Shown: piece by piece, positions 1 through 43,098 of the stretch
Layout of the letters: each line of letters begins with the position of its first letter
Position numbering within the stretch: position 1 is the stretch's first letter
DNA from: a virus
DNA length: 43,098 bases
Virus record (IMG/VR): IMGVR_UViG_3300046009_006583
Span: 1 to 43,098 of that record
Strand: one strand, 5' to 3'
Notes under the pieces: model-generated
Database searches by the model: none
Told to the model about the DNA's origin: nothing
Seen by the model: only the letters and a program-made list of their open reading frames with translations
Made by a program: the position numbers and the translations under genes

Positions 1-923
1 GAATAGACCGCATCGCCGACATCCACGCCGAGGTTCACGAAGGCGTTCTGCCCGACGCACCCGGTCTGGATCGAGTCGACCATCGTAAATGCGGTCGAGT
101 TGCCGGCTACGGCGGGATTGGGCGCAAACGTGATGATGCGCCGGTTGGTCAACATCAGCAGGAAGTCGTTCCGATTGTCTTGGAACGACCCCATCCCGGT
201 GTTGTACTCCTTGCCGTAGGAGCCGGGTCCGAAGTTGTCTCCAAGCGTCTGCCCGGGAATGCAGTTGGCGGCGGCCCACTTGGTGGCATCGGTCGCGTCT
301 TCGCCCCAGTTGCAGTATCGGATGACAAGCGGGTTGTCGTTGTAGGCCGTCCCGTTCAGGCCGCCAAGGAAAAGGAAGTTCCACTTGGAGAAGACGTACC
401 GCGCGCCCGCCGACAGGCCGATCGTTGCCAGATCCAGCTTGTTGAGCGCGCCAGAGCCGGTCCAGTACCAAACGGAATCGACGGTCGCGGTGTCTTTCCC
501 GCCTGCCGCGAAGACCTTGTTCTGGAACGTGTCGAACGTCCAGAGGTAGTTGTCCCCGGTCGTGATCTGGACCGAGTTCGTCGCCTTGTCGAGCGAGGTC
601 GTGTCCCCCGTGTAGACCACGCCATCGGCCACGACGATCAGGTCGCGGTTCGCGTCCTTGTTGCGCCGAAACTCGTAGATGCCCTGGACGCCGGGTGTCC
701 CCGAAATCGCCGCGTCGTAGGCGGCGTCGTTCATGGCGAGGCCGGGACGGGTGCCTGTGGTCCGGCCCTTCCGCACGATGTTCCGCGCACGCAGGAGGTC
801 GGTCGGACGCACCGCGGTCGGGTGTTCCTCCTCCACGAGTCCGCCGAGGATCGCGAGGTCGTTCGAGACGCCCTTGCGCTCCTGCCTCTTGGCCTGCGAT
901 GCGGCGAATCCACGCAGAGGCAT
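1..923 (-). CDS. Tail nozzle / DNA-stabilisation-like protein, N-terminal part (gene runs across the contig junction)
   Basis: The ATG at 923 overlaps the stop of the adaptor gene (TGATG). The frame is open to base 1 and continues in frame at 43098-42179 once the repeated ends are joined, giving about 571 residues. Repeated short beta-rich blocks (IVVADGVVYTGD, YLWTFDTFQNKVFAAGG, YVFSKWNFLFLGG) look like beta-propeller blades. That fits the nozzle proteins of short-tailed phages (T7 gp12, P22 gp10), and so does the position directly after the adaptor gene. Base 1 (G) differs from its counterpart 42972 (A), which would change one codon from Leu to Ser; I take this as contig-end noise. The role is inferred from fold and gene order. 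Confidence 0.72.
   Translation of the reverse strand, partial: MPLRGFAASQAKRQERKGVSNDLAILGGLVEEEHPTAVRPTDLLRARNIVRKGRTTGTRPGLAMNDAAYDAAISGTPGVQGIYEFRRNKDANRDLIVVADGVVYTGDTTSLDKATNSVQITTGDNYLWTFDTFQNKVFAAGGKDTATVDSVWYWTGSGALNKLDLATIGLSAGARYVFSKWNFLFLGGLNGTAYNDNPLVIRYCNWGEDATDATKWAAANCIPGQTLGDNFGPGSYGKEYNTGMGSFQDNRNDFLLMLTNRRIITFAPNPAVAGNSTAFTMVDSIQTGCVGQNAFVNLGVDVGDAVY
2..127. repeat. Terminal overlap, left copy
   Basis: Bases 2-127 are identical to 42973-43098. The overlap joins one open gene (the nozzle protein) without a break. It most likely means the contig is a circular or circularly permuted genome assembled from overlapping reads. A physical terminal repeat of 126 bp, in the middle of a gene, is less likely. 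Confidence 0.9.
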
Positions 924-1933
924 CAGGTGTCTCCGATCGTGATGCCGGGGAATCCTTCAGACAGCCCGTTCACGCTGCGGCCCGAGTCCCAGCTTCGGAC
1001 GGTGTGGCGGCGCGTCGAACTCCCGCCGTAGGCGCGGTGCTTTACAGAAGCCATCTGCTGCGCCATGTCGCCGAAGTGCGCGGCGGCGAAGTTTGCGTCC
1101 CACGCCATCGACATGATCGAGGTCGCCGCCCAAACGATGTCATTGACGACATCAGGGGGTACGCCCACGAGCTCGTCGTCGCCGTCCGCGAAATCGGGGT
1201 GGCGGTAGTAGTAGCTGTAGCTAAGGACGTAGGCGTCGTCGGGGATCGGCCAGACGATGGCCCTGAGCTTCGGGTCAGGGTCGGTCGTCGTGAAGTGCGT
1301 CCCCGTGTCAAAGCCGCCGATGCTCAGGGAGCGCGGCGAGCCCTTCTCGAACGAGTAGCTGGGGTACATCTCGTCGAATCGGACGGTCGGGTCGATCTGG
1401 TTGAGACTGACCTCATCCTCTTCGTAGTTCACCCGGACCACTTCCCGCACGGTGTCGGGCAGCAGGTACTCCGAGTAGACGAGGTCGCAGGTCGTCGCGA
1501 CGAACGCCTTCGGCATCTCGATCGGGAAGTTCAAGGTCGCGAACGAGAACGTCGGTAGCGTCGTCGTGATGCGGAACGCCGTGTTGGCGTACTCCGTGTC
1601 CCCGGTCGGGACGAGACGGGCCACATAGTCCCCGGCCGTGTAGTCGGAGGCTGTGTAGCCCGTCATCGTGATGACGCCCGTCGTGTCGCCCTGAGCAGCC
1701 GTGAACGTCGCGGCAATGCTGTCCGAAACCAGCGAAGCCTTGGTGACAAGCTGCCCGTCGTGCCGCAGGTCGAACTCCCAGCGCCGGGTGCTGAGGATGT
1801 CCTCCTTGGCTTGATTCAGGGCGTTGAGCGTGGCGAAGTGCTCCGGGTTCGTACTGACGTACGAGGACACCGTGGGCTGACGCCGATAGAGCATCACCCG
1901 GTTCAGGAGCGCAAGCGCCGTCACTCGAGCCAT
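923..1933 (-). CDS. Tail adaptor-like protein (T7 gp11 / tail tubular protein A type)
   Basis: 336 residues. The N-terminal helical part has the pattern typical of podovirus adaptors: a run of small helices, then a segment like AKEDILSTRRWEFDLRHDG, where gp11-type proteins have a conserved Gln/Ser-Arg-Trp-x-Phe motif. The middle is beta-rich and the C-terminal third is helical again. Adaptors sit between portal and nozzle and close the DNA exit channel. The ATG at 1933 follows the preceding stop directly (TAAATG), and the stop overlaps the nozzle ATG, so the three genes are translationally coupled. The assignment rests on the motif and on position; P22 gp4-like proteins are the alternative. 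Confidence 0.7.
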   Translation of the reverse strand: MARVTALALLNRVMLYRRQPTVSSYVSTNPEHFATLNALNQAKEDILSTRRWEFDLRHDGQLVTKASLVSDSIAATFTAAQGDTTGVITMTGYTASDYTAGDYVARLVPTGDTEYANTAFRITTTLPTFSFATLNFPIEMPKAFVATTCDLVYSEYLLPDTVREVVRVNYEEDEVSLNQIDPTVRFDEMYPSYSFEKGSPRSLSIGGFDTGTHFTTTDPDPKLRAIVWPIPDDAYVLSYSYYYRHPDFADGDDELVGVPPDVVNDIVWAATSIMSMAWDANFAAAHFGDMAQQMASVKHRAYGGSSTRRHTVRSWDSGRSVNGLSEGFPGITIGDT

Positions 1934-2518
1934 TTACGCCCCCACCCTCTTCGGCCCGTTCTTGTCGGGCTGCGTGAGCTTGTCGAGCATCGACTGGAGA
2001 ACCTGGGCGGTGAGCTCCTGGTTCTTCGTGATCTCGACCATCTGGTCGTTGCGCGGGTCGTAGAGATGAGTTGCCTCGATCTCCGCAGGCTTGCGCGCGT
2101 CGTACCCGATCTGGACGAATCCCTTCGAGTCGCTGAACGTGTCGTAGGTCTGCGACAGGTAGTCGTTCACGTCAGGGATGAACTCGGCGTCGAGGTCCGA
2201 GTTCTCGGTGAACTGGAACCAGCCGAGGTATTCCTTGTACCGGGTCGTGAAGACTTCCTGCGAGACGACGCACCCGTTCATGTCGAGTGCGAGGTCGGCT
2301 CGCTCAGGGAAGACATCGCCGAACGTCAGCTTGTGGCCGCAATCCGTGATGAACGGGATACCGTTCCGCTTGATGACCTGATCGGAAGGGAAGTCCTTCT
2401 TGTAGGTCCGGTGGCGGAAGACTCTCCGCTCGTGGATGACTTCGTGGCCTGCGGCCATCCACTTCATCACGAGCTTCTGGTAGTCCTCATCCATGTCGAG
2501 ATATTCGGCTGCTGCCAT
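1934..2518 (-). CDS. Unassigned virion-region protein, 194 aa
   Basis: I do not recognise a family. The protein starts with acidic, helical sequence (AAAEYLDMDEDYQKLVMKW), has a mixed middle with many aromatic residues, and ends in a basic tail (PDKNGPKRVGA). There is no signal peptide or membrane segment. A clear Shine-Dalgarno (AAGGAG) precedes the ATG at 2518. It lies between the decoration-like protein and the adaptor, where podoviruses often keep small head-completion or minor structural genes, so a structural role is likely but unproven. Confidence 0.6.
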   Translation of the reverse strand: MAAAEYLDMDEDYQKLVMKWMAAGHEVIHERRVFRHRTYKKDFPSDQVIKRNGIPFITDCGHKLTFGDVFPERADLALDMNGCVVSQEVFTTRYKEYLGWFQFTENSDLDAEFIPDVNDYLSQTYDTFSDSKGFVQIGYDARKPAEIEATHLYDPRNDQMVEITKNQELTAQVLQSMLDKLTQPDKNGPKRVGA

Positions 2519-2547
2519 GCGTTCGATTCTCCTTGTTGAGTGGACGT

Positions 2548-2577
2548 GGAGTGGAGCCCCTTCCGAGGCCCCACTCC
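2548..2577. promoter_or_regulatory. Intergenic hairpin between two structural genes
   Basis: GGAGTGGAGC (2548-2557) faces GCCCCACTCC (2568-2577) across a 10-base loop: a 10-bp stem with one mismatch. No U-run follows on either strand, so it is not a classic intrinsic terminator. It sits in a 66-base gap in the late operon and may stabilise or partially attenuate the message beyond the highly expressed capsid and decoration genes. Confidence 0.45.
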
Positions 2578-2584
2578 ATTGCCA

Positions 2585-3358
2585 CTAGGCGATGTTCAAC
2601 CGGACGACGTGGTACTCAGTGTCGACCGGCAGAAGCGCCGCGATCGTTCCGAGATTGACGATCTCGGTTCGATCGGTCGTGTCCGCGTGATCCATGGTGA
2701 CGACCTGGAACGAACCAGCGTCTTCACCGTGGTAGCAGGGCTGACCAACTGCACCGACGGCCGTGCCAAAGAGCACGTTCGCCAGACCCGTCTTCTGAAC
2801 CCAGAAGTACTGGCTGGTGGTGTTGCCCGCGCCGACGTCGACAAGCGCCACGCCCGCAGCGACCTCGACAGGCTGAGCCTGAGCAGTCACCGCCGCCGAG
2901 AGCTTCACGGCGTTCGCGCTCTGGACGATGGTCACGGTGGTCGACGTGGTCGTAGCGACGACCAAGGGTCGGTCCAGCGTGAACACCGTCTCGGAAGCGT
3001 GCAGCGGGTGGCTGACGATCCGATAGAGCTCGGCTTCACCCGCATCGTCGTCGATGCTGAGGTAGGCGCCTGCGTACTGGTTGTTGGAAGTCGTCGCGAC
3101 GGTCACAGACTGGGTCATCGAACCGATGGCCGAAGCCACGCCGACGGCCAGCTTGTCGACGGCAGCCGCAACCGGGTCGTAGGTAACCAGCTTGCCCTTG
3201 CCAATGGCAGTGGCGCTCTGGCTACGGACGTACTCGAACGCCCGGCCATCCTGGAGATAGCCAAGGGTCCCGACTTCGTGTCGCGGCGAAGTGACCACTT
3301 CGTAGACGGACTGAGCCGCGGTGCCGCCACCGATGAGAACGGGATTGGTATAGGACAT
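2585..3358 (-). CDS. Probable head decoration or structural protein, 257 aa
   Basis: The gene lies immediately downstream of the major capsid gene with a strong Shine-Dalgarno (AAGGAGGGA) before the ATG. The composition is that of many capsid decoration proteins: small residues, many Thr/Val/Ala, and alternating beta-strand segments such as KGKLVTYDPVAAAVDKLAVG and VALVDVGAGN. There is no Cys-rich or membrane region. Position next to the capsid gene supports a stabilising or decoration role. No family motif is decisive, so the function is an inference. Confidence 0.6.
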   Translation of the reverse strand: MSYTNPVLIGGGTAAQSVYEVVTSPRHEVGTLGYLQDGRAFEYVRSQSATAIGKGKLVTYDPVAAAVDKLAVGVASAIGSMTQSVTVATTSNNQYAGAYLSIDDDAGEAELYRIVSHPLHASETVFTLDRPLVVATTTSTTVTIVQSANAVKLSAAVTAQAQPVEVAAGVALVDVGAGNTTSQYFWVQKTGLANVLFGTAVGAVGQPCYHGEDAGSFQVVTMDHADTTDRTEIVNLGTIAALLPVDTEYHVVRLNIA

Positions 3359-3372
3359 GATTCAATCCCTCC

Positions 3373-4416
3373 TTAAGCCGTCTGGCTCGTGACTTTGTTG
3401 TTGAACTTGCGGCCGCTGCACACCAGATTGCCCTGGAAGATGATCTTCACGCTGAAGGCATCCTGGAACGCCTGATCCATCACCGGCGTCATGTTGAACA
3501 GGGCGCCTTCCGCGTACGCCAGGAACAGCGTGTCGGTGTTGATGAAGTAGGTGTACCCACTCGGGCAGTACGGGTCGTGGAAGACCGTGGTGTCGCGGAA
3601 CTTGAGCTTCGAGAAGCCAAGCTGGCCGGTCATCGTGTCCGACGCGAACCGGACCTGCGGGACGAGCGCCGCTTCGTAGAAGAGGTACACGTCGTCCGTG
3701 GTCAGGAGCACGTTCGGGGTCACGGCACCCTCGGTCGCGTTCAGATTGGCCTTGCGCCAGTTGGCGAGGCCAGTCGCAGCGAACGAGCCGCCCGCGAACG
3801 ACACTGAAGCCGGAGCCGTCCCCTTGGCCGACAGGCCGCGCGAGGTCCACTTCGAGTAGGTCGAAGCGGCCGCGCCCTGAAGGCTCGTCGAGCCCGCCGC
3901 GACGATCGAGTCGAGCGACGTGATCGCGTTGGCCGGAGAGGCCGTCGAGAACAGGTCACTCGCTACGACATCGACGAGCGCCGAGGTCGAGTCGGTCTGC
4001 TTGTGGGTCCAGAGATCCGCAAGCTGCTGCGCGCCACGGTTGTTGCGCCGTTCGAGGCCGCTCATGATGGCGGTCGCGCCATAGAGCTTCCAGTTGGCGC
4101 GCGTGCCACGCAGCGTGTCGCTCGTGTCCGGGCTGAACGACGAGTACCCGCTCGACATGCGTCGTGCGGAACCGTTGCTATCGAGCTTGGCACGAACCTT
4201 GATCGACTCGCCGGACATCGCGCGAGCCGCCGTACCAGAAGGAGATCCGTCCGCGCCGATCTGGCCCGAAAGGACCGAACCGATCTTTCCCGCGAAGATG
4301 GAGATGCCAGGGTGAGCGTCGAGAGCATTCTCGAGGATCACCGGATGGATCGCCTCAGCGGTCGTGGAAAGGATCTCGTTCTGAGTACGGGTTTCAGTCA
4401 GATCGGCAATCGCCAT
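3373..4416 (-). CDS. Major capsid protein
   Basis: 347 residues, a usual length for HK97-fold podovirus capsid proteins. The N-terminal region is followed by ATAIMSGLERRNNRGAQQLADLW, which resembles the E-loop/spine-helix segment of this family, then an Ala/Ser-rich domain and a C-terminal part with VYLFYEAAL and FRDTTVFHDPYCPSGYTYFIN, a stretch typical of capsid proteins (strand, then xDPxCPxG). The gene follows the scaffold gene and has a good Shine-Dalgarno (AAGGGGAAAG). The protein assembles the icosahedral shell around the scaffold. The order portal, scaffold, capsid is the standard head module. Confidence 0.85.
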   Translation of the reverse strand: MAIADLTETRTQNEILSTTAEAIHPVILENALDAHPGISIFAGKIGSVLSGQIGADGSPSGTAARAMSGESIKVRAKLDSNGSARRMSSGYSSFSPDTSDTLRGTRANWKLYGATAIMSGLERRNNRGAQQLADLWTHKQTDSTSALVDVVASDLFSTASPANAITSLDSIVAAGSTSLQGAAASTYSKWTSRGLSAKGTAPASVSFAGGSFAATGLANWRKANLNATEGAVTPNVLLTTDDVYLFYEAALVPQVRFASDTMTGQLGFSKLKFRDTTVFHDPYCPSGYTYFINTDTLFLAYAEGALFNMTPVMDQAFQDAFSVKIIFQGNLVCSGRKFNNKVTSQTA

Positions 4417-4451
4417 GATCTTTCCCCTTGGTCAGAAGATTCGAGAGTGAG

Positions 4452-5246
4452 CTAGTTCCAGAAAGACTTGGGGTCCTTCCCCATCTTCGCCGTCACTGTC
4501 TCCATGATCTCTCTTGTCATTTGCGGTGTGAGCTTTTGGCCGGACCTCACACTCACGGTATTTGCCGGAAGCGCGGCTCGCGTCGAGTGACGCGCGTCGG
4601 TGGCTTTCGACAGGACGGGTGCCTCCGTGGGCTCCGTAGTCTTCTTGGCAGCCTGAGCCAGCCGGCGCTCGTAGAGCTTTTCCTGCTGGTCGATCAGCAT
4701 CATCTTCAGCGTCTTGACGCCGGCTTCCGAGCCGAGCTGTTCGAGTTGCTGCGGCGATGCGCTGGACATGGCCTTCGTGAGCTGGTCGTGGGCCTCTCTG
4801 AAAAGCTCGTCGTCGTCCTTGAACTTTTCGAGCACCTTCTCGATGTTGACCGTCACGTTCTCTTTGTACTGGACCGTCTCGGCGCGGATCAGACGCGCTT
4901 CGAGCTCGGCATTGCGACGCTCTAGCGCGTCGAGCTTCGGGTCCACGCGCTCGTGCAGCGCCTTGACCTCGGGGTCGTAGAAGTCGACCGGCTCGGGCTC
5001 CGGCGCCGCAGGCTTGCCGCTGAGGTGGTTCTGGATGACCGCCACGAGATCCGGGTTGTTGCGGATCTGGTATCCGAGCGAGGCGAGCTCCGACAGCTTC
5101 TCCGCGCCGCCGAGTGCGTCGACGTACTGCTCGAGGCTCGACAGCCGCTCGTACTTCGACTGAAGCTCGACCATCTTCGGATCGACCGCGGGCGTCTCCT
5201 GCGTCGTCTCCTGCTCGGTCCCGTTCAATTCAAGCTGCTCTTCCAT
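4452..5246 (-). CDS. Scaffold-like protein, 264 aa
   Basis: Strongly charged and helical, with long coiled-coil-like stretches (LERRNAELEARLIRAE, EKVLEKFKDDDELFREAH). It has an acidic Gln/Glu/Thr-rich N-terminus, a Pro-rich hinge (GKPAAPEPEPVDFYDP) and a basic C-terminus, the usual design of capsid scaffolds that bind the shell through a charged tail. It lies between the portal region and the capsid gene. I chose the ATG at 5246, which overlaps the preceding stop (TGATG) and has GGAG six bases upstream; a GTG three bases earlier is possible. The function is inferred from composition and position. Confidence 0.7.
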   Translation of the reverse strand: MEEQLELNGTEQETTQETPAVDPKMVELQSKYERLSSLEQYVDALGGAEKLSELASLGYQIRNNPDLVAVIQNHLSGKPAAPEPEPVDFYDPEVKALHERVDPKLDALERRNAELEARLIRAETVQYKENVTVNIEKVLEKFKDDDELFREAHDQLTKAMSSASPQQLEQLGSEAGVKTLKMMLIDQQEKLYERRLAQAAKKTTEPTEAPVLSKATDARHSTRAALPANTVSVRSGQKLTPQMTREIMETVTAKMGKDPKSFWN

Positions 5247-5599
5247 CACTGTCTCCTGACTCCATCGGTGTAGAGTTTGTTTCCGCCTTTGGGGGAGCCG
5301 CGATAAGAGAAGAGCTTGCCCACGTTGTCGTACATGTCGTTCCGTGAGCCGCCGTGTTTGTCCGCAGACGGCGACAGGGAAAGACCCTTCGACTTGGCGT
5401 AGGCGTTGAGTTCAGAGCGGGACGAGAACGGCTCGTCGCGCAGATGCGTGTAGGTGCGAGGTCCGCCCCACTCGAAGTCGTTGACGCGGGTGATGAGGAC
5501 GCGCATCTCGTGGCCGCAGCACTCGGGCACGTCGTCGGTCCACCGATCGTATTCCTCGGCGTCGCAGAAACGGCAGTAGTAGTCGTGGAGCATCGCCAT
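5246..5599 (-). CDS. Small zinc-ribbon-like protein, 117 aa
   Basis: The N-terminus carries CRFCDAEEYDRW and, about 20 residues on, PECCGHEM: a four-ligand Cys/His set like rubredoxin-type or FmdB-type zinc ribbons. The remaining 80 residues are polar and probably disordered. It sits between portal and scaffold, overlapping both by TGATG junctions, so it should be made with the head proteins. Small zinc-ribbon proteins are often found at this position in podovirus head modules. Its role is unknown to me. Confidence 0.6.
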   Translation of the reverse strand: MAMLHDYYCRFCDAEEYDRWTDDVPECCGHEMRVLITRVNDFEWGGPRTYTHLRDEPFSSRSELNAYAKSKGLSLSPSADKHGGSRNDMYDNVGKLFSYRGSPKGGNKLYTDGVRRQ

Positions 5600-7425
5600 C
5601 AGGTGGGCGCTCCCGTCGCATTGGCGAGCGCCGAGGCGGACTCCAGCGGCGGGGCCTGACCACCGCCGGGCTGCTCGCCCTCGACACCTTCTTCGCCCAT
5701 CTGCTGCGCCACGCGCTGATCCACGACAAGCTGCTGGGCGTCTTCGCCCGCGAGCGTCGCGAGGCGCTTGCCGAGGTGGACCGGATTGACGATCGGGTTC
5801 TGGAAGCCGTTCGTGACCTGCGCGAACGCGGCCACCTTCGCAAACTCGGCGCCCGGGTCGATCGGCGTCGAGCTGTTCATCTTCACGCCGTAGTCGAACT
5901 CGCCGTTCAGATCCGAGAGCGTCGCCTTCACAAAGCCGGCCTGGACCTCGGACTCCTGAAGGAACAGGAAGTTCCCCTCGCCGATGATCGGGACGACGAA
6001 CGGTCGCGCGTCTTCGGTATTGAGAAGTGCCCGGTGTGCCGCTCGGATGATGTCAGTCCAAAAGGACTCGAACTTCGATTGGATGCGGCTCTTTGCCATC
6101 TGGCTGCCTGCGCCGATCTGGGAGGCTTCTGCCGCTGTTTGAACGTTCGCTCTTTGACCTCGATCGAAGCTGGACACACCGAGCACTTCTCGGATCTGTT
6201 CCTTGAGCTGGTACACGAGCCCGAGGAGCTGACCGTCGATGTTCCCGATCGCCACCTCGTTGACGACGCCATCGACGGCATCGCACTCGATGAACTCGAC
6301 GAGGGAGTCGGGATTGAGAAGGTTCTCGAGCTGGCCCTCGGACGAGCCGAACGCATTCTTGTTGACGAAGATGATCCGGCGGATTCGATTCGTCAGGGCC
6401 TTCAGGACGGTCCAGACCTTGTTGTACATCATCAGCTCGTGCCAAATAACCTTCGGGAACGGGATCCCGAACGGGCTGTCGAGCTGTTCGTTCAGCGTGA
6501 GGATCGACGCGGGAAGCTGTCCCCATTCGAGCGGCCAGTCGCGTTCCGCGCGCACGAGCTTGTCGCTGCCGTGGCTGATGCCGAAGAACGTCCGCTTGTG
6601 GGCGTCGTAGATCACCCACTCTTCCCACATCGAGATCATGTTCTTGTCGCCGGGCTTGGCCCCGATGACGCCCGAGTGTGTCGCGGCGGGCTTGCGGCGC
6701 TCGTGGTAGGGGCGCATGTCGTAATGGAACGTGGGCTTCCAGCCGTCCGAGCCCTTGAGCGCCGGGTTGTCCTCGATCTCCTTGCGGGATCGGTAGAGGT
6801 TCTGGAACGCGATCCACCCGCACTCGCCGTCCATGTCGAACGAGTTGACGAGCGGGTCCATGCGGACCTGCCACGGGCGGACGAACTGGATCCACGGCAG
6901 ATCGGGCGTCTGGTTCTTGAAGCGCGCGATCACCTCGCCCTTGTCGTTCTCGAACTCGACATCGGGGGTGAATCCGTGGCGGACCATGCCGAACGGGAGG
7001 AGCAGCGAGGAGAGAAATGCGCGGTCGACCTCGCGGCGGAACTTCTTCTCGCGGATCAGCGAGGTGACGATCTTCTGGTTCAGCCACGCGCGGCGCCACG
7101 CATCCTCACCCGCCGCAGTCCCGCCGAGGGGACGGATGACGGGCTCGGGGTCCTGCGCGCTCGTCTGCGCCGCCACCGTGTTGATGATGCTGAAGAGGAT
7201 GTTGCCGACGAACTCGTCGACCTCTTCGACGGCACGCGGCATCGAACTCGGGAAGTCGCCCCGGAAGCCATCGAGGAACCGCATCGCCATGTAGGACGAC
7301 GACGCGCCCTGGCCCGGGTTGTTCGACATGCTGGGGATGAGGCCCGCGTTGGCCCACTCCATGTCGGCCATTCGGAGCATGGCCTTGGCGTCTTCCACAT
7401 CGACGGTCTTCTTGGGGCGTGCCAT
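5599..7425 (-). CDS. Portal protein
   Basis: 608 residues, directly after the large terminase (TAG then ATG) and before the scaffold region. It carries portal-type features: an N-terminal Ala-rich helix region, the segment RPWQVRMDPLVNSFDMDGECGWIAF, the wing/stem stretch with DRGQRANVQTAAEASQIGAGSQ, and a long helical region just before a Glu/Gly/Gln-rich C-terminal tail. Portals form the dodecameric ring through which DNA enters and leaves the head. The length fits podovirus portals. The order TerL, portal, scaffold and capsid leaves little doubt. Confidence 0.85.
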   Translation of the reverse strand: MARPKKTVDVEDAKAMLRMADMEWANAGLIPSMSNNPGQGASSSYMAMRFLDGFRGDFPSSMPRAVEEVDEFVGNILFSIINTVAAQTSAQDPEPVIRPLGGTAAGEDAWRRAWLNQKIVTSLIREKKFRREVDRAFLSSLLLPFGMVRHGFTPDVEFENDKGEVIARFKNQTPDLPWIQFVRPWQVRMDPLVNSFDMDGECGWIAFQNLYRSRKEIEDNPALKGSDGWKPTFHYDMRPYHERRKPAATHSGVIGAKPGDKNMISMWEEWVIYDAHKRTFFGISHGSDKLVRAERDWPLEWGQLPASILTLNEQLDSPFGIPFPKVIWHELMMYNKVWTVLKALTNRIRRIIFVNKNAFGSSEGQLENLLNPDSLVEFIECDAVDGVVNEVAIGNIDGQLLGLVYQLKEQIREVLGVSSFDRGQRANVQTAAEASQIGAGSQMAKSRIQSKFESFWTDIIRAAHRALLNTEDARPFVVPIIGEGNFLFLQESEVQAGFVKATLSDLNGEFDYGVKMNSSTPIDPGAEFAKVAAFAQVTNGFQNPIVNPVHLGKRLATLAGEDAQQLVVDQRVAQQMGEEGVEGEQPGGGQAPPLESASALANATGAPT

Positions 7426-9069
7426 CTACATGCCCGCCCGCGCAAGGCCCGAGGCCCCGCCCATCGGCACGGTCTGTCGCCGGGTCTTCTGGTGGCGAAC
7501 GATCATGCGCCGCGTCTTCGCGAAGTCGGTGTCGTCGAGTTTCACGATCTTCGTGTGATGCGAGATCGGGGGATGGCTCTGGACGAAGTAGCGGGTCATG
7601 TCGTAGCCGTCGTCGCGGCCGATCATGGCGCCCGTCGCGCTGGGATCCTTGACGCCCTCCTTGTAGGTGAGGGCATCGAACTCCTCGACAATCTCGTGGT
7701 TGTCGGAGTGAATCATCATGTAGGGCTCGCCGGTCTTGGGATTGACGGCGAGGAAGTTCATCAGCTCGAGGTGCCCGGCCTTGCGGTCGGCCTGCGCCTT
7801 CTTGTCCATCTCGAAAATGGGGAGCCCGCGGCGGCGGAAGACCTCGACGACCTCGGGCTTCTTCGGGTCGCCGATCATGCGCTTCACGCGCCCTTCCCAC
7901 TTGTTCTCAGCAATGATCTTCTTGACGCGATCGACGACATCATCGGCCGTCATGTGGTTCTCGTAGATCGAGTGGCGCAGGAAGACCTGCTGCGGACCGA
8001 CCATCCAGAAGCCGACGACCGTGTAGTCCTCGTAGCCGTAGTCGAACGCGATGTGCACGTCCGCGTTTTCGCACCACCGGGGCGTGTACGGGACGACGTG
8101 GGAGGGCTCGCCGCGCATCCCCGTCTCGCGGCGGATGGGGACGACGCGGCCTCGAGAGAACGTCCACTGCCCGCCGAACTGCTCGGCGAAGGCGTCGTCC
8201 TTCATGGCGCGGCATTCGGTCAGGGCATTGAAGCAGTCGTGGCCGTTGTCGGGGCTGGGGCCCTTCAGGTCGTCCTCCGGATAGATGAGGCCGGAGACGG
8301 CGCCGCCGCGGAGCTCGGCCTTCTGGTGCTCGATCCAGTACCGCTCGTACTGGTAGCCGGGGTTCGCGCGCGTCGTGAAGCTGAAGCTCTCGATCTTGAG
8401 CGCGGGGTTGCTCTTGCCGCGCTGAATCTCCTGAAAGATCCACCGCGCGGAGTTGTCGGGGGTCGTCGGCCAGATGGACCGCTTTACGCGGGTCGAGAGG
8501 AACTTCGTCCAGACCAGCTCGGGCAGCCGGGCGGCTTCCGAGAGAATCGCCCAGTCGACCTCTTCGCCCTGAAGGACGTTGATGTTGGTCGCCGACTTGA
8601 CGGTGATGATGTCCTTGACCCGTTCGTGGGTGTTCGGATTCTCACACCAGTCGATGATGATGGTCATGTCGCCTTGCGACACGTTGTTGATCTTGCGTTC
8701 GATCTTGAACTTGAAGCCGACCGAGGCGGCCTTCTCGACGAGATCGGTCCAGGCGTAGTCGAACTCTTTGGCGAGGACGTAGTTAGGGGCGACGATCCAG
8801 CCAATCTGGGTTTTGGCGTTGGGATCAAGCCCTTGCTGGGCCTTCGCGCCGTGGATCAGGATGTCGGGGAGGATGTCCTTCCAAGCGGAGTACGACTTGG
8901 CCGTACGGGCCGGGCAGGAGACGATCTTCGTGCGGGCGCGGGAGTTGTGGAACGCATCGACGGCGGGCTCGTGCGTGCGGTAGCCGAATGCACGCCAGAT
9001 GAAGCGCCGGGTTTCAGCCTCGGCGGCTTCAATCTCCTGCGGCGTCATTTCCCGCGCGGGGGCCGTCAA
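7426..9069 (-). CDS. Terminase large subunit
   Basis: 547 residues. The packaging ATPase domain shows a variant Walker A (CPARTAKS, about residues 52-59) and a Walker B with catalytic acid (VDWAILSEA, about 171-179). The C-terminal RNase H-like nuclease begins at IAFDYGYEDYTVVGFW (about 340-355), where the Asp is the first metal ligand. The protein cuts concatemeric phage DNA and drives it into the head through the portal encoded next. The ATG at 9069 is ten bases after the previous stop. No small-subunit gene is adjacent; the best candidate is at 12431-12961. Confidence 0.88.
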   Translation of the reverse strand: MTAPAREMTPQEIEAAEAETRRFIWRAFGYRTHEPAVDAFHNSRARTKIVSCPARTAKSYSAWKDILPDILIHGAKAQQGLDPNAKTQIGWIVAPNYVLAKEFDYAWTDLVEKAASVGFKFKIERKINNVSQGDMTIIIDWCENPNTHERVKDIITVKSATNINVLQGEEVDWAILSEAARLPELVWTKFLSTRVKRSIWPTTPDNSARWIFQEIQRGKSNPALKIESFSFTTRANPGYQYERYWIEHQKAELRGGAVSGLIYPEDDLKGPSPDNGHDCFNALTECRAMKDDAFAEQFGGQWTFSRGRVVPIRRETGMRGEPSHVVPYTPRWCENADVHIAFDYGYEDYTVVGFWMVGPQQVFLRHSIYENHMTADDVVDRVKKIIAENKWEGRVKRMIGDPKKPEVVEVFRRRGLPIFEMDKKAQADRKAGHLELMNFLAVNPKTGEPYMMIHSDNHEIVEEFDALTYKEGVKDPSATGAMIGRDDGYDMTRYFVQSHPPISHHTKIVKLDDTDFAKTRRMIVRHQKTRRQTVPMGGASGLARAGM

Positions 9070-9079
9070 TCGGGGCGGC

Positions 9080-9373
9080 CTACTTGCTCGTCCAGACGAT
9101 CAGGTCGAAGAGAGTCGAGCCCGCAGCCGAGAACGTGACGACGCCATTCGAGATGGACGAGATCGCGCAGTTCCCGGTCGGATAGGCGGGGACCCCTGAA
9201 CTCTGCGTCCCGGTGATCGCCGTCTCGATGATGCCGACGCGCGTACCGAAGCCGGTGTCGTGGGTATCGCCGTTGCCCGCGACGAGGGACCAGCGGTGCA
9301 TGGACGCATCGCTGAGCGGGTGGGTGAGGTTCCGCTCGGGACCCCCATAGGTAACAACGGTGGCAGCGGGCAT
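9080..9373 (-). CDS. Unassigned small protein at the head of the late operon, 97 aa
   Basis: This is the first gene of the leftward structural operon, with a strong Shine-Dalgarno (GGAGG, six bases from the ATG at 9373). The sequence is Gly/Thr/Ser/Ala-rich and beta-like, ending FDLIVWTSK, with no signal peptide or metal motif. Such composition is common in small virion or decoration proteins, but I recognise no family. The upstream gap holds a long palindrome (9392-9415), so expression is probably controlled there. Confidence 0.6.
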   Translation of the reverse strand: MPAATVVTYGGPERNLTHPLSDASMHRWSLVAGNGDTHDTGFGTRVGIIETAITGTQSSGVPAYPTGNCAISSISNGVVTFSAAGSTLFDLIVWTSK

Positions 9374-9391
9374 AAATGTCCTCCGGGGGGT

Positions 9392-9415
9392 GTCCTAACG
9401 AACGTTCGTTCGGAC
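9392..9415. promoter_or_regulatory. 24-bp palindrome, candidate operator of the late operon
   Basis: A perfect 14-bp palindrome, AACGAACGTTCGTT (9397-9410), is extended by GTCC and GGAC arms to 24 bp with one mismatched pair. It lies about 20 bp upstream of the first structural gene and about 100 bp upstream of the divergent cassette gene at 9512. It contains GAACGTTCGTTC, which matches 11 of 12 bases of the palindrome at 12161-12172. The symmetry fits a dimeric repressor or activator site; the protein that binds it is unknown. Confidence 0.55.
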
Positions 9416-9455
9416 GCTCTTTTGGGGGCACTCTACGTGGAGTCGCCAGAAGCGC

Positions 9456-9500
9456 AACACCTATTCCAAACCTTTGTCGCGTTTCGGGTAGCAAGGTGTT
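9456..9500. promoter_or_regulatory. Inverted repeat in the divergent intergenic region
   Basis: AACACCT (9456-9462) is repeated inverted as AGGTGTT (9494-9500), 31 bp apart. Together with the palindrome at 9392 it fills the 138-bp gap between the leftward late operon and the rightward cassette starting at 9512. The arms are about three helical turns apart, as for a looping or paired-site regulator. No confident -35/-10 pair was found in either direction. Confidence 0.35.
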
Positions 9501-9511
9501 AGATTGGGCGG

Positions 9512-10279
9512 ATGCTTATCGCGAAGAAGTCGAGCTTGACGCTCGAGGATAAGGCGCTGCGGCGGATGGCCCTGGACGACTGGTGCGCCCGGCACGGCGT
9601 CGAGACGCAGCCGCCGCCCCCGGAGCGAAGCCTCACGCCGGACGACATCGCCGAGATGCTGCTGTCACGTCGGCAATTCTACGGGCGCAAGAAGCTGGTG
9701 AAGGCGGACACGTTGGCGGCCCGTCTGGCCCGAAGCGTTTCGACGGGGATCGTCCTGTTCGTCGTCGCTCTTCCTGTAGCTGGAAAGGCCCAGTCCGTCC
9801 TTGAGGGGCACAACTCCCGCCGGCTCGACGCCCTGCTCGACGAGAACGACTGCCGGAACTCGCCCTGCGATCTGGCTCCTGGCACGACGATCGACGGGGC
9901 CGCGATTGGCGGGGGCGGCGTCTCGGACGGCGACAAAGGCGACATTACCGTTTCGGGGTCCGGTGCCACGTTCACCGTGGACAGCTCGGCGGTCGACTTT
10001 TCCGAGCTGGCCGGGACAGCCACGGACGCTCAGGTCAGCGACACCCTGACGGCTTCGACCTCAACGACGGCCTCTGCCAATGACAGCGATACGTCGATCG
10101 CAACGACGGCCTTTGTGCAGCAGGAGATCGACGACGGCGACCTGCTGACGGACAACTGCGTGCTCGAAAACGACTCTACCCCGATCCCGGACTCCTGTGT
10201 GGGCGACGGGTCGGATGGCGGCGGTGGGGGAGGTGTGGGCTATGCGGAAATCGCTGCTGCTGCTTTCGCTGGCTTCTAG
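9512..10279 (+). CDS. Fibre-like protein with an internal signal/membrane segment, 255 aa
   Basis: Residues 1-70 are polar and basic. Residues about 71-93 form a hydrophobic segment ending in a possible signal cleavage site (VVALPVAGKAQ). A start at the ATG at 9656 would make this a long N-terminal signal. The rest is phage-fibre-like: GDKGDITVSGSGATFTVD, then TASANDSDTSIATTAFVQQEID, common in tail fibres and virion appendages. Residues 101-129 (RLDALL, then C-x4-C, then GTTID) match residues about 54-78 of the protein at 31225-32088. It overlaps the next gene by 38 bases. The product may be exported; function unknown. Confidence 0.6.
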   Translation: MLIAKKSSLTLEDKALRRMALDDWCARHGVETQPPPPERSLTPDDIAEMLLSRRQFYGRKKLVKADTLAARLARSVSTGIVLFVVALPVAGKAQSVLEGHNSRRLDALLDENDCRNSPCDLAPGTTIDGAAIGGGGVSDGDKGDITVSGSGATFTVDSSAVDFSELAGTATDAQVSDTLTASTSTTASANDSDTSIATTAFVQQEIDDGDLLTDNCVLENDSTPIPDSCVGDGSDGGGGGGVGYAEIAAAAFAGF

Positions 10280-11516
10280 CCTCTGGGCTGATCCCGCCCT
10301 TTCGATCGAGCTCGAGGGCTCGACGGACGCGCTGGAGATCGTCACGACGACGACTGCCGCGGTGGATTACCAGATCAAATGGGCCAATCGGACCGCCACG
10401 GCGCTCACGACGCCCGGCACGTCGGTCGGTCAGATCTCGTCGGCCACGACGACGACGGCCGTTGCGGCACCGTCTGCGTCGAACTGGCGGCTGGTGACGC
10501 AGCTCTCCGCGCGGAACACGAGCACGACCACGGCCAACGTCGTCACGGTGCAGGTCGATCGCTCAGCGTCGAACCGGACCATCTACTCGGCCTCGCTCTC
10601 CCCGGGCGAGTCGATGGCCTACGACGGCTCGAAGTGGACGCTCTACACGGCCTCGGGCATCGCCCGGGTGCAGCCGCTCACGGACTCGGGCTACAACGGC
10701 AAGACGTACAGCTTCCAGAAGGTGGGAACGGCCAAGGACGCGGCTGGCTACTGGATCAACTACAGCAAGGACGCGGGCTTCCCTGGCGCTGCGGTGCCCG
10801 GCGCTCCGGGCGTGAATGGCTGGGACACGGACTGCTCGACGGCCACCAACGCGGCAGATCCGGCGGGTGCAGCGCAGGTCGGCGCTCACCTTCTCACCGA
10901 TCCGGCGTCGGGCAACCTCTACTTGACCGCAGTCACTATCGCGGGCTCGGTTGCTGAGCCGATCCAGCTCATCGACGTGCTCTGGTACAACAGCGGCCTC
11001 GCAGTCGCGGCGGGCGCGCAGGCGATTGCGATGGGCGGTGGCCTTGGCCCTGCTCGAGACATCAACGGAAGCACCGACGGCGAGGGCGTGCAGGCAGCGA
11101 TCCTTGCTCTCTCGGCTCTCGGCAACGCGGCTGCGGTCGCGACCACCACGATCACCTACCGGGACAGCGAGGGTAACAGCCCGAACACGGGGACCTTTTC
11201 GGCGCTTGCTGGCTGGCAGTCTCCGGCAACGCCGGTCATCGGGACGTGGATGCCGTTTCAGCTCGCGGCCGGCGACCGGGGCATCCGCGAGATCTCGTCG
11301 TTCAACTCGGGCACGACGTTTACGTCGGGTACTTTTGCGCTGGTCTTGTTCCGGCCCCTGGTCACGATCCCGAACACGGTCGCGAACATTGCGAGCCCCG
11401 TCACGATCCCGGCGCCTGGGATCAGGATCTACCCCAATAGCTGCATCATGGCGATCTCGGTTGGGTCGGCTTCGGCCAGCACGCTGGCTGGGACGTACAC
11501 GATCATGGAGAGGTAA
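10242..11516 (+). CDS. Secreted protein resembling a phage surface-decoration family, 424 aa
   Basis: I place the start at the ATG at 10242, which has GGGAGG upstream and opens a textbook Sec signal peptide (MRKSLLLLSLASSLWA, cleavage before DPA). The following part (VDYQIKWAN, SATTTTAVAAPSAS, ARNTSTTTANVVTV) resembles a family of beta-sandwich proteins found near phage appendage genes; a linker with GFPGAAVPGAPG and a C-terminal beta domain follow. Such phage proteins normally lack a signal peptide, so its presence here is odd. It is coupled to the upstream gene by a 38-base overlap. Export to the periplasm or surface is the inference. Confidence 0.65.
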   Translation: MRKSLLLLSLASSLWADPALSIELEGSTDALEIVTTTTAAVDYQIKWANRTATALTTPGTSVGQISSATTTTAVAAPSASNWRLVTQLSARNTSTTTANVVTVQVDRSASNRTIYSASLSPGESMAYDGSKWTLYTASGIARVQPLTDSGYNGKTYSFQKVGTAKDAAGYWINYSKDAGFPGAAVPGAPGVNGWDTDCSTATNAADPAGAAQVGAHLLTDPASGNLYLTAVTIAGSVAEPIQLIDVLWYNSGLAVAAGAQAIAMGGGLGPARDINGSTDGEGVQAAILALSALGNAAAVATTTITYRDSEGNSPNTGTFSALAGWQSPATPVIGTWMPFQLAAGDRGIREISSFNSGTTFTSGTFALVLFRPLVTIPNTVANIASPVTIPAPGIRIYPNSCIMAISVGSASASTLAGTYTIMER

Positions 11517-11853
11517 CGACTGAACTCTGCAAGGCGGGGGATCAGGACCCCGTGGTGAGGCTAGAAGACCCACCCACCGGAGAAGACCCGAAAGGGGCAG
11601 GCATTGCGTCGTCGCAGGGATAGGCCCATGGCGCACAGTACCCGGTGAACCGATCCGCGAGCTCGCGCACCTGGCGACTCTGGCAACCGAGCGAAGCGGA
11701 AACAGACTTCAGACCGCAAAGACCTGACCCGATTCAACATTTCCCGGTCGGCGGGAATGGGTTTCCATGTCCTGAATCCAGTTCACCGCGCCGCCCTTGA
11801 GGCGCCGCTCCCGCCCCGCTAGCGTCGAGGCACCCAATCGTCGAGGTGCCACC
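11517..11853. other. 337-base intergenic region before the cysteine-knot-like gene
   Basis: I see no credible gene here: the minus-strand frames lack ribosome sites and family features. Small hairpins occur, for example GGGG/CCCC near 11538-11552 and TTCCC/GGGAA near 11746-11762. A short imperfect direct repeat (CGTCGAGGCACC, then CGTCGAGGTGCC) lies just upstream of the next start codon. The stretch probably holds the promoter and leader of the gene at 11854, but I cannot define a promoter. Confidence 0.4.
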
Positions 11854-12033
11854 ATGCGAATCCTCCTGCTTGCCGCCGCTCTGCTCGTCACCAGCTGGCT
11901 CGCCTCCCCCGAGCCCTCCTGCGCGCAAGGCAACTGCCTCGAAGGCTTCTCCTGCTTCAACGACTTCGCCTGCGGCCAAGGATGCCAGTGCATCAAGATC
12001 AACGGGCCGGGGCAGAATGGGGTCTGCGGGTAG
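11854..12033 (+). CDS. Secreted cysteine-knot (knottin)-like peptide, 59 aa
   Basis: The ATG at 11854 has AGGTG upstream. Residues 1-24 are a classic Sec signal peptide (MRILLLAAALLVTSW, cleavage after SCA). The 35-residue mature part has six Cys (28, 34, 40, 44, 46, 58) with spacing C-x5-C-x5-C-x3-C-x1-C-x11-C, inside the general inhibitor-cystine-knot consensus. The middle, C-x5-C-x3-C-x-C followed by a final NGVCG, resembles squash trypsin inhibitors, although the inhibitory loop residues are different. The peptide would be exported and oxidised. Possible roles are protease inhibition, toxicity to competitors or surface modification; none is shown. The gene stands alone, like a lysogenic-conversion gene. 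Confidence 0.68.
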   Translation: MRILLLAAALLVTSWLASPEPSCAQGNCLEGFSCFNDFACGQGCQCIKINGPGQNGVCG

Positions 12034-12430
12034 CCGCAAGATGACCCTGCGATCCCCCGCGGGCTGAGTTTTGGGGGGTTGGATATATGGGGGGACAGTG
12101 ACCGTAGTCGCGACCCCCACCCCCCGGAAGCCGGGGCCTCGACCCCACGGCCAGCCCGGTGAACGATCGTTCAGTCGCGGCCAATCCACCCCAGAACGGG
12201 GTTCACACCACCGATAAGCTGCATTATGTAAACTGCGCCCCCCGAGGCGAGCGGGTATACGCTCCCTCGCGCACTATGCGGGGTGATAACGGGTCATCGA
12301 CCCTGATTATCGGGTGGTGTCAATAGCGAATGGGGGCGCCAGGGGAGCTCGAGCGGGCCGCAATGGTACGCATGAGGCGGCGGACGGGCCGATTCTCAGT
12401 CGCCCTGCCCTCCTCCAATCCCCACCCAAT
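12034..12430. other. 397-base non-coding region between convergent genes
   Basis: No supported gene lies here. It contains a GGGGGG-TTGGATATAT-GGGGGG block (about 12074-12094), a perfect 14-bp palindrome (12160-12173), and two hairpins: GAGCG/CGCTC near 12249-12264, and GATAA-C-GGGT/ACCC-TGA-TTATC at 12285-12311 with a five-base loop. It separates the rightward secreted cassette from the last gene of the leftward early block, so the hairpins may act as a bidirectional terminator. A packaging (pac) or replication site is also possible. Confidence 0.4.
12160..12173. promoter_or_regulatory. Perfect 14-bp palindrome, candidate operator
   Basis: TGAACGATCGTTCA is fully palindromic. Its core GAACGATCGTTC shares 11 of 12 bases with the palindrome at 9400-9411. 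The two sites bracket the rightward cassette 9512-12033, one upstream and one downstream, which suggests a common regulator or a boundary function. Confidence 0.45.
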
Positions 12431-12961
12431 CTAGTCGGGTTCGCTTGCCGTACTGGAAGCAGTGACATCGATGGCCCGGGAAGCCCGATCGATTGGTGTC
12501 GCCGTGATGGTGTGGCCTTGGAGCATCTTGCCGATAGCAGACAGCCCCTCATCGGCTGCGCGTTGAAGGTCGCCCTGCTTCCAGCCTCGCTTCATTGCGA
12601 TCTTGTCCGTTGCCACGCCGTACGCTTTGACCAAATCTCCATTGGCCCATGCTTCGGGGTTATCGACCATGCGCTCGGTCATGATGCCTGCGGCGACCTG
12701 GGCGACATCAAACGACGCGGCCACGAGCGCAGCATCGTTGATCTCGACGCCCTTGCCGTCTGTGGCAGGGACAAGGCCCCTAGAGGCGCGCCAGAGTGTA
12801 GAGAGAGGCACGTCAGCCTCTGCCGCAGCCTTGGTGAACGTGTAGCCCTGGTCCCGAACGAGTGACAATCCCGCCGCAATTTTGAGTTGCCGCGTGGATA
12901 GCTGATTCTGCGGCAAGTCTGCGATAACGCTACGGATTATCTCGGTCGGTTTGTCTGCCAT
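12431..12961 (-). CDS. Helix-turn-helix DNA-binding protein, candidate small terminase subunit, 176 aa
   Basis: I chose the ATG at 12961 (MADKPTEI); an ATG 15 bases upstream is possible. Residues about 25-60 form a helix-turn-helix (YTFTKAAAEADVPLSTLWRASRG). The C-terminal half has NGDLVKAYGVATDKIAMKRGW, a pattern seen in small terminase subunits, where a regulatory segment with 'DK' follows the DNA-binding domain. The extreme C-terminus is Ser/Thr-rich. It is the last gene of the leftward early block and, apart from the inserted rightward cassette, the next leftward gene group starts with the large terminase. A transcription regulator is the alternative. Confidence 0.55.
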   Translation of the reverse strand: MADKPTEIIRSVIADLPQNQLSTRQLKIAAGLSLVRDQGYTFTKAAAEADVPLSTLWRASRGLVPATDGKGVEINDAALVAASFDVAQVAAGIMTERMVDNPEAWANGDLVKAYGVATDKIAMKRGWKQGDLQRAADEGLSAIGKMLQGHTITATPIDRASRAIDVTASSTASEPD

Positions 12962-13111
12962 GCTTTCTGTCCCCAATCGCCCCAGGTTTCGCGATCAACG
13001 CTGGATGGTGCATGGGGCGCTCTGTAGGCCCTTCGGAGCGGCCTTGGCTGCATCCGAAGACGCTACAGGCTCTCGCCCGTTTTGTCGCGTTCTGGGCGAT
13101 CGTAGAGCGCC

Positions 13112-13273
13112 CTATCCCACCATCCCGAGCTGTGCGGCGGCCAGCCTTGTGAGTACGCGGTGCGCCTCGTCGAGGTCGCGTCGCAATCGCTCGATCTCGT
13201 GGGCCTGCATGGCGGCGAGGGTCTTCAGGGCCTCGAGCTCGTCGGGCGTGGCCGGCTTGGATTCGTCGCTCAT
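13112..13273 (-). CDS. Small coiled-coil protein, 53 aa
   Basis: The ATG at 13273 overlaps the previous stop (ATGA). The sequence is a single amphipathic helix (DELEALKTLAAMQAHEIERL and following), with no Cys and no membrane segment. Tight coupling to the nuclease gene upstream suggests co-expression. Function unknown. About 150 bases without a gene follow before 12961. Confidence 0.55.
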   Translation of the reverse strand: MSDESKPATPDELEALKTLAAMQAHEIERLRRDLDEAHRVLTRLAAAQLGMVG

Positions 13274-13605
13274 TCGACCGGCCTCCCATCCAGCCACGGA
13301 CTCGTCATGACCCTCGGCCCCACCTCAACGCCCCTCGTCTCGCAGCCGATGACGGCCAGCGCCTCGGAGGCGGAGCGCACGACGCAGGCGATGTCGCCCG
13401 GCCATTCGCGGATGAAATCCTCCTGGCCCTGACTGATGCGGCCCTTGACCTGCTTGACCTCGAGGATGTAGGTCCGCCGGTTGAAGCCGACGAGGAGATC
13501 GAGCGGCTTGCGGATGATCTCGACCTTGGCGCCGACCTTGCGGAGCGCGTCCACGATCGCTTTTTGGTTCAGGTCGACTGCGGCGTCGAATCGGTTGATG
13601 CTCAC
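13270..13605 (-). CDS. VRR-NUC / PD-(D/E)XK-type nuclease, 111 aa
   Basis: The GTG at 13605 overlaps the previous stop (GTGA). The family pattern is clear: D-x-N-Q-x-x-I-V near the N-terminus (DLNQKAIVDALRKVGAKV), then P-x-DLLVG, then ILEVKQVKG, then a conserved Gln (SQGQEDFIREW). The Asp of DLLVG and the Glu-x-Lys of LEVK are the metal-binding and catalytic residues. Such small phage nucleases are thought to act on branched or recombination intermediates, and the site in a replication cluster fits that. The length matches stand-alone members. Confidence 0.75.
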   Translation of the reverse strand: MSINRFDAAVDLNQKAIVDALRKVGAKVEIIRKPLDLLVGFNRRTYILEVKQVKGRISQGQEDFIREWPGDIACVVRSASEALAVIGCETRGVEVGPRVMTSPWLDGRPVE

Positions 13606-14003
13606 GATTCGAGGGCCTTGCGGAGTAGTCTCATCTCGAAAAGCGGCGAAAATCCCTCGTCTTGCGCCTTGATGGCCAGTTTCGCCGCCGCCTCGATCCG
13701 CTTCCAGCGTTCGATCTGCTCGGATGTCGGATGGTCCGGCCATAGCTTCCGCTCCACGCTCGCCAGCCTATGCGCCAATCCGGGGTCAGGCACCGTCGGC
13801 GGCCCCATCGTCCGGAGCGAGTCCAGCCTGCTCCGCAGCGTGTCGAGGCCATCGTCAACGCCTTGGGCGAGTTGATACGTTGCGTCGACCTTGGACTCCA
13901 GATGCCGAAAAGCCTGCCCGGATGGTGTGTCTTGCAGCTTCCGCATCAGGGCATCAACCCGCTCCCCGATCGAGCTGCGCTCCCAGATTTGATCGTCGGT
14001 CAT
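13602..14003 (-). CDS. Unassigned helical protein, 133 aa
   Basis: The ATG at 14003 overlaps the preceding stop (TGATG); a GTG one codon earlier is possible. The protein is mostly alpha-helical and charged (ERVDALMRKLQDTPSGQ, LRSRLDSLRTM), with a Pro-rich break (GPPTVPDPG) and a basic C-terminus. It may oligomerise through coiled coils. It lies between two small replication-region genes. I recognise no family. Confidence 0.55.
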   Translation of the reverse strand: MTDDQIWERSSIGERVDALMRKLQDTPSGQAFRHLESKVDATYQLAQGVDDGLDTLRSRLDSLRTMGPPTVPDPGLAHRLASVERKLWPDHPTSEQIERWKRIEAAAKLAIKAQDEGFSPLFEMRLLRKALES

Positions 14004-14185
14004 CACACCCCCTCCCGCTGCTTGAGCGCCCAGGCCCGCAGGTACGCGGCGAAGGACTCGGCGTCGTCGGCGTTGAGCAGCACGTACTCCTCGCCAATCC
14101 CAATCGACAGGAATTCGCCGTCGACTCCGCTCGATTCCACTTCGATCTCATCCCCATCACGATCCGTCCAAATCGCACGCATCAT
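14003..14185 (-). CDS. Small acidic protein, 60 aa
   Basis: The ATG at 14185 has GGAGGGG upstream. The product has three predicted beta strands (RAIWTDRDGDEIEVES, EFLSIGIGEEYVLL) followed by a helix (DDAESFAAYLRAWALKQ). The 58-residue protein at 21022-21198 has the same strand-strand-strand-helix layout with a similar end (VPQLVAFLLAMKG), so the two may be paralogues. Function unknown. Confidence 0.55.
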   Translation of the reverse strand: MMRAIWTDRDGDEIEVESSGVDGEFLSIGIGEEYVLLNADDAESFAAYLRAWALKQREGV

Positions 14186-14246
14186 CGGTTCCCCTCCTCG
14201 GCGCACAGCGCCACCACGAGACACAAGAACACGCACGCGAAAAGCG

Positions 14247-14462
14247 TCACTCGGTGCCCTTCCACGCCTGTCCCGACTTGATGCGGCTCACGACGCCATC
14301 CGAGACGCCGTAGGACCGCGCGATTTCGGTCTGCTTGCGAAGCCCCGCAGCGAGTGCGGTGCGGATCTCGCGCACCTGGTCGTCGGTCAGCTTGCGATTG
14401 CGCGCCGCGAGCTTTGCGGCGGACTCTTGGCGGGCGGGGGTGTAGATAAAATCGGTGGTCAT
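14247..14462 (-). CDS. Helix-turn-helix protein, 71 aa
   Basis: The ATG at 14462 overlaps the previous stop (ATGA). The core LTDDQVREIRTALAAGLRKQ, then TEIARSYGVSDGVVSRIKSG, is a resolvase-type helix-turn-helix of the kind found alone or attached to homing endonucleases in phages, where Val-Ser-x-x-x-Val-Ser-x-Ile marks the recognition helix. It ends AWKGTE. It may be a small DNA-binding regulator of the replication cluster. No nuclease domain is attached. Confidence 0.65.
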   Translation of the reverse strand: MTTDFIYTPARQESAAKLAARNRKLTDDQVREIRTALAAGLRKQTEIARSYGVSDGVVSRIKSGQAWKGTE

Positions 14463-14818
14463 CGGGTCCCTCGTTGCTTGTTGAGTGCCATGTCAATCAG
14501 CCGGCCCACTTCGTCCGGCGATTCTTCCGTGGTCAGCTTCGCGACCTCTGCTGCGAGCTCCGCATCCGCCCGCTCTCGCCGCTCGCGCGTCACGATCTCC
14601 CGGTGGATCCGCTCCGCTTGCCGGATGATCTCGCCAGGGCTCGGCGGGTATCCCGTGCTCGACGCGACGACCGCCTGATCGCACGCGACGCGGATGTATT
14701 TGATCGGGACGTTCACGAGGAGCCGCGTGTAGTACGCGATCCGCTCGGGCGTTGGCTCGTGACCGAGGCCGAGAAACATCTCGGTCAGGGCCGTGATTCG
14801 GATCTGCTCGTCGTTCAC
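14459..14818 (-). CDS. Candidate helicase-loader-type replication protein, 119 aa
   Basis: The GTG at 14818 overlaps the stop of the initiator-like gene (GTGA). Pattern: an N-terminal helix (IRITALTEMFLGLG), PTPERIAYYTRLLVNVPI, an Ala-rich helix, then a Y-P-P-S-P-G-E-I-I turn (GYPPSPGEIIRQAERI) and a charged C-terminus. Small phage loaders of the SPP1 G39P type share this shape: helices followed by a 'FPPTxxEI' turn. Position right after an initiator-like gene mirrors the O/P order of lambdoid phages. The assignment is inferred, not motif-proven. Confidence 0.5.
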   Translation of the reverse strand: MNDEQIRITALTEMFLGLGHEPTPERIAYYTRLLVNVPIKYIRVACDQAVVASSTGYPPSPGEIIRQAERIHREIVTRERRERADAELAAEVAKLTTEESPDEVGRLIDMALNKQRGTR

Positions 14819-15915
14819 GACGCGACACCTCCCCCGATGAGTTCGAGCTTGCGCTGCTGGATCATTTCGTACGCCTTGGCCCCCGCTTCCTTGGTTCGGC
14901 GGGCTCGGGCTTGAGCGGGGGACTCGGCGGTGATGGCCTTGGAGTCTCGAGCCGCGAAGCGCGCGGAGCGTCTGAGCCAAGTGCGGAACGTGGCGGGCCA
15001 GTCTGCCCGGATCTCCCCGAGGCTTCGGAAGTGGTCCCGGCAGGCGTCCCACTCGGCCCGGAGTCCCGAGAGGTCCATGCCCTGATCTGCGGCCCATGAC
15101 CGGATCGCGTCACGCTGGTCCGGGTCGAGTTCGTCCGGGCAGACCGACCTCACCCGCTTGGAGCGAGCCTTGGGCGGGTCGGGGAGCGGCGCAGCCGCGG
15201 GCGCCGGAGGCGCCTCCTCCACTCCTTCTTGCGTCTTGCGTCTTGCGTCTTGCGGGGGCGTCTTGCGGAGGGGGCGACTCTCGGGCATCCCGATCTTCGC
15301 AAGCCCCTGAAAGTCCGACCATTTCTCCCAGCGAATGGCGACAATGAGTCGACCGGCGCGCGACTGCGGCGCGCGTGGCGGTTGACCGCCGGCTGCGTCG
15401 GACGCGCGCTTGAGCAGCGCCGCGGTTGCCTGAAACCACTCGCCTTCGACTCGATCAGCGCCGAACTCGGCGTGGAGTTGCCGCTCAAGGCTCGCGTGCG
15501 CCAGGGTCGGAATCCATCCGATGAGCTGCACATCTGCGCGCTCGCGCTTCAACGCATCGAAACGCTGCCAAAGACTCGAGGTCTTTCCGATCTTCACGAG
15601 CCTGGTAGACGGCGAGTGCAGAAAGTAAACGCCCGGAGCGCCAGTCCCAACAAGATCGACGGAGATTGACAGCTTCTGCTGAAGACGAGCCAGGATGCCC
15701 ATTGCCGCGTCCGGCCTGCGAACGTCGGCCAGCGACATCAACGCAGACTCGCTGAGCGTGATGCGGCAAGCGTCCTCCGCGCTAAGTCCGTTTCTCGCCC
15801 ACTGGGTATTGAGTGCGGCCATCAGCCGAATCAGAAACGCGAGCTCGTCGTTCCTGAAGTCTTCATCTGCAATCGAATCCGCCACCCGGAACCAGTGTTT
15901 TCGCGGCGTCGCCAC
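14815..15915 (-). CDS. Replication-initiator-like protein with an inserted GIY-YIG-like (T5orf172/MUG113) domain
   Basis: 366 residues from the GTG at 15915 (GGGAGGGAAG upstream). Residues 1-90 look like the helical N-terminus of phage replisome organisers. Residues about 94-165 form a GIY-YIG-like domain: GVYFLHS, then RLVKIGKTSSLWQRFDALKR, then SLERQLHAEFG, then the acid in EGEWF. The initiator-like pattern resumes at VAIRWEKWSDFQGL (193-206). A polar linker with a 7-base tandem repeat follows, then a C-terminal DNA-binding-like domain ending DWPATFRTWLRRS. The initiator assignment rests on pattern and context. The nuclease activity of the inserted domain is unknown. Confidence 0.62.
   Translation of the reverse strand: MATPRKHWFRVADSIADEDFRNDELAFLIRLMAALNTQWARNGLSAEDACRITLSESALMSLADVRRPDAAMGILARLQQKLSISVDLVGTGAPGVYFLHSPSTRLVKIGKTSSLWQRFDALKRERADVQLIGWIPTLAHASLERQLHAEFGADRVEGEWFQATAALLKRASDAAGGQPPRAPQSRAGRLIVAIRWEKWSDFQGLAKIGMPESRPLRKTPPQDARRKTQEGVEEAPPAPAAAPLPDPPKARSKRVRSVCPDELDPDQRDAIRSWAADQGMDLSGLRAEWDACRDHFRSLGEIRADWPATFRTWLRRSARFAARDSKAITAESPAQARARRTKEAGAKAYEMIQQRKLELIGGGVAS
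15227..15267 (-). repeat. Heptanucleotide tandem repeat inside the initiator-like gene
   Basis: TCTTGCG occurs four times in tandem (15227-15254) and once more at 15261-15267. Read on the coding strand it is CGCAAGA and encodes the linker KTPPQDARRKTQ (about residues 218-229). A 7-base unit is not a multiple of three, so loss or gain of one unit would shift the frame. Slippage could switch the C-terminal domain on or off, though three-unit changes would keep the frame. Confidence 0.8.
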
Positions 15916-15992
15916 CGACTTCCCTCCCCCACTTCACCCGGATTCCGGTATTTCCCCGGCCCGTCCCTGATGCCACTCTCGTGCAGCGACGC

Positions 15993-16292
15993 CTATGCCG
16001 GCCTCAGATTCGGGATGAGCCGGTAACGGTGCAGCCCTGCCCCGTCGTACTCCCGGTCGACACGGTGCCCACCGAAGCGGGCCTTCCTGAGATGGCGAAG
16101 CTGGGCGCTGACGCTGGCCTGCGGGTCGCCCGTCGCTCGAGCGATCTCGTCGAGGGTCCGCCACTCGCCGTCGCGCATCAGGCGGTAGACGCGCTCGATC
16201 TGGCCCGAGAGGCGGGCGTCGTCGCGTTCGGGGACGTAGGCCGGGCCGTCGAAGCGGTGCGGCCGATATGAATCGAGACTGAGCTGTGTCAT
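15993..16292 (-). CDS. Winged-helix protein, 99 aa
   Basis: The ATG at 16292 has GAGGGGGTGAG directly upstream. Residues about 30-90 form a winged helix: QIERVYRLMRDGEWRTLDEI, then a recognition helix (PQASVSAQLRHLRKARFGG), then a wing ending YRLIPNL. Such small proteins are common at the start of phage replication clusters and may bind DNA or regulate it. This is the first gene after the terminator at 16386-16422, so it probably has its own promoter in the 90-base gap upstream, though I could not pick one out. Confidence 0.65.
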   Translation of the reverse strand: MTQLSLDSYRPHRFDGPAYVPERDDARLSGQIERVYRLMRDGEWRTLDEIARATGDPQASVSAQLRHLRKARFGGHRVDREYDGAGLHRYRLIPNLRPA

Positions 16293-16385
16293 CTCACCCC
16301 CTCGAATGAGTTGCCCGGACTTTTCGGGGCCGCGCGCCGGGCCTGCGCGACTCAGCGATCCACGACCGCTCCCCTGCCCCCCGCC

Positions 16386-16422
16386 AAAAAAGCAAAACCC
16401 GTCAAGGGGCTAGCCTGACGGG
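16386..16422 (-). terminator. Intrinsic terminator for the leftward XRE regulator
   Basis: CCCGTCA (16398-16404) pairs perfectly with TGACGGG (16416-16422) around an 11-base loop. On the minus strand the stem is followed by TTTTGCTTTTTT (16397-16386). This is the strongest intrinsic terminator in the window. A run of 13 A at 16430-16442 (T on the minus strand) lies between the end of the regulator gene and the hairpin. It separates regulator transcription from the replication cluster. Confidence 0.8.
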
Positions 16423-16477
16423 CAGTCTCAAAAAAAAAAAAACCGGCTTCTGCACCTCGTCAGAAAGTGTGCAAGCA

Positions 16478-16756
16478 TCATCTCGCTGCACCCTGCTTCC
16501 GTGGAGTTCGTCGCTTGGATGTGGGTACGTCGGGCTGCCTCAGTAGATCCTCGAGCGTGATGCCCGCGCCTCTGAATTCCTTCCGGTACGCATTCCACAG
16601 CCTCATCGCCGCGCGATGCCCGATCGGGTTCACGTCTGATTCGAGCTGGCAGAGATACGCCGAGTTGATCCCGGCCTCAGCCGCCATCTCGCCCTGCGTG
16701 AGCCCCAGCGTCTCGCGGAATCGTCGGAGCAGGATGTATCCGGGTTCTTTGTCCAT
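16478..16756 (-). CDS. XRE-family helix-turn-helix regulator, 92 aa
   Basis: I chose the ATG at 16756 (MDKEPGYI); a longer form from 16795 lacks a good ribosome site. The XRE domain spans about residues 9-60: LRRFRETLGLTQGEMAAEAG, then INSAYLCQLESDVNPIG. The basic tail is SKRRTPRKQG. It diverges from the XRE gene at 16840, as in cI/cro-type switches, and a terminator follows it. The half-site CCTAAA lies 13 bases upstream of its start codon. It is likely one of the two switch regulators; which one holds lysogeny cannot be decided here. Confidence 0.72.
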   Translation of the reverse strand: MDKEPGYILLRRFRETLGLTQGEMAAEAGINSAYLCQLESDVNPIGHRAAMRLWNAYRKEFRGAGITLEDLLRQPDVPTSKRRTPRKQGAAR

Positions 16757-16768
16757 GCTGAGGGACAG

Positions 16769-16807
16769 CCTAAAATACGACCGCTCGGGGCGCAAGGGGG
16801 CTTTAGG
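16769..16807. promoter_or_regulatory. Half-sites CCTAAA and TTTAGG between the divergent regulators
   Basis: CCTAAA (16769-16774) and TTTAGG (16802-16807) face each other 27 bp apart in the gap between the two XRE genes. The same two half-sites, only five bases apart, form the operator at 17324-17340. This recurrence suggests that one XRE protein binds here and at the rightward promoter. The wide spacing means each half-site may belong to a degenerate operator. Confidence 0.5.
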
Positions 16808-16831
16808 GAAAGGCTGTTGGGAGTTGCGTAT

Positions 16832-16845
16832 CGCCAGATATGGCG
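16832..16845. promoter_or_regulatory. Inverted repeat at the start of the rightward regulator
   Basis: CGCCA-GATA-TGGCG is a perfect 5-bp inverted repeat with a 4-base spacer. It covers the ATG at 16840, so a bound protein would block that start or a promoter there. TACACT at 16854-16859, eight bases before the ATG at 16867, could be a -10 element for a leaderless message, as in lambda cI. This is a weak inference. Confidence 0.35.
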
Positions 16846-17283
16846 CCGACTCTTACACTTCCGCCGATGCCCACGAATCGCTCAGTAGTTCGCCCGAACC
16901 CGAAGGTCGCAAAGCGCCTTGCCGCGCTGCTCGACTTTCACGGGATGACGAAAAGCGAGCTCGCCCGCCGGCTCGGCGTGACGCCATCGTCCGTTACGCA
17001 ATGGATTCAGGGGATCACCGCCCTGTCTGCGCCGAACGCTTTGAAGATCGCCGAGCTATTCGGAGAGGATGTGGAGTTCGTCATGGGGCGGCTTGACCGT
17101 GGATCGAGAGGGCTCGGCGCAACGACCTGGGCCACCGATACGATGCTCGGCGGCGAGCTGATGAAGAAGCTCGGCCTGCTTTCTGAAGAGGAACGGGCCG
17201 ACATCCGGGCGCTCATTGCGGCACATCTCGAGGCTAAGCCCGCGCCGCCAAACGAAAAACCGCTTCCCAAGAAAAAAATTTAA
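16840..17283 (+). CDS. XRE-family repressor-like protein, 147 aa
   Basis: The helix-turn-helix spans about residues 20-75 (KRLAALLDFHGMTKSELARR, then GVTPSSVTQWIQGITALSAP). A linker and a helical C-terminal part (LLSEEERADIRALIAAHLEA) with a Lys-rich end follow. There is no LexA-type Ser/Lys peptidase domain, so induction would not go by RecA-stimulated self-cleavage. The start may be 16840 or the ATG at 16867 (MPTNRSVV). It diverges from the XRE gene at 16756 and lies upstream of the rightward recombination and integration operon, whose promoter carries a candidate operator. Confidence 0.75.
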   Translation: MAPTLTLPPMPTNRSVVRPNPKVAKRLAALLDFHGMTKSELARRLGVTPSSVTQWIQGITALSAPNALKIAELFGEDVEFVMGRLDRGSRGLGATTWATDTMLGGELMKKLGLLSEEERADIRALIAAHLEAKPAPPNEKPLPKKKI

Positions 17284-17302
17284 GCTGGTCCTACATTTTT
17301 TG

Positions 17303-17340
17303 TTGACGTAAGCCGAGGTCTTCTTTAGGTTCCCCCTAAA
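17303..17340 (+). promoter_or_regulatory. Rightward promoter with overlapping palindromic operator
   Basis: TTGACG (17303-17308) is followed 17 bases later by TAGGTT (17326-17331), a plausible sigma-70-type promoter with a weak -10. The inverted repeat TTTAGG-TTCCC-CCTAAA (17324-17340) covers the -10 and runs into the ribosome site AAAGGAG of the gene at 17354. A repressor bound here would block the operon. The half-sites recur between the divergent XRE genes. Confidence 0.62.
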
Positions 17341-17353
17341 GGAGATTGAAGCC

Positions 17354-17923
17354 ATGTCCAGCCCCGTTCCCGCCCCGACCGAATCCCAGCCCGAGCGCTT
17401 GGTCCGCCTTTCCGAGATCCCCACCGAGTTCCGCAATCTGCGCGCTGAGATTGAGCGGTGGCGGGGCAAGTGGGCCGAGGAACTGACCCGCGCCGAATCG
17501 CTGGAGCGCGAGGTGCGCGCCGTCCGCCATGACTTGGCCGACGCCAACCTGCGCACCGAAATGGCGCAGCGCGAAGCCTCCACCTACCTGATGAAGATCG
17601 GCACCGCTGCGGGCGAGAACCTGAAGCGCATGGACGCCCTGCGCGATGCGCACAGGCGCGACACGGCTGAGCTGCACCGCCGAATCGCCGTCCTCGTCGA
17701 GTGGATCAATCACGGCCTCGAACACGCTGGCGAGACGGTCAACGACGAGCACGTTCGCGAGCTGGTCGAGTCGGCCGGCGTCGAGTGCGGCGAGTGTGAC
17801 GGCTCGGGCACGGTGCGAGACGAGGAGATGATCGGCGATCCCGGCTCATGGACCGGCTACCGGACGAAGGACGTGTGGGACGACTGCTCGGTGTGCCTCG
17901 GCGTCGGGAAGCTGCTCCGATGA
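17354..17923 (+). CDS. Coiled-coil protein with DnaJ-type zinc-binding repeats, 189 aa
   Basis: The ATG has a strong AAGGAG site. Residues about 20-120 are a long charged coiled coil (LRAEIERWRGKWAEELTRAE and on). The C-terminus has two C-x2-C-x-G-x-G motifs (CGECDGSGTV and CSVCLGVGKL), the type that binds zinc in DnaJ and in several small phage proteins. It is the first gene of the repressible rightward operon. Its role is unknown; the zinc repeats suggest protein or nucleic-acid binding. Confidence 0.62.
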   Translation: MSSPVPAPTESQPERLVRLSEIPTEFRNLRAEIERWRGKWAEELTRAESLEREVRAVRHDLADANLRTEMAQREASTYLMKIGTAAGENLKRMDALRDAHRRDTAELHRRIAVLVEWINHGLEHAGETVNDEHVRELVESAGVECGECDGSGTVRDEEMIGDPGSWTGYRTKDVWDDCSVCLGVGKLLR

Positions 17924-18042
17924 AGCCGTACATCTGCGCCGTCTGCGACGAAATGCGCGATGCGCTCGACAGCCCTCCGACGCGACGCGAGTGCGACCAC
18001 GAGCTGGTGTGCGAGGAGTGCGGCGAGGGGGGCGAGCAGTGA
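17920..18042 (+). CDS. Zinc-finger-like micro-protein, 40 aa
   Basis: The ATG overlaps the previous stop (ATGA). The 40 residues contain C-x2-C (ICAVCDEM) and a second C-x2-C (VCEECGEG), with RRECDHE between them: enough ligands for one zinc ribbon. It is coupled to the genes on both sides (ATGA, GTGA). Tiny zinc proteins at this place in early operons are often regulators or host-factor binders, but nothing here says which. Confidence 0.5.
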   Translation: MKPYICAVCDEMRDALDSPPTRRECDHELVCEECGEGGEQ

Positions 18043-18248
18043 GCGCCATGTATCGGGACCGCGCGTATTGCCTGCGATCGAGCGATGACTCGATTGTGCT
18101 TGGCCGGCTCTCGTGCGCCAACACCGCTTGCGATCGGTACGTCTCCAAGACCGTCCGGCGCCTCGCTGAGCAGGCCAAGCTGCCCATCGGTTGGGCGGAT
18201 CTGCAAACCAGCAAGTGCGGCTACCAGCCGCGGGAGGGTCAATCGTGA
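18039..18248 (+). CDS. Small Cys-containing protein, 69 aa
   Basis: The GTG at 18039 overlaps the previous stop (GTGA); an ATG at 18048 with a GAGGGG site upstream is equally possible. The sequence has spaced Cys (YCLRSSD, LSCANTACDRYV, SKCGYQP) and a basic helix (KTVRRLAEQAKLP). A zinc site formed by the Cys residues is likely. I recognise no family. It lies in the early operon between two other tiny genes. Confidence 0.5.
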   Translation: MSAMYRDRAYCLRSSDDSIVLGRLSCANTACDRYVSKTVRRLAEQAKLPIGWADLQTSKCGYQPREGQS

Positions 18249-18625
18249 ACGCTCTCATCGGAATGAACGGCCTCGGAGTCGTCTCGATCGTAATCGGCGG
18301 TGCGGTGCTCGGCTTCTCGGTCCTCGCCGCATTCGGCGCCGGCTTGGGGATGATCCTCAACGGCCAGATCCGCCGCGAGCAGGAAGAGCGCGAGAGTGAA
18401 GCCGTCGCCGAGGCGATCATGCGGCGCCAGTACCAAGCGAAGCCGCCGCCGCGACCGATCGAGCACGTCCGGCCGATGTCGCACGCGAGGCGCCTCGAGC
18501 TCGACCTCGACACGATGACGAAGGACGACATCCGCCGCGCCATCGACAGTTTTTCGGAGCCGGGAGTTCCGGCACCGATGCCCGCCACGCTTGACCGATT
18601 GGGTGGAAGCGAGGCGCATCCGTAA
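18245..18625 (+). CDS. Membrane-anchored small protein, 126 aa
   Basis: The GTG at 18245 overlaps the previous stop (GTGA). Residues about 4-40 are a single hydrophobic segment (GLGVVSIVIGGAVLGFSVL and on). A charged cytoplasmic tail follows, with RREQEERESEAVAEAI, then Pro-rich PPPRPIEH, then a helix. One-TM early proteins of this kind may act in superinfection exclusion or as membrane recruiters; neither is shown. An ATG at 18263 is an alternative start. Confidence 0.5.
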   Translation: MNALIGMNGLGVVSIVIGGAVLGFSVLAAFGAGLGMILNGQIRREQEERESEAVAEAIMRRQYQAKPPPRPIEHVRPMSHARRLELDLDTMTKDDIRRAIDSFSEPGVPAPMPATLDRLGGSEAHP

Positions 18626-18713
18626 GCGCAGGGTAGTAGCTGCGTGGATGGCCGGCGGCGTCACCAAGGGGGCGGCGCTGCCGGCTGGATGGATCACAAC
18701 GAAGGAGAGTGCC

Positions 18714-19523
18714 ATGTCCATTTTGAGTCAAGTGCAGACCGGAAGGAAGATCGGGCCGCCCCGGGCGGTCATCTACGGAGAGCCCAAGTCGGGCAAAACC
18801 TCGCTCATCGCGAGCATCCCGAACCTCATCATGATCCCGCTCGAGGACGGCCAGGGGACGCTCGACTACGCGCGCACCCCGCAGCCGACCGACTACGAGA
18901 CCCTGATCGAGACGCTGCGCGAGCTGGCGACGAGCGAGCACCCCTACAAGGCGGTCGGCATCGACGGTCTCACGGGGGTCGAGGAGCTGATCCGCGCGAA
19001 GGTCGTGCGGGATGAGTTCGAGGGGAAGCTCGACAAGTTCATGGCCTACCACAAGGGCTTCACGTTCTGCGCGTCGGTCTGGGTCGAGTTCTGCCGGGAA
19101 CTCGACGCGGTACGGCGCCGAGGGGTCGCGATCTGGTGCGCGGCCCACTCGAAGCTGGAGACGGTCGACGACGTGTCGGCCGGGTCCTACTCGCGGATGT
19201 CGCCCTCGCTCCACAAAGACGCGCTGGCGGTCGTGACGAAGTGGTCCGACATCATCGGCTACATCGACCTCGAACGGAAGGCGATCGACAAGGGCTCGAA
19301 GGATGCGGCGCGCACGACGCGCACCGCGTACGCGACGGGCACTCGAAAGCTGATCGTCGAGGACACGGGCAGCCACATGGCGGGCAATCGGTACGGGCTC
19401 GACAGCCCGATCGAGTTGCCGCTCGACAATCCCTATGGACCGCTGCGCGCTGCGCTGCGAGCCGCGGTGGCGCCGAAGGTCGCCGCCGAAGAACCGACCG
19501 AGACGAATGAGGAGGCTGCGTAA
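18714..19523 (+). CDS. Sak4-like RecA-fold recombination ATPase, 269 aa
   Basis: The ATG at 18714 has AAGGAG upstream. A Walker A (GEPKSGKTS, residues 22-30) is followed by acidic turn LEDGQGTLDYA and a Walker B-like KAVGIDGLTGVEEL (about 79-92). Later come a helix with FCRELDAVRRRGVAIWCAAH and a sensor-like region. This is the layout of the phage AAA/RecA-like annealing proteins of the Sak4 type, which pair with a single-strand-binding protein in phage recombination. The next gene, coupled by TAATG, encodes such a protein. The hairpin around 18651-18684 (GCCGGCGGCG facing CGCTGCCGGC) lies in the leader. Confidence 0.75.
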   Translation: MSILSQVQTGRKIGPPRAVIYGEPKSGKTSLIASIPNLIMIPLEDGQGTLDYARTPQPTDYETLIETLRELATSEHPYKAVGIDGLTGVEELIRAKVVRDEFEGKLDKFMAYHKGFTFCASVWVEFCRELDAVRRRGVAIWCAAHSKLETVDDVSAGSYSRMSPSLHKDALAVVTKWSDIIGYIDLERKAIDKGSKDAARTTRTAYATGTRKLIVEDTGSHMAGNRYGLDSPIELPLDNPYGPLRAALRAAVAPKVAAEEPTETNEEAA

Positions 19524-20077
19524 TGGCGTATCTGGGCGACGTGGGAAACCTGAGCAACGTGACCGAGGAAGAAGTGGAACGAGCAGGACGCGGAGCGCGC
19601 AAGATGATCGAGCCCGGGTGGTATCGCTGCGCGCTCGTCGAGGACGAGGCGAAGCCGTACTCCTGGGGCACGGGCCTCTCGATGCAGTTCCAGATCATCG
19701 AGGGCGAGTACGAGAACCAGCGCGTGTTCGACTTCCTGTGCGTGAGTCACGCGCAGAGCGAGCAGGCCGAGCAGATCGCACGGGCGAAGCTCAAGGCGCT
19801 GGCAATCGCCGCGGGGGCGAAGAACCCGGACGACATGACCGATACGTCGGTCCTCTACGGGAAGCCCGTGATGATCGAGGTCTACCGCGACAAGCAGAAG
19901 GACCCGAAGTACGCGGACGAGGACGGCTGCAAGGCGAAGCCGGGCGCGTTCAAGAGCGTGGCGGAATGGAGGGCCGAGCAGGGCCACGGGACCCCGCCGC
20001 CGGCAAAGCCGAAGTCCGCACCGAAGCCGAACATGCGGGCCGAGATCCAGCCCGACGACGACACGATTCCGTTTTAG
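19523..20077 (+). CDS. DUF669-like single-stranded DNA-binding protein, 184 aa
   Basis: The ATG overlaps the stop of the Sak4-like gene (TAATG). The body is beta-rich (WYRCALVEDEAKPYSWGTGL, MQFQIIEGEYENQRVFDFL, then MIEVYRDKQKDPKY), the pattern of DUF669 proteins. It ends in a Pro/Lys linker and an acidic tip, DDDTIPF, like the protein-recruiting tails of SSB proteins. The partner is the Sak4-like ATPase next door; together they should anneal or exchange strands during recombination. Confidence comes from tail, fold pattern and neighbour. Confidence 0.75.
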   Translation: MAYLGDVGNLSNVTEEEVERAGRGARKMIEPGWYRCALVEDEAKPYSWGTGLSMQFQIIEGEYENQRVFDFLCVSHAQSEQAEQIARAKLKALAIAAGAKNPDDMTDTSVLYGKPVMIEVYRDKQKDPKYADEDGCKAKPGAFKSVAEWRAEQGHGTPPPAKPKSAPKPNMRAEIQPDDDTIPF

Positions 20078-20137
20078 CGACCCGGCTCCTCACGGGTGGC
20101 CGGGTCCGGGTCGTTCCTTCAGGGCTCCCGGCCACCC
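20078..20137 (+). promoter_or_regulatory. Structured RNA element with pseudoknot (A-B-A'-B') topology, copy 1
   Basis: Two perfect inverted repeats interlock: CGACCCGG (20078-20085) with CCGGGTCG (20106-20113), and GGGTGGCCGGG (20094-20104) with CCCGGCCACCC (20127-20137). The arm order A-B-A'-B' means the stems are either mutually exclusive or form an H-type pseudoknot. It fills the gap between the SSB-like gene and the nuclease gene. After the last arm comes ATTCCTTCC; there is no long U-run. A second element of the same order lies after the nuclease gene. Confidence 0.6.
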
Positions 20138-20156
20138 ATTCCTTCCGAGGTTCATC

Positions 20157-20906
20157 ATGGCTCTGATCCCGAAGCTGACACGAAGACACAGCGAGATCGA
20201 GAAGAAGATCCACGCGGCGCTTGAGGAAGAGCGCGCGAAGCACGCGGACTCGGCGTTCACCGTCCGGCTCTCGTCGATTGGGAAGTGCCAGCGCGAGCTG
20301 TGGGCGATTCGGACTGGTGTGCCGGACGAGAGGCCGCCGGAAGGTCGGGCGCTGATGACGTTCGACATCGGGAGCTATCTCGAGGGCGCCGTCATCGACT
20401 GGCTCACGGCTGCCGGGTACGAGGTCAGGACGCGGCGCGAAGATGGGACGCAGTTCGAGGTCGAGATGCCGGAGCGTGTCGGCATCGGGCACCTCGACGG
20501 GATGATCCGGTGGGGTCGGCCGAGCGACGGCGAATGGCGGCTGCTGGAGATCAAGACCGCGAAGGCGAAGAAGTTTGGGGAGCTGGTCGAGGCGGGATCG
20601 TATCGCGACTGGAACCCGGGCTACTACGACCAGATCCAGGCGTATATGGGCGCGAGTAACGACACGCTCCGCGACTGCCTCGCGATCGTGCTCAACAAGG
20701 ACACGTCCGAGCTGTGGTGCGAGATGGTTCGGTTCGATCCCGAGCGGTACGCCGAGCTTGAAGCCAAGGCGCGACTCGTGGTCGAGTCGGACGAGATCGT
20801 GCCGAGGCCGAAGGAAGCGAAGAGCCAATATTGCGCGCATTGCAAGTGGTGTTCGCGCAATGCGTGGTGCTGGTCCGCGGTGGCCGGCGTGGAGTTTGAT
20901 GATTGA
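20157..20906 (+). CDS. Cas4/RecB-like PD-(D/E)XK exonuclease, 249 aa
   Basis: The catalytic core reads GIGHLDGMIRW, then WRLLEIKTAKAKK, where the Asp and the Glu-x-Lys form the PD-(D/E)XK site, and later DQIQAYM, the QxxxY motif of RecB-type nucleases. One Cys (SIGKCQRELW) plus three or four near the end (YCAHCKWCSRNAWC) could hold a 4Fe-4S cluster, as in Cas4 and AddB. The protein would resect ends for the Sak4-like/SSB-like pair upstream. GAGG precedes the ATG. It lies between two structured RNA elements. Confidence 0.78.
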   Translation: MALIPKLTRRHSEIEKKIHAALEEERAKHADSAFTVRLSSIGKCQRELWAIRTGVPDERPPEGRALMTFDIGSYLEGAVIDWLTAAGYEVRTRREDGTQFEVEMPERVGIGHLDGMIRWGRPSDGEWRLLEIKTAKAKKFGELVEAGSYRDWNPGYYDQIQAYMGASNDTLRDCLAIVLNKDTSELWCEMVRFDPERYAELEAKARLVVESDEIVPRPKEAKSQYCAHCKWCSRNAWCWSAVAGVEFDD

Positions 20907-20977
20907 GGAACCCTCCCGGGCTCCTTCCTGGGATAGCGGCGGGTTCCAGACCCAAGACTGCGCGTGGCCCGGGAGGG
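20907..20977 (+). promoter_or_regulatory. Structured RNA element with A-B-A'-B' topology, copy 2
   Basis: GGAACCC (20907-20913) pairs with GGGTTCC (20941-20947), and CCCTCCCGGGC (20911-20921) pairs with GCCCGGGAGGG (20967-20977). The first arms share three bases, so the two stems compete or form a tight pseudoknot. The order of arms and the following CATCCTTC resemble the element at 20078-20137. The two copies flank the Cas4-like gene, right after one stop codon in each case. Confidence 0.58.
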
Positions 20978-21021
20978 GCATCCTTCGCGCGTAGTCGTCC
21001 GCCGCACTTGAGGAGAAAAGC

Positions 21022-21198
21022 ATGTCGAGAGATATCGCACGGATCGTATTTACGGCTGCGGACGAATGCACGATGGTCGTGGAAACCACCGAGTCACAGT
21101 TCAGATTCTCGGTGTCCGAAGAGGGCGATCCGATCTGGATTGACTACGACGACGTTCCGCAGCTCGTTGCATTCCTGCTCGCGATGAAAGGTGAGTGA
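21022..21198 (+). CDS. Small acidic protein, 58 aa
   Basis: The ATG at 21022 has AGGAG nine bases upstream. The product (MSRDIARIVFTAADEC, then MVVETTESQFRFSVSEEG, then VPQLVAFLLAMKGE) is predicted as beta strands plus one C-terminal helix. Its layout matches the 60-residue protein at 14003-14185. Its stop overlaps the next start (TGATG). Function unknown. Confidence 0.55.
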   Translation: MSRDIARIVFTAADECTMVVETTESQFRFSVSEEGDPIWIDYDDVPQLVAFLLAMKGE

Positions 21199-21842
21199 TG
21201 GACATCGAGATTCCCGACAACGAGGATGCGGCGTGCGTGTTGGATGTGCTGTGCAGCACGCTTGCGCGGCAGGGCCAGTATGCCGGCGCTGAGGGTTGCA
21301 TTCTCGCCGCTCGCCGCCTCCGCGCCGACGCCGAAGAGATTGCACGACTCGAAGCCCGCATCGCCGAAGCCGAGACGACGATCGGCGCGCTGAAGCACCT
21401 GATCGGGGAGCAGACGGACCAGCTCGCCGCGAGCGAGGCGAAGTGCGCGGCCATGCTGTCTCGCGAGGAGGAATACTGCAAAAAGCGGTGTTTCGGGCAC
21501 GGAGATCAAGACGTTACGAATTGGGTGACTGAAGCCGCCTATCTGAAAATCGAATCCCAGCTCGCCGCGAGCGAGGCGAAGTGCAAGGAGCTACGCGAAT
21601 CAGCGAAGCGTGCATTCGAGGAACAGCATGATCGGACGAATGAGTGCCTGAAAGAACGCGCCGCCCGCGCAGAGGCGGAGCGGTTGGCGGTTTGGGCAAT
21701 CGAATTCGACGCATGGCATTCATCCGCGACAAACCGACTTCACTTCGGCACAGGGCCGAGTTCAGGATCAAATGTTCCGTGCGATGGCACGCCCGCCGGC
21801 ATTCTCGCCGCGCTGCGGCAGGCTGAGGAGGCGACGCGATGA
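21198..21842 (+). CDS. Coiled-coil protein with internal repeat, 214 aa
   Basis: The ATG overlaps the previous stop (TGATG). Residues about 40-160 are coiled coil (EIARLEARIAEAETTIGALK and on) and contain QLAASEAKC twice, encoded by 28-bp identical DNA copies 138 bp apart, in frame. The C-terminus ILAALRQAEEATR is echoed in the next gene (LAALRQAEAKGDE). This type of accessory coiled-coil protein is common in phage early operons. No enzymatic motif is present. Confidence 0.55.
   Translation: MDIEIPDNEDAACVLDVLCSTLARQGQYAGAEGCILAARRLRADAEEIARLEARIAEAETTIGALKHLIGEQTDQLAASEAKCAAMLSREEEYCKKRCFGHGDQDVTNWVTEAAYLKIESQLAASEAKCKELRESAKRAFEEQHDRTNECLKERAARAEAERLAVWAIEFDAWHSSATNRLHFGTGPSSGSNVPCDGTPAGILAALRQAEEATR
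21419..21584 (+). repeat. 28-bp direct repeat inside the coiled-coil gene
   Basis: Identical 28-bp copies lie at 21419-21446 and 21557-21584; both encode QLAASEAKC in the same frame, 46 codons apart. Recombination between them would delete exactly 46 codons without a frameshift, so the coiled coil could vary in length. Confidence 0.8.
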
Positions 21843-22267
21843 CGGATCAAGACGTGCTGGAGAGGGCGCGGAACCACGCTCACGAATTCAACAACTTTGA
21901 TCGCGCCGTGAGGGAGTACCACCTTTCCGAGGCCCACCTGATTGCGGCGCTCGCCGCTGAGGTTCGCGATCTGCGCGAGCGAAAGGACGCTGCCTACCTG
22001 GAGCGAAACCGCGTCGTCGCCGCGCTGGCGAAGTGCTTCCCGAGTGGTATCGCCCGAACCGCCATCGAGGGCTGGTCTGAGGACTGGCACGGGTGCGTCT
22101 ACATCGACCTGCCGACGGGGCAAGTCTCGTGGCACTTCAACGACGCGCACGCGCACCTGTTTGACGGTCTGCCTCCGTACACCGGAAAGTGGGACGGGCA
22201 CGACACGGACGAGAAGTATCGGAGGCTCGCCGCGCTGCGGCAGGCGGAGGCGAAGGGCGATGAGTGA
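21839..22267 (+). CDS. Phage early protein with a conserved aromatic C-terminal domain, 142 aa
   Basis: The ATG overlaps the previous stop (ATGA). Residues 1-70 are helical. The C-terminal domain reads WHGCVYIDLPTGQVSWHFND, then LPPYTGKWDGHDTDEKYRRL. A similar 'LPTGQVSWH ... WDGH ... KYxRL' sequence occurs in many phage accessory proteins of unknown role. The tail LAALRQAEAKGDE resembles the end of the preceding protein, so the two genes probably exchanged this module by recombination. Confidence 0.6.
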   Translation: MTDQDVLERARNHAHEFNNFDRAVREYHLSEAHLIAALAAEVRDLRERKDAAYLERNRVVAALAKCFPSGIARTAIEGWSEDWHGCVYIDLPTGQVSWHFNDAHAHLFDGLPPYTGKWDGHDTDEKYRRLAALRQAEAKGDE

Positions 22268-22292
22268 GCGCGTGGGAGAGGAGGGGTAGGGG

Positions 22293-22682
22293 ATGGCAAA
22301 GCTCTACTGGGCGACGGATCAACACGCCGAACGCTGGTCCGCGTGCGAGGACCGTGAGGACGCGATCCGTCAGGCGCGCGACTGGGGCATGGGCATCGAA
22401 GGCGACGTTCAGGTGATCTGGATCGCGCCTGTCGATGCTGAGCTGGACGACGACGATGCTTTCTGGGATGCGCTCGCCGACCACCTGCTCGTCTGGGGCG
22501 TCGAGAGTGCGGAGGAAACTCTCGTCGAAGATGGATGGCTCGACCACGAGGAGGCTTGGAAGTCGGGGGACATGCCGAAGGATCGGGATCGCATCGTCGC
22601 CCGCGCGCTGCGCGAGGTCCTTGGGCCGCGTCCCGAATGGCGCACGGTTGACACGGCGAAGGCGGAAAGGGTGGATCTGTGA
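22293..22682 (+). CDS. Unassigned acidic protein, 129 aa
   Basis: The ATG at 22293 is preceded by GGAGAGGAGGGG. The sequence is rich in Trp and acidic residues (LDDDDAFWDALADHLLVWGV, EETLVEDGWLDHEEAW) and has no Cys motif or signal. It lies directly upstream of the integrase gene. No family is recognised; an acidic DNA-mimic or host-inhibitor protein is one speculative possibility. Confidence 0.55.
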   Translation: MAKLYWATDQHAERWSACEDREDAIRQARDWGMGIEGDVQVIWIAPVDAELDDDDAFWDALADHLLVWGVESAEETLVEDGWLDHEEAWKSGDMPKDRDRIVARALREVLGPRPEWRTVDTAKAERVDL

Positions 22683-22728
22683 CTGCCCGCTCCGCCCCCT
22701 GGCGCTAGCTCTCCGGAAGGCTGACGAG

Positions 22729-24042
22729 ATGACCACCGCGGCGCAGGCGATCGTAGAGCGAATGGCGGACGACGATCGTCGCGCCATGCTCCTCGCCGTG
22801 CCGAACGTCGGAAGGGTCACGCGTCGCCGGGGGCGGATAGTCCTTGATTTCTCCCCGGAGCTCCGAGGGACGGACCGCTATCTCTGGACCTTCTCCGGGC
22901 GCGCATTCGAGAGCGAGTCCGCGGCCGAGAGCGTTCGGCAACGGATCTGCCAGGACGCCGCCCACATGCCGCTCTCCGACGCGATCGCCCGGTTCCGGGG
23001 TGACCGCAGCCGGACCCACAAAGCGACCGACGTCGTCGACCGCTTCCTCGAGGCCGCCGGGATGACCCCGAGCGAGCGAACCGGGCAGTTGATCCGGCCC
23101 CGGACGCTGGCCGCGTATCGGGCCATTCTTCGGCGCGGGCGGCCGTTCTATGCGGGGATGACGATTGCCGAGCTCACGCGGGCCGACACCCTTCGCCGGC
23201 TCAAGGGTTGGTTTCGGATGCCGGTCGAGCAGGGTGGCCGAGGGCTTCAGAGCGATCAGGAGGCGCGGAACTTCTTCGCCGCCTTCCGGGCCGTGGTCTC
23301 CTGGTATCGGACGACCCGCCGAGACTTTCCCGCGCCGGATTGGCCCTCGATGCCGACGGCGATCACGGCGAAGCGGCGGAACGTCGGGCGCAGGGCTGCG
23401 GAGAACCGGCTCACGCTGGCCCAGGTCGTGCGCGCGATCGACGCGATCCCCGAGGACCGGCAGCCGCTTTTCTGGGTCCTGTTCTACACCCAGGCCCGCC
23501 CGACCGAAGTCCGGGGCGTGCTCGGCGAGGATTGGGTCAGGCCGCGGCTCACGATCCGCAGGAGCGCCGAATCGAAGTCGGGCGCGGCGGAGATCGCCCC
23601 GACGACGAAGACCGGCGAGACGGGCACGTACGAGCTCCCGGAATGGGTCGCGGCCCTGATCGACAAGCAATGCACCGGGGCGCGGTTCAACGCGGATGCC
23701 CCGCTCTTTCGGAACCCCGACGCGCGGGCCGGCGGCGGGATCTTCTCGGACGATGCGATCAGGGGGACGTGGGAGACGGCGACCAAGCGGGCCGGGATTC
23801 CCTGGGTGCCGGTCTATCGCGCGATGAAGCACACCCAGGTGTCGGCGCTCCGGGACGCGGGGATCTCGATCGAGGAGATCGTCGATCAATGCCGCTGGAC
23901 GAGCTCGGCGATGCTCGAGCACTACGACGAGGCGCGGGATGTGCGGCGAGGCGCGGTCGTGGCCCGGCTCGACGCGATGGTCGGTCGGGCCCGCTCGGGT
24001 GACGCCGGGGTGATTCGAGAGATCGATGAGAAAAAGCGTTGA
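22729..24042 (+). CDS. int: Tyrosine recombinase (phage integrase), 437 aa
   Basis: I chose the ATG at 22729. Residues about 80-205 form the SAM-like core-binding domain. The catalytic domain starts near 228, with the first Arg in ARPTEVRGV (about residue 257), a Lys-containing hairpin (KTGETGTYELP), the box II segment RAMKHTQVSALRDAG (KHT in place of the usual RHT), RWTSSAML with Trp at the His/Trp position, and the nucleophile Tyr in LEHYDEA (about residue 399). It inserts phage DNA into the host chromosome. A tRNA 3'-end sequence, the likely attP, lies 28 bases after its stop codon. The gene ends the rightward recombination operon. Confidence 0.85.
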   Translation: MTTAAQAIVERMADDDRRAMLLAVPNVGRVTRRRGRIVLDFSPELRGTDRYLWTFSGRAFESESAAESVRQRICQDAAHMPLSDAIARFRGDRSRTHKATDVVDRFLEAAGMTPSERTGQLIRPRTLAAYRAILRRGRPFYAGMTIAELTRADTLRRLKGWFRMPVEQGGRGLQSDQEARNFFAAFRAVVSWYRTTRRDFPAPDWPSMPTAITAKRRNVGRRAAENRLTLAQVVRAIDAIPEDRQPLFWVLFYTQARPTEVRGVLGEDWVRPRLTIRRSAESKSGAAEIAPTTKTGETGTYELPEWVAALIDKQCTGARFNADAPLFRNPDARAGGGIFSDDAIRGTWETATKRAGIPWVPVYRAMKHTQVSALRDAGISIEEIVDQCRWTSSAMLEHYDEARDVRRGAVVARLDAMVGRARSGDAGVIREIDEKKR

Positions 24043-24060
24043 TCGGACGAGCGGATACGG

Positions 24061-24097
24061 ACCGGGCGGAGAAGTTCGAGTCTTCTTCGCCGCACCA
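24061..24097 (+). other. Probable attP: copy of a tRNA gene 3' end
   Basis: Bases 24070-24086 form a T-arm: AGAAG, seven-base loop TTCGAGT, CTTCT. The acceptor 3' strand TCGCCGC (24087-24093) and ACCA (24094-24097) follow. No matching 5' acceptor half (GCGGCGA) lies upstream, so this is a tRNA fragment, not a gene. Phages that integrate into tRNA genes carry such a 3' end next to int to restore the tRNA. The anticodon, hence the host tRNA, cannot be read from this part. Confidence 0.75.
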
Positions 24098-24194
24098 TTC
24101 AGACAGCCTCGGGAGCCGTTTAAACGGCACGAGAAGCCAGAAACGGACAGAAAATGGCGATCCCTGCCCGGGTGACTCCGGGGTGACTCGGAGG

Positions 24195-24785
24195 ATGGCC
24201 ATCCGAAAGAAGAAGCCGAAGCGCCAGACGCTCTACGATGTCGCCCGGCAGCAGAGCCGGGAGCGCCGGGAGGCATACGAGCGGACGGGCATCCTCGACG
24301 TCGGGGCGTTCCCGACGAACTTCGACTCCCTCGCCAGCTACGTCGCCGAACTCCGGTCCGTCCGCGACGCCCTCGAGGCCGCGAAGGCCGATCCCGCCGG
24401 CCACTTCGTCTACATCGTGATGTTCAAGCGGCACGAGTCCGGGGACCCGATCAAGATCGGCTACTCGAGGAACCCCGAGCGCCGGCTTGACGGGATCCAG
24501 GTCGGCTCGCCGCGGCCCCTCACGCTCGTCCGAAAGTTCGAGTGCCCCCACCAGAACTTCGACAAGCGGATCCACCGGCTATTCCCTCGCCGATCTCGAG
24601 CGCTGGGCGAGTGGTTCAAGCTCACGGACTGGACGATGTGGATCGTCGAGTCGATCGGGCTGGCCGGACTCGAGGGCGAGCTGTCGCCGCCTCCGAACGA
24701 CCTCTTGGCGTACCGCGATCCGCGAACTGGCGGCCAGCCTGTCGACGCCGAAACGATTCGCGGCCTCGTGTGGGACGCCCAGTGA
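24195..24785 (+). CDS. GIY-YIG-like (T5orf172/MUG113 type) protein, 196 aa
   Basis: The likely start is the ATG at 24195; the longer frame upstream runs over the attP site. After a basic N-terminus (RKKKPKRQ) and a helical linker, residues about 71-145 carry the domain: FVYIVMFKR, PIKIGYSRNPERRLDGIQVG, FDKRIHRLF and GEWFKLT. These match the first motif, the KIG-x-S/T-x5-R helix and the conserved Glu of the family. Its biological role in phages is unknown. A second copy of this domain type is inserted in the initiator-like protein at 14815-15915. Lying beyond attP, the gene sits next to the prophage end after integration. Confidence 0.65.
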   Translation: MAIRKKKPKRQTLYDVARQQSRERREAYERTGILDVGAFPTNFDSLASYVAELRSVRDALEAAKADPAGHFVYIVMFKRHESGDPIKIGYSRNPERRLDGIQVGSPRPLTLVRKFECPHQNFDKRIHRLFPRRSRALGEWFKLTDWTMWIVESIGLAGLEGELSPPPNDLLAYRDPRTGGQPVDAETIRGLVWDAQ

Positions 24786-24940
24786 CTATCAGCTTGGGAA
24801 GGTGATACAGCCGATCGGCAACTCGGCTAGTAAGTGCTCGACGTAGCTATTGAAACGTTCTGTTAATAGAGCAGACTTTGTACCCGGTTCGGATACGTCT
24901 TCCTGCATCTATAGGCATCTGGAAACATCTCGGACACGGC
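24786..24940. other. AT-richer gap between convergent genes
   Basis: The region is lower in GC than its surroundings. It holds AGCCGA (24809-24814) facing TCGGCT (24823-24828), and CTATT/AATAG around 24847-24870. No U-run follows, so termination here is uncertain. Arm-type integrase or host-factor sites near attP could lie in this stretch. Confidence 0.35.
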
Positions 24941-25174
24941 TCAGCGATAGAGCGAGATCGCCATGTCCATCGACGCCACTTGGCTGATCAGCTCGCGGCC
25001 GACGTCCTCAGGGATGCGCCCCTCGTGGATCGACTGCTCGATGTAGTTGGCGAGGTCGGGCGTCTCGCCCAGGGCTTCGAGCACGGGGTTCCCGTGAAAA
25101 GGATCGTCCGGCGTGAGCCCTCGCTCCGCCCTGCCCGCTGCCCACTTCGCCCGCCGCCGCTCGTCAAAGTCCAT
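24941..25174 (-). CDS. Unassigned small protein, 77 aa
   Basis: The ATG at 25174 is three bases after the zincin gene stop. The sequence has a basic N-terminus (MDFDERRRAKWAAGRAERG) and an acidic helical rest (NYIEQSIHEGRIPEDVGREL). No motif is recognised. It is the last gene of the late operon. Confidence 0.5.
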   Translation of the reverse strand: MDFDERRRAKWAAGRAERGLTPDDPFHGNPVLEALGETPDLANYIEQSIHEGRIPEDVGRELISQVASMDMAISLYR

Positions 25175-25177
25175 CAG

Positions 25178-25537
25178 CTACTCCATCGGGTAAGATCGTG
25201 AATCCAAGTGCCCGTGATGGTCGAACGCATCCATCATCCGGCCGAACGTCGTCCAGAACTTCGGGCCGTGAAGGTGGCCGAGCCCCTTGTCCCACAGCTT
25301 GACATGGGCCGCTTCGTGGATGCAGACCTCGACGGCCTCGTTCACGCTGCGGCACATCTTCGCAGACAGGCTCACGACGAGCCGCCCATCGGCTTCGGTG
25401 ACGCAGCCTAGCACCTCGTCTCCGTCGATCGACTCGACGACCTCGAAGCGCAGGTCGGCCGGGAGGTTGAACTCGTCTTTGAGCCACCGGAGCACCTGCA
25501 CCGCCCGCTGCCATCGGTTCCGCGCGCGGGGCATCAT
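25178..25537 (-). CDS. SprT-like zinc metallopeptidase candidate, 119 aa
   Basis: The active-site helix VCIHEAAHVKLWDKG contains HExxH, and 13-15 residues later comes HGPKFWTTFGRMM, the HGPxF/W element of SprT-like and related minigluzincins, whose His is the third zinc ligand. The start is the ATG pair at 25537/25534, overlapping the phosphoesterase stop. There is no signal peptide, so it acts in the cytoplasm or virion. SprT-family proteases act on DNA-protein crosslinks in cells; the phage role is unknown. Its place behind the lysis genes is unusual. Confidence 0.65.
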   Translation of the reverse strand: MMPRARNRWQRAVQVLRWLKDEFNLPADLRFEVVESIDGDEVLGCVTEADGRLVVSLSAKMCRSVNEAVEVCIHEAAHVKLWDKGLGHLHGPKFWTTFGRMMDAFDHHGHLDSRSYPME

Positions 25538-26604
25538 TCGCCCCAAATCGCAAAGTAGTTGCTGATCTCCAGCCGCTCGAGGTCGATCAGGAACGCCACC
25601 TGGCTCGGGGACTCGGATGCCAGCGCGAAGTCCTTCGAGAACCCGTTCGGGCCGACGAGGGACCCGTTCGTGAACGCCTGCCCGGAGCGGTACATGCCCC
25701 GCTGGTGGTAGTGACCAATCACAGCCGTCCTGAAGTCGTAGTCGGTCTTCAAGTCGGGGAACATCCGCAGGAATGGGACGCCTGGCCCTCCCGCGCCGCG
25801 CTTGTAGTTGACCCGGTGCCCATGGTGAAAGAGGATCGGATAGCCATGGATGTCCAGCGTGTTCCACTCTGCTTCGCCGATCCGAAAATCGATCGTGCGG
25901 TTTCCGGCAAACCAAGCGGCGAGGTCCCGGTAGACGGGCTGGATGTGCGAGTAGTCACCCGCATGACCGGGGACCATCTTCTCGGTGCTTCGGTCATGGT
26001 TCCCCCAGCTCGTCGGGATGACGATGCGGGGCACGTCGAGCTCGCTCCGCAGGTAGATGATGATCTGCGCGAGAAGATCCCGGATGAACCGAGCCTCGTC
26101 GGGCGGCGAGATGTGGCACGCCCGCTCGCTCTTGTAGTGCAGCCCGTCGTTGACGAGGAAATCGCCGCCGAGCCAGACCACAAGCGTCCGCACGTCCGCC
26201 CGCGCCTGCTCGTCCTTGCACATACGGACGAGGCCCTTGGCCCACCTCCAAGCCCGCTCGGTTCCGATCTCCTGATTGTGGACGTTGCGCCCGCCCGTCT
26301 GCCGCGCCGTCACGATCTCGCAGGTGTGCCAATCGGATGCCAGCGCCACGAACGCCGCCGGCAGCTTCCCGCCCCGGCTGCGCTTGGCTAGCGGCATGGG
26401 CTTCACCGCCTTCGGCTTCGCGCGCAGGGCCTCGAGAGTCGCGATGTCCTCCTCAAGCGCGTCGATCGTGGCGTTGAGCTCGCGGTTCTCGGCCCGCAGG
26501 TCGGCCACGGTGCGGCGGTGACGATGGGCAGCCCGGGCGGCGACCTTCTCGGCCTCGTCCCGCTCCACGGCCTCGAGGATCTCGTCAGCTCCGGGCTTTG
26601 CCAC
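25534..26604 (-). CDS. Calcineurin-like metallophosphoesterase with N-terminal coiled coil, 356 aa
   Basis: The GTG at 26604 overlaps the previous gene by 20 bases. Residues about 10-65 are coiled coil (LRAENRELNATIDALEEDIA). The phosphoesterase motifs follow in order: ALASDWHTCEIV (D-x-H), LGGDFLVND (GD), SWGNHDRST (GNHD), LFHHGHRVN (H) and IGHYHQRG (GHxH). All metal ligands seem present. Related phage proteins are often annotated as exonuclease-like or DNA-repair phosphoesterases. No partner gene resembling SbcC is present; the coiled coil may oligomerise it. The substrate is unknown. Confidence 0.75.
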   Translation of the reverse strand: MAKPGADEILEAVERDEAEKVAARAAHRHRRTVADLRAENRELNATIDALEEDIATLEALRAKPKAVKPMPLAKRSRGGKLPAAFVALASDWHTCEIVTARQTGGRNVHNQEIGTERAWRWAKGLVRMCKDEQARADVRTLVVWLGGDFLVNDGLHYKSERACHISPPDEARFIRDLLAQIIIYLRSELDVPRIVIPTSWGNHDRSTEKMVPGHAGDYSHIQPVYRDLAAWFAGNRTIDFRIGEAEWNTLDIHGYPILFHHGHRVNYKRGAGGPGVPFLRMFPDLKTDYDFRTAVIGHYHQRGMYRSGQAFTNGSLVGPNGFSKDFALASESPSQVAFLIDLERLEISNYFAIWGE

Positions 26605-26863
26605 TCGCCCGCTCCATCACCTTGAGTCGGACCTGCTCGTACTTGACGGGGCACAGATCCTCGCCGGTGTGGTGGGCATTCCAGGCCGCGACGAGCTTCG
26701 CCATAGACCGTCCCGTCGCCCTGCCCCGCTCCATGAGATCGAAGAACCGCCCCGCTCTCGCCGGGTCAGCGTCGAGCCATCGGTCCAGCAGCCCCGGGCA
26801 CCGCTGGGTCGGGACGCTCGCCAGGATCTCGTCGACCGTCGGACACTTGGCCGGCTTCGGCAC
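26585..26863 (-). CDS. Unassigned small protein upstream of the phosphoesterase, 92 aa
   Basis: I chose the GTG at 26863, which overlaps the stop of the membrane protein (TAGTG). The sequence TVDEILASVPTQRCPGLLDR, then ARAGRFFDLMERGRATGRSM, then LCPVKYEQVRLKVMERAS is helical with two Cys and a basic end. Small proteins of this look often precede phage phosphoesterase or terminase genes and may bind DNA. The call is tentative. Confidence 0.5.
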   Translation of the reverse strand: MPKPAKCPTVDEILASVPTQRCPGLLDRWLDADPARAGRFFDLMERGRATGRSMAKLVAAWNAHHTGEDLCPVKYEQVRLKVMERASGKARS

Positions 26864-27126
26864 TACGCCACCCCCCAGATGATGAGCCCGACCGCCAGGC
26901 CGCCGAGCACGGTGAACGCCATGTCGGCCGCTAGGTCGCCCCAGGACGCGACGGGCCGCTGGTCGAACTCTCGGACGGTCCCGAGCCACAGCGCCGCGCA
27001 CACGGCGCCCACGGCTGCGATAGGCACAGCTACGGCGGCAGCCGCCACGCCCCCGATGGCGACGTGTAGGAGTTGGTCGAGCCACCAGCGCCAGTCTTTC
27101 ACGCGCTCGGAGAGGGGCCTACTCAT
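26863..27126 (-). CDS. Membrane protein of the lysis region, 87 aa
   Basis: Two or three hydrophobic segments are visible: HVAIGGVAAAAVAVPIAAVG continuing to AVCAALWLG, and MAFTVLGGLAVGLIIWGVA at the very end. The N-terminus is charged (SRPLSERVKDWRWWLDQ). The ATG at 27126 overlaps the o-spanin stop by eight bases. Size and topology fit a class II holin, antiholin or a general phage inner-membrane protein. The holin-like protein at 27521 is the other holin candidate. Confidence 0.55.
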   Translation of the reverse strand: MSRPLSERVKDWRWWLDQLLHVAIGGVAAAAVAVPIAAVGAVCAALWLGTVREFDQRPVASWGDLAADMAFTVLGGLAVGLIIWGVA

Positions 27127-27394
27127 CGCCGCGCACCTCCCGCAGATCCTCGGCGTAGATGTGGCCGATGACTCGGGCCACCCAGTCCTGCCCAGGACGC
27201 GCCGGCTCCTCGATCAGCCACTCGCTGATGTCCTGCGCCTCGACGGGATTGGGCGCCGGGCACTCACTCCAGACGACCGATCTAGTCACACATCCGGCGG
27301 CGCAGGCGCTCAAGGCGATCGCGCAGAATGCGACGAGCTTCCCGCTTGCTCGCGGGTGGCGTCTCGGCCCGCTCGGCTCGTTTCTCCGCTGCAT
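27119..27394 (-). CDS. o-spanin (Rz1-like outer-membrane lipoprotein), 91 aa
   Basis: The ATG at 27394 lies inside the i-spanin gene in another frame. After a basic n-region, a hydrophobic segment ends in a lipobox (AIALSAC, lipidated Cys followed by AAGC). The mature part has Pro-containing short sequence (SECPAPNPVEAQDIS). Overlap with an N-terminally anchored coiled-coil protein is the hallmark of spanin pairs, which fuse inner and outer membrane at the end of lysis. This implies a Gram-negative host. Confidence 0.7.
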   Translation of the reverse strand: MQRRNEPSGPRRHPRASGKLVAFCAIALSACAAGCVTRSVVWSECPAPNPVEAQDISEWLIEEPARPGQDWVARVIGHIYAEDLREVRGDE

Positions 27395-27524
27395 GGGCGT
27401 CCCCCTCGGCCTCTTTGCGCCGCTCGATCTCGGCGCCGTGGCTTTTGATCTGCTGCCACCCGTAGCCGCCACCCACGAGGGCCACGACAAGGGCGACGAG
27501 CCCCATGACCAGCTCGGTGGTCAC
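27282..27524 (-). CDS. i-spanin (Rz-like), 80 aa
   Basis: The GTG at 27524 overlaps the holin stop (GTGA). One N-terminal membrane segment (VMGLVALVVALVGGGYGW) is followed by a charged periplasmic coiled coil (IERRKEAEGDAHAAEKRAER and on). This is the inner-membrane half of the spanin complex; the o-spanin gene starts inside it and shares 113 bases. It is shorter than lambda Rz but within the range for phage i-spanins. Confidence 0.7.
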   Translation of the reverse strand: MTTELVMGLVALVVALVGGGYGWQQIKSHGAEIERRKEAEGDAHAAEKRAERAETPPASKREARRILRDRLERLRRRMCD

Positions 27525-27694
27525 TTCACCGCGGCCCGCAGCGTCGCCGCCGCGCCGAAGCCGAGGAAGCCCAGAATCGGGGTCGCCTGCTCCTGCGTCA
27601 GCACGCCCGCGAAGACGAGGCCCTGCACGAGGGCGCCCGCCGCCGCGAGGATGTAGGTCCGGTTGCCCTTGAACACGTCCAGAATCTTGTCCAC
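27521..27694 (-). CDS. Holin-like protein, 57 aa
   Basis: I chose the GTG at 27694, with GGGGGTG upstream. The product reads MDKILDVFKGNRTYILAAAG, then a hydrophobic segment (ALVQGLVFAGVL), TQEQATPILG, and a second one (FLGFGAAATLRAAVK). Many phage holin or holin-like proteins share this 'KGxxTYI..A..GVLTxEQA..LLG' pattern. It would make holes in the inner membrane at lysis time. It precedes the spanin genes and follows the lysin candidate. Confidence 0.65.
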   Translation of the reverse strand: MDKILDVFKGNRTYILAAAGALVQGLVFAGVLTQEQATPILGFLGFGAAATLRAAVK

Positions 27695-27739
27695 GTCACA
27701 CCCCCAGTAGCGCCCGAACATCAACACCCGGGCATTTGG

Positions 27740-28159
27740 TTACTCATCCCAGATCGTCAGCACCGCCGATTGCGTCCCGATGATCTGCCGAAGCCTGCTC
27801 ATTGCCGCCACGCTGGACAGCACGCCCGTCTCGCCCTTCACGCGGCCGATCGACGTTCCGAGCAAAATGCACCCCTTCGTCTCGTCGTCGGTGTTACCCG
27901 AGTGGAAGAGGACCGTTGACCGGGCAACGCCCGGCGTCGGGTAGTGGGCCACCCCATCGCCGACCAGAGCCCATGTGTTTTGGAAACGCGGCCCGTTGTG
28001 CGGGACGAGTCGGTACTCCCCGGGCTCGACGTTCGGATGCTCCTTGTCGATCCACCCCGGCTCCAGCGTGTAGGCGACGAACTCAGCACCGTGAATCCAG
28101 AGCTCCCCAAGCGTTCGGTCTGGATCGAACCAGCGTCGGAACAGGTCCAGATGGATCAC
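27740..28159 (-). CDS. DUF5675-like protein, candidate endolysin, 139 aa
   Basis: The GTG at 28159 overlaps the previous stop (GTGA). Features of the family: TLGELWIHGAEFVAYTLEP, PGEYRLVPHNGPRF, and the signature VLFHSGNTDDETKGCILLG, where the His and the Cys of GCI resemble the catalytic pair of L,D-transpeptidase-type (YkuD) folds. There is no signal peptide, so it would need the holin to reach peptidoglycan. No lysozyme- or amidase-like gene is found elsewhere, and position in the lysis cassette makes this the best lysin candidate. The enzymatic role is inferred. Confidence 0.65.
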   Translation of the reverse strand: MIHLDLFRRWFDPDRTLGELWIHGAEFVAYTLEPGWIDKEHPNVEPGEYRLVPHNGPRFQNTWALVGDGVAHYPTPGVARSTVLFHSGNTDDETKGCILLGTSIGRVKGETGVLSSVAAMSRLRQIIGTQSAVLTIWDE

Positions 28160-28554
28160 GGGGCACCCCCAAACGTCCGAGACAGCCAGCCCGCGATCCC
28201 GCCGAAGGCCGCAGCGACCGCCGCCTGGACGTACCCGTGCCGCTTCCCGGCCGCACTCTTGACCTGCGCGTCGACCCTCTGGAACTCGCGCTCGTCCGCC
28301 TTCTCGTGCGCGCCGAACCTCGCGCTGAGGTCCGTCACCTGCGTCCCGAGGACGGTCATCGCGCCGCGCAGCTCCGAGGTGCTCTTCGTGAGCTGATCTC
28401 GAGACTCGCGCGCGTGCGATTCGATCCGCTCATGGATGCGCTGCCGTGCCTCGTCGGCCTGCTCTTTGTGAGCGTTCAGGCGTGCGTCGACCGCGTTGCG
28501 CAGGTTCTCTCCGAGCGCGTAGATCGCCTGCATGGTTTCGGGATCAGCGGGCAC
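28156..28554 (-). CDS. XhlA-like coiled-coil protein with C-terminal membrane anchor, 132 aa
   Basis: The GTG at 28554 has GGGGAG eight bases upstream and overlaps the PEP-CTERM gene by 11 bases. Residues about 10-100 are coiled coil (RIHERIESHARESRDQL, ELRGAMTVLGTQVTDLSARF). Residues about 109-125 are a membrane segment (VQAAVAAAFGGIAGWL), followed by a short tail. This topology matches the XhlA/haemolysin-type proteins that assist holins. It starts the lysis cassette. Confidence 0.6.
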   Translation of the reverse strand: MPADPETMQAIYALGENLRNAVDARLNAHKEQADEARQRIHERIESHARESRDQLTKSTSELRGAMTVLGTQVTDLSARFGAHEKADEREFQRVDAQVKSAAGKRHGYVQAAVAAAFGGIAGWLSRTFGGAP

Positions 28555-28837
28555 GTCGCCGTCTCCCCAGCGCGCACAGCGCAAGTGCACCCGCCAACAA
28601 ACCGACCGACAGGGGCTCAGGCACCGCAATCGCGTTCGACACGGTGCCGTAGTTCTCCGGGTGCCCGAGCAGGTATTTGGCCCGAATCCAACCGCTCTCG
28701 ACGTTCACCTTGGCCTGCTTGCAGCCTTCGGCCGGCGCCTCGTCGTAGTGCGCGACCCGAGTCCACGTCACACCGTCCCGGCTCCATTCCATCTGGACGG
28801 GCTCGGCGCTGTAAAACTTCACCGTCTTCTCGGGCAT
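28544..28837 (-). CDS. PEP-CTERM sorting-signal protein, 97 aa
   Basis: Residues 72-75 are VPEP, followed by a hydrophobic stretch (residues 76-90, LSVGLLAGALALCAL) and RRRR (92-95). This is the full tripartite PEP-CTERM signal recognised by exosortases in Gram-negative bacteria. The first 70 residues look like a fibronectin-III-type domain (MEWSRDGVTWTRVAHYD, ending YGTVSNAIAV). No N-terminal signal peptide is present, which is abnormal for this class. However, the frame is continuous with the secreted beta-helix protein upstream except for one TAG (28849-28847) and three codons. The ATG at 28837 has AGGAG upstream and can start on its own. Confidence 0.72.
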   Translation of the reverse strand: MPEKTVKFYSAEPVQMEWSRDGVTWTRVAHYDEAPAEGCKQAKVNVESGWIRAKYLLGHPENYGTVSNAIAVPEPLSVGLLAGALALCALGRRRRAR

Positions 28838-28846
28838 CGTCGTCTC

Positions 28847-31225
28847 CTACGGCAGCGTGCAGGTCGTGCCTTCGTATCGGATCTGGGCGGGGAGCTTGCC
28901 GAGCGTGCCCGAGAAGTTGTCGTAGTAGGATCCGATTTCACCGAACGTAAACGACTCATTGCACCAGAACTCGGGCTTTTCAGTGAAGAACAGCGAAGTA
29001 GGCTCCTCACCGATCTCGGCCGACCACCCAGCCGGAACCGTCGCGCTTTCGTCCTGATCGGTCGCGGAGTTGTCTCGAACGGTCGACGTGTTCACCGCAT
29101 CGAAGTTGTCGTCCTGGTTGCAGCCTGATCCGGTGCAGCGATTGCGATACCACCACATTCGATAGATGTTGTGCGGCGCTGCCGTAGTGGTCGGGTATCC
29201 GCTGGAGTCGTAGTTTCGGGCGTTGTCCATGGTCCCCGAAACCATCTCCTTGCCGGCGTTGAGCAAGATCGACCAGTCTTCGTTCGACGCGCCCATCTGG
29301 GCCGTGGAGCTGTTCGTGAAACACGTCCCGCTTGTCGTGTAGCCACCCGTGGCAGGCGAGTCGGTAGCGACCTCTCGGCACCGATTCTTGAAGTAGGTAT
29401 GGGCAACGCCCTCACCGTTGTCGGTCGGCCGTCGGTTAGACCCGTCGAACGGCTGGAAGCTGTGTGAGCTGTCATTGCCCTCGAAGATGTGCCCCGGCGC
29501 GCCAGCGTTCCCGTGATGGAACGGGCCTCTGCCAGCGCGGAAAGTCGTATCTTTCGTCGTGTAGTTGTTCACGAAAACGTACTGCGAGCACCCGCTCTGC
29601 ACGATCTGGCTTTGCGTCGAGTTGTAGAAGACATTGTTGACAAGCTGCACGTTCGACGAACGGTTATTGCAGTAGACCATCGCGTTGTCGTACTTATCGA
29701 GGTCGATCGCGATGCCCTCGCAGGGATCGCCCGTACCCTCGGCGCACTCATTAACGCCAGTCGTCGTGTCTAGGTCTACCGTGAACGATCGGCGCGCGGG
29801 CGTCGTACTGACAAAGACGCTGGCCGTTTTGACCATCGACTTCCCGGCCAGCTTCGGCTCATCAACGTCGGTCGTGAACGCGGCAGAGTCATCGCCCCCA
29901 GCGTTGGAGAAGTTGCACGTCGATGAGTTGTCGTAGGTAATCGTCAGGGTATTGGCATCCGTGATCGCAATGCCGGTAATCTCGGCGTAGCACGTCGTCT
30001 TGAACGATCCGTTCGAGAAGTCACTGGAGTGGATCGAGACATGGCTAGCCTCGCCGGGGCCCGATCCGCCCGTCGTGATGACGTTCTGGGCGCCGACGCG
30101 AGCATCGAAGTCGTTGCGGTAGAACTGGACGTTGAACCCGTCGAGCACCCGGACGTAGGCGCCGCCGATGTACTCCGGGTACAGGCCCCACCCGACGCCT
30201 ACGAAGTAGATGTCCTCGGCAATCTCGTCCGTCTGGTCGGTGCCGCTTTTCTGCTCGATCTGCGCGACGGTATGCCCGTCGGTTTCGGCGTAGGTGTCCG
30301 TGACTTGCGTGCTGCCGCAGCTAGCCTGACTTGTGCAGTTGGTGAAGTTTGTCCCCGCGTTAGCGCCCCAGAAGTACGCCGTCGGGTTGTAGTCCATGGG
30401 CAGCGGGTTGTTGATCTGGATCTGGTTGTCACCCGTCAGTTCCGTGCAGTCCGTTCCGGCCCGATCCGACGTGCCAGACGTCGAACCGTCTACGCAAGTC
30501 ACCTCAGCCACGACGTTGAAGTTTGCCGAACCGAAGCCCTCAATCGGGTCGACCGTCAGCCGAACGATGTCGCCCGCGGCCCAGGTATTATCGCCCGACG
30601 TGGCGACCGAGCATCCGAGCTCCAGCTTCTTCGTTCCGGTGTCGTACCCGCCGGTCCAAGTGCACGACTGCTCAACCGGGCTCTGCGAGCTTCCGACGCT
30701 GATAAGCCAGTTCTTGAGCTGGGCGGCGTTGGCGGCGCCGGCCGTGTAGTCCCACTGGGGCGATCCGCTCGTGTCGTAGCGAAGCTCGAACCCGCAAACG
30801 TCGGGGTCTTCGCAGTAGATCGCGAGTCCGTCATGGCTGCCGGGAATGACAAGATCGCCAGACCCGCCGCCAGTCGTAGGCGTGATGAATGCGAGAATCT
30901 TGCAGTCGTCCGGCAACCAGATTCGCGTGTAATCGGCGACGGTCGTCGTCAGGGTCTTGAACGTGTTCCAAGTCGAGTCGTCTGCGCTGCACCCGCCGTC
31001 TTTGAGCGAAGTGTCATCCGTCCATCCGGTCCAGTCCGTCTTCGGCGGGATGTATTCCGGGTACGCGAACCGACCCGTCAGGTCTGCGATCGTGCCGCCC
31101 GGCCCGAACGTCGTCGACTCCGCGAGCGTGACGAACGTGTCCGCCGGAGGCGTGCCGGTCGTCTGGTTGCCGCCCGAGATGAAAATCGGGCCGATGAACG
31201 CGAGAGTGAGCAGCCAGCGCAGCAT
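28847..31225 (-). CDS. Secreted beta-helix protein, 792 aa
   Basis: The ATG at 31225 overlaps the previous stop (TGATG). The N-terminus is a signal peptide (MLRWLLTLAFIGPIFISG, cleavage before GNQ). A central region of about residues 320-650 has beta-helix-like rungs such as VQLVNNVFYNSTQSQIVQSG and YVFVNNYTTKDTTFRAG, plus Cys pairs that would form disulphides in the periplasm. It ends CTLP-TAG, and the next in-frame codons lead into the PEP-CTERM protein. By position it should be a tailspike; by sequence it is an exported surface protein. Which of the two cannot be settled here. Confidence 0.65.
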   Translation of the reverse strand: MLRWLLTLAFIGPIFISGGNQTTGTPPADTFVTLAESTTFGPGGTIADLTGRFAYPEYIPPKTDWTGWTDDTSLKDGGCSADDSTWNTFKTLTTTVADYTRIWLPDDCKILAFITPTTGGGSGDLVIPGSHDGLAIYCEDPDVCGFELRYDTSGSPQWDYTAGAANAAQLKNWLISVGSSQSPVEQSCTWTGGYDTGTKKLELGCSVATSGDNTWAAGDIVRLTVDPIEGFGSANFNVVAEVTCVDGSTSGTSDRAGTDCTELTGDNQIQINNPLPMDYNPTAYFWGANAGTNFTNCTSQASCGSTQVTDTYAETDGHTVAQIEQKSGTDQTDEIAEDIYFVGVGWGLYPEYIGGAYVRVLDGFNVQFYRNDFDARVGAQNVITTGGSGPGEASHVSIHSSDFSNGSFKTTCYAEITGIAITDANTLTITYDNSSTCNFSNAGGDDSAAFTTDVDEPKLAGKSMVKTASVFVSTTPARRSFTVDLDTTTGVNECAEGTGDPCEGIAIDLDKYDNAMVYCNNRSSNVQLVNNVFYNSTQSQIVQSGCSQYVFVNNYTTKDTTFRAGRGPFHHGNAGAPGHIFEGNDSSHSFQPFDGSNRRPTDNGEGVAHTYFKNRCREVATDSPATGGYTTSGTCFTNSSTAQMGASNEDWSILLNAGKEMVSGTMDNARNYDSSGYPTTTAAPHNIYRMWWYRNRCTGSGCNQDDNFDAVNTSTVRDNSATDQDESATVPAGWSAEIGEEPTSLFFTEKPEFWCNESFTFGEIGSYYDNFSGTLGKLPAQIRYEGTTCTLP

Positions 31226-32088
31226 CAGTCGGCACCCCCGTCAACCCAGGTTCCCGAGCGACCGAGGTTGATCCACGTCGAGTCGTTGACTCCGAGCAGG
31301 CAGATGAAGTCGCCGAGGTTGCCGGCCGAGTCGATCGCGTCCGCCGTGCCGACCCCCACGCCGTCAAGCACGATCTGATCGCCCGCCGCCGCATCGAGAA
31401 CGATGACGCCGCCACCGTTCGCGTCGTAGAAGCAGGACTGAAGCCCCGCGGACACGCTTGGAAGCGTGACATCCATGCCGCTTGCTCCGCTGTAGTAGTA
31501 GAACGTTCCGAGCATCTGAGCGGCTACGAGCGTCGAAGACGATCCGCCGTCTAGGCCGATGGAAGTCGCGCCCTGAATGGTCCCGGTCGTCACCACGCTC
31601 TGCGTACCCGCAGTCAGCACGAAGTCGATATCGGTAGTCGCCGCGTTGATCTCCGCCGCCGTGTCCCACTCGGTATCGAGCGTCGCGCCTGAAGCCATCC
31701 GGGCCGTCGCCAGCGTGCCCGCCGTCGCCGTCGTGATGTCGAGCCCCGTCCCGATCTTCGACCCGGACAAGCTCCCGTCTGCGAGGTCCGCAAGGTCCGC
31801 GTCGTACGCCTGCACGGTCGAGCCGATGTCGGTATCGAGCACGATCTCCACGCTGTCGATCGTCGTCCCCGCAGTCAACGCACAGGGCGCCGAGGTACAG
31901 GTGTCGGTCGCGAGGATCGCATCAAGCCGGGCGTCGTTGTCGTCGATCGCCGTCTTCGCGGCGGTGAAGTTCGCGTTGACCTGCGACGCGACCGCAGTCG
32001 TCCCGGCCGTGAACGTGTTGGTGATCGTGTACGAACTGCCCCATGCCAATGAGGGCAGGAGCGCCAGAAGAAGAACCAAGCGAATCAT
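31225..32088 (-). CDS. Fibre-like protein with signal peptide, 287 aa
   Basis: The ATG at 32088 has GGGGGTGAG upstream. A signal peptide (MIRLVLLLALLPSLAWG) precedes TITNTFTAGTTAVASQVNAN, which matches the start of many phage tail fibres and also the fibre at 40823-42178 (FVTGTTASATEVNAEF). Residues 54-78 (RLDAIL, then C-x4-C, then GTTID) recur in the protein at 9512-10279. The C-terminal half is beta-rich (GGGVIVLDAAAGDQIVLDG). The protein looks like a tail-fibre adaptor that gained a signal peptide. Confidence 0.65.
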   Translation of the reverse strand: MIRLVLLLALLPSLAWGSSYTITNTFTAGTTAVASQVNANFTAAKTAIDDNDARLDAILATDTCTSAPCALTAGTTIDSVEIVLDTDIGSTVQAYDADLADLADGSLSGSKIGTGLDITTATAGTLATARMASGATLDTEWDTAAEINAATTDIDFVLTAGTQSVVTTGTIQGATSIGLDGGSSSTLVAAQMLGTFYYYSGASGMDVTLPSVSAGLQSCFYDANGGGVIVLDAAAGDQIVLDGVGVGTADAIDSAGNLGDFICLLGVNDSTWINLGRSGTWVDGGAD

Positions 32089-32090
32089 GC

Positions 32091-33665
32091 TCACCCCCAT
32101 TCGTCCGTGTCCCAGACGAGCGCGTCCCAGTCCGTTTCCATCACATCCGCAGGCGTCTCGCCGCAGCTCGGCCGCTGGACGCCATCCGACCCAAGCACCA
32201 CCCCCGAGACGGTGCATCGCTGGATGAAGCCCTTGGAGTCCGCGTCGATGTCGATGTTGCCCACCACGTCGAGGTCCCGACCCTGGAACTCGTCCACGTC
32301 GTCGACCTCGAAGCCGTTCTGCGTCCCATTGAAGTCGTTCCGGTGCGTGCGAACGTTGCGGACCCGCATCCCATCGACGCACGAATCACCTGTGTTCGAG
32401 TTGTAGGACGCCGTGATCTGCGCGATGTCGTAGGTCGAGTCACCAAGCTCGATGCCGGCCGAGTCAGCCCGGGTCGTTCCGTTGCACGCGCCGCGAACGA
32501 TGTTGCGCGTCAGATCCACCCGCATGTCGTTGTAGGTCGTGCCGGCCAGACCGATCTGGATGCCGGATCCCCATGCGTCTTCGATCGTGTTGCCTTCGAT
32601 TCGGGTCGTGAACTTCGACGCCGCGTAGGTGTTTCCGTTCGTGACCTGGATTCCCTGCCCCACGTTGTCGGAGGTGGTGTTTTGGGCGTAGGTGAAGCCG
32701 GTGTCGTCGATCGTGTTCCCGCTTGCCGTTCCGTCGCCCTCGTTGAAGACGATGCCCGCAATCCCAGCCCCCGTGACGGTGTTGTCGTGAAACTGGCAGC
32801 GCCGGGAGTTCGTGAAGCACTCGATTCCGATCTTGGTCACGTCCGAGATGGTCGTGTTGACGACCGCCGAGTCCGACCCGCCGACGAGCTGAACACCCTG
32901 CGCTGTCTTCGTGATCGAGTTGGTGGTCGCATCCAGCGGGACAGCGAGCGGGGTACAGAGGGCAACCGTGCAGCCGGCTCTGGTGACGCTGGAGTCCTGA
33001 ACGGTGGACACGAACGGCTGGCTAAGCTGAATGCCGGTCGTCACTGTGTCTCGCACCTGAACCCGAAGCAGGCAGCTCCGCGTCGTCCCTGCCCCCGTGT
33101 TCCGAGTGTTGAAGCCGCCCGCGAATGTAGAAGTCTGGCTACCCGTGTCGCAGATGCCGTTGTTCGGCGTCGTATCCGTGCAAGCCGTTCGTGCCCCCGT
33201 AGTCTGCTCCGATCGCCGGCCATCGAGGATCACGTCTTCCAGCCTGATCCGCGGCGTGATGTTCCTCGCGTGGATGATCGCAGCGTTGACGCCGAGTTCG
33301 GCCCGCAGAACGGGCGGGTTGTTTCGGTCGGCCCCCCGAATGACCACCTCTCCGCTCGGAGCCACCGAGTCACCTTTGATCGCCGTTTCTCCGAAGATGA
33401 CGTTGGTGTCCGTGTACGTCCCAGGCGCAAGCTCAAGGATGCAGCCCGACCCGCAGTTGGCCATCGCGACCGTATGAAGGTCCGATGCGCTCGTTACGTC
33501 GACCGGCGTAAAGGCCGGATCAGGCAGCTTCGAGCAGTCCACCCACGGGTCCTCGACGACATCGACGGGCGGCGCAGACGGCCCCGCACGCGGGAAGCGC
33601 CCCTCGATCGCCGAGGCCGGTACGGCCAGCAACAGCGCGAGAAGGACGGCCAACCTCACGAGCAC
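32091..33665 (-). CDS. Secreted right-handed beta-helix protein, 524 aa
   Basis: The GTG at 33665 overlaps the preceding gene by 10 bases. It has a signal peptide (LVRLAVLLALLLAVPASA, cleavage before IEG). The rest has pectate-lyase-type rungs: DLHTVAMANCGSGCILELAP, ARNITPRIRLEDVILDG, GVQLVGGSDSAVVNTTISDV, CQFHDNTVTGAGIAGIVFNE. Such parallel beta-helices are typical of carbohydrate-degrading tailspikes and of secreted surface proteins. Catalytic residues cannot be assigned by eye. It is co-transcribed with three similar exported proteins. Confidence 0.7.
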   Translation of the reverse strand: MLVRLAVLLALLLAVPASAIEGRFPRAGPSAPPVDVVEDPWVDCSKLPDPAFTPVDVTSASDLHTVAMANCGSGCILELAPGTYTDTNVIFGETAIKGDSVAPSGEVVIRGADRNNPPVLRAELGVNAAIIHARNITPRIRLEDVILDGRRSEQTTGARTACTDTTPNNGICDTGSQTSTFAGGFNTRNTGAGTTRSCLLRVQVRDTVTTGIQLSQPFVSTVQDSSVTRAGCTVALCTPLAVPLDATTNSITKTAQGVQLVGGSDSAVVNTTISDVTKIGIECFTNSRRCQFHDNTVTGAGIAGIVFNEGDGTASGNTIDDTGFTYAQNTTSDNVGQGIQVTNGNTYAASKFTTRIEGNTIEDAWGSGIQIGLAGTTYNDMRVDLTRNIVRGACNGTTRADSAGIELGDSTYDIAQITASYNSNTGDSCVDGMRVRNVRTHRNDFNGTQNGFEVDDVDEFQGRDLDVVGNIDIDADSKGFIQRCTVSGVVLGSDGVQRPSCGETPADVMETDWDALVWDTDEWG

Positions 33666-36235
33666 GTCTCGCCGGGGCTCGGTGCCGCGGTTCCATCAAA
33701 GTTCAGGCAGCCTCGAGCGTTCGCACCGATGCCCGACCCGTTCCCGACCGTGGCCGTGCAGGTCCCATACCCGGCCGGCGTACCGCCCGCGTTGACGTTG
33801 CACCCGCAGTAGACGTGAGCCACGCCTCCGCCACCGCCCGAGCTGTCTGCGCTGTTCCCCATGAACGAGTTGAGCGCGAGCACATCCTCGTGAGAGAAGT
33901 CGTCAGGCGTCAAGCCGGTACGGTCGTTCGGGGCAGCGGTCACGTCCGTGTCGATCGCTGCGAACAGGCAGGCATCATAGGCGCTCTTCGTCGCCTTGAT
34001 CCGTCCGTTCGTGAAGTGGTTCCGCACGATCGAGGCAGACTTCGGAGCGGCAATCGTGGGACTCGTGTTCAGCGCGATGGCCGCGGTCACGTTACCCGCC
34101 AACTGCTGCGCCATTCGGACGCCCGTCGTGTCGAACCCGTCGATCACGTTCTGCTCGATCGGGGTATTCACGTCCGCGCAGTCGAACCAAGCGACCGTCC
34201 CGTTTCTGGACAGAACGACGCCCGCGCCGATGCCGAGCGTCCCTTCGATCGTCAGGTTTCGGATTGTGTTGCGACGCGCGCCGCAAGTGAACTTGAGGGC
34301 GTGCAGGATCGACCCGCCCTCGATCTTGATGTTGTCAAACAGGTTGCCCACCGAGACATCGGTGAAGTTGATGAGCGTTTCGCCCGACGAGTTGATCGCC
34401 CGGATATCCCGCCCCTCCAGACCCGGCCCGTATGTCGAGATACCAAGGCTTGCAAAGGTGGTGTCCCGGATCTCGATGTCGTGCATCCGCCACCCGGTGC
34501 CTGCGTCGAGAATCGGGCCACCTCGGCCGTAGAGGAACCGGGTGCGCCGGACCAGCGGATAGCCCGCGTTGGAATCTCCGTCGATCGCGTACTGGTGCCA
34601 GCTTCGGATTACCACGTCCTCGATGACGGGGGCTCCGCCGCCGTATAGGCCAAGCAGCGGGTTGGTGTCGCAGTCGATATCTGCGTTGGTCGAGTCTCCG
34701 TCGAGCGCAGCCGTCCAACCTCGCTCTGTCGCGTCGGCAAAGTCCATCTGCTCGGAGCAGTCGCCACTCGGCTCGGCCCAGTAGTCCTGCGGTTCGATGT
34801 TCATATTCGAGATGCGCGCGGACGTGTCGAAGTAGTCAGACCGTGCCGCGGTAACTGCGTTGCCGTTGAGAAACGTGTAGGCGTACGGGATGCTGCCACC
34901 AGCGTAGGAGGTGTTGTTTCCGAGGTAGCCGTAGAAGCCGCCGAGCAAGACGCGGATAGTGCCGGCGCCGTTACAGGTCGAAACGGAGGGCGTGTCCATC
35001 ACGCGGGCAGCAAAGGCCACCGTCGCGGAGCCACCGCCGAGCGTTCCGCTCTGGCCGTAGACGATGAGGTGATCGCCAGCCACGAGCGTGTCGAGGCCGC
35101 TCGTGTTCGCGACGCAGATACCGGCGTTGTCTTCGATCGTCGCAATCGTCTGCGTGCCGCTGACCGTGCCGTACCCCTTCGAGTCGCCGTCGCCCGCAGA
35201 TTCTCCAGACGCAACGCCCGCCGAAGTGGAAGCGGTGTGCGGACCCTGGAAGCCGAACGTGATGCCGCGAATAAAGCTCGTCTGACCAAACCAGTTGTTG
35301 TTGCCGCTGTTCGTTCCCGATTCCCAGCTCGGGCCTCGGTCATCCACGAGATAGGTGCCTTGGTCGCGGATGTAGCCCGTCGTCGTCGACGGGTCGCGGG
35401 TGTCAGTCCCCGCCCCGATGATCTCCCCCTGCCAGTCCATGAGGTTGATCGTGTAGAACCGCCGAGTCGTGTCGGGGTCGGGGGTGGCTGGGCAATGGAG
35501 CCATGCGGCGTCGGCGGTCGAGTCGTGCAGGTTGTCGTTCGCCGGACCCCGAGCGTTGTACCCCGCGCTCTGCTGGTAGTCGTAACAGGGCCAGTTGACG
35601 TAGACGCCCTCCTCCAAGTAGATCGTTCCCGTCAGCTCCATTGAGCCATAGCCGCAGTCCCAGAGGGCGCAGTTCAGATCGTCCGCCAAGTCGACGTAGA
35701 CGCGCTCGCCCGCAGCCTTGCACGCGGGATCGGGGATGTCCTTCGCGGTACACGTCTGCCACACGCTGCCGTCGCCATCGGCGTCCCACAGGACGGCCCA
35801 GTCGTACTCGCCATCGTTGTCGAGGTCGGGGTCGCCGCCGCCGCCCGCACCACCCAGACTCAACGGGCTGCACAGGATGGTCAGCGTCGAACCCCCCGAA
35901 GCGCCGTTCGAGACGGCGTAGAGATTGGGCTGCCCGATCGTGAGCTCTCGAGGACTCGTCGTCGTCGTCGAGAATGTCGCGCCGAGCTGGACGCCACCCG
36001 TCGCCGTGCTTGCAGTCGTCTGGTACAGCGTGATCGTGTCCGACCCGCCGCGAGTGAACGTCGCCTGACAGGAACCCATTGCTCCAAACAGAGGCGTGGG
36101 CTCGGTCGTAGCGTCGAACTTCCAGGTGATCGTCTGCGCGCTGCCGATGTAGTTCGGCCCGGACATGGAAGGCTTCGCCCACCCTGGCGACGCGGCCAGG
36201 AAGACGAGAACGAGAGAGAAGAGAATGTGTTTCAT
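33656..36235 (-). CDS. Large secreted beta-helix protein, 859 aa
   Basis: I chose the ATG at 36235 (MKHILF), which has GGAG nine bases upstream; a start at 36250 adds five residues and spoils the signal peptide. The signal peptide is MKHILFSLVLVFLAASPGWA. A beta domain is followed by a Ca-binding-like Asp-rich segment (DPDLDNDGEYDWAVLWDADG, about residues 135-157), as in thrombospondin-type-3 repeats. Long beta-helix rungs come next (IEDVVIRSWHQYAIDGD, RMHDIEIRDTTFASLGI), then a Cys-containing end. It is the first of the four exported proteins after the ejection genes. Confidence 0.68.
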   Translation of the reverse strand: MKHILFSLVLVFLAASPGWAKPSMSGPNYIGSAQTITWKFDATTEPTPLFGAMGSCQATFTRGGSDTITLYQTTASTATGGVQLGATFSTTTTSPRELTIGQPNLYAVSNGASGGSTLTILCSPLSLGGAGGGGDPDLDNDGEYDWAVLWDADGDGSVWQTCTAKDIPDPACKAAGERVYVDLADDLNCALWDCGYGSMELTGTIYLEEGVYVNWPCYDYQQSAGYNARGPANDNLHDSTADAAWLHCPATPDPDTTRRFYTINLMDWQGEIIGAGTDTRDPSTTTGYIRDQGTYLVDDRGPSWESGTNSGNNNWFGQTSFIRGITFGFQGPHTASTSAGVASGESAGDGDSKGYGTVSGTQTIATIEDNAGICVANTSGLDTLVAGDHLIVYGQSGTLGGGSATVAFAARVMDTPSVSTCNGAGTIRVLLGGFYGYLGNNTSYAGGSIPYAYTFLNGNAVTAARSDYFDTSARISNMNIEPQDYWAEPSGDCSEQMDFADATERGWTAALDGDSTNADIDCDTNPLLGLYGGGAPVIEDVVIRSWHQYAIDGDSNAGYPLVRRTRFLYGRGGPILDAGTGWRMHDIEIRDTTFASLGISTYGPGLEGRDIRAINSSGETLINFTDVSVGNLFDNIKIEGGSILHALKFTCGARRNTIRNLTIEGTLGIGAGVVLSRNGTVAWFDCADVNTPIEQNVIDGFDTTGVRMAQQLAGNVTAAIALNTSPTIAAPKSASIVRNHFTNGRIKATKSAYDACLFAAIDTDVTAAPNDRTGLTPDDFSHEDVLALNSFMGNSADSSGGGGGVAHVYCGCNVNAGGTPAGYGTCTATVGNGSGIGANARGCLNFDGTAAPSPGETCS

Positions 36236-36259
36236 CGTAGTGATCTCCATGCGGATGGC

Positions 36260-38239
36260 TTACCGTTGCTCATCCCTGCTTGCATTAGCCGACCGAAGGC
36301 CGGACCTGGCGGCCTCGCGAGCCCTCGAACGAGCAACGATCGTGTCCCAGTCGACCATCCACTTGGCTACCGCTCTCGGCTCTGGCATCTCGATCAATGT
36401 CTGCCAATACTCCGAGTCGTAGAGCGCCTCGCGCAGAATCGCGTTCTTCTCTCGGTCGGTAGCTGCTGACTTGGCGATGTATCGAGCGAGCTTCTTGGCG
36501 CCCTGAATTGGCTCAGCGACGGATTCGGCTGCGCCGAAGAGAATGTCCACCGGGCCGATCCCGGATCCGGTCGAGTGAACGGCAGCCGTCGTCCCGGCCT
36601 TGTTGTTCCTCGCCATCTGCGCCTTCGTGAGAAGGTTCTCAAAAAGCGCCAGCCGTTCGGGGCCGAGGATTGTCGAGTAGACGGGTCGCTTGCGTCGAAT
36701 GTCGATCAGGATCGAGCGGGGCGTTCGCGCGCCGAGGTCTTCGTCGAAAAGCTCGTCGATTGCGACGCGGGCAAGGTTTTCACGCCCTCCGGGTTCCTGA
36801 TCCATAATCCGCACGGCACGCGCCGCCTCGCCCTCTGGATCCGACGAGGACTTGATTCTGCGAATCATCGAGCGGCCGTCCGTCAGATTTGCCAGCGCGT
36901 CAAACCCCTCGGCCTCTGGGTCGAAGAGTTCGTGGAGCCTTCTGGTCGACTCCCTTGCCCTTCTAAACTCGGCACCGCCCTCGTTGGCCGGGATTGCGTC
37001 GAACTGCTTCCTCAACTCGGTGATGATCGGTCCAATCCTCTTGGCGCGGCGCCGTAGGTGGTCGGCGGCTCCAAACTCACGAGCGGCACGCTGCGAATCG
37101 AGAAGTTCGGACATGAGTGCCTGAACCCGTTCGGCTGATGCGTAGTGCGGCATCGTCTCGATGAACTTCGCCTCGGACGGGATGTACTTCCTCGCCTCGG
37201 GCGGCCCGCTCCTCAGCGCCGCAACGATTCTTTTCGCGCCGCGAACATCAATCGTCGGCATCTGAGCCATCGGAACAGCCGACCAGTCTGCCTGCTCTGC
37301 CGCCTTCGCGTTCGCGTATGCTGACTTTGCTCGAAGATTGACGCCGCCAGCCGATCCCTCCGGCAGAAGGTTCTCGAACTCCGTCACGAGATCGGCCACG
37401 ACAACCTTTCGCCGTCCTGCCAACGACTGGCGCATCTCGTCGTCGACCTGAGCGAGAGCTGCTTCCATCCCGACTACTGCGGGCTCGTCGTTGAGGATCT
37501 GGGCCGTGCTCGGCCTTGACCTCTTGTCGGGAAACAGGCGCTTGGCTTCCTCAAGCTTGTCCCGTCCTTTTACAAGGAATTGCTCGTTGCCGAACGGATC
37601 AGACGACATTCGACGCTTCGCTTCAGAAGACGCGCGCTTCATCGATGCCATCTTTACGTTCAGCGTCTTGGCTAGTTCCTCTGCCTTCCCGGTCGCTGCG
37701 TCGGTGATCTCTTTGGAAAACGGCGATGCGCTCTCAGTCACGACCCGGGACGACTTGGACAGGCGAGCCGTGTCGTCTCCGACAGACCCCGGAGCGACGA
37801 TCCCAGCCGCCAACCCGGCGGCCATCTGGATGCCGGGCCCGGCACCCATATCGTCCGCGCCCTGCTCGGCCATCGACGCCATCACGTCGCCGATTACTTC
37901 GTTTCGCAGCGCAAGAAGCGGAGAAGCAGCCGATGCGCCAATTGCGGGCATACTTGCCGCCACGAACGGAGCCGTTCGGCCCAGCCTCTCCGCGACACGA
38001 CCGGCGTAGGTCGTCGGCTCGGGGACTCCGCTCGCCTCAGCGAGCGACTGGTCGAACGTGAGTCCGCTCCCAAGCTGGCTAAATCGGTCACCAGACCGGC
38101 CGCGCATGAAGTTCGCCATGGCGTCCACGTCGGCGGGGGATCGGTATAGGCCACGCTTGAAGGACGAAACTACGCCAGGAGGCTCAACCGGCCCCTGTTC
38201 CTTCTTGAGCAGTTCGAGCACGCCCTCGTAGGAGGCCAT
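36260..38239 (-). CDS. Ejection (internal virion) protein candidate, 659 aa
   Basis: The ATG at 38239 overlaps the previous stop (TGATG). The protein is long and helical, with an Ala/Gly-rich stretch (FVAASMPAIGASAASPLLAL; MAAGLAAGIVAPGS) and many charged helices (KAEELAKTLNVKMASMKR, RAREFGAADHLRRRAKR). It is third in a run of three helical proteins after the fibre gene. Podoviruses keep their ejection proteins here (gp14/15/16 in T7, gp7/20/16 in P22), which form a channel through the cell envelope at infection. There is no lytic transglycosylase motif. Confidence 0.6.
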   Translation of the reverse strand: MASYEGVLELLKKEQGPVEPPGVVSSFKRGLYRSPADVDAMANFMRGRSGDRFSQLGSGLTFDQSLAEASGVPEPTTYAGRVAERLGRTAPFVAASMPAIGASAASPLLALRNEVIGDVMASMAEQGADDMGAGPGIQMAAGLAAGIVAPGSVGDDTARLSKSSRVVTESASPFSKEITDAATGKAEELAKTLNVKMASMKRASSEAKRRMSSDPFGNEQFLVKGRDKLEEAKRLFPDKRSRPSTAQILNDEPAVVGMEAALAQVDDEMRQSLAGRRKVVVADLVTEFENLLPEGSAGGVNLRAKSAYANAKAAEQADWSAVPMAQMPTIDVRGAKRIVAALRSGPPEARKYIPSEAKFIETMPHYASAERVQALMSELLDSQRAAREFGAADHLRRRAKRIGPIITELRKQFDAIPANEGGAEFRRARESTRRLHELFDPEAEGFDALANLTDGRSMIRRIKSSSDPEGEAARAVRIMDQEPGGRENLARVAIDELFDEDLGARTPRSILIDIRRKRPVYSTILGPERLALFENLLTKAQMARNNKAGTTAAVHSTGSGIGPVDILFGAAESVAEPIQGAKKLARYIAKSAATDREKNAILREALYDSEYWQTLIEMPEPRAVAKWMVDWDTIVARSRAREAARSGLRSANASRDEQR

Positions 38240-39588
38240 CACCTACCCCCGCCGAGTTCAGCCGGGAACGGGATACCGGGTCCTGCGTTACGGGTCTTCC
38301 ACGCCTTCAGGACCATTTCGTTGGGCACGTCTTTCAGCGGAATCCTCGTTGCAGCGGATAGCTCTTTCGCAATCCTGTTGAACTCTGCCGGTGTGATCGT
38401 TGCCGCAGCCGGGTCTGCCTGACCCGCCGGGCCGTTCCCATTGACTCGCTGGCGTGCTTGTTCGATCTGCTTGCGGTACGGGATCGCGCGATTGCGGTCG
38501 TCCTCGTCCCACCCGTTTTGATCGGCGTAGTCCTCGATCGCCTCGGCCTTCTCAAGGGTCGAAATGTCATCGTCGCGCAGCATGGATGCGTAGGACCGCT
38601 TCAGCTCCTCGCCGAAGCCATCAGGGAAGCGTCCGTTCTCGTCGAAAAACGCCTTGGCGCTGGAGAACGCATTCTCCACGCCGGACGCGCCGACCGATCG
38701 GATCAGGTCGATGTCTCCCTCTCGGACGGTCGCGCCCTGATCCACCTTCCGCTGCCACCGCTGAAGAACTTCAAGCACGTCCAGCGCGTTCCGCGGGTTG
38801 GTGGCCTCAAGGCGTCGCCACTCCTTGGACGTATCGAATGCGACCTTGAGCTCGCCCTCGCGGTCCTTTCGGAACGTGTTTAGGTCGTCCGTGTCCCACT
38901 GCCCACCGTTATCAGCCGCTCGGCGCTCGGCGGCGATAGTCCTGGCGAGTGCGCGCTCTTCCGCGGCGATCGCGCGACGCTCAGCACGAGCTTCGGCAGA
39001 CATTGCTCGTCGCTCTGCCCGGTTCTCCGCGTCCGTCGTCTTCTCAAGAGCGATTTCGGCGGTCCGCGCCCGATCCGCCTCCACCGCCTGACCAGCCCCC
39101 AGCGTCGCGTCGATCGCCATGCCGCGATCCGCTCCGGGCGCCATCGCCATCTGCAAGTCTGAGCCGAGCGCAAGCTGGGTCGCGAGGTTGGCCTCGGCCA
39201 TGTTCGACCGGCCCACCTGATCGAACGTCGTCGGATCGTTCTGCGCGACGATGCCCGCGAAGTCCTGACCGCCGCCGTCGCCCATCAGGTCTTGCTCGGT
39301 GAAGTTCTTTGAAGTCACGTCCTGCGCGGTACGGCTCGCCGTGTCGACATCGGGCGCCATCGCGCGGAGCTTGTCCGCGAGGCCGGCGCGAAGCGTCAGC
39401 ATGTCGAGCTTGTGCTTCTCGTCGGCGCGTGCTTCGTTCTTCGCGTCGATTGCCATCTGCCGAGCAAACTTCGCCTGCTCGATCTGGTCTTGAAGCGCCA
39501 TCTCCTCGCGACGCGCCTTCTGATCGAAGAGCATCTTGACGAGGGTCGGGTCAACTGCACCGGCGTTTGCGTTGCCTTGGAAGGGCAT
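38239..39588 (-). CDS. Ejection (internal virion) protein candidate, 449 aa
   Basis: I chose the ATG at 39588, two bases after the previous stop (TAACCATG). The N-terminal half is coiled coil (QDQIEQAKFARQMAIDAKNE; ERRAMSAEARAERRAIAAEE, Ala/Arg/Glu-rich). The C-terminal part is helical and polar. The coiled-coil, Ala-rich make-up and the position between two other internal-protein candidates fit the middle ejection protein of podoviruses. Sequence motifs alone do not prove it. Confidence 0.6.
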   Translation of the reverse strand: MPFQGNANAGAVDPTLVKMLFDQKARREEMALQDQIEQAKFARQMAIDAKNEARADEKHKLDMLTLRAGLADKLRAMAPDVDTASRTAQDVTSKNFTEQDLMGDGGGQDFAGIVAQNDPTTFDQVGRSNMAEANLATQLALGSDLQMAMAPGADRGMAIDATLGAGQAVEADRARTAEIALEKTTDAENRAERRAMSAEARAERRAIAAEERALARTIAAERRAADNGGQWDTDDLNTFRKDREGELKVAFDTSKEWRRLEATNPRNALDVLEVLQRWQRKVDQGATVREGDIDLIRSVGASGVENAFSSAKAFFDENGRFPDGFGEELKRSYASMLRDDDISTLEKAEAIEDYADQNGWDEDDRNRAIPYRKQIEQARQRVNGNGPAGQADPAAATITPAEFNRIAKELSAATRIPLKDVPNEMVLKAWKTRNAGPGIPFPAELGGGR

Positions 39589-39590
39589 GG

Positions 39591-40820
39591 TTAGAAACCC
39601 GACATCCATGGATTGTTTGCGTTCTGCGTCGCGTACTGATTCCCGGTCGATCCGGGGCCGCTGAAGTCGAGCCCGGCGGTCCGGCCACTCGTTCCGGTGT
39701 TGCCAAGCTGGCTGAGGTAGGCGTAGTTCCCGATCGCGCTACCCAGCGAACCCAGTCCGCCCGCAATGCCGTTCGCCAGCGCGCTCGAAGAGGTCATCTG
39801 AGCTTGACTCCGCAGCGCCGCCGCCGCCTGAGCCTGCTGCGCCGCGATCTGCGCGGAGTTCATCGAAGCCTGCGATCCGCTGTTTGCAATCCCGGCCGCT
39901 GCTGCCGTCGCCGGATTGAGCGCCGCCTGGATCGCGTTGGACATCCCGAGCTGCTGCTCGATGAGCCGGATGTTCTGGTCGAGCTTCGCGTCCGTCAGGT
40001 TCTCGAACATCGTCGCGGGGTTGAGTCCGCCGAAGTTCGCCATCAGGCCGAGTCGGCTCTTGAGATCCTCGAGCTGCCGCTCGTCGCGCGCGAAGAGATC
40101 CTGCGACAGCGGGTTGCCCGGCTGCCCCGTTCGCGCGAAGTCTGCGGCCCCACCCAGAAGCTCAGCGGCCGTTCCCGCCGCATTCGCGCGGTTCAAAATG
40201 GTGTCCGTGCGGATTCGGTCGAGGCCGTTGTCCTTGAGCTTTTGCATGTCGCTCTTGAACGCATCATCTTGCTCGAGAATCCCCTTCAAGTCGTCAAAGG
40301 TGATTCCCTGCTCTCGAAGCACCTTCTCTAGTCGACCGAGGTTCTTGATCGGGATTGGGTTTTCAAGCGTGTTCAGAACGCTGGCGCCCCACTTTCCTGT
40401 GCGCTTCCAGTCGTCCCACATATTATTCTTGGCAAGCCGGCGCCCCTCCGGAATCGTCGAGGGGTCCCTCAAGAATCCGGCAAGCTGCTCTTGGGAAAAG
40501 TTCTGACCTCCGGGGTCGAGCAAGAGCGACGGATCGCTGCGGATCCCAGTCAGCGCATTGATGACTCTCGCGCGCGTCTTGTCTGCCATCGGACTGGAGC
40601 GAAGCTGAGCAATGAGCTGCTGGTACGGACCCGGGATCGTGTTGATGTTCCCGAATCCAAGAGGGTCCAGGCCGGCGAACTGCGTGGCTTGCAGGGCGTA
40701 GTCGAGGGCGGGGGCATACTGAACACCCTTCCCCTGCCCGCCGGCTGCGCCGCCCAACAGCCCACCCGCGACCTGCCCGCCCGCTCCAAGAAGGCCGCCG
40801 ATGATTGCTCCCCATGCCAT
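39591..40820 (-). CDS. Ejection protein candidate with glycine-rich N-terminus, 409 aa
   Basis: The N-terminus (MAWGAIIGGLLGAGGQVAGG and on) is a Gly/Ala-rich hydrophobic segment, typical of the first ejection protein (T7 gp14, P22 gp7), which inserts into membranes. The middle is helical and charged. The C-terminal third is Ala/Gln/Ser-rich (AAQQAQAAAALRSQAQMTSS) and ends in a Gly/Asn-rich tail. The ATG at 40820 is two bases after the preceding stop. Role inferred from composition and gene order. Confidence 0.65.
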   Translation of the reverse strand: MAWGAIIGGLLGAGGQVAGGLLGGAAGGQGKGVQYAPALDYALQATQFAGLDPLGFGNINTIPGPYQQLIAQLRSSPMADKTRARVINALTGIRSDPSLLLDPGGQNFSQEQLAGFLRDPSTIPEGRRLAKNNMWDDWKRTGKWGASVLNTLENPIPIKNLGRLEKVLREQGITFDDLKGILEQDDAFKSDMQKLKDNGLDRIRTDTILNRANAAGTAAELLGGAADFARTGQPGNPLSQDLFARDERQLEDLKSRLGLMANFGGLNPATMFENLTDAKLDQNIRLIEQQLGMSNAIQAALNPATAAAAGIANSGSQASMNSAQIAAQQAQAAAALRSQAQMTSSSALANGIAGGLGSLGSAIGNYAYLSQLGNTGTSGRTAGLDFSGPGSTGNQYATQNANNPWMSGF

Positions 40821-40822
40821 GG

Positions 40823-42178
40823 CTAGATCCTTTCCACGACGAGGCGGGCGCGAGACTGCGTGGCGAGCCCGGTCGCTACCGTGGGATTAAAAATGATCGT
40901 CCCGGCGCCGTTGCCAGACCCCTCGGTGTACACGTCGGTCGTAAAGGCGTAGGTCGATCCGGGGGTCGGGTTGTCGACGATGTAGCTGAGCGTCACAGTC
41001 CCGCCGCTGAACTCGTTGTTTCCCGAGTAACAGGTTCGCCATGCGTACGGCCCTTCGACCGTCGTCGCCGGGTTGGCGTCGATTGTCTGCTGAATGCGGA
41101 AGGCGTACTCGGTCTGCTCAGTACCACCGCCGCCGGTCGTGCTCTTGAAGCAGAGCGTGACTTCGTACATAAGCCGGTATCCGGCGTACGGGATGTACTG
41201 GGAAAGAGAAAGGCCGGATCGGTTGCTCCAGGCACCCGCGCCCGCGTTCGTCAGCGTGTCATCAGCCGTCGAGTAGACGGCCGTTCGGGTCGGGATGCTC
41301 GGCACCTCGTGCGGATAGGCATCGGCGAGCTCGAAGGCCCAGACCTCGAAGATGTTCCAGTCGGCGCCGGTCGCCGTACCCGTGATCGAAACCGTGATGT
41401 CGCCCGGGGCCGTCGTCGGCTTGACGATGCCCTGCGTGATCGTCACGGCGGTCGATGCGGTCGTCGAGTCCGAGATCGAGATGTTGCTGTAGTCGCCCGA
41501 CGCAAGGGCGCCGGTCGTAGACAGCGTGATCTCGCCCGCCGTCCTCGAGTACGCCATGCCGATCAGGTACTTGGTGTCGGTCTTGAGGCCCTTCAGCGTG
41601 AACGAGATGCCCTCGTTGCTGGCATCCGTCAGGATCCGCAGCGACCGCTTCTCGACGCCGATCTCGGTGTGGTTCGCGTTCGGGTTCTCGATGACCACAT
41701 CGGCCGGAGTGCCAACCAGAGTCCAACTGTTCGGGGCCTGCGTTGCCGTCCCTGTGTGCAGCTCGAATCCAGGGTTCTGGATCATGTTCCGGCCGACGAT
41801 GCACGGCTCAAACCACGCTGCCGCCGTCGCCGACCCGGTGTCCATGTAGTAGACGTTCGTCAGGTAGCCGCGGCTGGCGCCGAGCCGGTACCGAAGGCGG
41901 ACCATTTCCTGCGAGAGAGTGGCGGGAAGGCTCGGGGTTCCGGTATCGCCCGGATTCGTCGTCGCCGAGTAGGCTGCAATATCGTCCGCGAGGTCGAGAA
42001 CCTTCGACATTGCGATGTCGGCAAGCTGCGCGTTCGTGATCGCAGCCGAGCCCGACAGGTTCGTCGTGTCGAGGTTGCCGTTCACGGTCGACAGGATGTT
42101 GTCGAACTCGGCATTGACTTCGGTCGCGCTCGCCGTCGTCCCGGTCACGAAAGTAGTGATTCTGGAAATGAAGCTCAT
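40823..42178 (-). CDS. Tail fibre / appendage protein, 451 aa
   Basis: The N-terminus FISRITTFVTGTTASATEVN and the following AEFDNILSTVN form the adaptor motif shared by many podovirus fibres that bind to the tail. A carbohydrate-binding-like beta domain follows (MIQNPGFELHTGTATQAPNS, then WTLVGTPADV), as in CBM-like modules, and the C-terminal region is beta-rich. No signal peptide is present, unlike the fibre-like proteins further along. The ATG follows the nozzle stop directly (TAAATG). It is the only normal-looking, non-secreted fibre and probably the adsorption fibre. Confidence 0.7.
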   Translation of the reverse strand: MSFISRITTFVTGTTASATEVNAEFDNILSTVNGNLDTTNLSGSAAITNAQLADIAMSKVLDLADDIAAYSATTNPGDTGTPSLPATLSQEMVRLRYRLGASRGYLTNVYYMDTGSATAAAWFEPCIVGRNMIQNPGFELHTGTATQAPNSWTLVGTPADVVIENPNANHTEIGVEKRSLRILTDASNEGISFTLKGLKTDTKYLIGMAYSRTAGEITLSTTGALASGDYSNISISDSTTASTAVTITQGIVKPTTAPGDITVSITGTATGADWNIFEVWAFELADAYPHEVPSIPTRTAVYSTADDTLTNAGAGAWSNRSGLSLSQYIPYAGYRLMYEVTLCFKSTTGGGGTEQTEYAFRIQQTIDANPATTVEGPYAWRTCYSGNNEFSGGTVTLSYIVDNPTPGSTYAFTTDVYTEGSGNGAGTIIFNPTVATGLATQSRARLVVERI

Positions 42179-43098
42179 TTATCCCACCGGGTTCGCTTGC
42201 GCGTCGGCGGTTGCGCCGGACACGAAGACTTCTTGAGTCAGTGAACAGATCCAGAAAGGCTGGTTTGCCGTCGAGTGCGAGAAGCGGTGAGCCACCGTGG
42301 GCGACGTGCCGACCGAAGACACGCGATGGCGAATCGTCGCCTCGTTCGAGCCCCACTCGGCCTCGCCCCAGTTGAATCCACCCCAGAGCGCGCCGCCGCC
42401 CGGGGACGCAACCAGCGTCGTCTGCCCGAGCCGCTGCCCGTCGTCGAGGAGGAGCTGGTGGCTGATGTTGTACGAGCCGTTGCCCTGAAGCGCGACGAAC
42501 GTGTCGCCGATCGTCTTCTGCTTGTACGGCATGTCGTAGTCGTCGTTCTTCGTGATGAAGTCCGAGGCAATCCCGGCGTCCATATCGCTGTAGACGTTTC
42601 GGCCGAATCGCATCACGCGGCCCGACAGATCCCCGACATAGACGTACGGGACATCATCCGTTCCACGGGAAACGGTGATGAAGTTCGGGTTGATCCCGCT
42701 GAAGTCCCACTTGTACCAGCGCACCGTCTCGTGCGTGAGTACGGTCGCGTCCTTGATGTCCATGCACAGGATCAGGTTGTGGGTCGAGCTCGAGCCCGTC
42801 GTCACGAGGAAGAGCACCAGCCCCTCGTTGGGCCAGTACGTCCCGCTCGCGTACTTGAGCCTCGATCGGTTCAGCGAGTCGAACGTCTTGCGGATCGGCC
42901 ACGACAGATAGTTGCTCGCGGTGTTGCCGTATTCCTTCGACTGGACGAGCGAGTGGATGCCGTCCTGGCTCAAATAGACCGCATCGCCGACATCCACGCC
43001 GAGGTTCACGAAGGCGTTCTGCCCGACGCACCCGGTCTGGATCGAGTCGACCATCGTAAATGCGGTCGAGTTGCCGGCTACGGCGGGATTGGGCGCAA
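42179..43098 (-). CDS. Tail nozzle / DNA-stabilisation-like protein, C-terminal part
   Basis: This is the rest of the gene that begins at 923; bases 42973-43098 repeat 2-127, so the full product is about 571 residues. Here the propeller-like blades continue (GDAVYLSQDGIHSLVQSKEY, YVYVGDLSGRVMRFGRNVYS, HQLLLDDGQRLGQTTLVASP) and Trp-rich GGFNWGEAEWG lies near the end. The frame ends in TAA just before the fibre ATG. The function is as given for the N-terminal part. Confidence 0.72.
   Translation of the reverse strand, partial: APNPAVAGNSTAFTMVDSIQTGCVGQNAFVNLGVDVGDAVYLSQDGIHSLVQSKEYGNTASNYLSWPIRKTFDSLNRSRLKYASGTYWPNEGLVLFLVTTGSSSTHNLILCMDIKDATVLTHETVRWYKWDFSGINPNFITVSRGTDDVPYVYVGDLSGRVMRFGRNVYSDMDAGIASDFITKNDDYDMPYKQKTIGDTFVALQGNGSYNISHQLLLDDGQRLGQTTLVASPGGGALWGGFNWGEAEWGSNEATIRHRVSSVGTSPTVAHRFSHSTANQPFWICSLTQEVFVSGATADAQANPVG
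42973..43098. repeat. Terminal overlap, right copy
   Basis: The right copy of the 126-bp overlap. The base just outside it differs (42972 is A, base 1 is G). Merging the copies gives a genome of about 42,971 bp. Confidence 0.9.

What the first reader, a model, noticed from the sequence alone, without database searches (positions are those of the whole stretch)
11854..12033. Knottin-like secreted peptide encoded by a phage
A 59-residue gene gives a signal peptide plus a 35-residue mature part with six Cys at C-x5-C-x5-C-x3-C-x1-C-x11-C. This fits the inhibitor-cystine-knot consensus, and the middle and end resemble squash-type protease inhibitors. Cystine-knot peptides are well known in plants, animals and fungi but little described in phages. 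Standing alone with its own leader, it looks like a lysogenic-conversion gene. Possible jobs: inhibit an extracellular protease, act on competitors or grazers, or protect the host surface.
Basis: partly seen in the sequence, partly recalled or inferred. Interest (0 to 1): 0.82.

Follow-up and report, generated by a model that had tools for sequence, protein, structure and literature searches.

The report
Phage family of exported knottin-like peptides
A probably temperate phage carries a tiny gene for an exported, cysteine-rich peptide that looks like the knotted peptides of plants and venoms; it belongs to a previously unnamed family found here in five phage genomes, and it probably acts on the envelope of the infected bacterium.

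Summary
The ORF at 11854-12033 is a real gene. It has a Shine-Dalgarno site, a Sec-type signal peptide and third-position GC of 0.86. A sister phage carries a 75%-identical copy in the same frame with every Cys kept. No shuffled window out of 200 gave a comparable ORF. A two-sequence AlphaFold2 model (pLDDT 81.5) has squash trypsin inhibitors as its top three PDB matches and in 11 of 20 rows, with weak E-values and disulphide pairing unread. I found three divergent relatives in other IMG/VR phages. No Pfam, PHROG, NCBIfam, INPHARED or PDB sequence family matches. In one relative the gene exactly replaces an unrelated ORF between conserved early-gene flanks, so it is swappable cargo. The mature part evolves far faster than the rest of the genome. 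Trypsin-type inhibition is not supported: loop 1 is shorter, variable, and has Glu or Asp at the P1 position in the window pair. My preferred function, superinfection exclusion through an envelope target as with T5 Llp, is inference (about 0.35).

The parts
11854..12033 (+). knottin-like exported peptide gene, 59 aa
   Evidence: homologues
11843..11846 (+). Shine-Dalgarno-like GAGG, 7 nt before the ATG; the sister copy has one extra C in the spacer
   Evidence: sequence
11854..11925 (+). signal peptide, residues 1-24 if cleaved at SCA|QG; may end at A17 if C23 belongs to the mature peptide
   Evidence: sequence; comparison with relatives whose first Cys follows the likely cleavage site; inference
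11920..11922 (+). codon of C23, the seventh family-invariant Cys
11926..12030 (+). mature Cys-rich part, C-x5-C-x5-C-x3-C-x1-C-x11-C
11757..11785 (.). left junction of the divergent cassette (non-homologous between the two sister phages)
12030..12055 (.). right junction; the sister has here an extra stretch of roughly 150 nt with a 56-57 codon ORF that overlaps the peptide stop (TTGA)
12046..12063 (+). terminator-like hairpin after the gene (consensus match only; the number of such sites is not clearly above shuffles)
10242..11516 (+). upstream neighbour with its own signal peptide; C-terminal half related to an unannotated ORF next to the capsid gene of podovirus MW202795
21022..21198 (+). 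unrelated 58-aa ORF that fills the slot held by the knottin-like gene in relative G541

Best explanation
The gene encodes an accessory phage protein that is exported by Sec, is oxidised outside the cytoplasm into a compact knottin-like miniprotein, and binds an envelope target with its variable loops. The most likely job is to modify or mask a surface or periplasmic component used by incoming phages (superinfection exclusion), in the manner of small periplasmic phage proteins such as T5 Llp. Shown: gene, family, seven invariant Cys, swappable cargo position, fast evolution. Predicted by sequence or model: signal peptide, knottin-like fold. Inferred: disulphide pairing, target, superinfection exclusion.
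For: Real and conserved gene. Five-member family: the window pair, one related phage (G541) and two distant phages (L093, L099), all with signal-like N-termini and C-x2(4)-C-x4(5)-C-[FY]N-x3-C-x2-G-C-x-C-[ILV]...G-x-C. Leave-out HMMs recover the left-out members: L099 3.6e-7 and L093 1.1e-6 from window+sister+G541; G541 1.9e-8. AF2 pLDDT rises from 69 to 81.5 with one homologue added. The Foldseek top three are squash inhibitors, and 11 of 20 rows are squash-scaffold peptides. Precise swap with an unrelated ORF between conserved flanks in G541. dN 0.21 in the mature part against 0-0.03 in 21 other genes compared; the two + strand genes just upstream are also among the faster ones, at 0.02. All 9 changed codons of residues 21-56 are replacements. 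Many phages express exclusion proteins early, and T5 Llp is a small periplasmic protein that disables the receptor (PMC9586334).
Against: No functional data and no known host. Foldseek E-values exceed 1 and VIA-align Z is only 2-3.5, as expected for 35 residues but not significant. Model coordinates could not be read, so the knot is unproved. Seven Cys leave one unpaired, or imply another use. No lipobox, unlike Llp and Cor. In the window the gene lies beside tail-type exported genes rather than early genes. dN/dS near 1.2 in residues 21-56 was not shown to exceed 1, and recombination with a divergent allele would also explain the divergence.
Confidence: 0.38

Rival explanations
1. Extracellular protease inhibitor of squash type: loop 1 enters the active site of a host or competitor protease and protects virion or lysogen.
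For: Closest structural matches are squash inhibitors; loops 2-4 have the squash lengths 5, 3 and 1; C-x2-G-C-x-C and N-G-x-C-G resemble squash sequences (squash features from memory).
Against: Loop 1 has 4-5 residues instead of 6 and reads LEGFS, LDGFP, PSFT, FTGD, LATP in the five members, with no conserved binding loop; the P1-equivalent residue is Glu or Asp in the window pair. No sequence match to any inhibitor family.
Confidence: 0.12
2. Secreted effector against competitors or grazers (bacteriocin-like or toxin-like), giving lysogens an advantage.
For: Export signal, stable scaffold, fast-evolving loops with fixed Cys as in venom peptides; integrase-like and repressor-like genes.
Against: Not consistently cationic (net charge -2 to +3); no immunity gene or dedicated exporter recognised; placed among small phage genes in relatives.
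Confidence: 0.13
3. Envelope modulator other than exclusion: inhibits a periplasmic host enzyme, stress protease or secretion component during infection.
For: Export signal; placed among closely packed small genes in three relatives, in G541 next to early-type genes; a knottin is a general binder scaffold.
Against: No target candidate; no comparative evidence.
Confidence: 0.2
4. Metal-binding or redox-active Cys peptide (metallothionein-like, or a CxxC thiol peptide) rather than a knottin.
For: Seven invariant Cys; C-x2-C at the N-terminus of three members plus C-x-C.
Against: Export to an oxidising compartment; conserved Gly/Asn positions and loop lengths fit knottins; the model folds as a knottin-like peptide; C-x2-C is C-x4-C in the window pair.
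Confidence: 0.1
5. Spurious ORF, or decay product, in an intergenic region.
For: Small; flanked by apparently non-coding DNA; longer ORFs overlap on the other strand.
Against:: homologues in other phages with conserved Cys, similar length, signal peptide and frame.
Confidence: 0.03

Closest known systems
Squash trypsin inhibitors (EETI-II, MCTI; inhibitor cystine knot)
   Same: Six-Cys framework with loops 5, 3, 1 between Cys 2 and Cys 5, and a similar predicted fold.
   Different: Loop 1 is 4-5 not 6 residues, variable, with no Lys/Arg at P1; last loop 10-11 not 4-5; an extra N-terminal Cys; bacterial-type signal peptide; no sequence-profile match.
T5 Llp / Cor superinfection-exclusion lipoproteins
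   Same: Very small exported phage proteins; Llp acts in the periplasm, and many exclusion proteins are expressed early (PMC9586334).
   Different: Llp and Cor are lipoproteins (Llp has a lipid anchor on Cys1); the family here has no lipobox and is Cys-rich; sequence relation was not tested.
Dickkopf/colipase-type Cys-rich domains
   Same: Foldseek rows 3s8v, 3s2k and 5o57 align with the model.
   Different: These are larger domains of animal proteins; low sequence identity (20-23%).
RaCI tick complement inhibitors
   Same: Share a C-P-x-G-C-x-C...G-x-C stretch with the family profile.
   Different: E-value 0.055 at best, partial coverage, longer proteins; most likely convergence on a common motif.

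Membership tests
Inhibitor cystine knot (knottin) | Six Cys with spacing within C-x3-7-C-x3-6-C-x0-5-C-x1-4-C-x4-13-C (consensus from memory) | tested here: met
   5, 5, 3, 1, 11; 2.1% of random placements fit; relatives 4, 5, 3, 1, 10 or 11
Inhibitor cystine knot (knottin) | Small sheet fold resembling known knottins | tested here: inconclusive
   pLDDT 81.5; squash inhibitors rank first, but E above 1 and VIA Z 2-3.5
Inhibitor cystine knot (knottin) | Disulphides 1-4, 2-5, 3-6 with the third threading a ring | not testable with these tools
   coordinates of the model are not shown
Squash trypsin inhibitor family | Six-residue loop 1 with P1 Lys/Arg (hydrophobic in variants) | tested here: not met
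   loop 1 LEGFS, LDGFP, PSFT, FTGD, LATP
Squash trypsin inhibitor family | Sequence profile match | tested here: not met
   no Pfam match up to E 10; no PDB sequence match to this family
Phage lysogenic-conversion gene (moron) | Swappable accessory gene at variable position | tested here: met
   divergent cassette with non-homologous junctions; exact swap in G541; different genome position in window and G541
Phage lysogenic-conversion gene (moron) | Expressed from the prophage by its own promoter | not testable with these tools
   no sigma-70-like site found, but the host promoter type is unknown
Llp/Cor superinfection-exclusion lipoproteins | Lipobox with lipid-anchored first Cys | tested here: not met
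   first Cys preceded by EPS, QPS, AAD, KAR, VAV, none a lipobox
Llp/Cor superinfection-exclusion lipoproteins | Blocks infection through an outer-membrane receptor | not testable with these tools
   needs a host
EGF-like domain | EGF profile and a longer Cys3-Cys4 loop | tested here: inconclusive
   no Pfam EGF match up to E 10; Cys3-Cys4 loop is 3 residues

The most novel reading that the evidence does not exclude
A previously undescribed family of phage-encoded inhibitor-cystine-knot proteins that diversify under an arms race, with fixed Cys and hypervariable loops as in venom peptides, and that act in the bacterial envelope. If so, phages have recruited the knottin scaffold as a swappable envelope-targeting module.
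Probability: 0.35. Interest if true: 0.82.

Novelty: new variant of a known kind. Interest (0 to 1): 0.62.

Why it matters
Knottins are studied mainly in eukaryotes. A coherent family in tailed phages would add a new setting for the fold. Five natural loop variants would be available for a direct test of what a phage knottin binds. If it is an exclusion protein, it would be a disulphide-locked, non-lipidated counterpart of Llp and Cor.

Tried and rejected
tblastn of the window peptide in INPHARED phages and PLSDB plasmids up to E 10: only chance-level rows; members L099, L093 and G541: no match in phages. Close-relative scans of IMG/VR and GTDB genomes: only the sister phage. Exact-spacing Cys pattern in IMG/VR: 8 hits, nearly all low-complexity repeats, none a peptide gene; the later pattern with C[FY]N gave 22 hits, of which 3 are real members (one of them the G541 gene already found) and the rest lack a signal peptide or contain stops. 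Profile searches of Planctomycetota, Alphaproteobacteria, Pseudomonadota and the phylum of an Acidobacteria MAG: nothing convincing; the hits read were chance frames. Those searches cover about 1,700 genomes or records and cannot exclude bacterial relatives. Host identification by capsid and terminase relatives: capsid best matches in genomes are only 23-30% identical and taxonomically scattered, and terminase gave nothing in nine of those genomes, so the host stays unknown. Minus-strand ORFs over the gene: lower amino-acid identity in the sister, and two of the three minus frames carry stops in one or both phages. Rfam on the region: none. Literature: no paper on phage or bacterial knottin families surfaced in the held library; absence there proves little.

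Full report
THE OBSERVATION. The window is an IMG/VR virus record of 43,098 bases. It is a tailed phage with adaptor-like, major head, portal-like and terminase-like genes, a Sak4-like recombinase, an integrase-like gene at 22435-24042 and a repressor-like HTH gene at 16840-17283. It is therefore plausibly temperate. Capsid relatives point to phages of podovirus type, with no clear host. Its codon-position GC pattern, Shine-Dalgarno site and signal-like start are those of a gene. A combination of signal-like start and at least six later Cys in a 40-90 aa ORF occurs once in the window and in none of 200 shuffled windows.

THE SISTER PHAGE. Contig IMGVR_UViG_3300044858_003263 is 95-98% identical in long blocks and carries a copy that is 75% identical at the protein level, of the same length, with all Cys kept and a different stop codon. 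The copy lies in a small cassette that is only 87% identical and is bounded on both sides by non-homologous DNA. Nei-Gojobori dN in the mature part is 0.21 against 0-0.03 in 21 other genes compared; dS is also raised, to 0.38. All nine changed codons of residues 21-56 are replacements, several with all three bases changed, while the CIKINGP stretch is unchanged in DNA. This fits diversifying selection on loops or exchange with a divergent allele; two sequences cannot separate the two.

THE FAMILY. The upstream neighbour gene (10242-11516) was used to fetch related phages, and the exported 859-aa protein (33656-36235) brought in another stretch of contig 3300042465_003868, called G541 here. A scan for short exported Cys-rich ORFs in these loci found MKTFLIVCVGALLGTLLVMAAPPAADCATCPSFTCYNSAGCGGGCVCLKQGMDLSGSCYSTNRGE, without any Cys-spacing pattern. 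The motif C[FY]N-x3-C-x2-G-C-x-C in IMG/VR then gave two more, in L093 (91 kb phage contig 3300009678_000002) and L099 (3300032278_000177). In the five-row alignment seven Cys, one Asn and two Gly are invariant. Models built without given members recover them at E 1e-6 to 8e-9, and a model without the window pair recovers the sister at 9e-7 and the window at 9e-5, in 1.2 Mb of fetched sequence; the best non-member rows in these runs reach 5e-5 to 2e-3, so only the window row of the model without the window pair is near the noise. Because L093 and L099 were chosen by motif, their motif residues are not independent evidence; their signal peptides, first Cys, last Cys with G-x-C and gene context are.

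POSITION. In G541 the gene sits in the early-type region and replaces exactly the window's unrelated ORF 21022-21198, between flanks that are nearly identical, with its stop overlapping the next start. In L093 and L099 it lies 12 nt after, or overlapping, a small upstream gene. In the window it lies 337 nt after an exported tail-type gene. It is thus movable cargo, and in three of five genomes it is packed among small phage genes. Timing of expression was not measured.

FOLD. A single-sequence AF2 model reached pLDDT 69; adding only the sister raised it to 81.5. E-values are above 1, and VIA Z is 2-3.5. These are weak scores, as expected at this length, but consistent in kind. The pairing of Cys could not be read. 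Sequence libraries are silent. The family profile's best PDB sequence match is a tick RaCI protein at E 0.055, which I treat as motif similarity.

FUNCTION. Export and compact disulphide structure imply an extracytoplasmic target. Loop 1, the inhibitory loop of squash inhibitors, is shorter and not conserved here, so protease inhibition of that type is unlikely. Net charge is -2 to +3, so membrane-active antimicrobial action is not suggested. Cargo status, position in relatives, export and fast evolution best fit interaction with an evolving envelope component. Superinfection exclusion is a well-documented job for such small exported phage proteins; [quoted passage not shown] This step is inference, and I give it about 0.35. 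The knottin-like exported nature itself I hold at about 0.75.

NOVELTY. The fold class is known. A phage family of it, with seven Cys and no match in Pfam, PHROGs, NCBIfam or annotated phage genomes, is new as far as these resources show. In the papers searched here, including a review of phage small proteins that mentions neither knottins nor Cys-rich peptides (PMC11323111), no such family surfaced.

Noticed in passing
window 28847-31225 (-), 31225-32088 (-), 32091-33659 (-), 33656-36235 (-), 9713-10279 (+), 10242-11516 (+): Six tail-fibre-, tail-spike- or virion-like proteins begin with textbook Sec signal peptides, and three of them hold 14-22 Cys, while neighbouring late genes without a signal peptide have 0-3 Cys. 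Exported, probably disulphide-bonded tail-type proteins are odd for a tailed phage and deserve their own study.
   Followed up: partly
L107 (G549 28909-33036, -): The distant 91 kb phage that carries family member L093 also encodes a 1375-aa protein with a signal peptide and 48 Cys in its late-gene-like block, so knottin-like gene and exported Cys-rich large protein co-occur in two distant phages.
   Followed up: partly
L072, L073, L075, L076, L077: Relatives of the 10242-11516 protein down to 50% identity keep a signal-like start although its sequence has changed, which supports selection for export.
   Followed up: partly
window 11517-11757: Non-coding stretch with about one mismatch to the sister phage, next to genes that are 93% identical; no Rfam match. 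Possible regulatory RNA, or a recent exchange.
   Followed up: no
L002 6806-6976 (-): The sister phage has a short ORF (LIAEVLHEWLHPLARFHAATPEDDLD...) overlapping the peptide stop at TTGA; it is absent from the window.
   Followed up: partly
window 13270-16292: Four genes are 100% identical between the sister phages while most other genes differ by 1-7%, which suggests a recent exchange.
   Followed up: no
window 14815-15915 (-) and 24039-24785 (+): Two proteins with the same MUG113/T5orf172 domain match the same PHROG families.
   Followed up: no

Follow-up and report, generated by a model that had tools for sequence, protein, structure and literature searches.

The window analyzed here is an entire virus record of 43,098 bases. 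The features that matter for this report all lie on its minus strand and are given below by descending coordinate.

32091-33665, minus strand: Beta_helix protein (PF13229), with a signal-peptide-like start judged by eye
31225-32088, minus strand: tail-fibre-like protein with a signal-peptide-like start
28847-31225, minus strand: 792-aa ORF with a signal-peptide-like start and no family match
28835-28849, minus strand: junction TAGGAGACGACGATG, consisting of the upstream stop, a Shine-Dalgarno AGGAG, a 6-base spacer and the start of the 97-aa gene
28544-28837, minus strand: 97-aa ORF, residues 73-97 of which form a PEP-CTERM tail (VPEP, hydrophobic stretch, RRRR)
28156-28554, minus strand: 132-aa protein in which a coiled-coil appearance and a hydrophobic stretch at the C-terminus were noted by eye
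27740-28159, minus strand: DUF5675 protein (PF18925)

A preliminary description of this DNA noted that the 97-aa and 792-aa ORFs share one frame and proposed that read-through of the stop between them could yield a single tagged protein. Reading the sequence directly, we found the two ORFs in the same frame with TAG GAG ACG ACG ATG between them, and the hypothetical read-through product would indeed have the 893 residues (792+1+3+97) calculated earlier. The TAG of the 792-aa gene lies within TAGGAG, which matches the Shine-Dalgarno consensus at 5 bases and is located 6 bases before the ATG of the 97-aa gene. Among the ORFs that we selected as genes (the lists used for the stop, Shine-Dalgarno and frame counts are our own choice and not gene-finder output), a Shine-Dalgarno match of at least 5 preceded 9 of the 31 examined, the 97-aa gene included, as compared to 2.4% of 941 ATGs on both strands, and TAG served as the terminator in 8 of the 31. 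Since 6 of the 18 adjacent same-strand pairs were in frame, the 97-aa/792-aa pair counted among them, the shared frame occurs at no more than the chance rate and is uninformative. In another of the in-frame pairs, the TAG stop of a terminase-like gene is followed immediately by the ATG of a portal-like gene; both names come from PHROGs matches that are weak (E 1.3e-4 and 3.1e-4).

To the 97-aa protein, a scan of viral contigs returned two relatives, in the records IMGVR_UViG_3300042465_003868 (L002) and IMGVR_UViG_3300035187_001832 (L003). The two are identical across the 97-aa gene and were treated as one haplotype, which differs from the window at 26 of 291 bases. The preliminary description had suggested examining homologous phages for conservation of the TAG, and we found that the stop, the start and TAGGAGACGACGATG were identical in L002 and L003. 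The changed codons between the window and L002 comprised 19 synonymous and 4 non-synonymous ones (dN 0.023, dS 0.376), with 7 and 2, respectively, in residues 73-97; this estimate is a single comparison, and the Arg codons of the tail extend into the region where the next gene starts. The substitution pattern speaks for constraint at the protein level and for a conserved 97-aa protein. In the alignment of the window with L002, the identical run that spans the junction was 68 bases long. We rejected this run as a sign of special conservation, because nine other identical runs were as long or longer (488, 101, 101, 89, 84, 80 and three of 68 bases), six of them longer. The more distant relative L008 was without the 97-aa gene and its slot held a different small protein: before the counterpart of the 132-aa gene we noted a 63-aa frame whose signal looks like that of a lipoprotein (lipobox by eye). 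From this one comparison, the slot may host small envelope proteins of varied kinds.

We analyzed the tail of the 97-aa protein with curated models. The protein scored 20.1 bits with TIGR02595 (21.8 bits in the genome search) against a cut-off of 16, while PF07589 gave 20.5 against a gathering score of 20.7, just under. The PEP-CTERM tail claimed earlier for this phage protein was therefore confirmed by the first model and fell marginally short with the second, and the C-terminus carries all three parts of such a tail, namely the PEP motif, a transmembrane helix and a basic cluster. As a control, TIGR02595 was run on 50 other viral records; it exceeded the cut-off in 5, all of which had been preselected for showing the motif, and in none of the remaining 45, where one weak match of 14.9 bits was seen. 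We also agree with the preliminary description that the 97-aa protein has no signal peptide: it lacks a hydrophobic N-terminus, its highest 15-residue Kyte-Doolittle mean outside the tail was 0.21, and an earlier start is excluded because there is an in-frame TAG upstream. On the other hand, the FN3-like domain that had been assigned to it received no FN3 match in Pfam, PHROGs or NCBIfam searches. The predicted model of the protein had a mean pLDDT of 47 and five short strands and was too poor for a fold search, and a PDB sequence search gave no match up to E 1.

The 792-aa protein has an 853-aa counterpart in L002 with 41% overall identity, in which the ends are conserved and the middle is divergent; by analogy, we infer a possible resemblance to modular receptor-binding proteins. 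Of the two features proposed earlier for it, the signal peptide was upheld in part, since the start is signal-peptide-like by a heuristic of our own that also fired on probable non-genes. The beta-helix rungs were not borne out: no match was found in Pfam, PHROGs or NCBIfam, and the AlphaFold model, with a mean pLDDT of 28, was too poor for a fold search.

Within 28847-36235 (minus strand), signal-peptide-like starts were seen on four consecutive late genes, at 28847, 31225, 32091 (by eye) and 33656, and one further gene with such a start lies at 10242-11516 (plus strand). L008 has two large genes with signal-peptide-like starts in the corresponding place. In addition, L008 positions 2493-2684 and 5171-5617 contain small signal-bearing frames with calcium-loop-like ends, which by eye we take to be dockerin-repeat-like; Pfam gave no match to either frame. 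The tail-fibre-like protein belongs to a family with an N-terminal motif (...SQVNANF) that has two members in the window, one with the signal-like start (31225-32088, minus strand) and one in which it is absent by eye (40823-42178, minus strand). Seven distant relatives of this family (L150-L156, 5 distinct) were compared, and 6 of them (4 distinct) had no signal-like start, the one with such a start being L152.

On the other side of the 97-aa gene, the 132-aa gene begins with a GTG and shares 11 bases with the 3' end of the 97-aa gene; its product is 98% identical in L002 and 56% in L008. The next position is an endolysin slot (window 27690-28159; L002 6329-6739), which holds DUF5675 in the window and an Amidase_2 protein (PF01510) in L002 and L008. 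Behind the DUF5675 gene, the window retains DNA resembling the 3' end of the amidase gene, as would be left after a recombination swap. Further on there are, judged by eye, a small membrane-protein frame and overlapping Rz/Rz1-like frames, and Pfam found no match in those of the small membrane-protein and Rz/Rz1-like frames that were tested. With regard to the genome as a whole, L009 carries the gene of window 923-1933 and, about 840 bases later, the gene of window 42179-43054; since this order nearly joins the ends of the window, the genome is probably circular or permuted. The capsid protein was similar to those of seven phage records at 22-28% identity, including the Myxococcus phages Mx8 and Mx9, Stenotrophomonas phage BUCT555 and a Bradyrhizobium phage, a similarity that does not identify the host.

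PEP-CTERM tails in viral contigs are not unique to the present phage. The available parts of a study on hot-spring viruses describe 13 proteins derived by horizontal gene transfer with a putative exosortase interaction domain (PMC11003980), and we detected PEP-CTERM frames in at least five other IMG/VR records (L022, L032, L090, L106 and L108). The scan of records behind this count used one codon spelling of the motif and considered at least 120 loci, 6 of which, including the L002 contig, passed the filter, so it gives no frequency. Among the matches listed there were 8 PEP-CTERM frames in the five records; seven scored clearly above the cut-off and one reached 15.8 bits, or 16.8 with its neighbours. 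Phage-type genes were present at four of the five listed loci, L032 falling outside that test. Paired PEP-CTERM frames occurred in L090, L022 and L032, again among the matches listed. By eye, 7 of the 8 listed frames had a signal-peptide-like start, the eighth being a 144-aa frame that is probably broken. Because of this, the absent signal peptide is a real oddity that sets the 97-aa protein apart.

Taken together, we consider it probable that the locus consists of two separately translated late genes that are coupled, the second encoding a conserved protein that is held in the inner membrane and bears a captured PEP-CTERM tail. The TAG would have two roles, terminating the 792-aa gene in the normal way and opening the ribosome-binding site (TAGGAG) of the 97-aa gene, and ribosomes that finish the 792-aa gene could begin the 97-aa gene. 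The 97-aa gene sits just upstream of the lysis genes, where these border on the genes whose products look exported. The PEP-CTERM tail makes up the last quarter of the 97-aa protein; it was probably acquired from a surface protein of the host, at whose end it stood, and most likely keeps the 97-aa protein in the inner membrane. This explanation builds on the start signal, the conserved stop and start, the protein-level conservation and the motif; coupling, membrane insertion and capture from a host are what we infer from them. As a point against the capture step, tblastn against phages and plasmids and a scan of genome_contigs returned no relative of the 97-aa protein; a genome_contigs scan with the capsid protein likewise gave none. 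Use of the tag by itself is the sole remaining one of the four options listed in the preliminary description, although without a signal peptide it misfits the published exosortase route. According to the available parts of two surveys, a signal peptide is present on about 97% or all of PEP-CTERM proteins (PMC1569441, PMC3237569), and against the two-gene explanation it must be said that a separate PEP-CTERM protein without one is anomalous by these accounts, while a read-through form would fit them. The available literature on PEP-CTERM and exosortase in phages, prophages and viruses contained, in the parts accessible, no description of a phage PEP-CTERM protein lacking a signal peptide. As a separate protein, the 97-aa product would either need its tail for membrane insertion or fall outside the substrates of exosortase altogether. 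Against insertion by the tail, the basic cluster favours the inside, and with the N-terminus in the cytoplasm this orientation would be wrong.

If the sorting tail was not captured, the main alternative is that the 97-aa protein is a membrane protein of the lysis region (a holin, a regulator or the like) with a tail that is PEP-CTERM-like but not an exosortase substrate. The two explanations have the same gene boundary and differ on the tail. We regard the lysis-region membrane protein as possible but doubtful. The endolysin slot is the second gene downstream of its own, the small membrane-protein and Rz/Rz1-like frames follow that slot, and the missing signal peptide also speaks for it; however, the tail scores above the cut-off of a curated model with which none of the 45 other viral records did so, and no lysis family match to the 97-aa protein was found in Pfam, PHROGs or NCBIfam.

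It seems rather unlikely that the phage exploits exosortase in a manner unknown from host proteins, either through low-level amber read-through that tags the exported 792-aa protein or through a tail-inserted 97-aa protein that would offer its PEP motif to exosortase from within the membrane and so act as a decoy or inhibitor of host sorting late in infection. An old split, in which a stop and a new start cut an ancestral gene for a signal peptide, a domain and a PEP-CTERM tail into halves that are now separate, would account for the in-frame order and the complementary parts. We nevertheless judge it unlikely, as no unsplit relative appeared in scans with the 97-aa protein, the 792-aa protein, the C-terminus of the latter or the neighbouring protein. 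By tblastn, the 792-aa protein had no relative in phages or plasmids and its L002 counterpart had none in phages. When viral_contigs was scanned, the 792-aa protein found nothing, an alignment of its C-terminus found the L002 and L003 contigs and no others, and the neighbouring protein and its alignment found L002 and L003 plus L008, the last of which is without the 97-aa gene.

Amber read-through, whether programmed or basal, would extend a fraction of the 792-aa protein by 101 residues and provide it with a PEP-CTERM tail for anchoring by a host exosortase. The product would match the published layout of signal peptide, domain and PEP-CTERM, and the stop is identical in both haplotypes. At such divergence, however, two ordinary adjacent genes would give an identical picture, and with nine other identical runs as long or longer the conservation of the junction is unremarkable. 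A frame reached by read-through would be expected to have no start signal of its own, while the 97-aa gene has one (AGGAG, 6 bases, ATG). We found no tRNA gene in the window, and the RNA fold at the junction was ordinary, with a z of 0.67 and a stability that 148 of 200 shuffles equalled or exceeded; neither a suppressor tRNA nor a stimulating RNA structure was thus detected within the window. Since the stop is embedded in a Shine-Dalgarno site, TAG is in ordinary use, a window tRNA is lacking, the fold is ordinary and the frame is shared at the chance rate, the programmed read-through suggested earlier is not supported, and we consider read-through of any kind quite improbable. That one continuous gene was interrupted by a sequencing or assembly error or by a recent nonsense mutation has frame continuity as its only point in favour and is very unlikely, to the point of being negligible, because two records that have diverged from the window (dS 0.38) share its stop and start, and an identical error would have had to arise in each lineage.

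Since the evidence favours an ordinary gene boundary, the locus is of little importance as a case of read-through. Phages equipped with surface-sorting tails of their hosts could change the surface of the host or be processed by it, and the 97-aa protein would provide a test of whether exosortase needs a Sec-exported substrate. With its conserved PEP-CTERM tail and no signal peptide, it is an exception to both surveys as far as their available parts go (PMC1569441, PMC3237569). Compared to PEP-CTERM/exosortase (EpsH) sorting as described in the available part of the first survey (PMC1569441), the likeness consists of the C-terminal motif, the hydrophobic helix and the basic cluster, with TIGR02595 above its cut-off; the differences are that the 97-aa protein is phage-borne and without a signal peptide. 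The frames in L022, L032, L090, L106 and L108 have the same tail but differ from the 97-aa protein in the signal-peptide-like start carried by 7 of the 8 listed. At the gene boundary the locus is like translationally coupled pairs, in which a stop inside the Shine-Dalgarno site of the next gene is a common arrangement: the stop forms part of the ribosome-binding site, the spacing is short, and no difference from such pairs is apparent.
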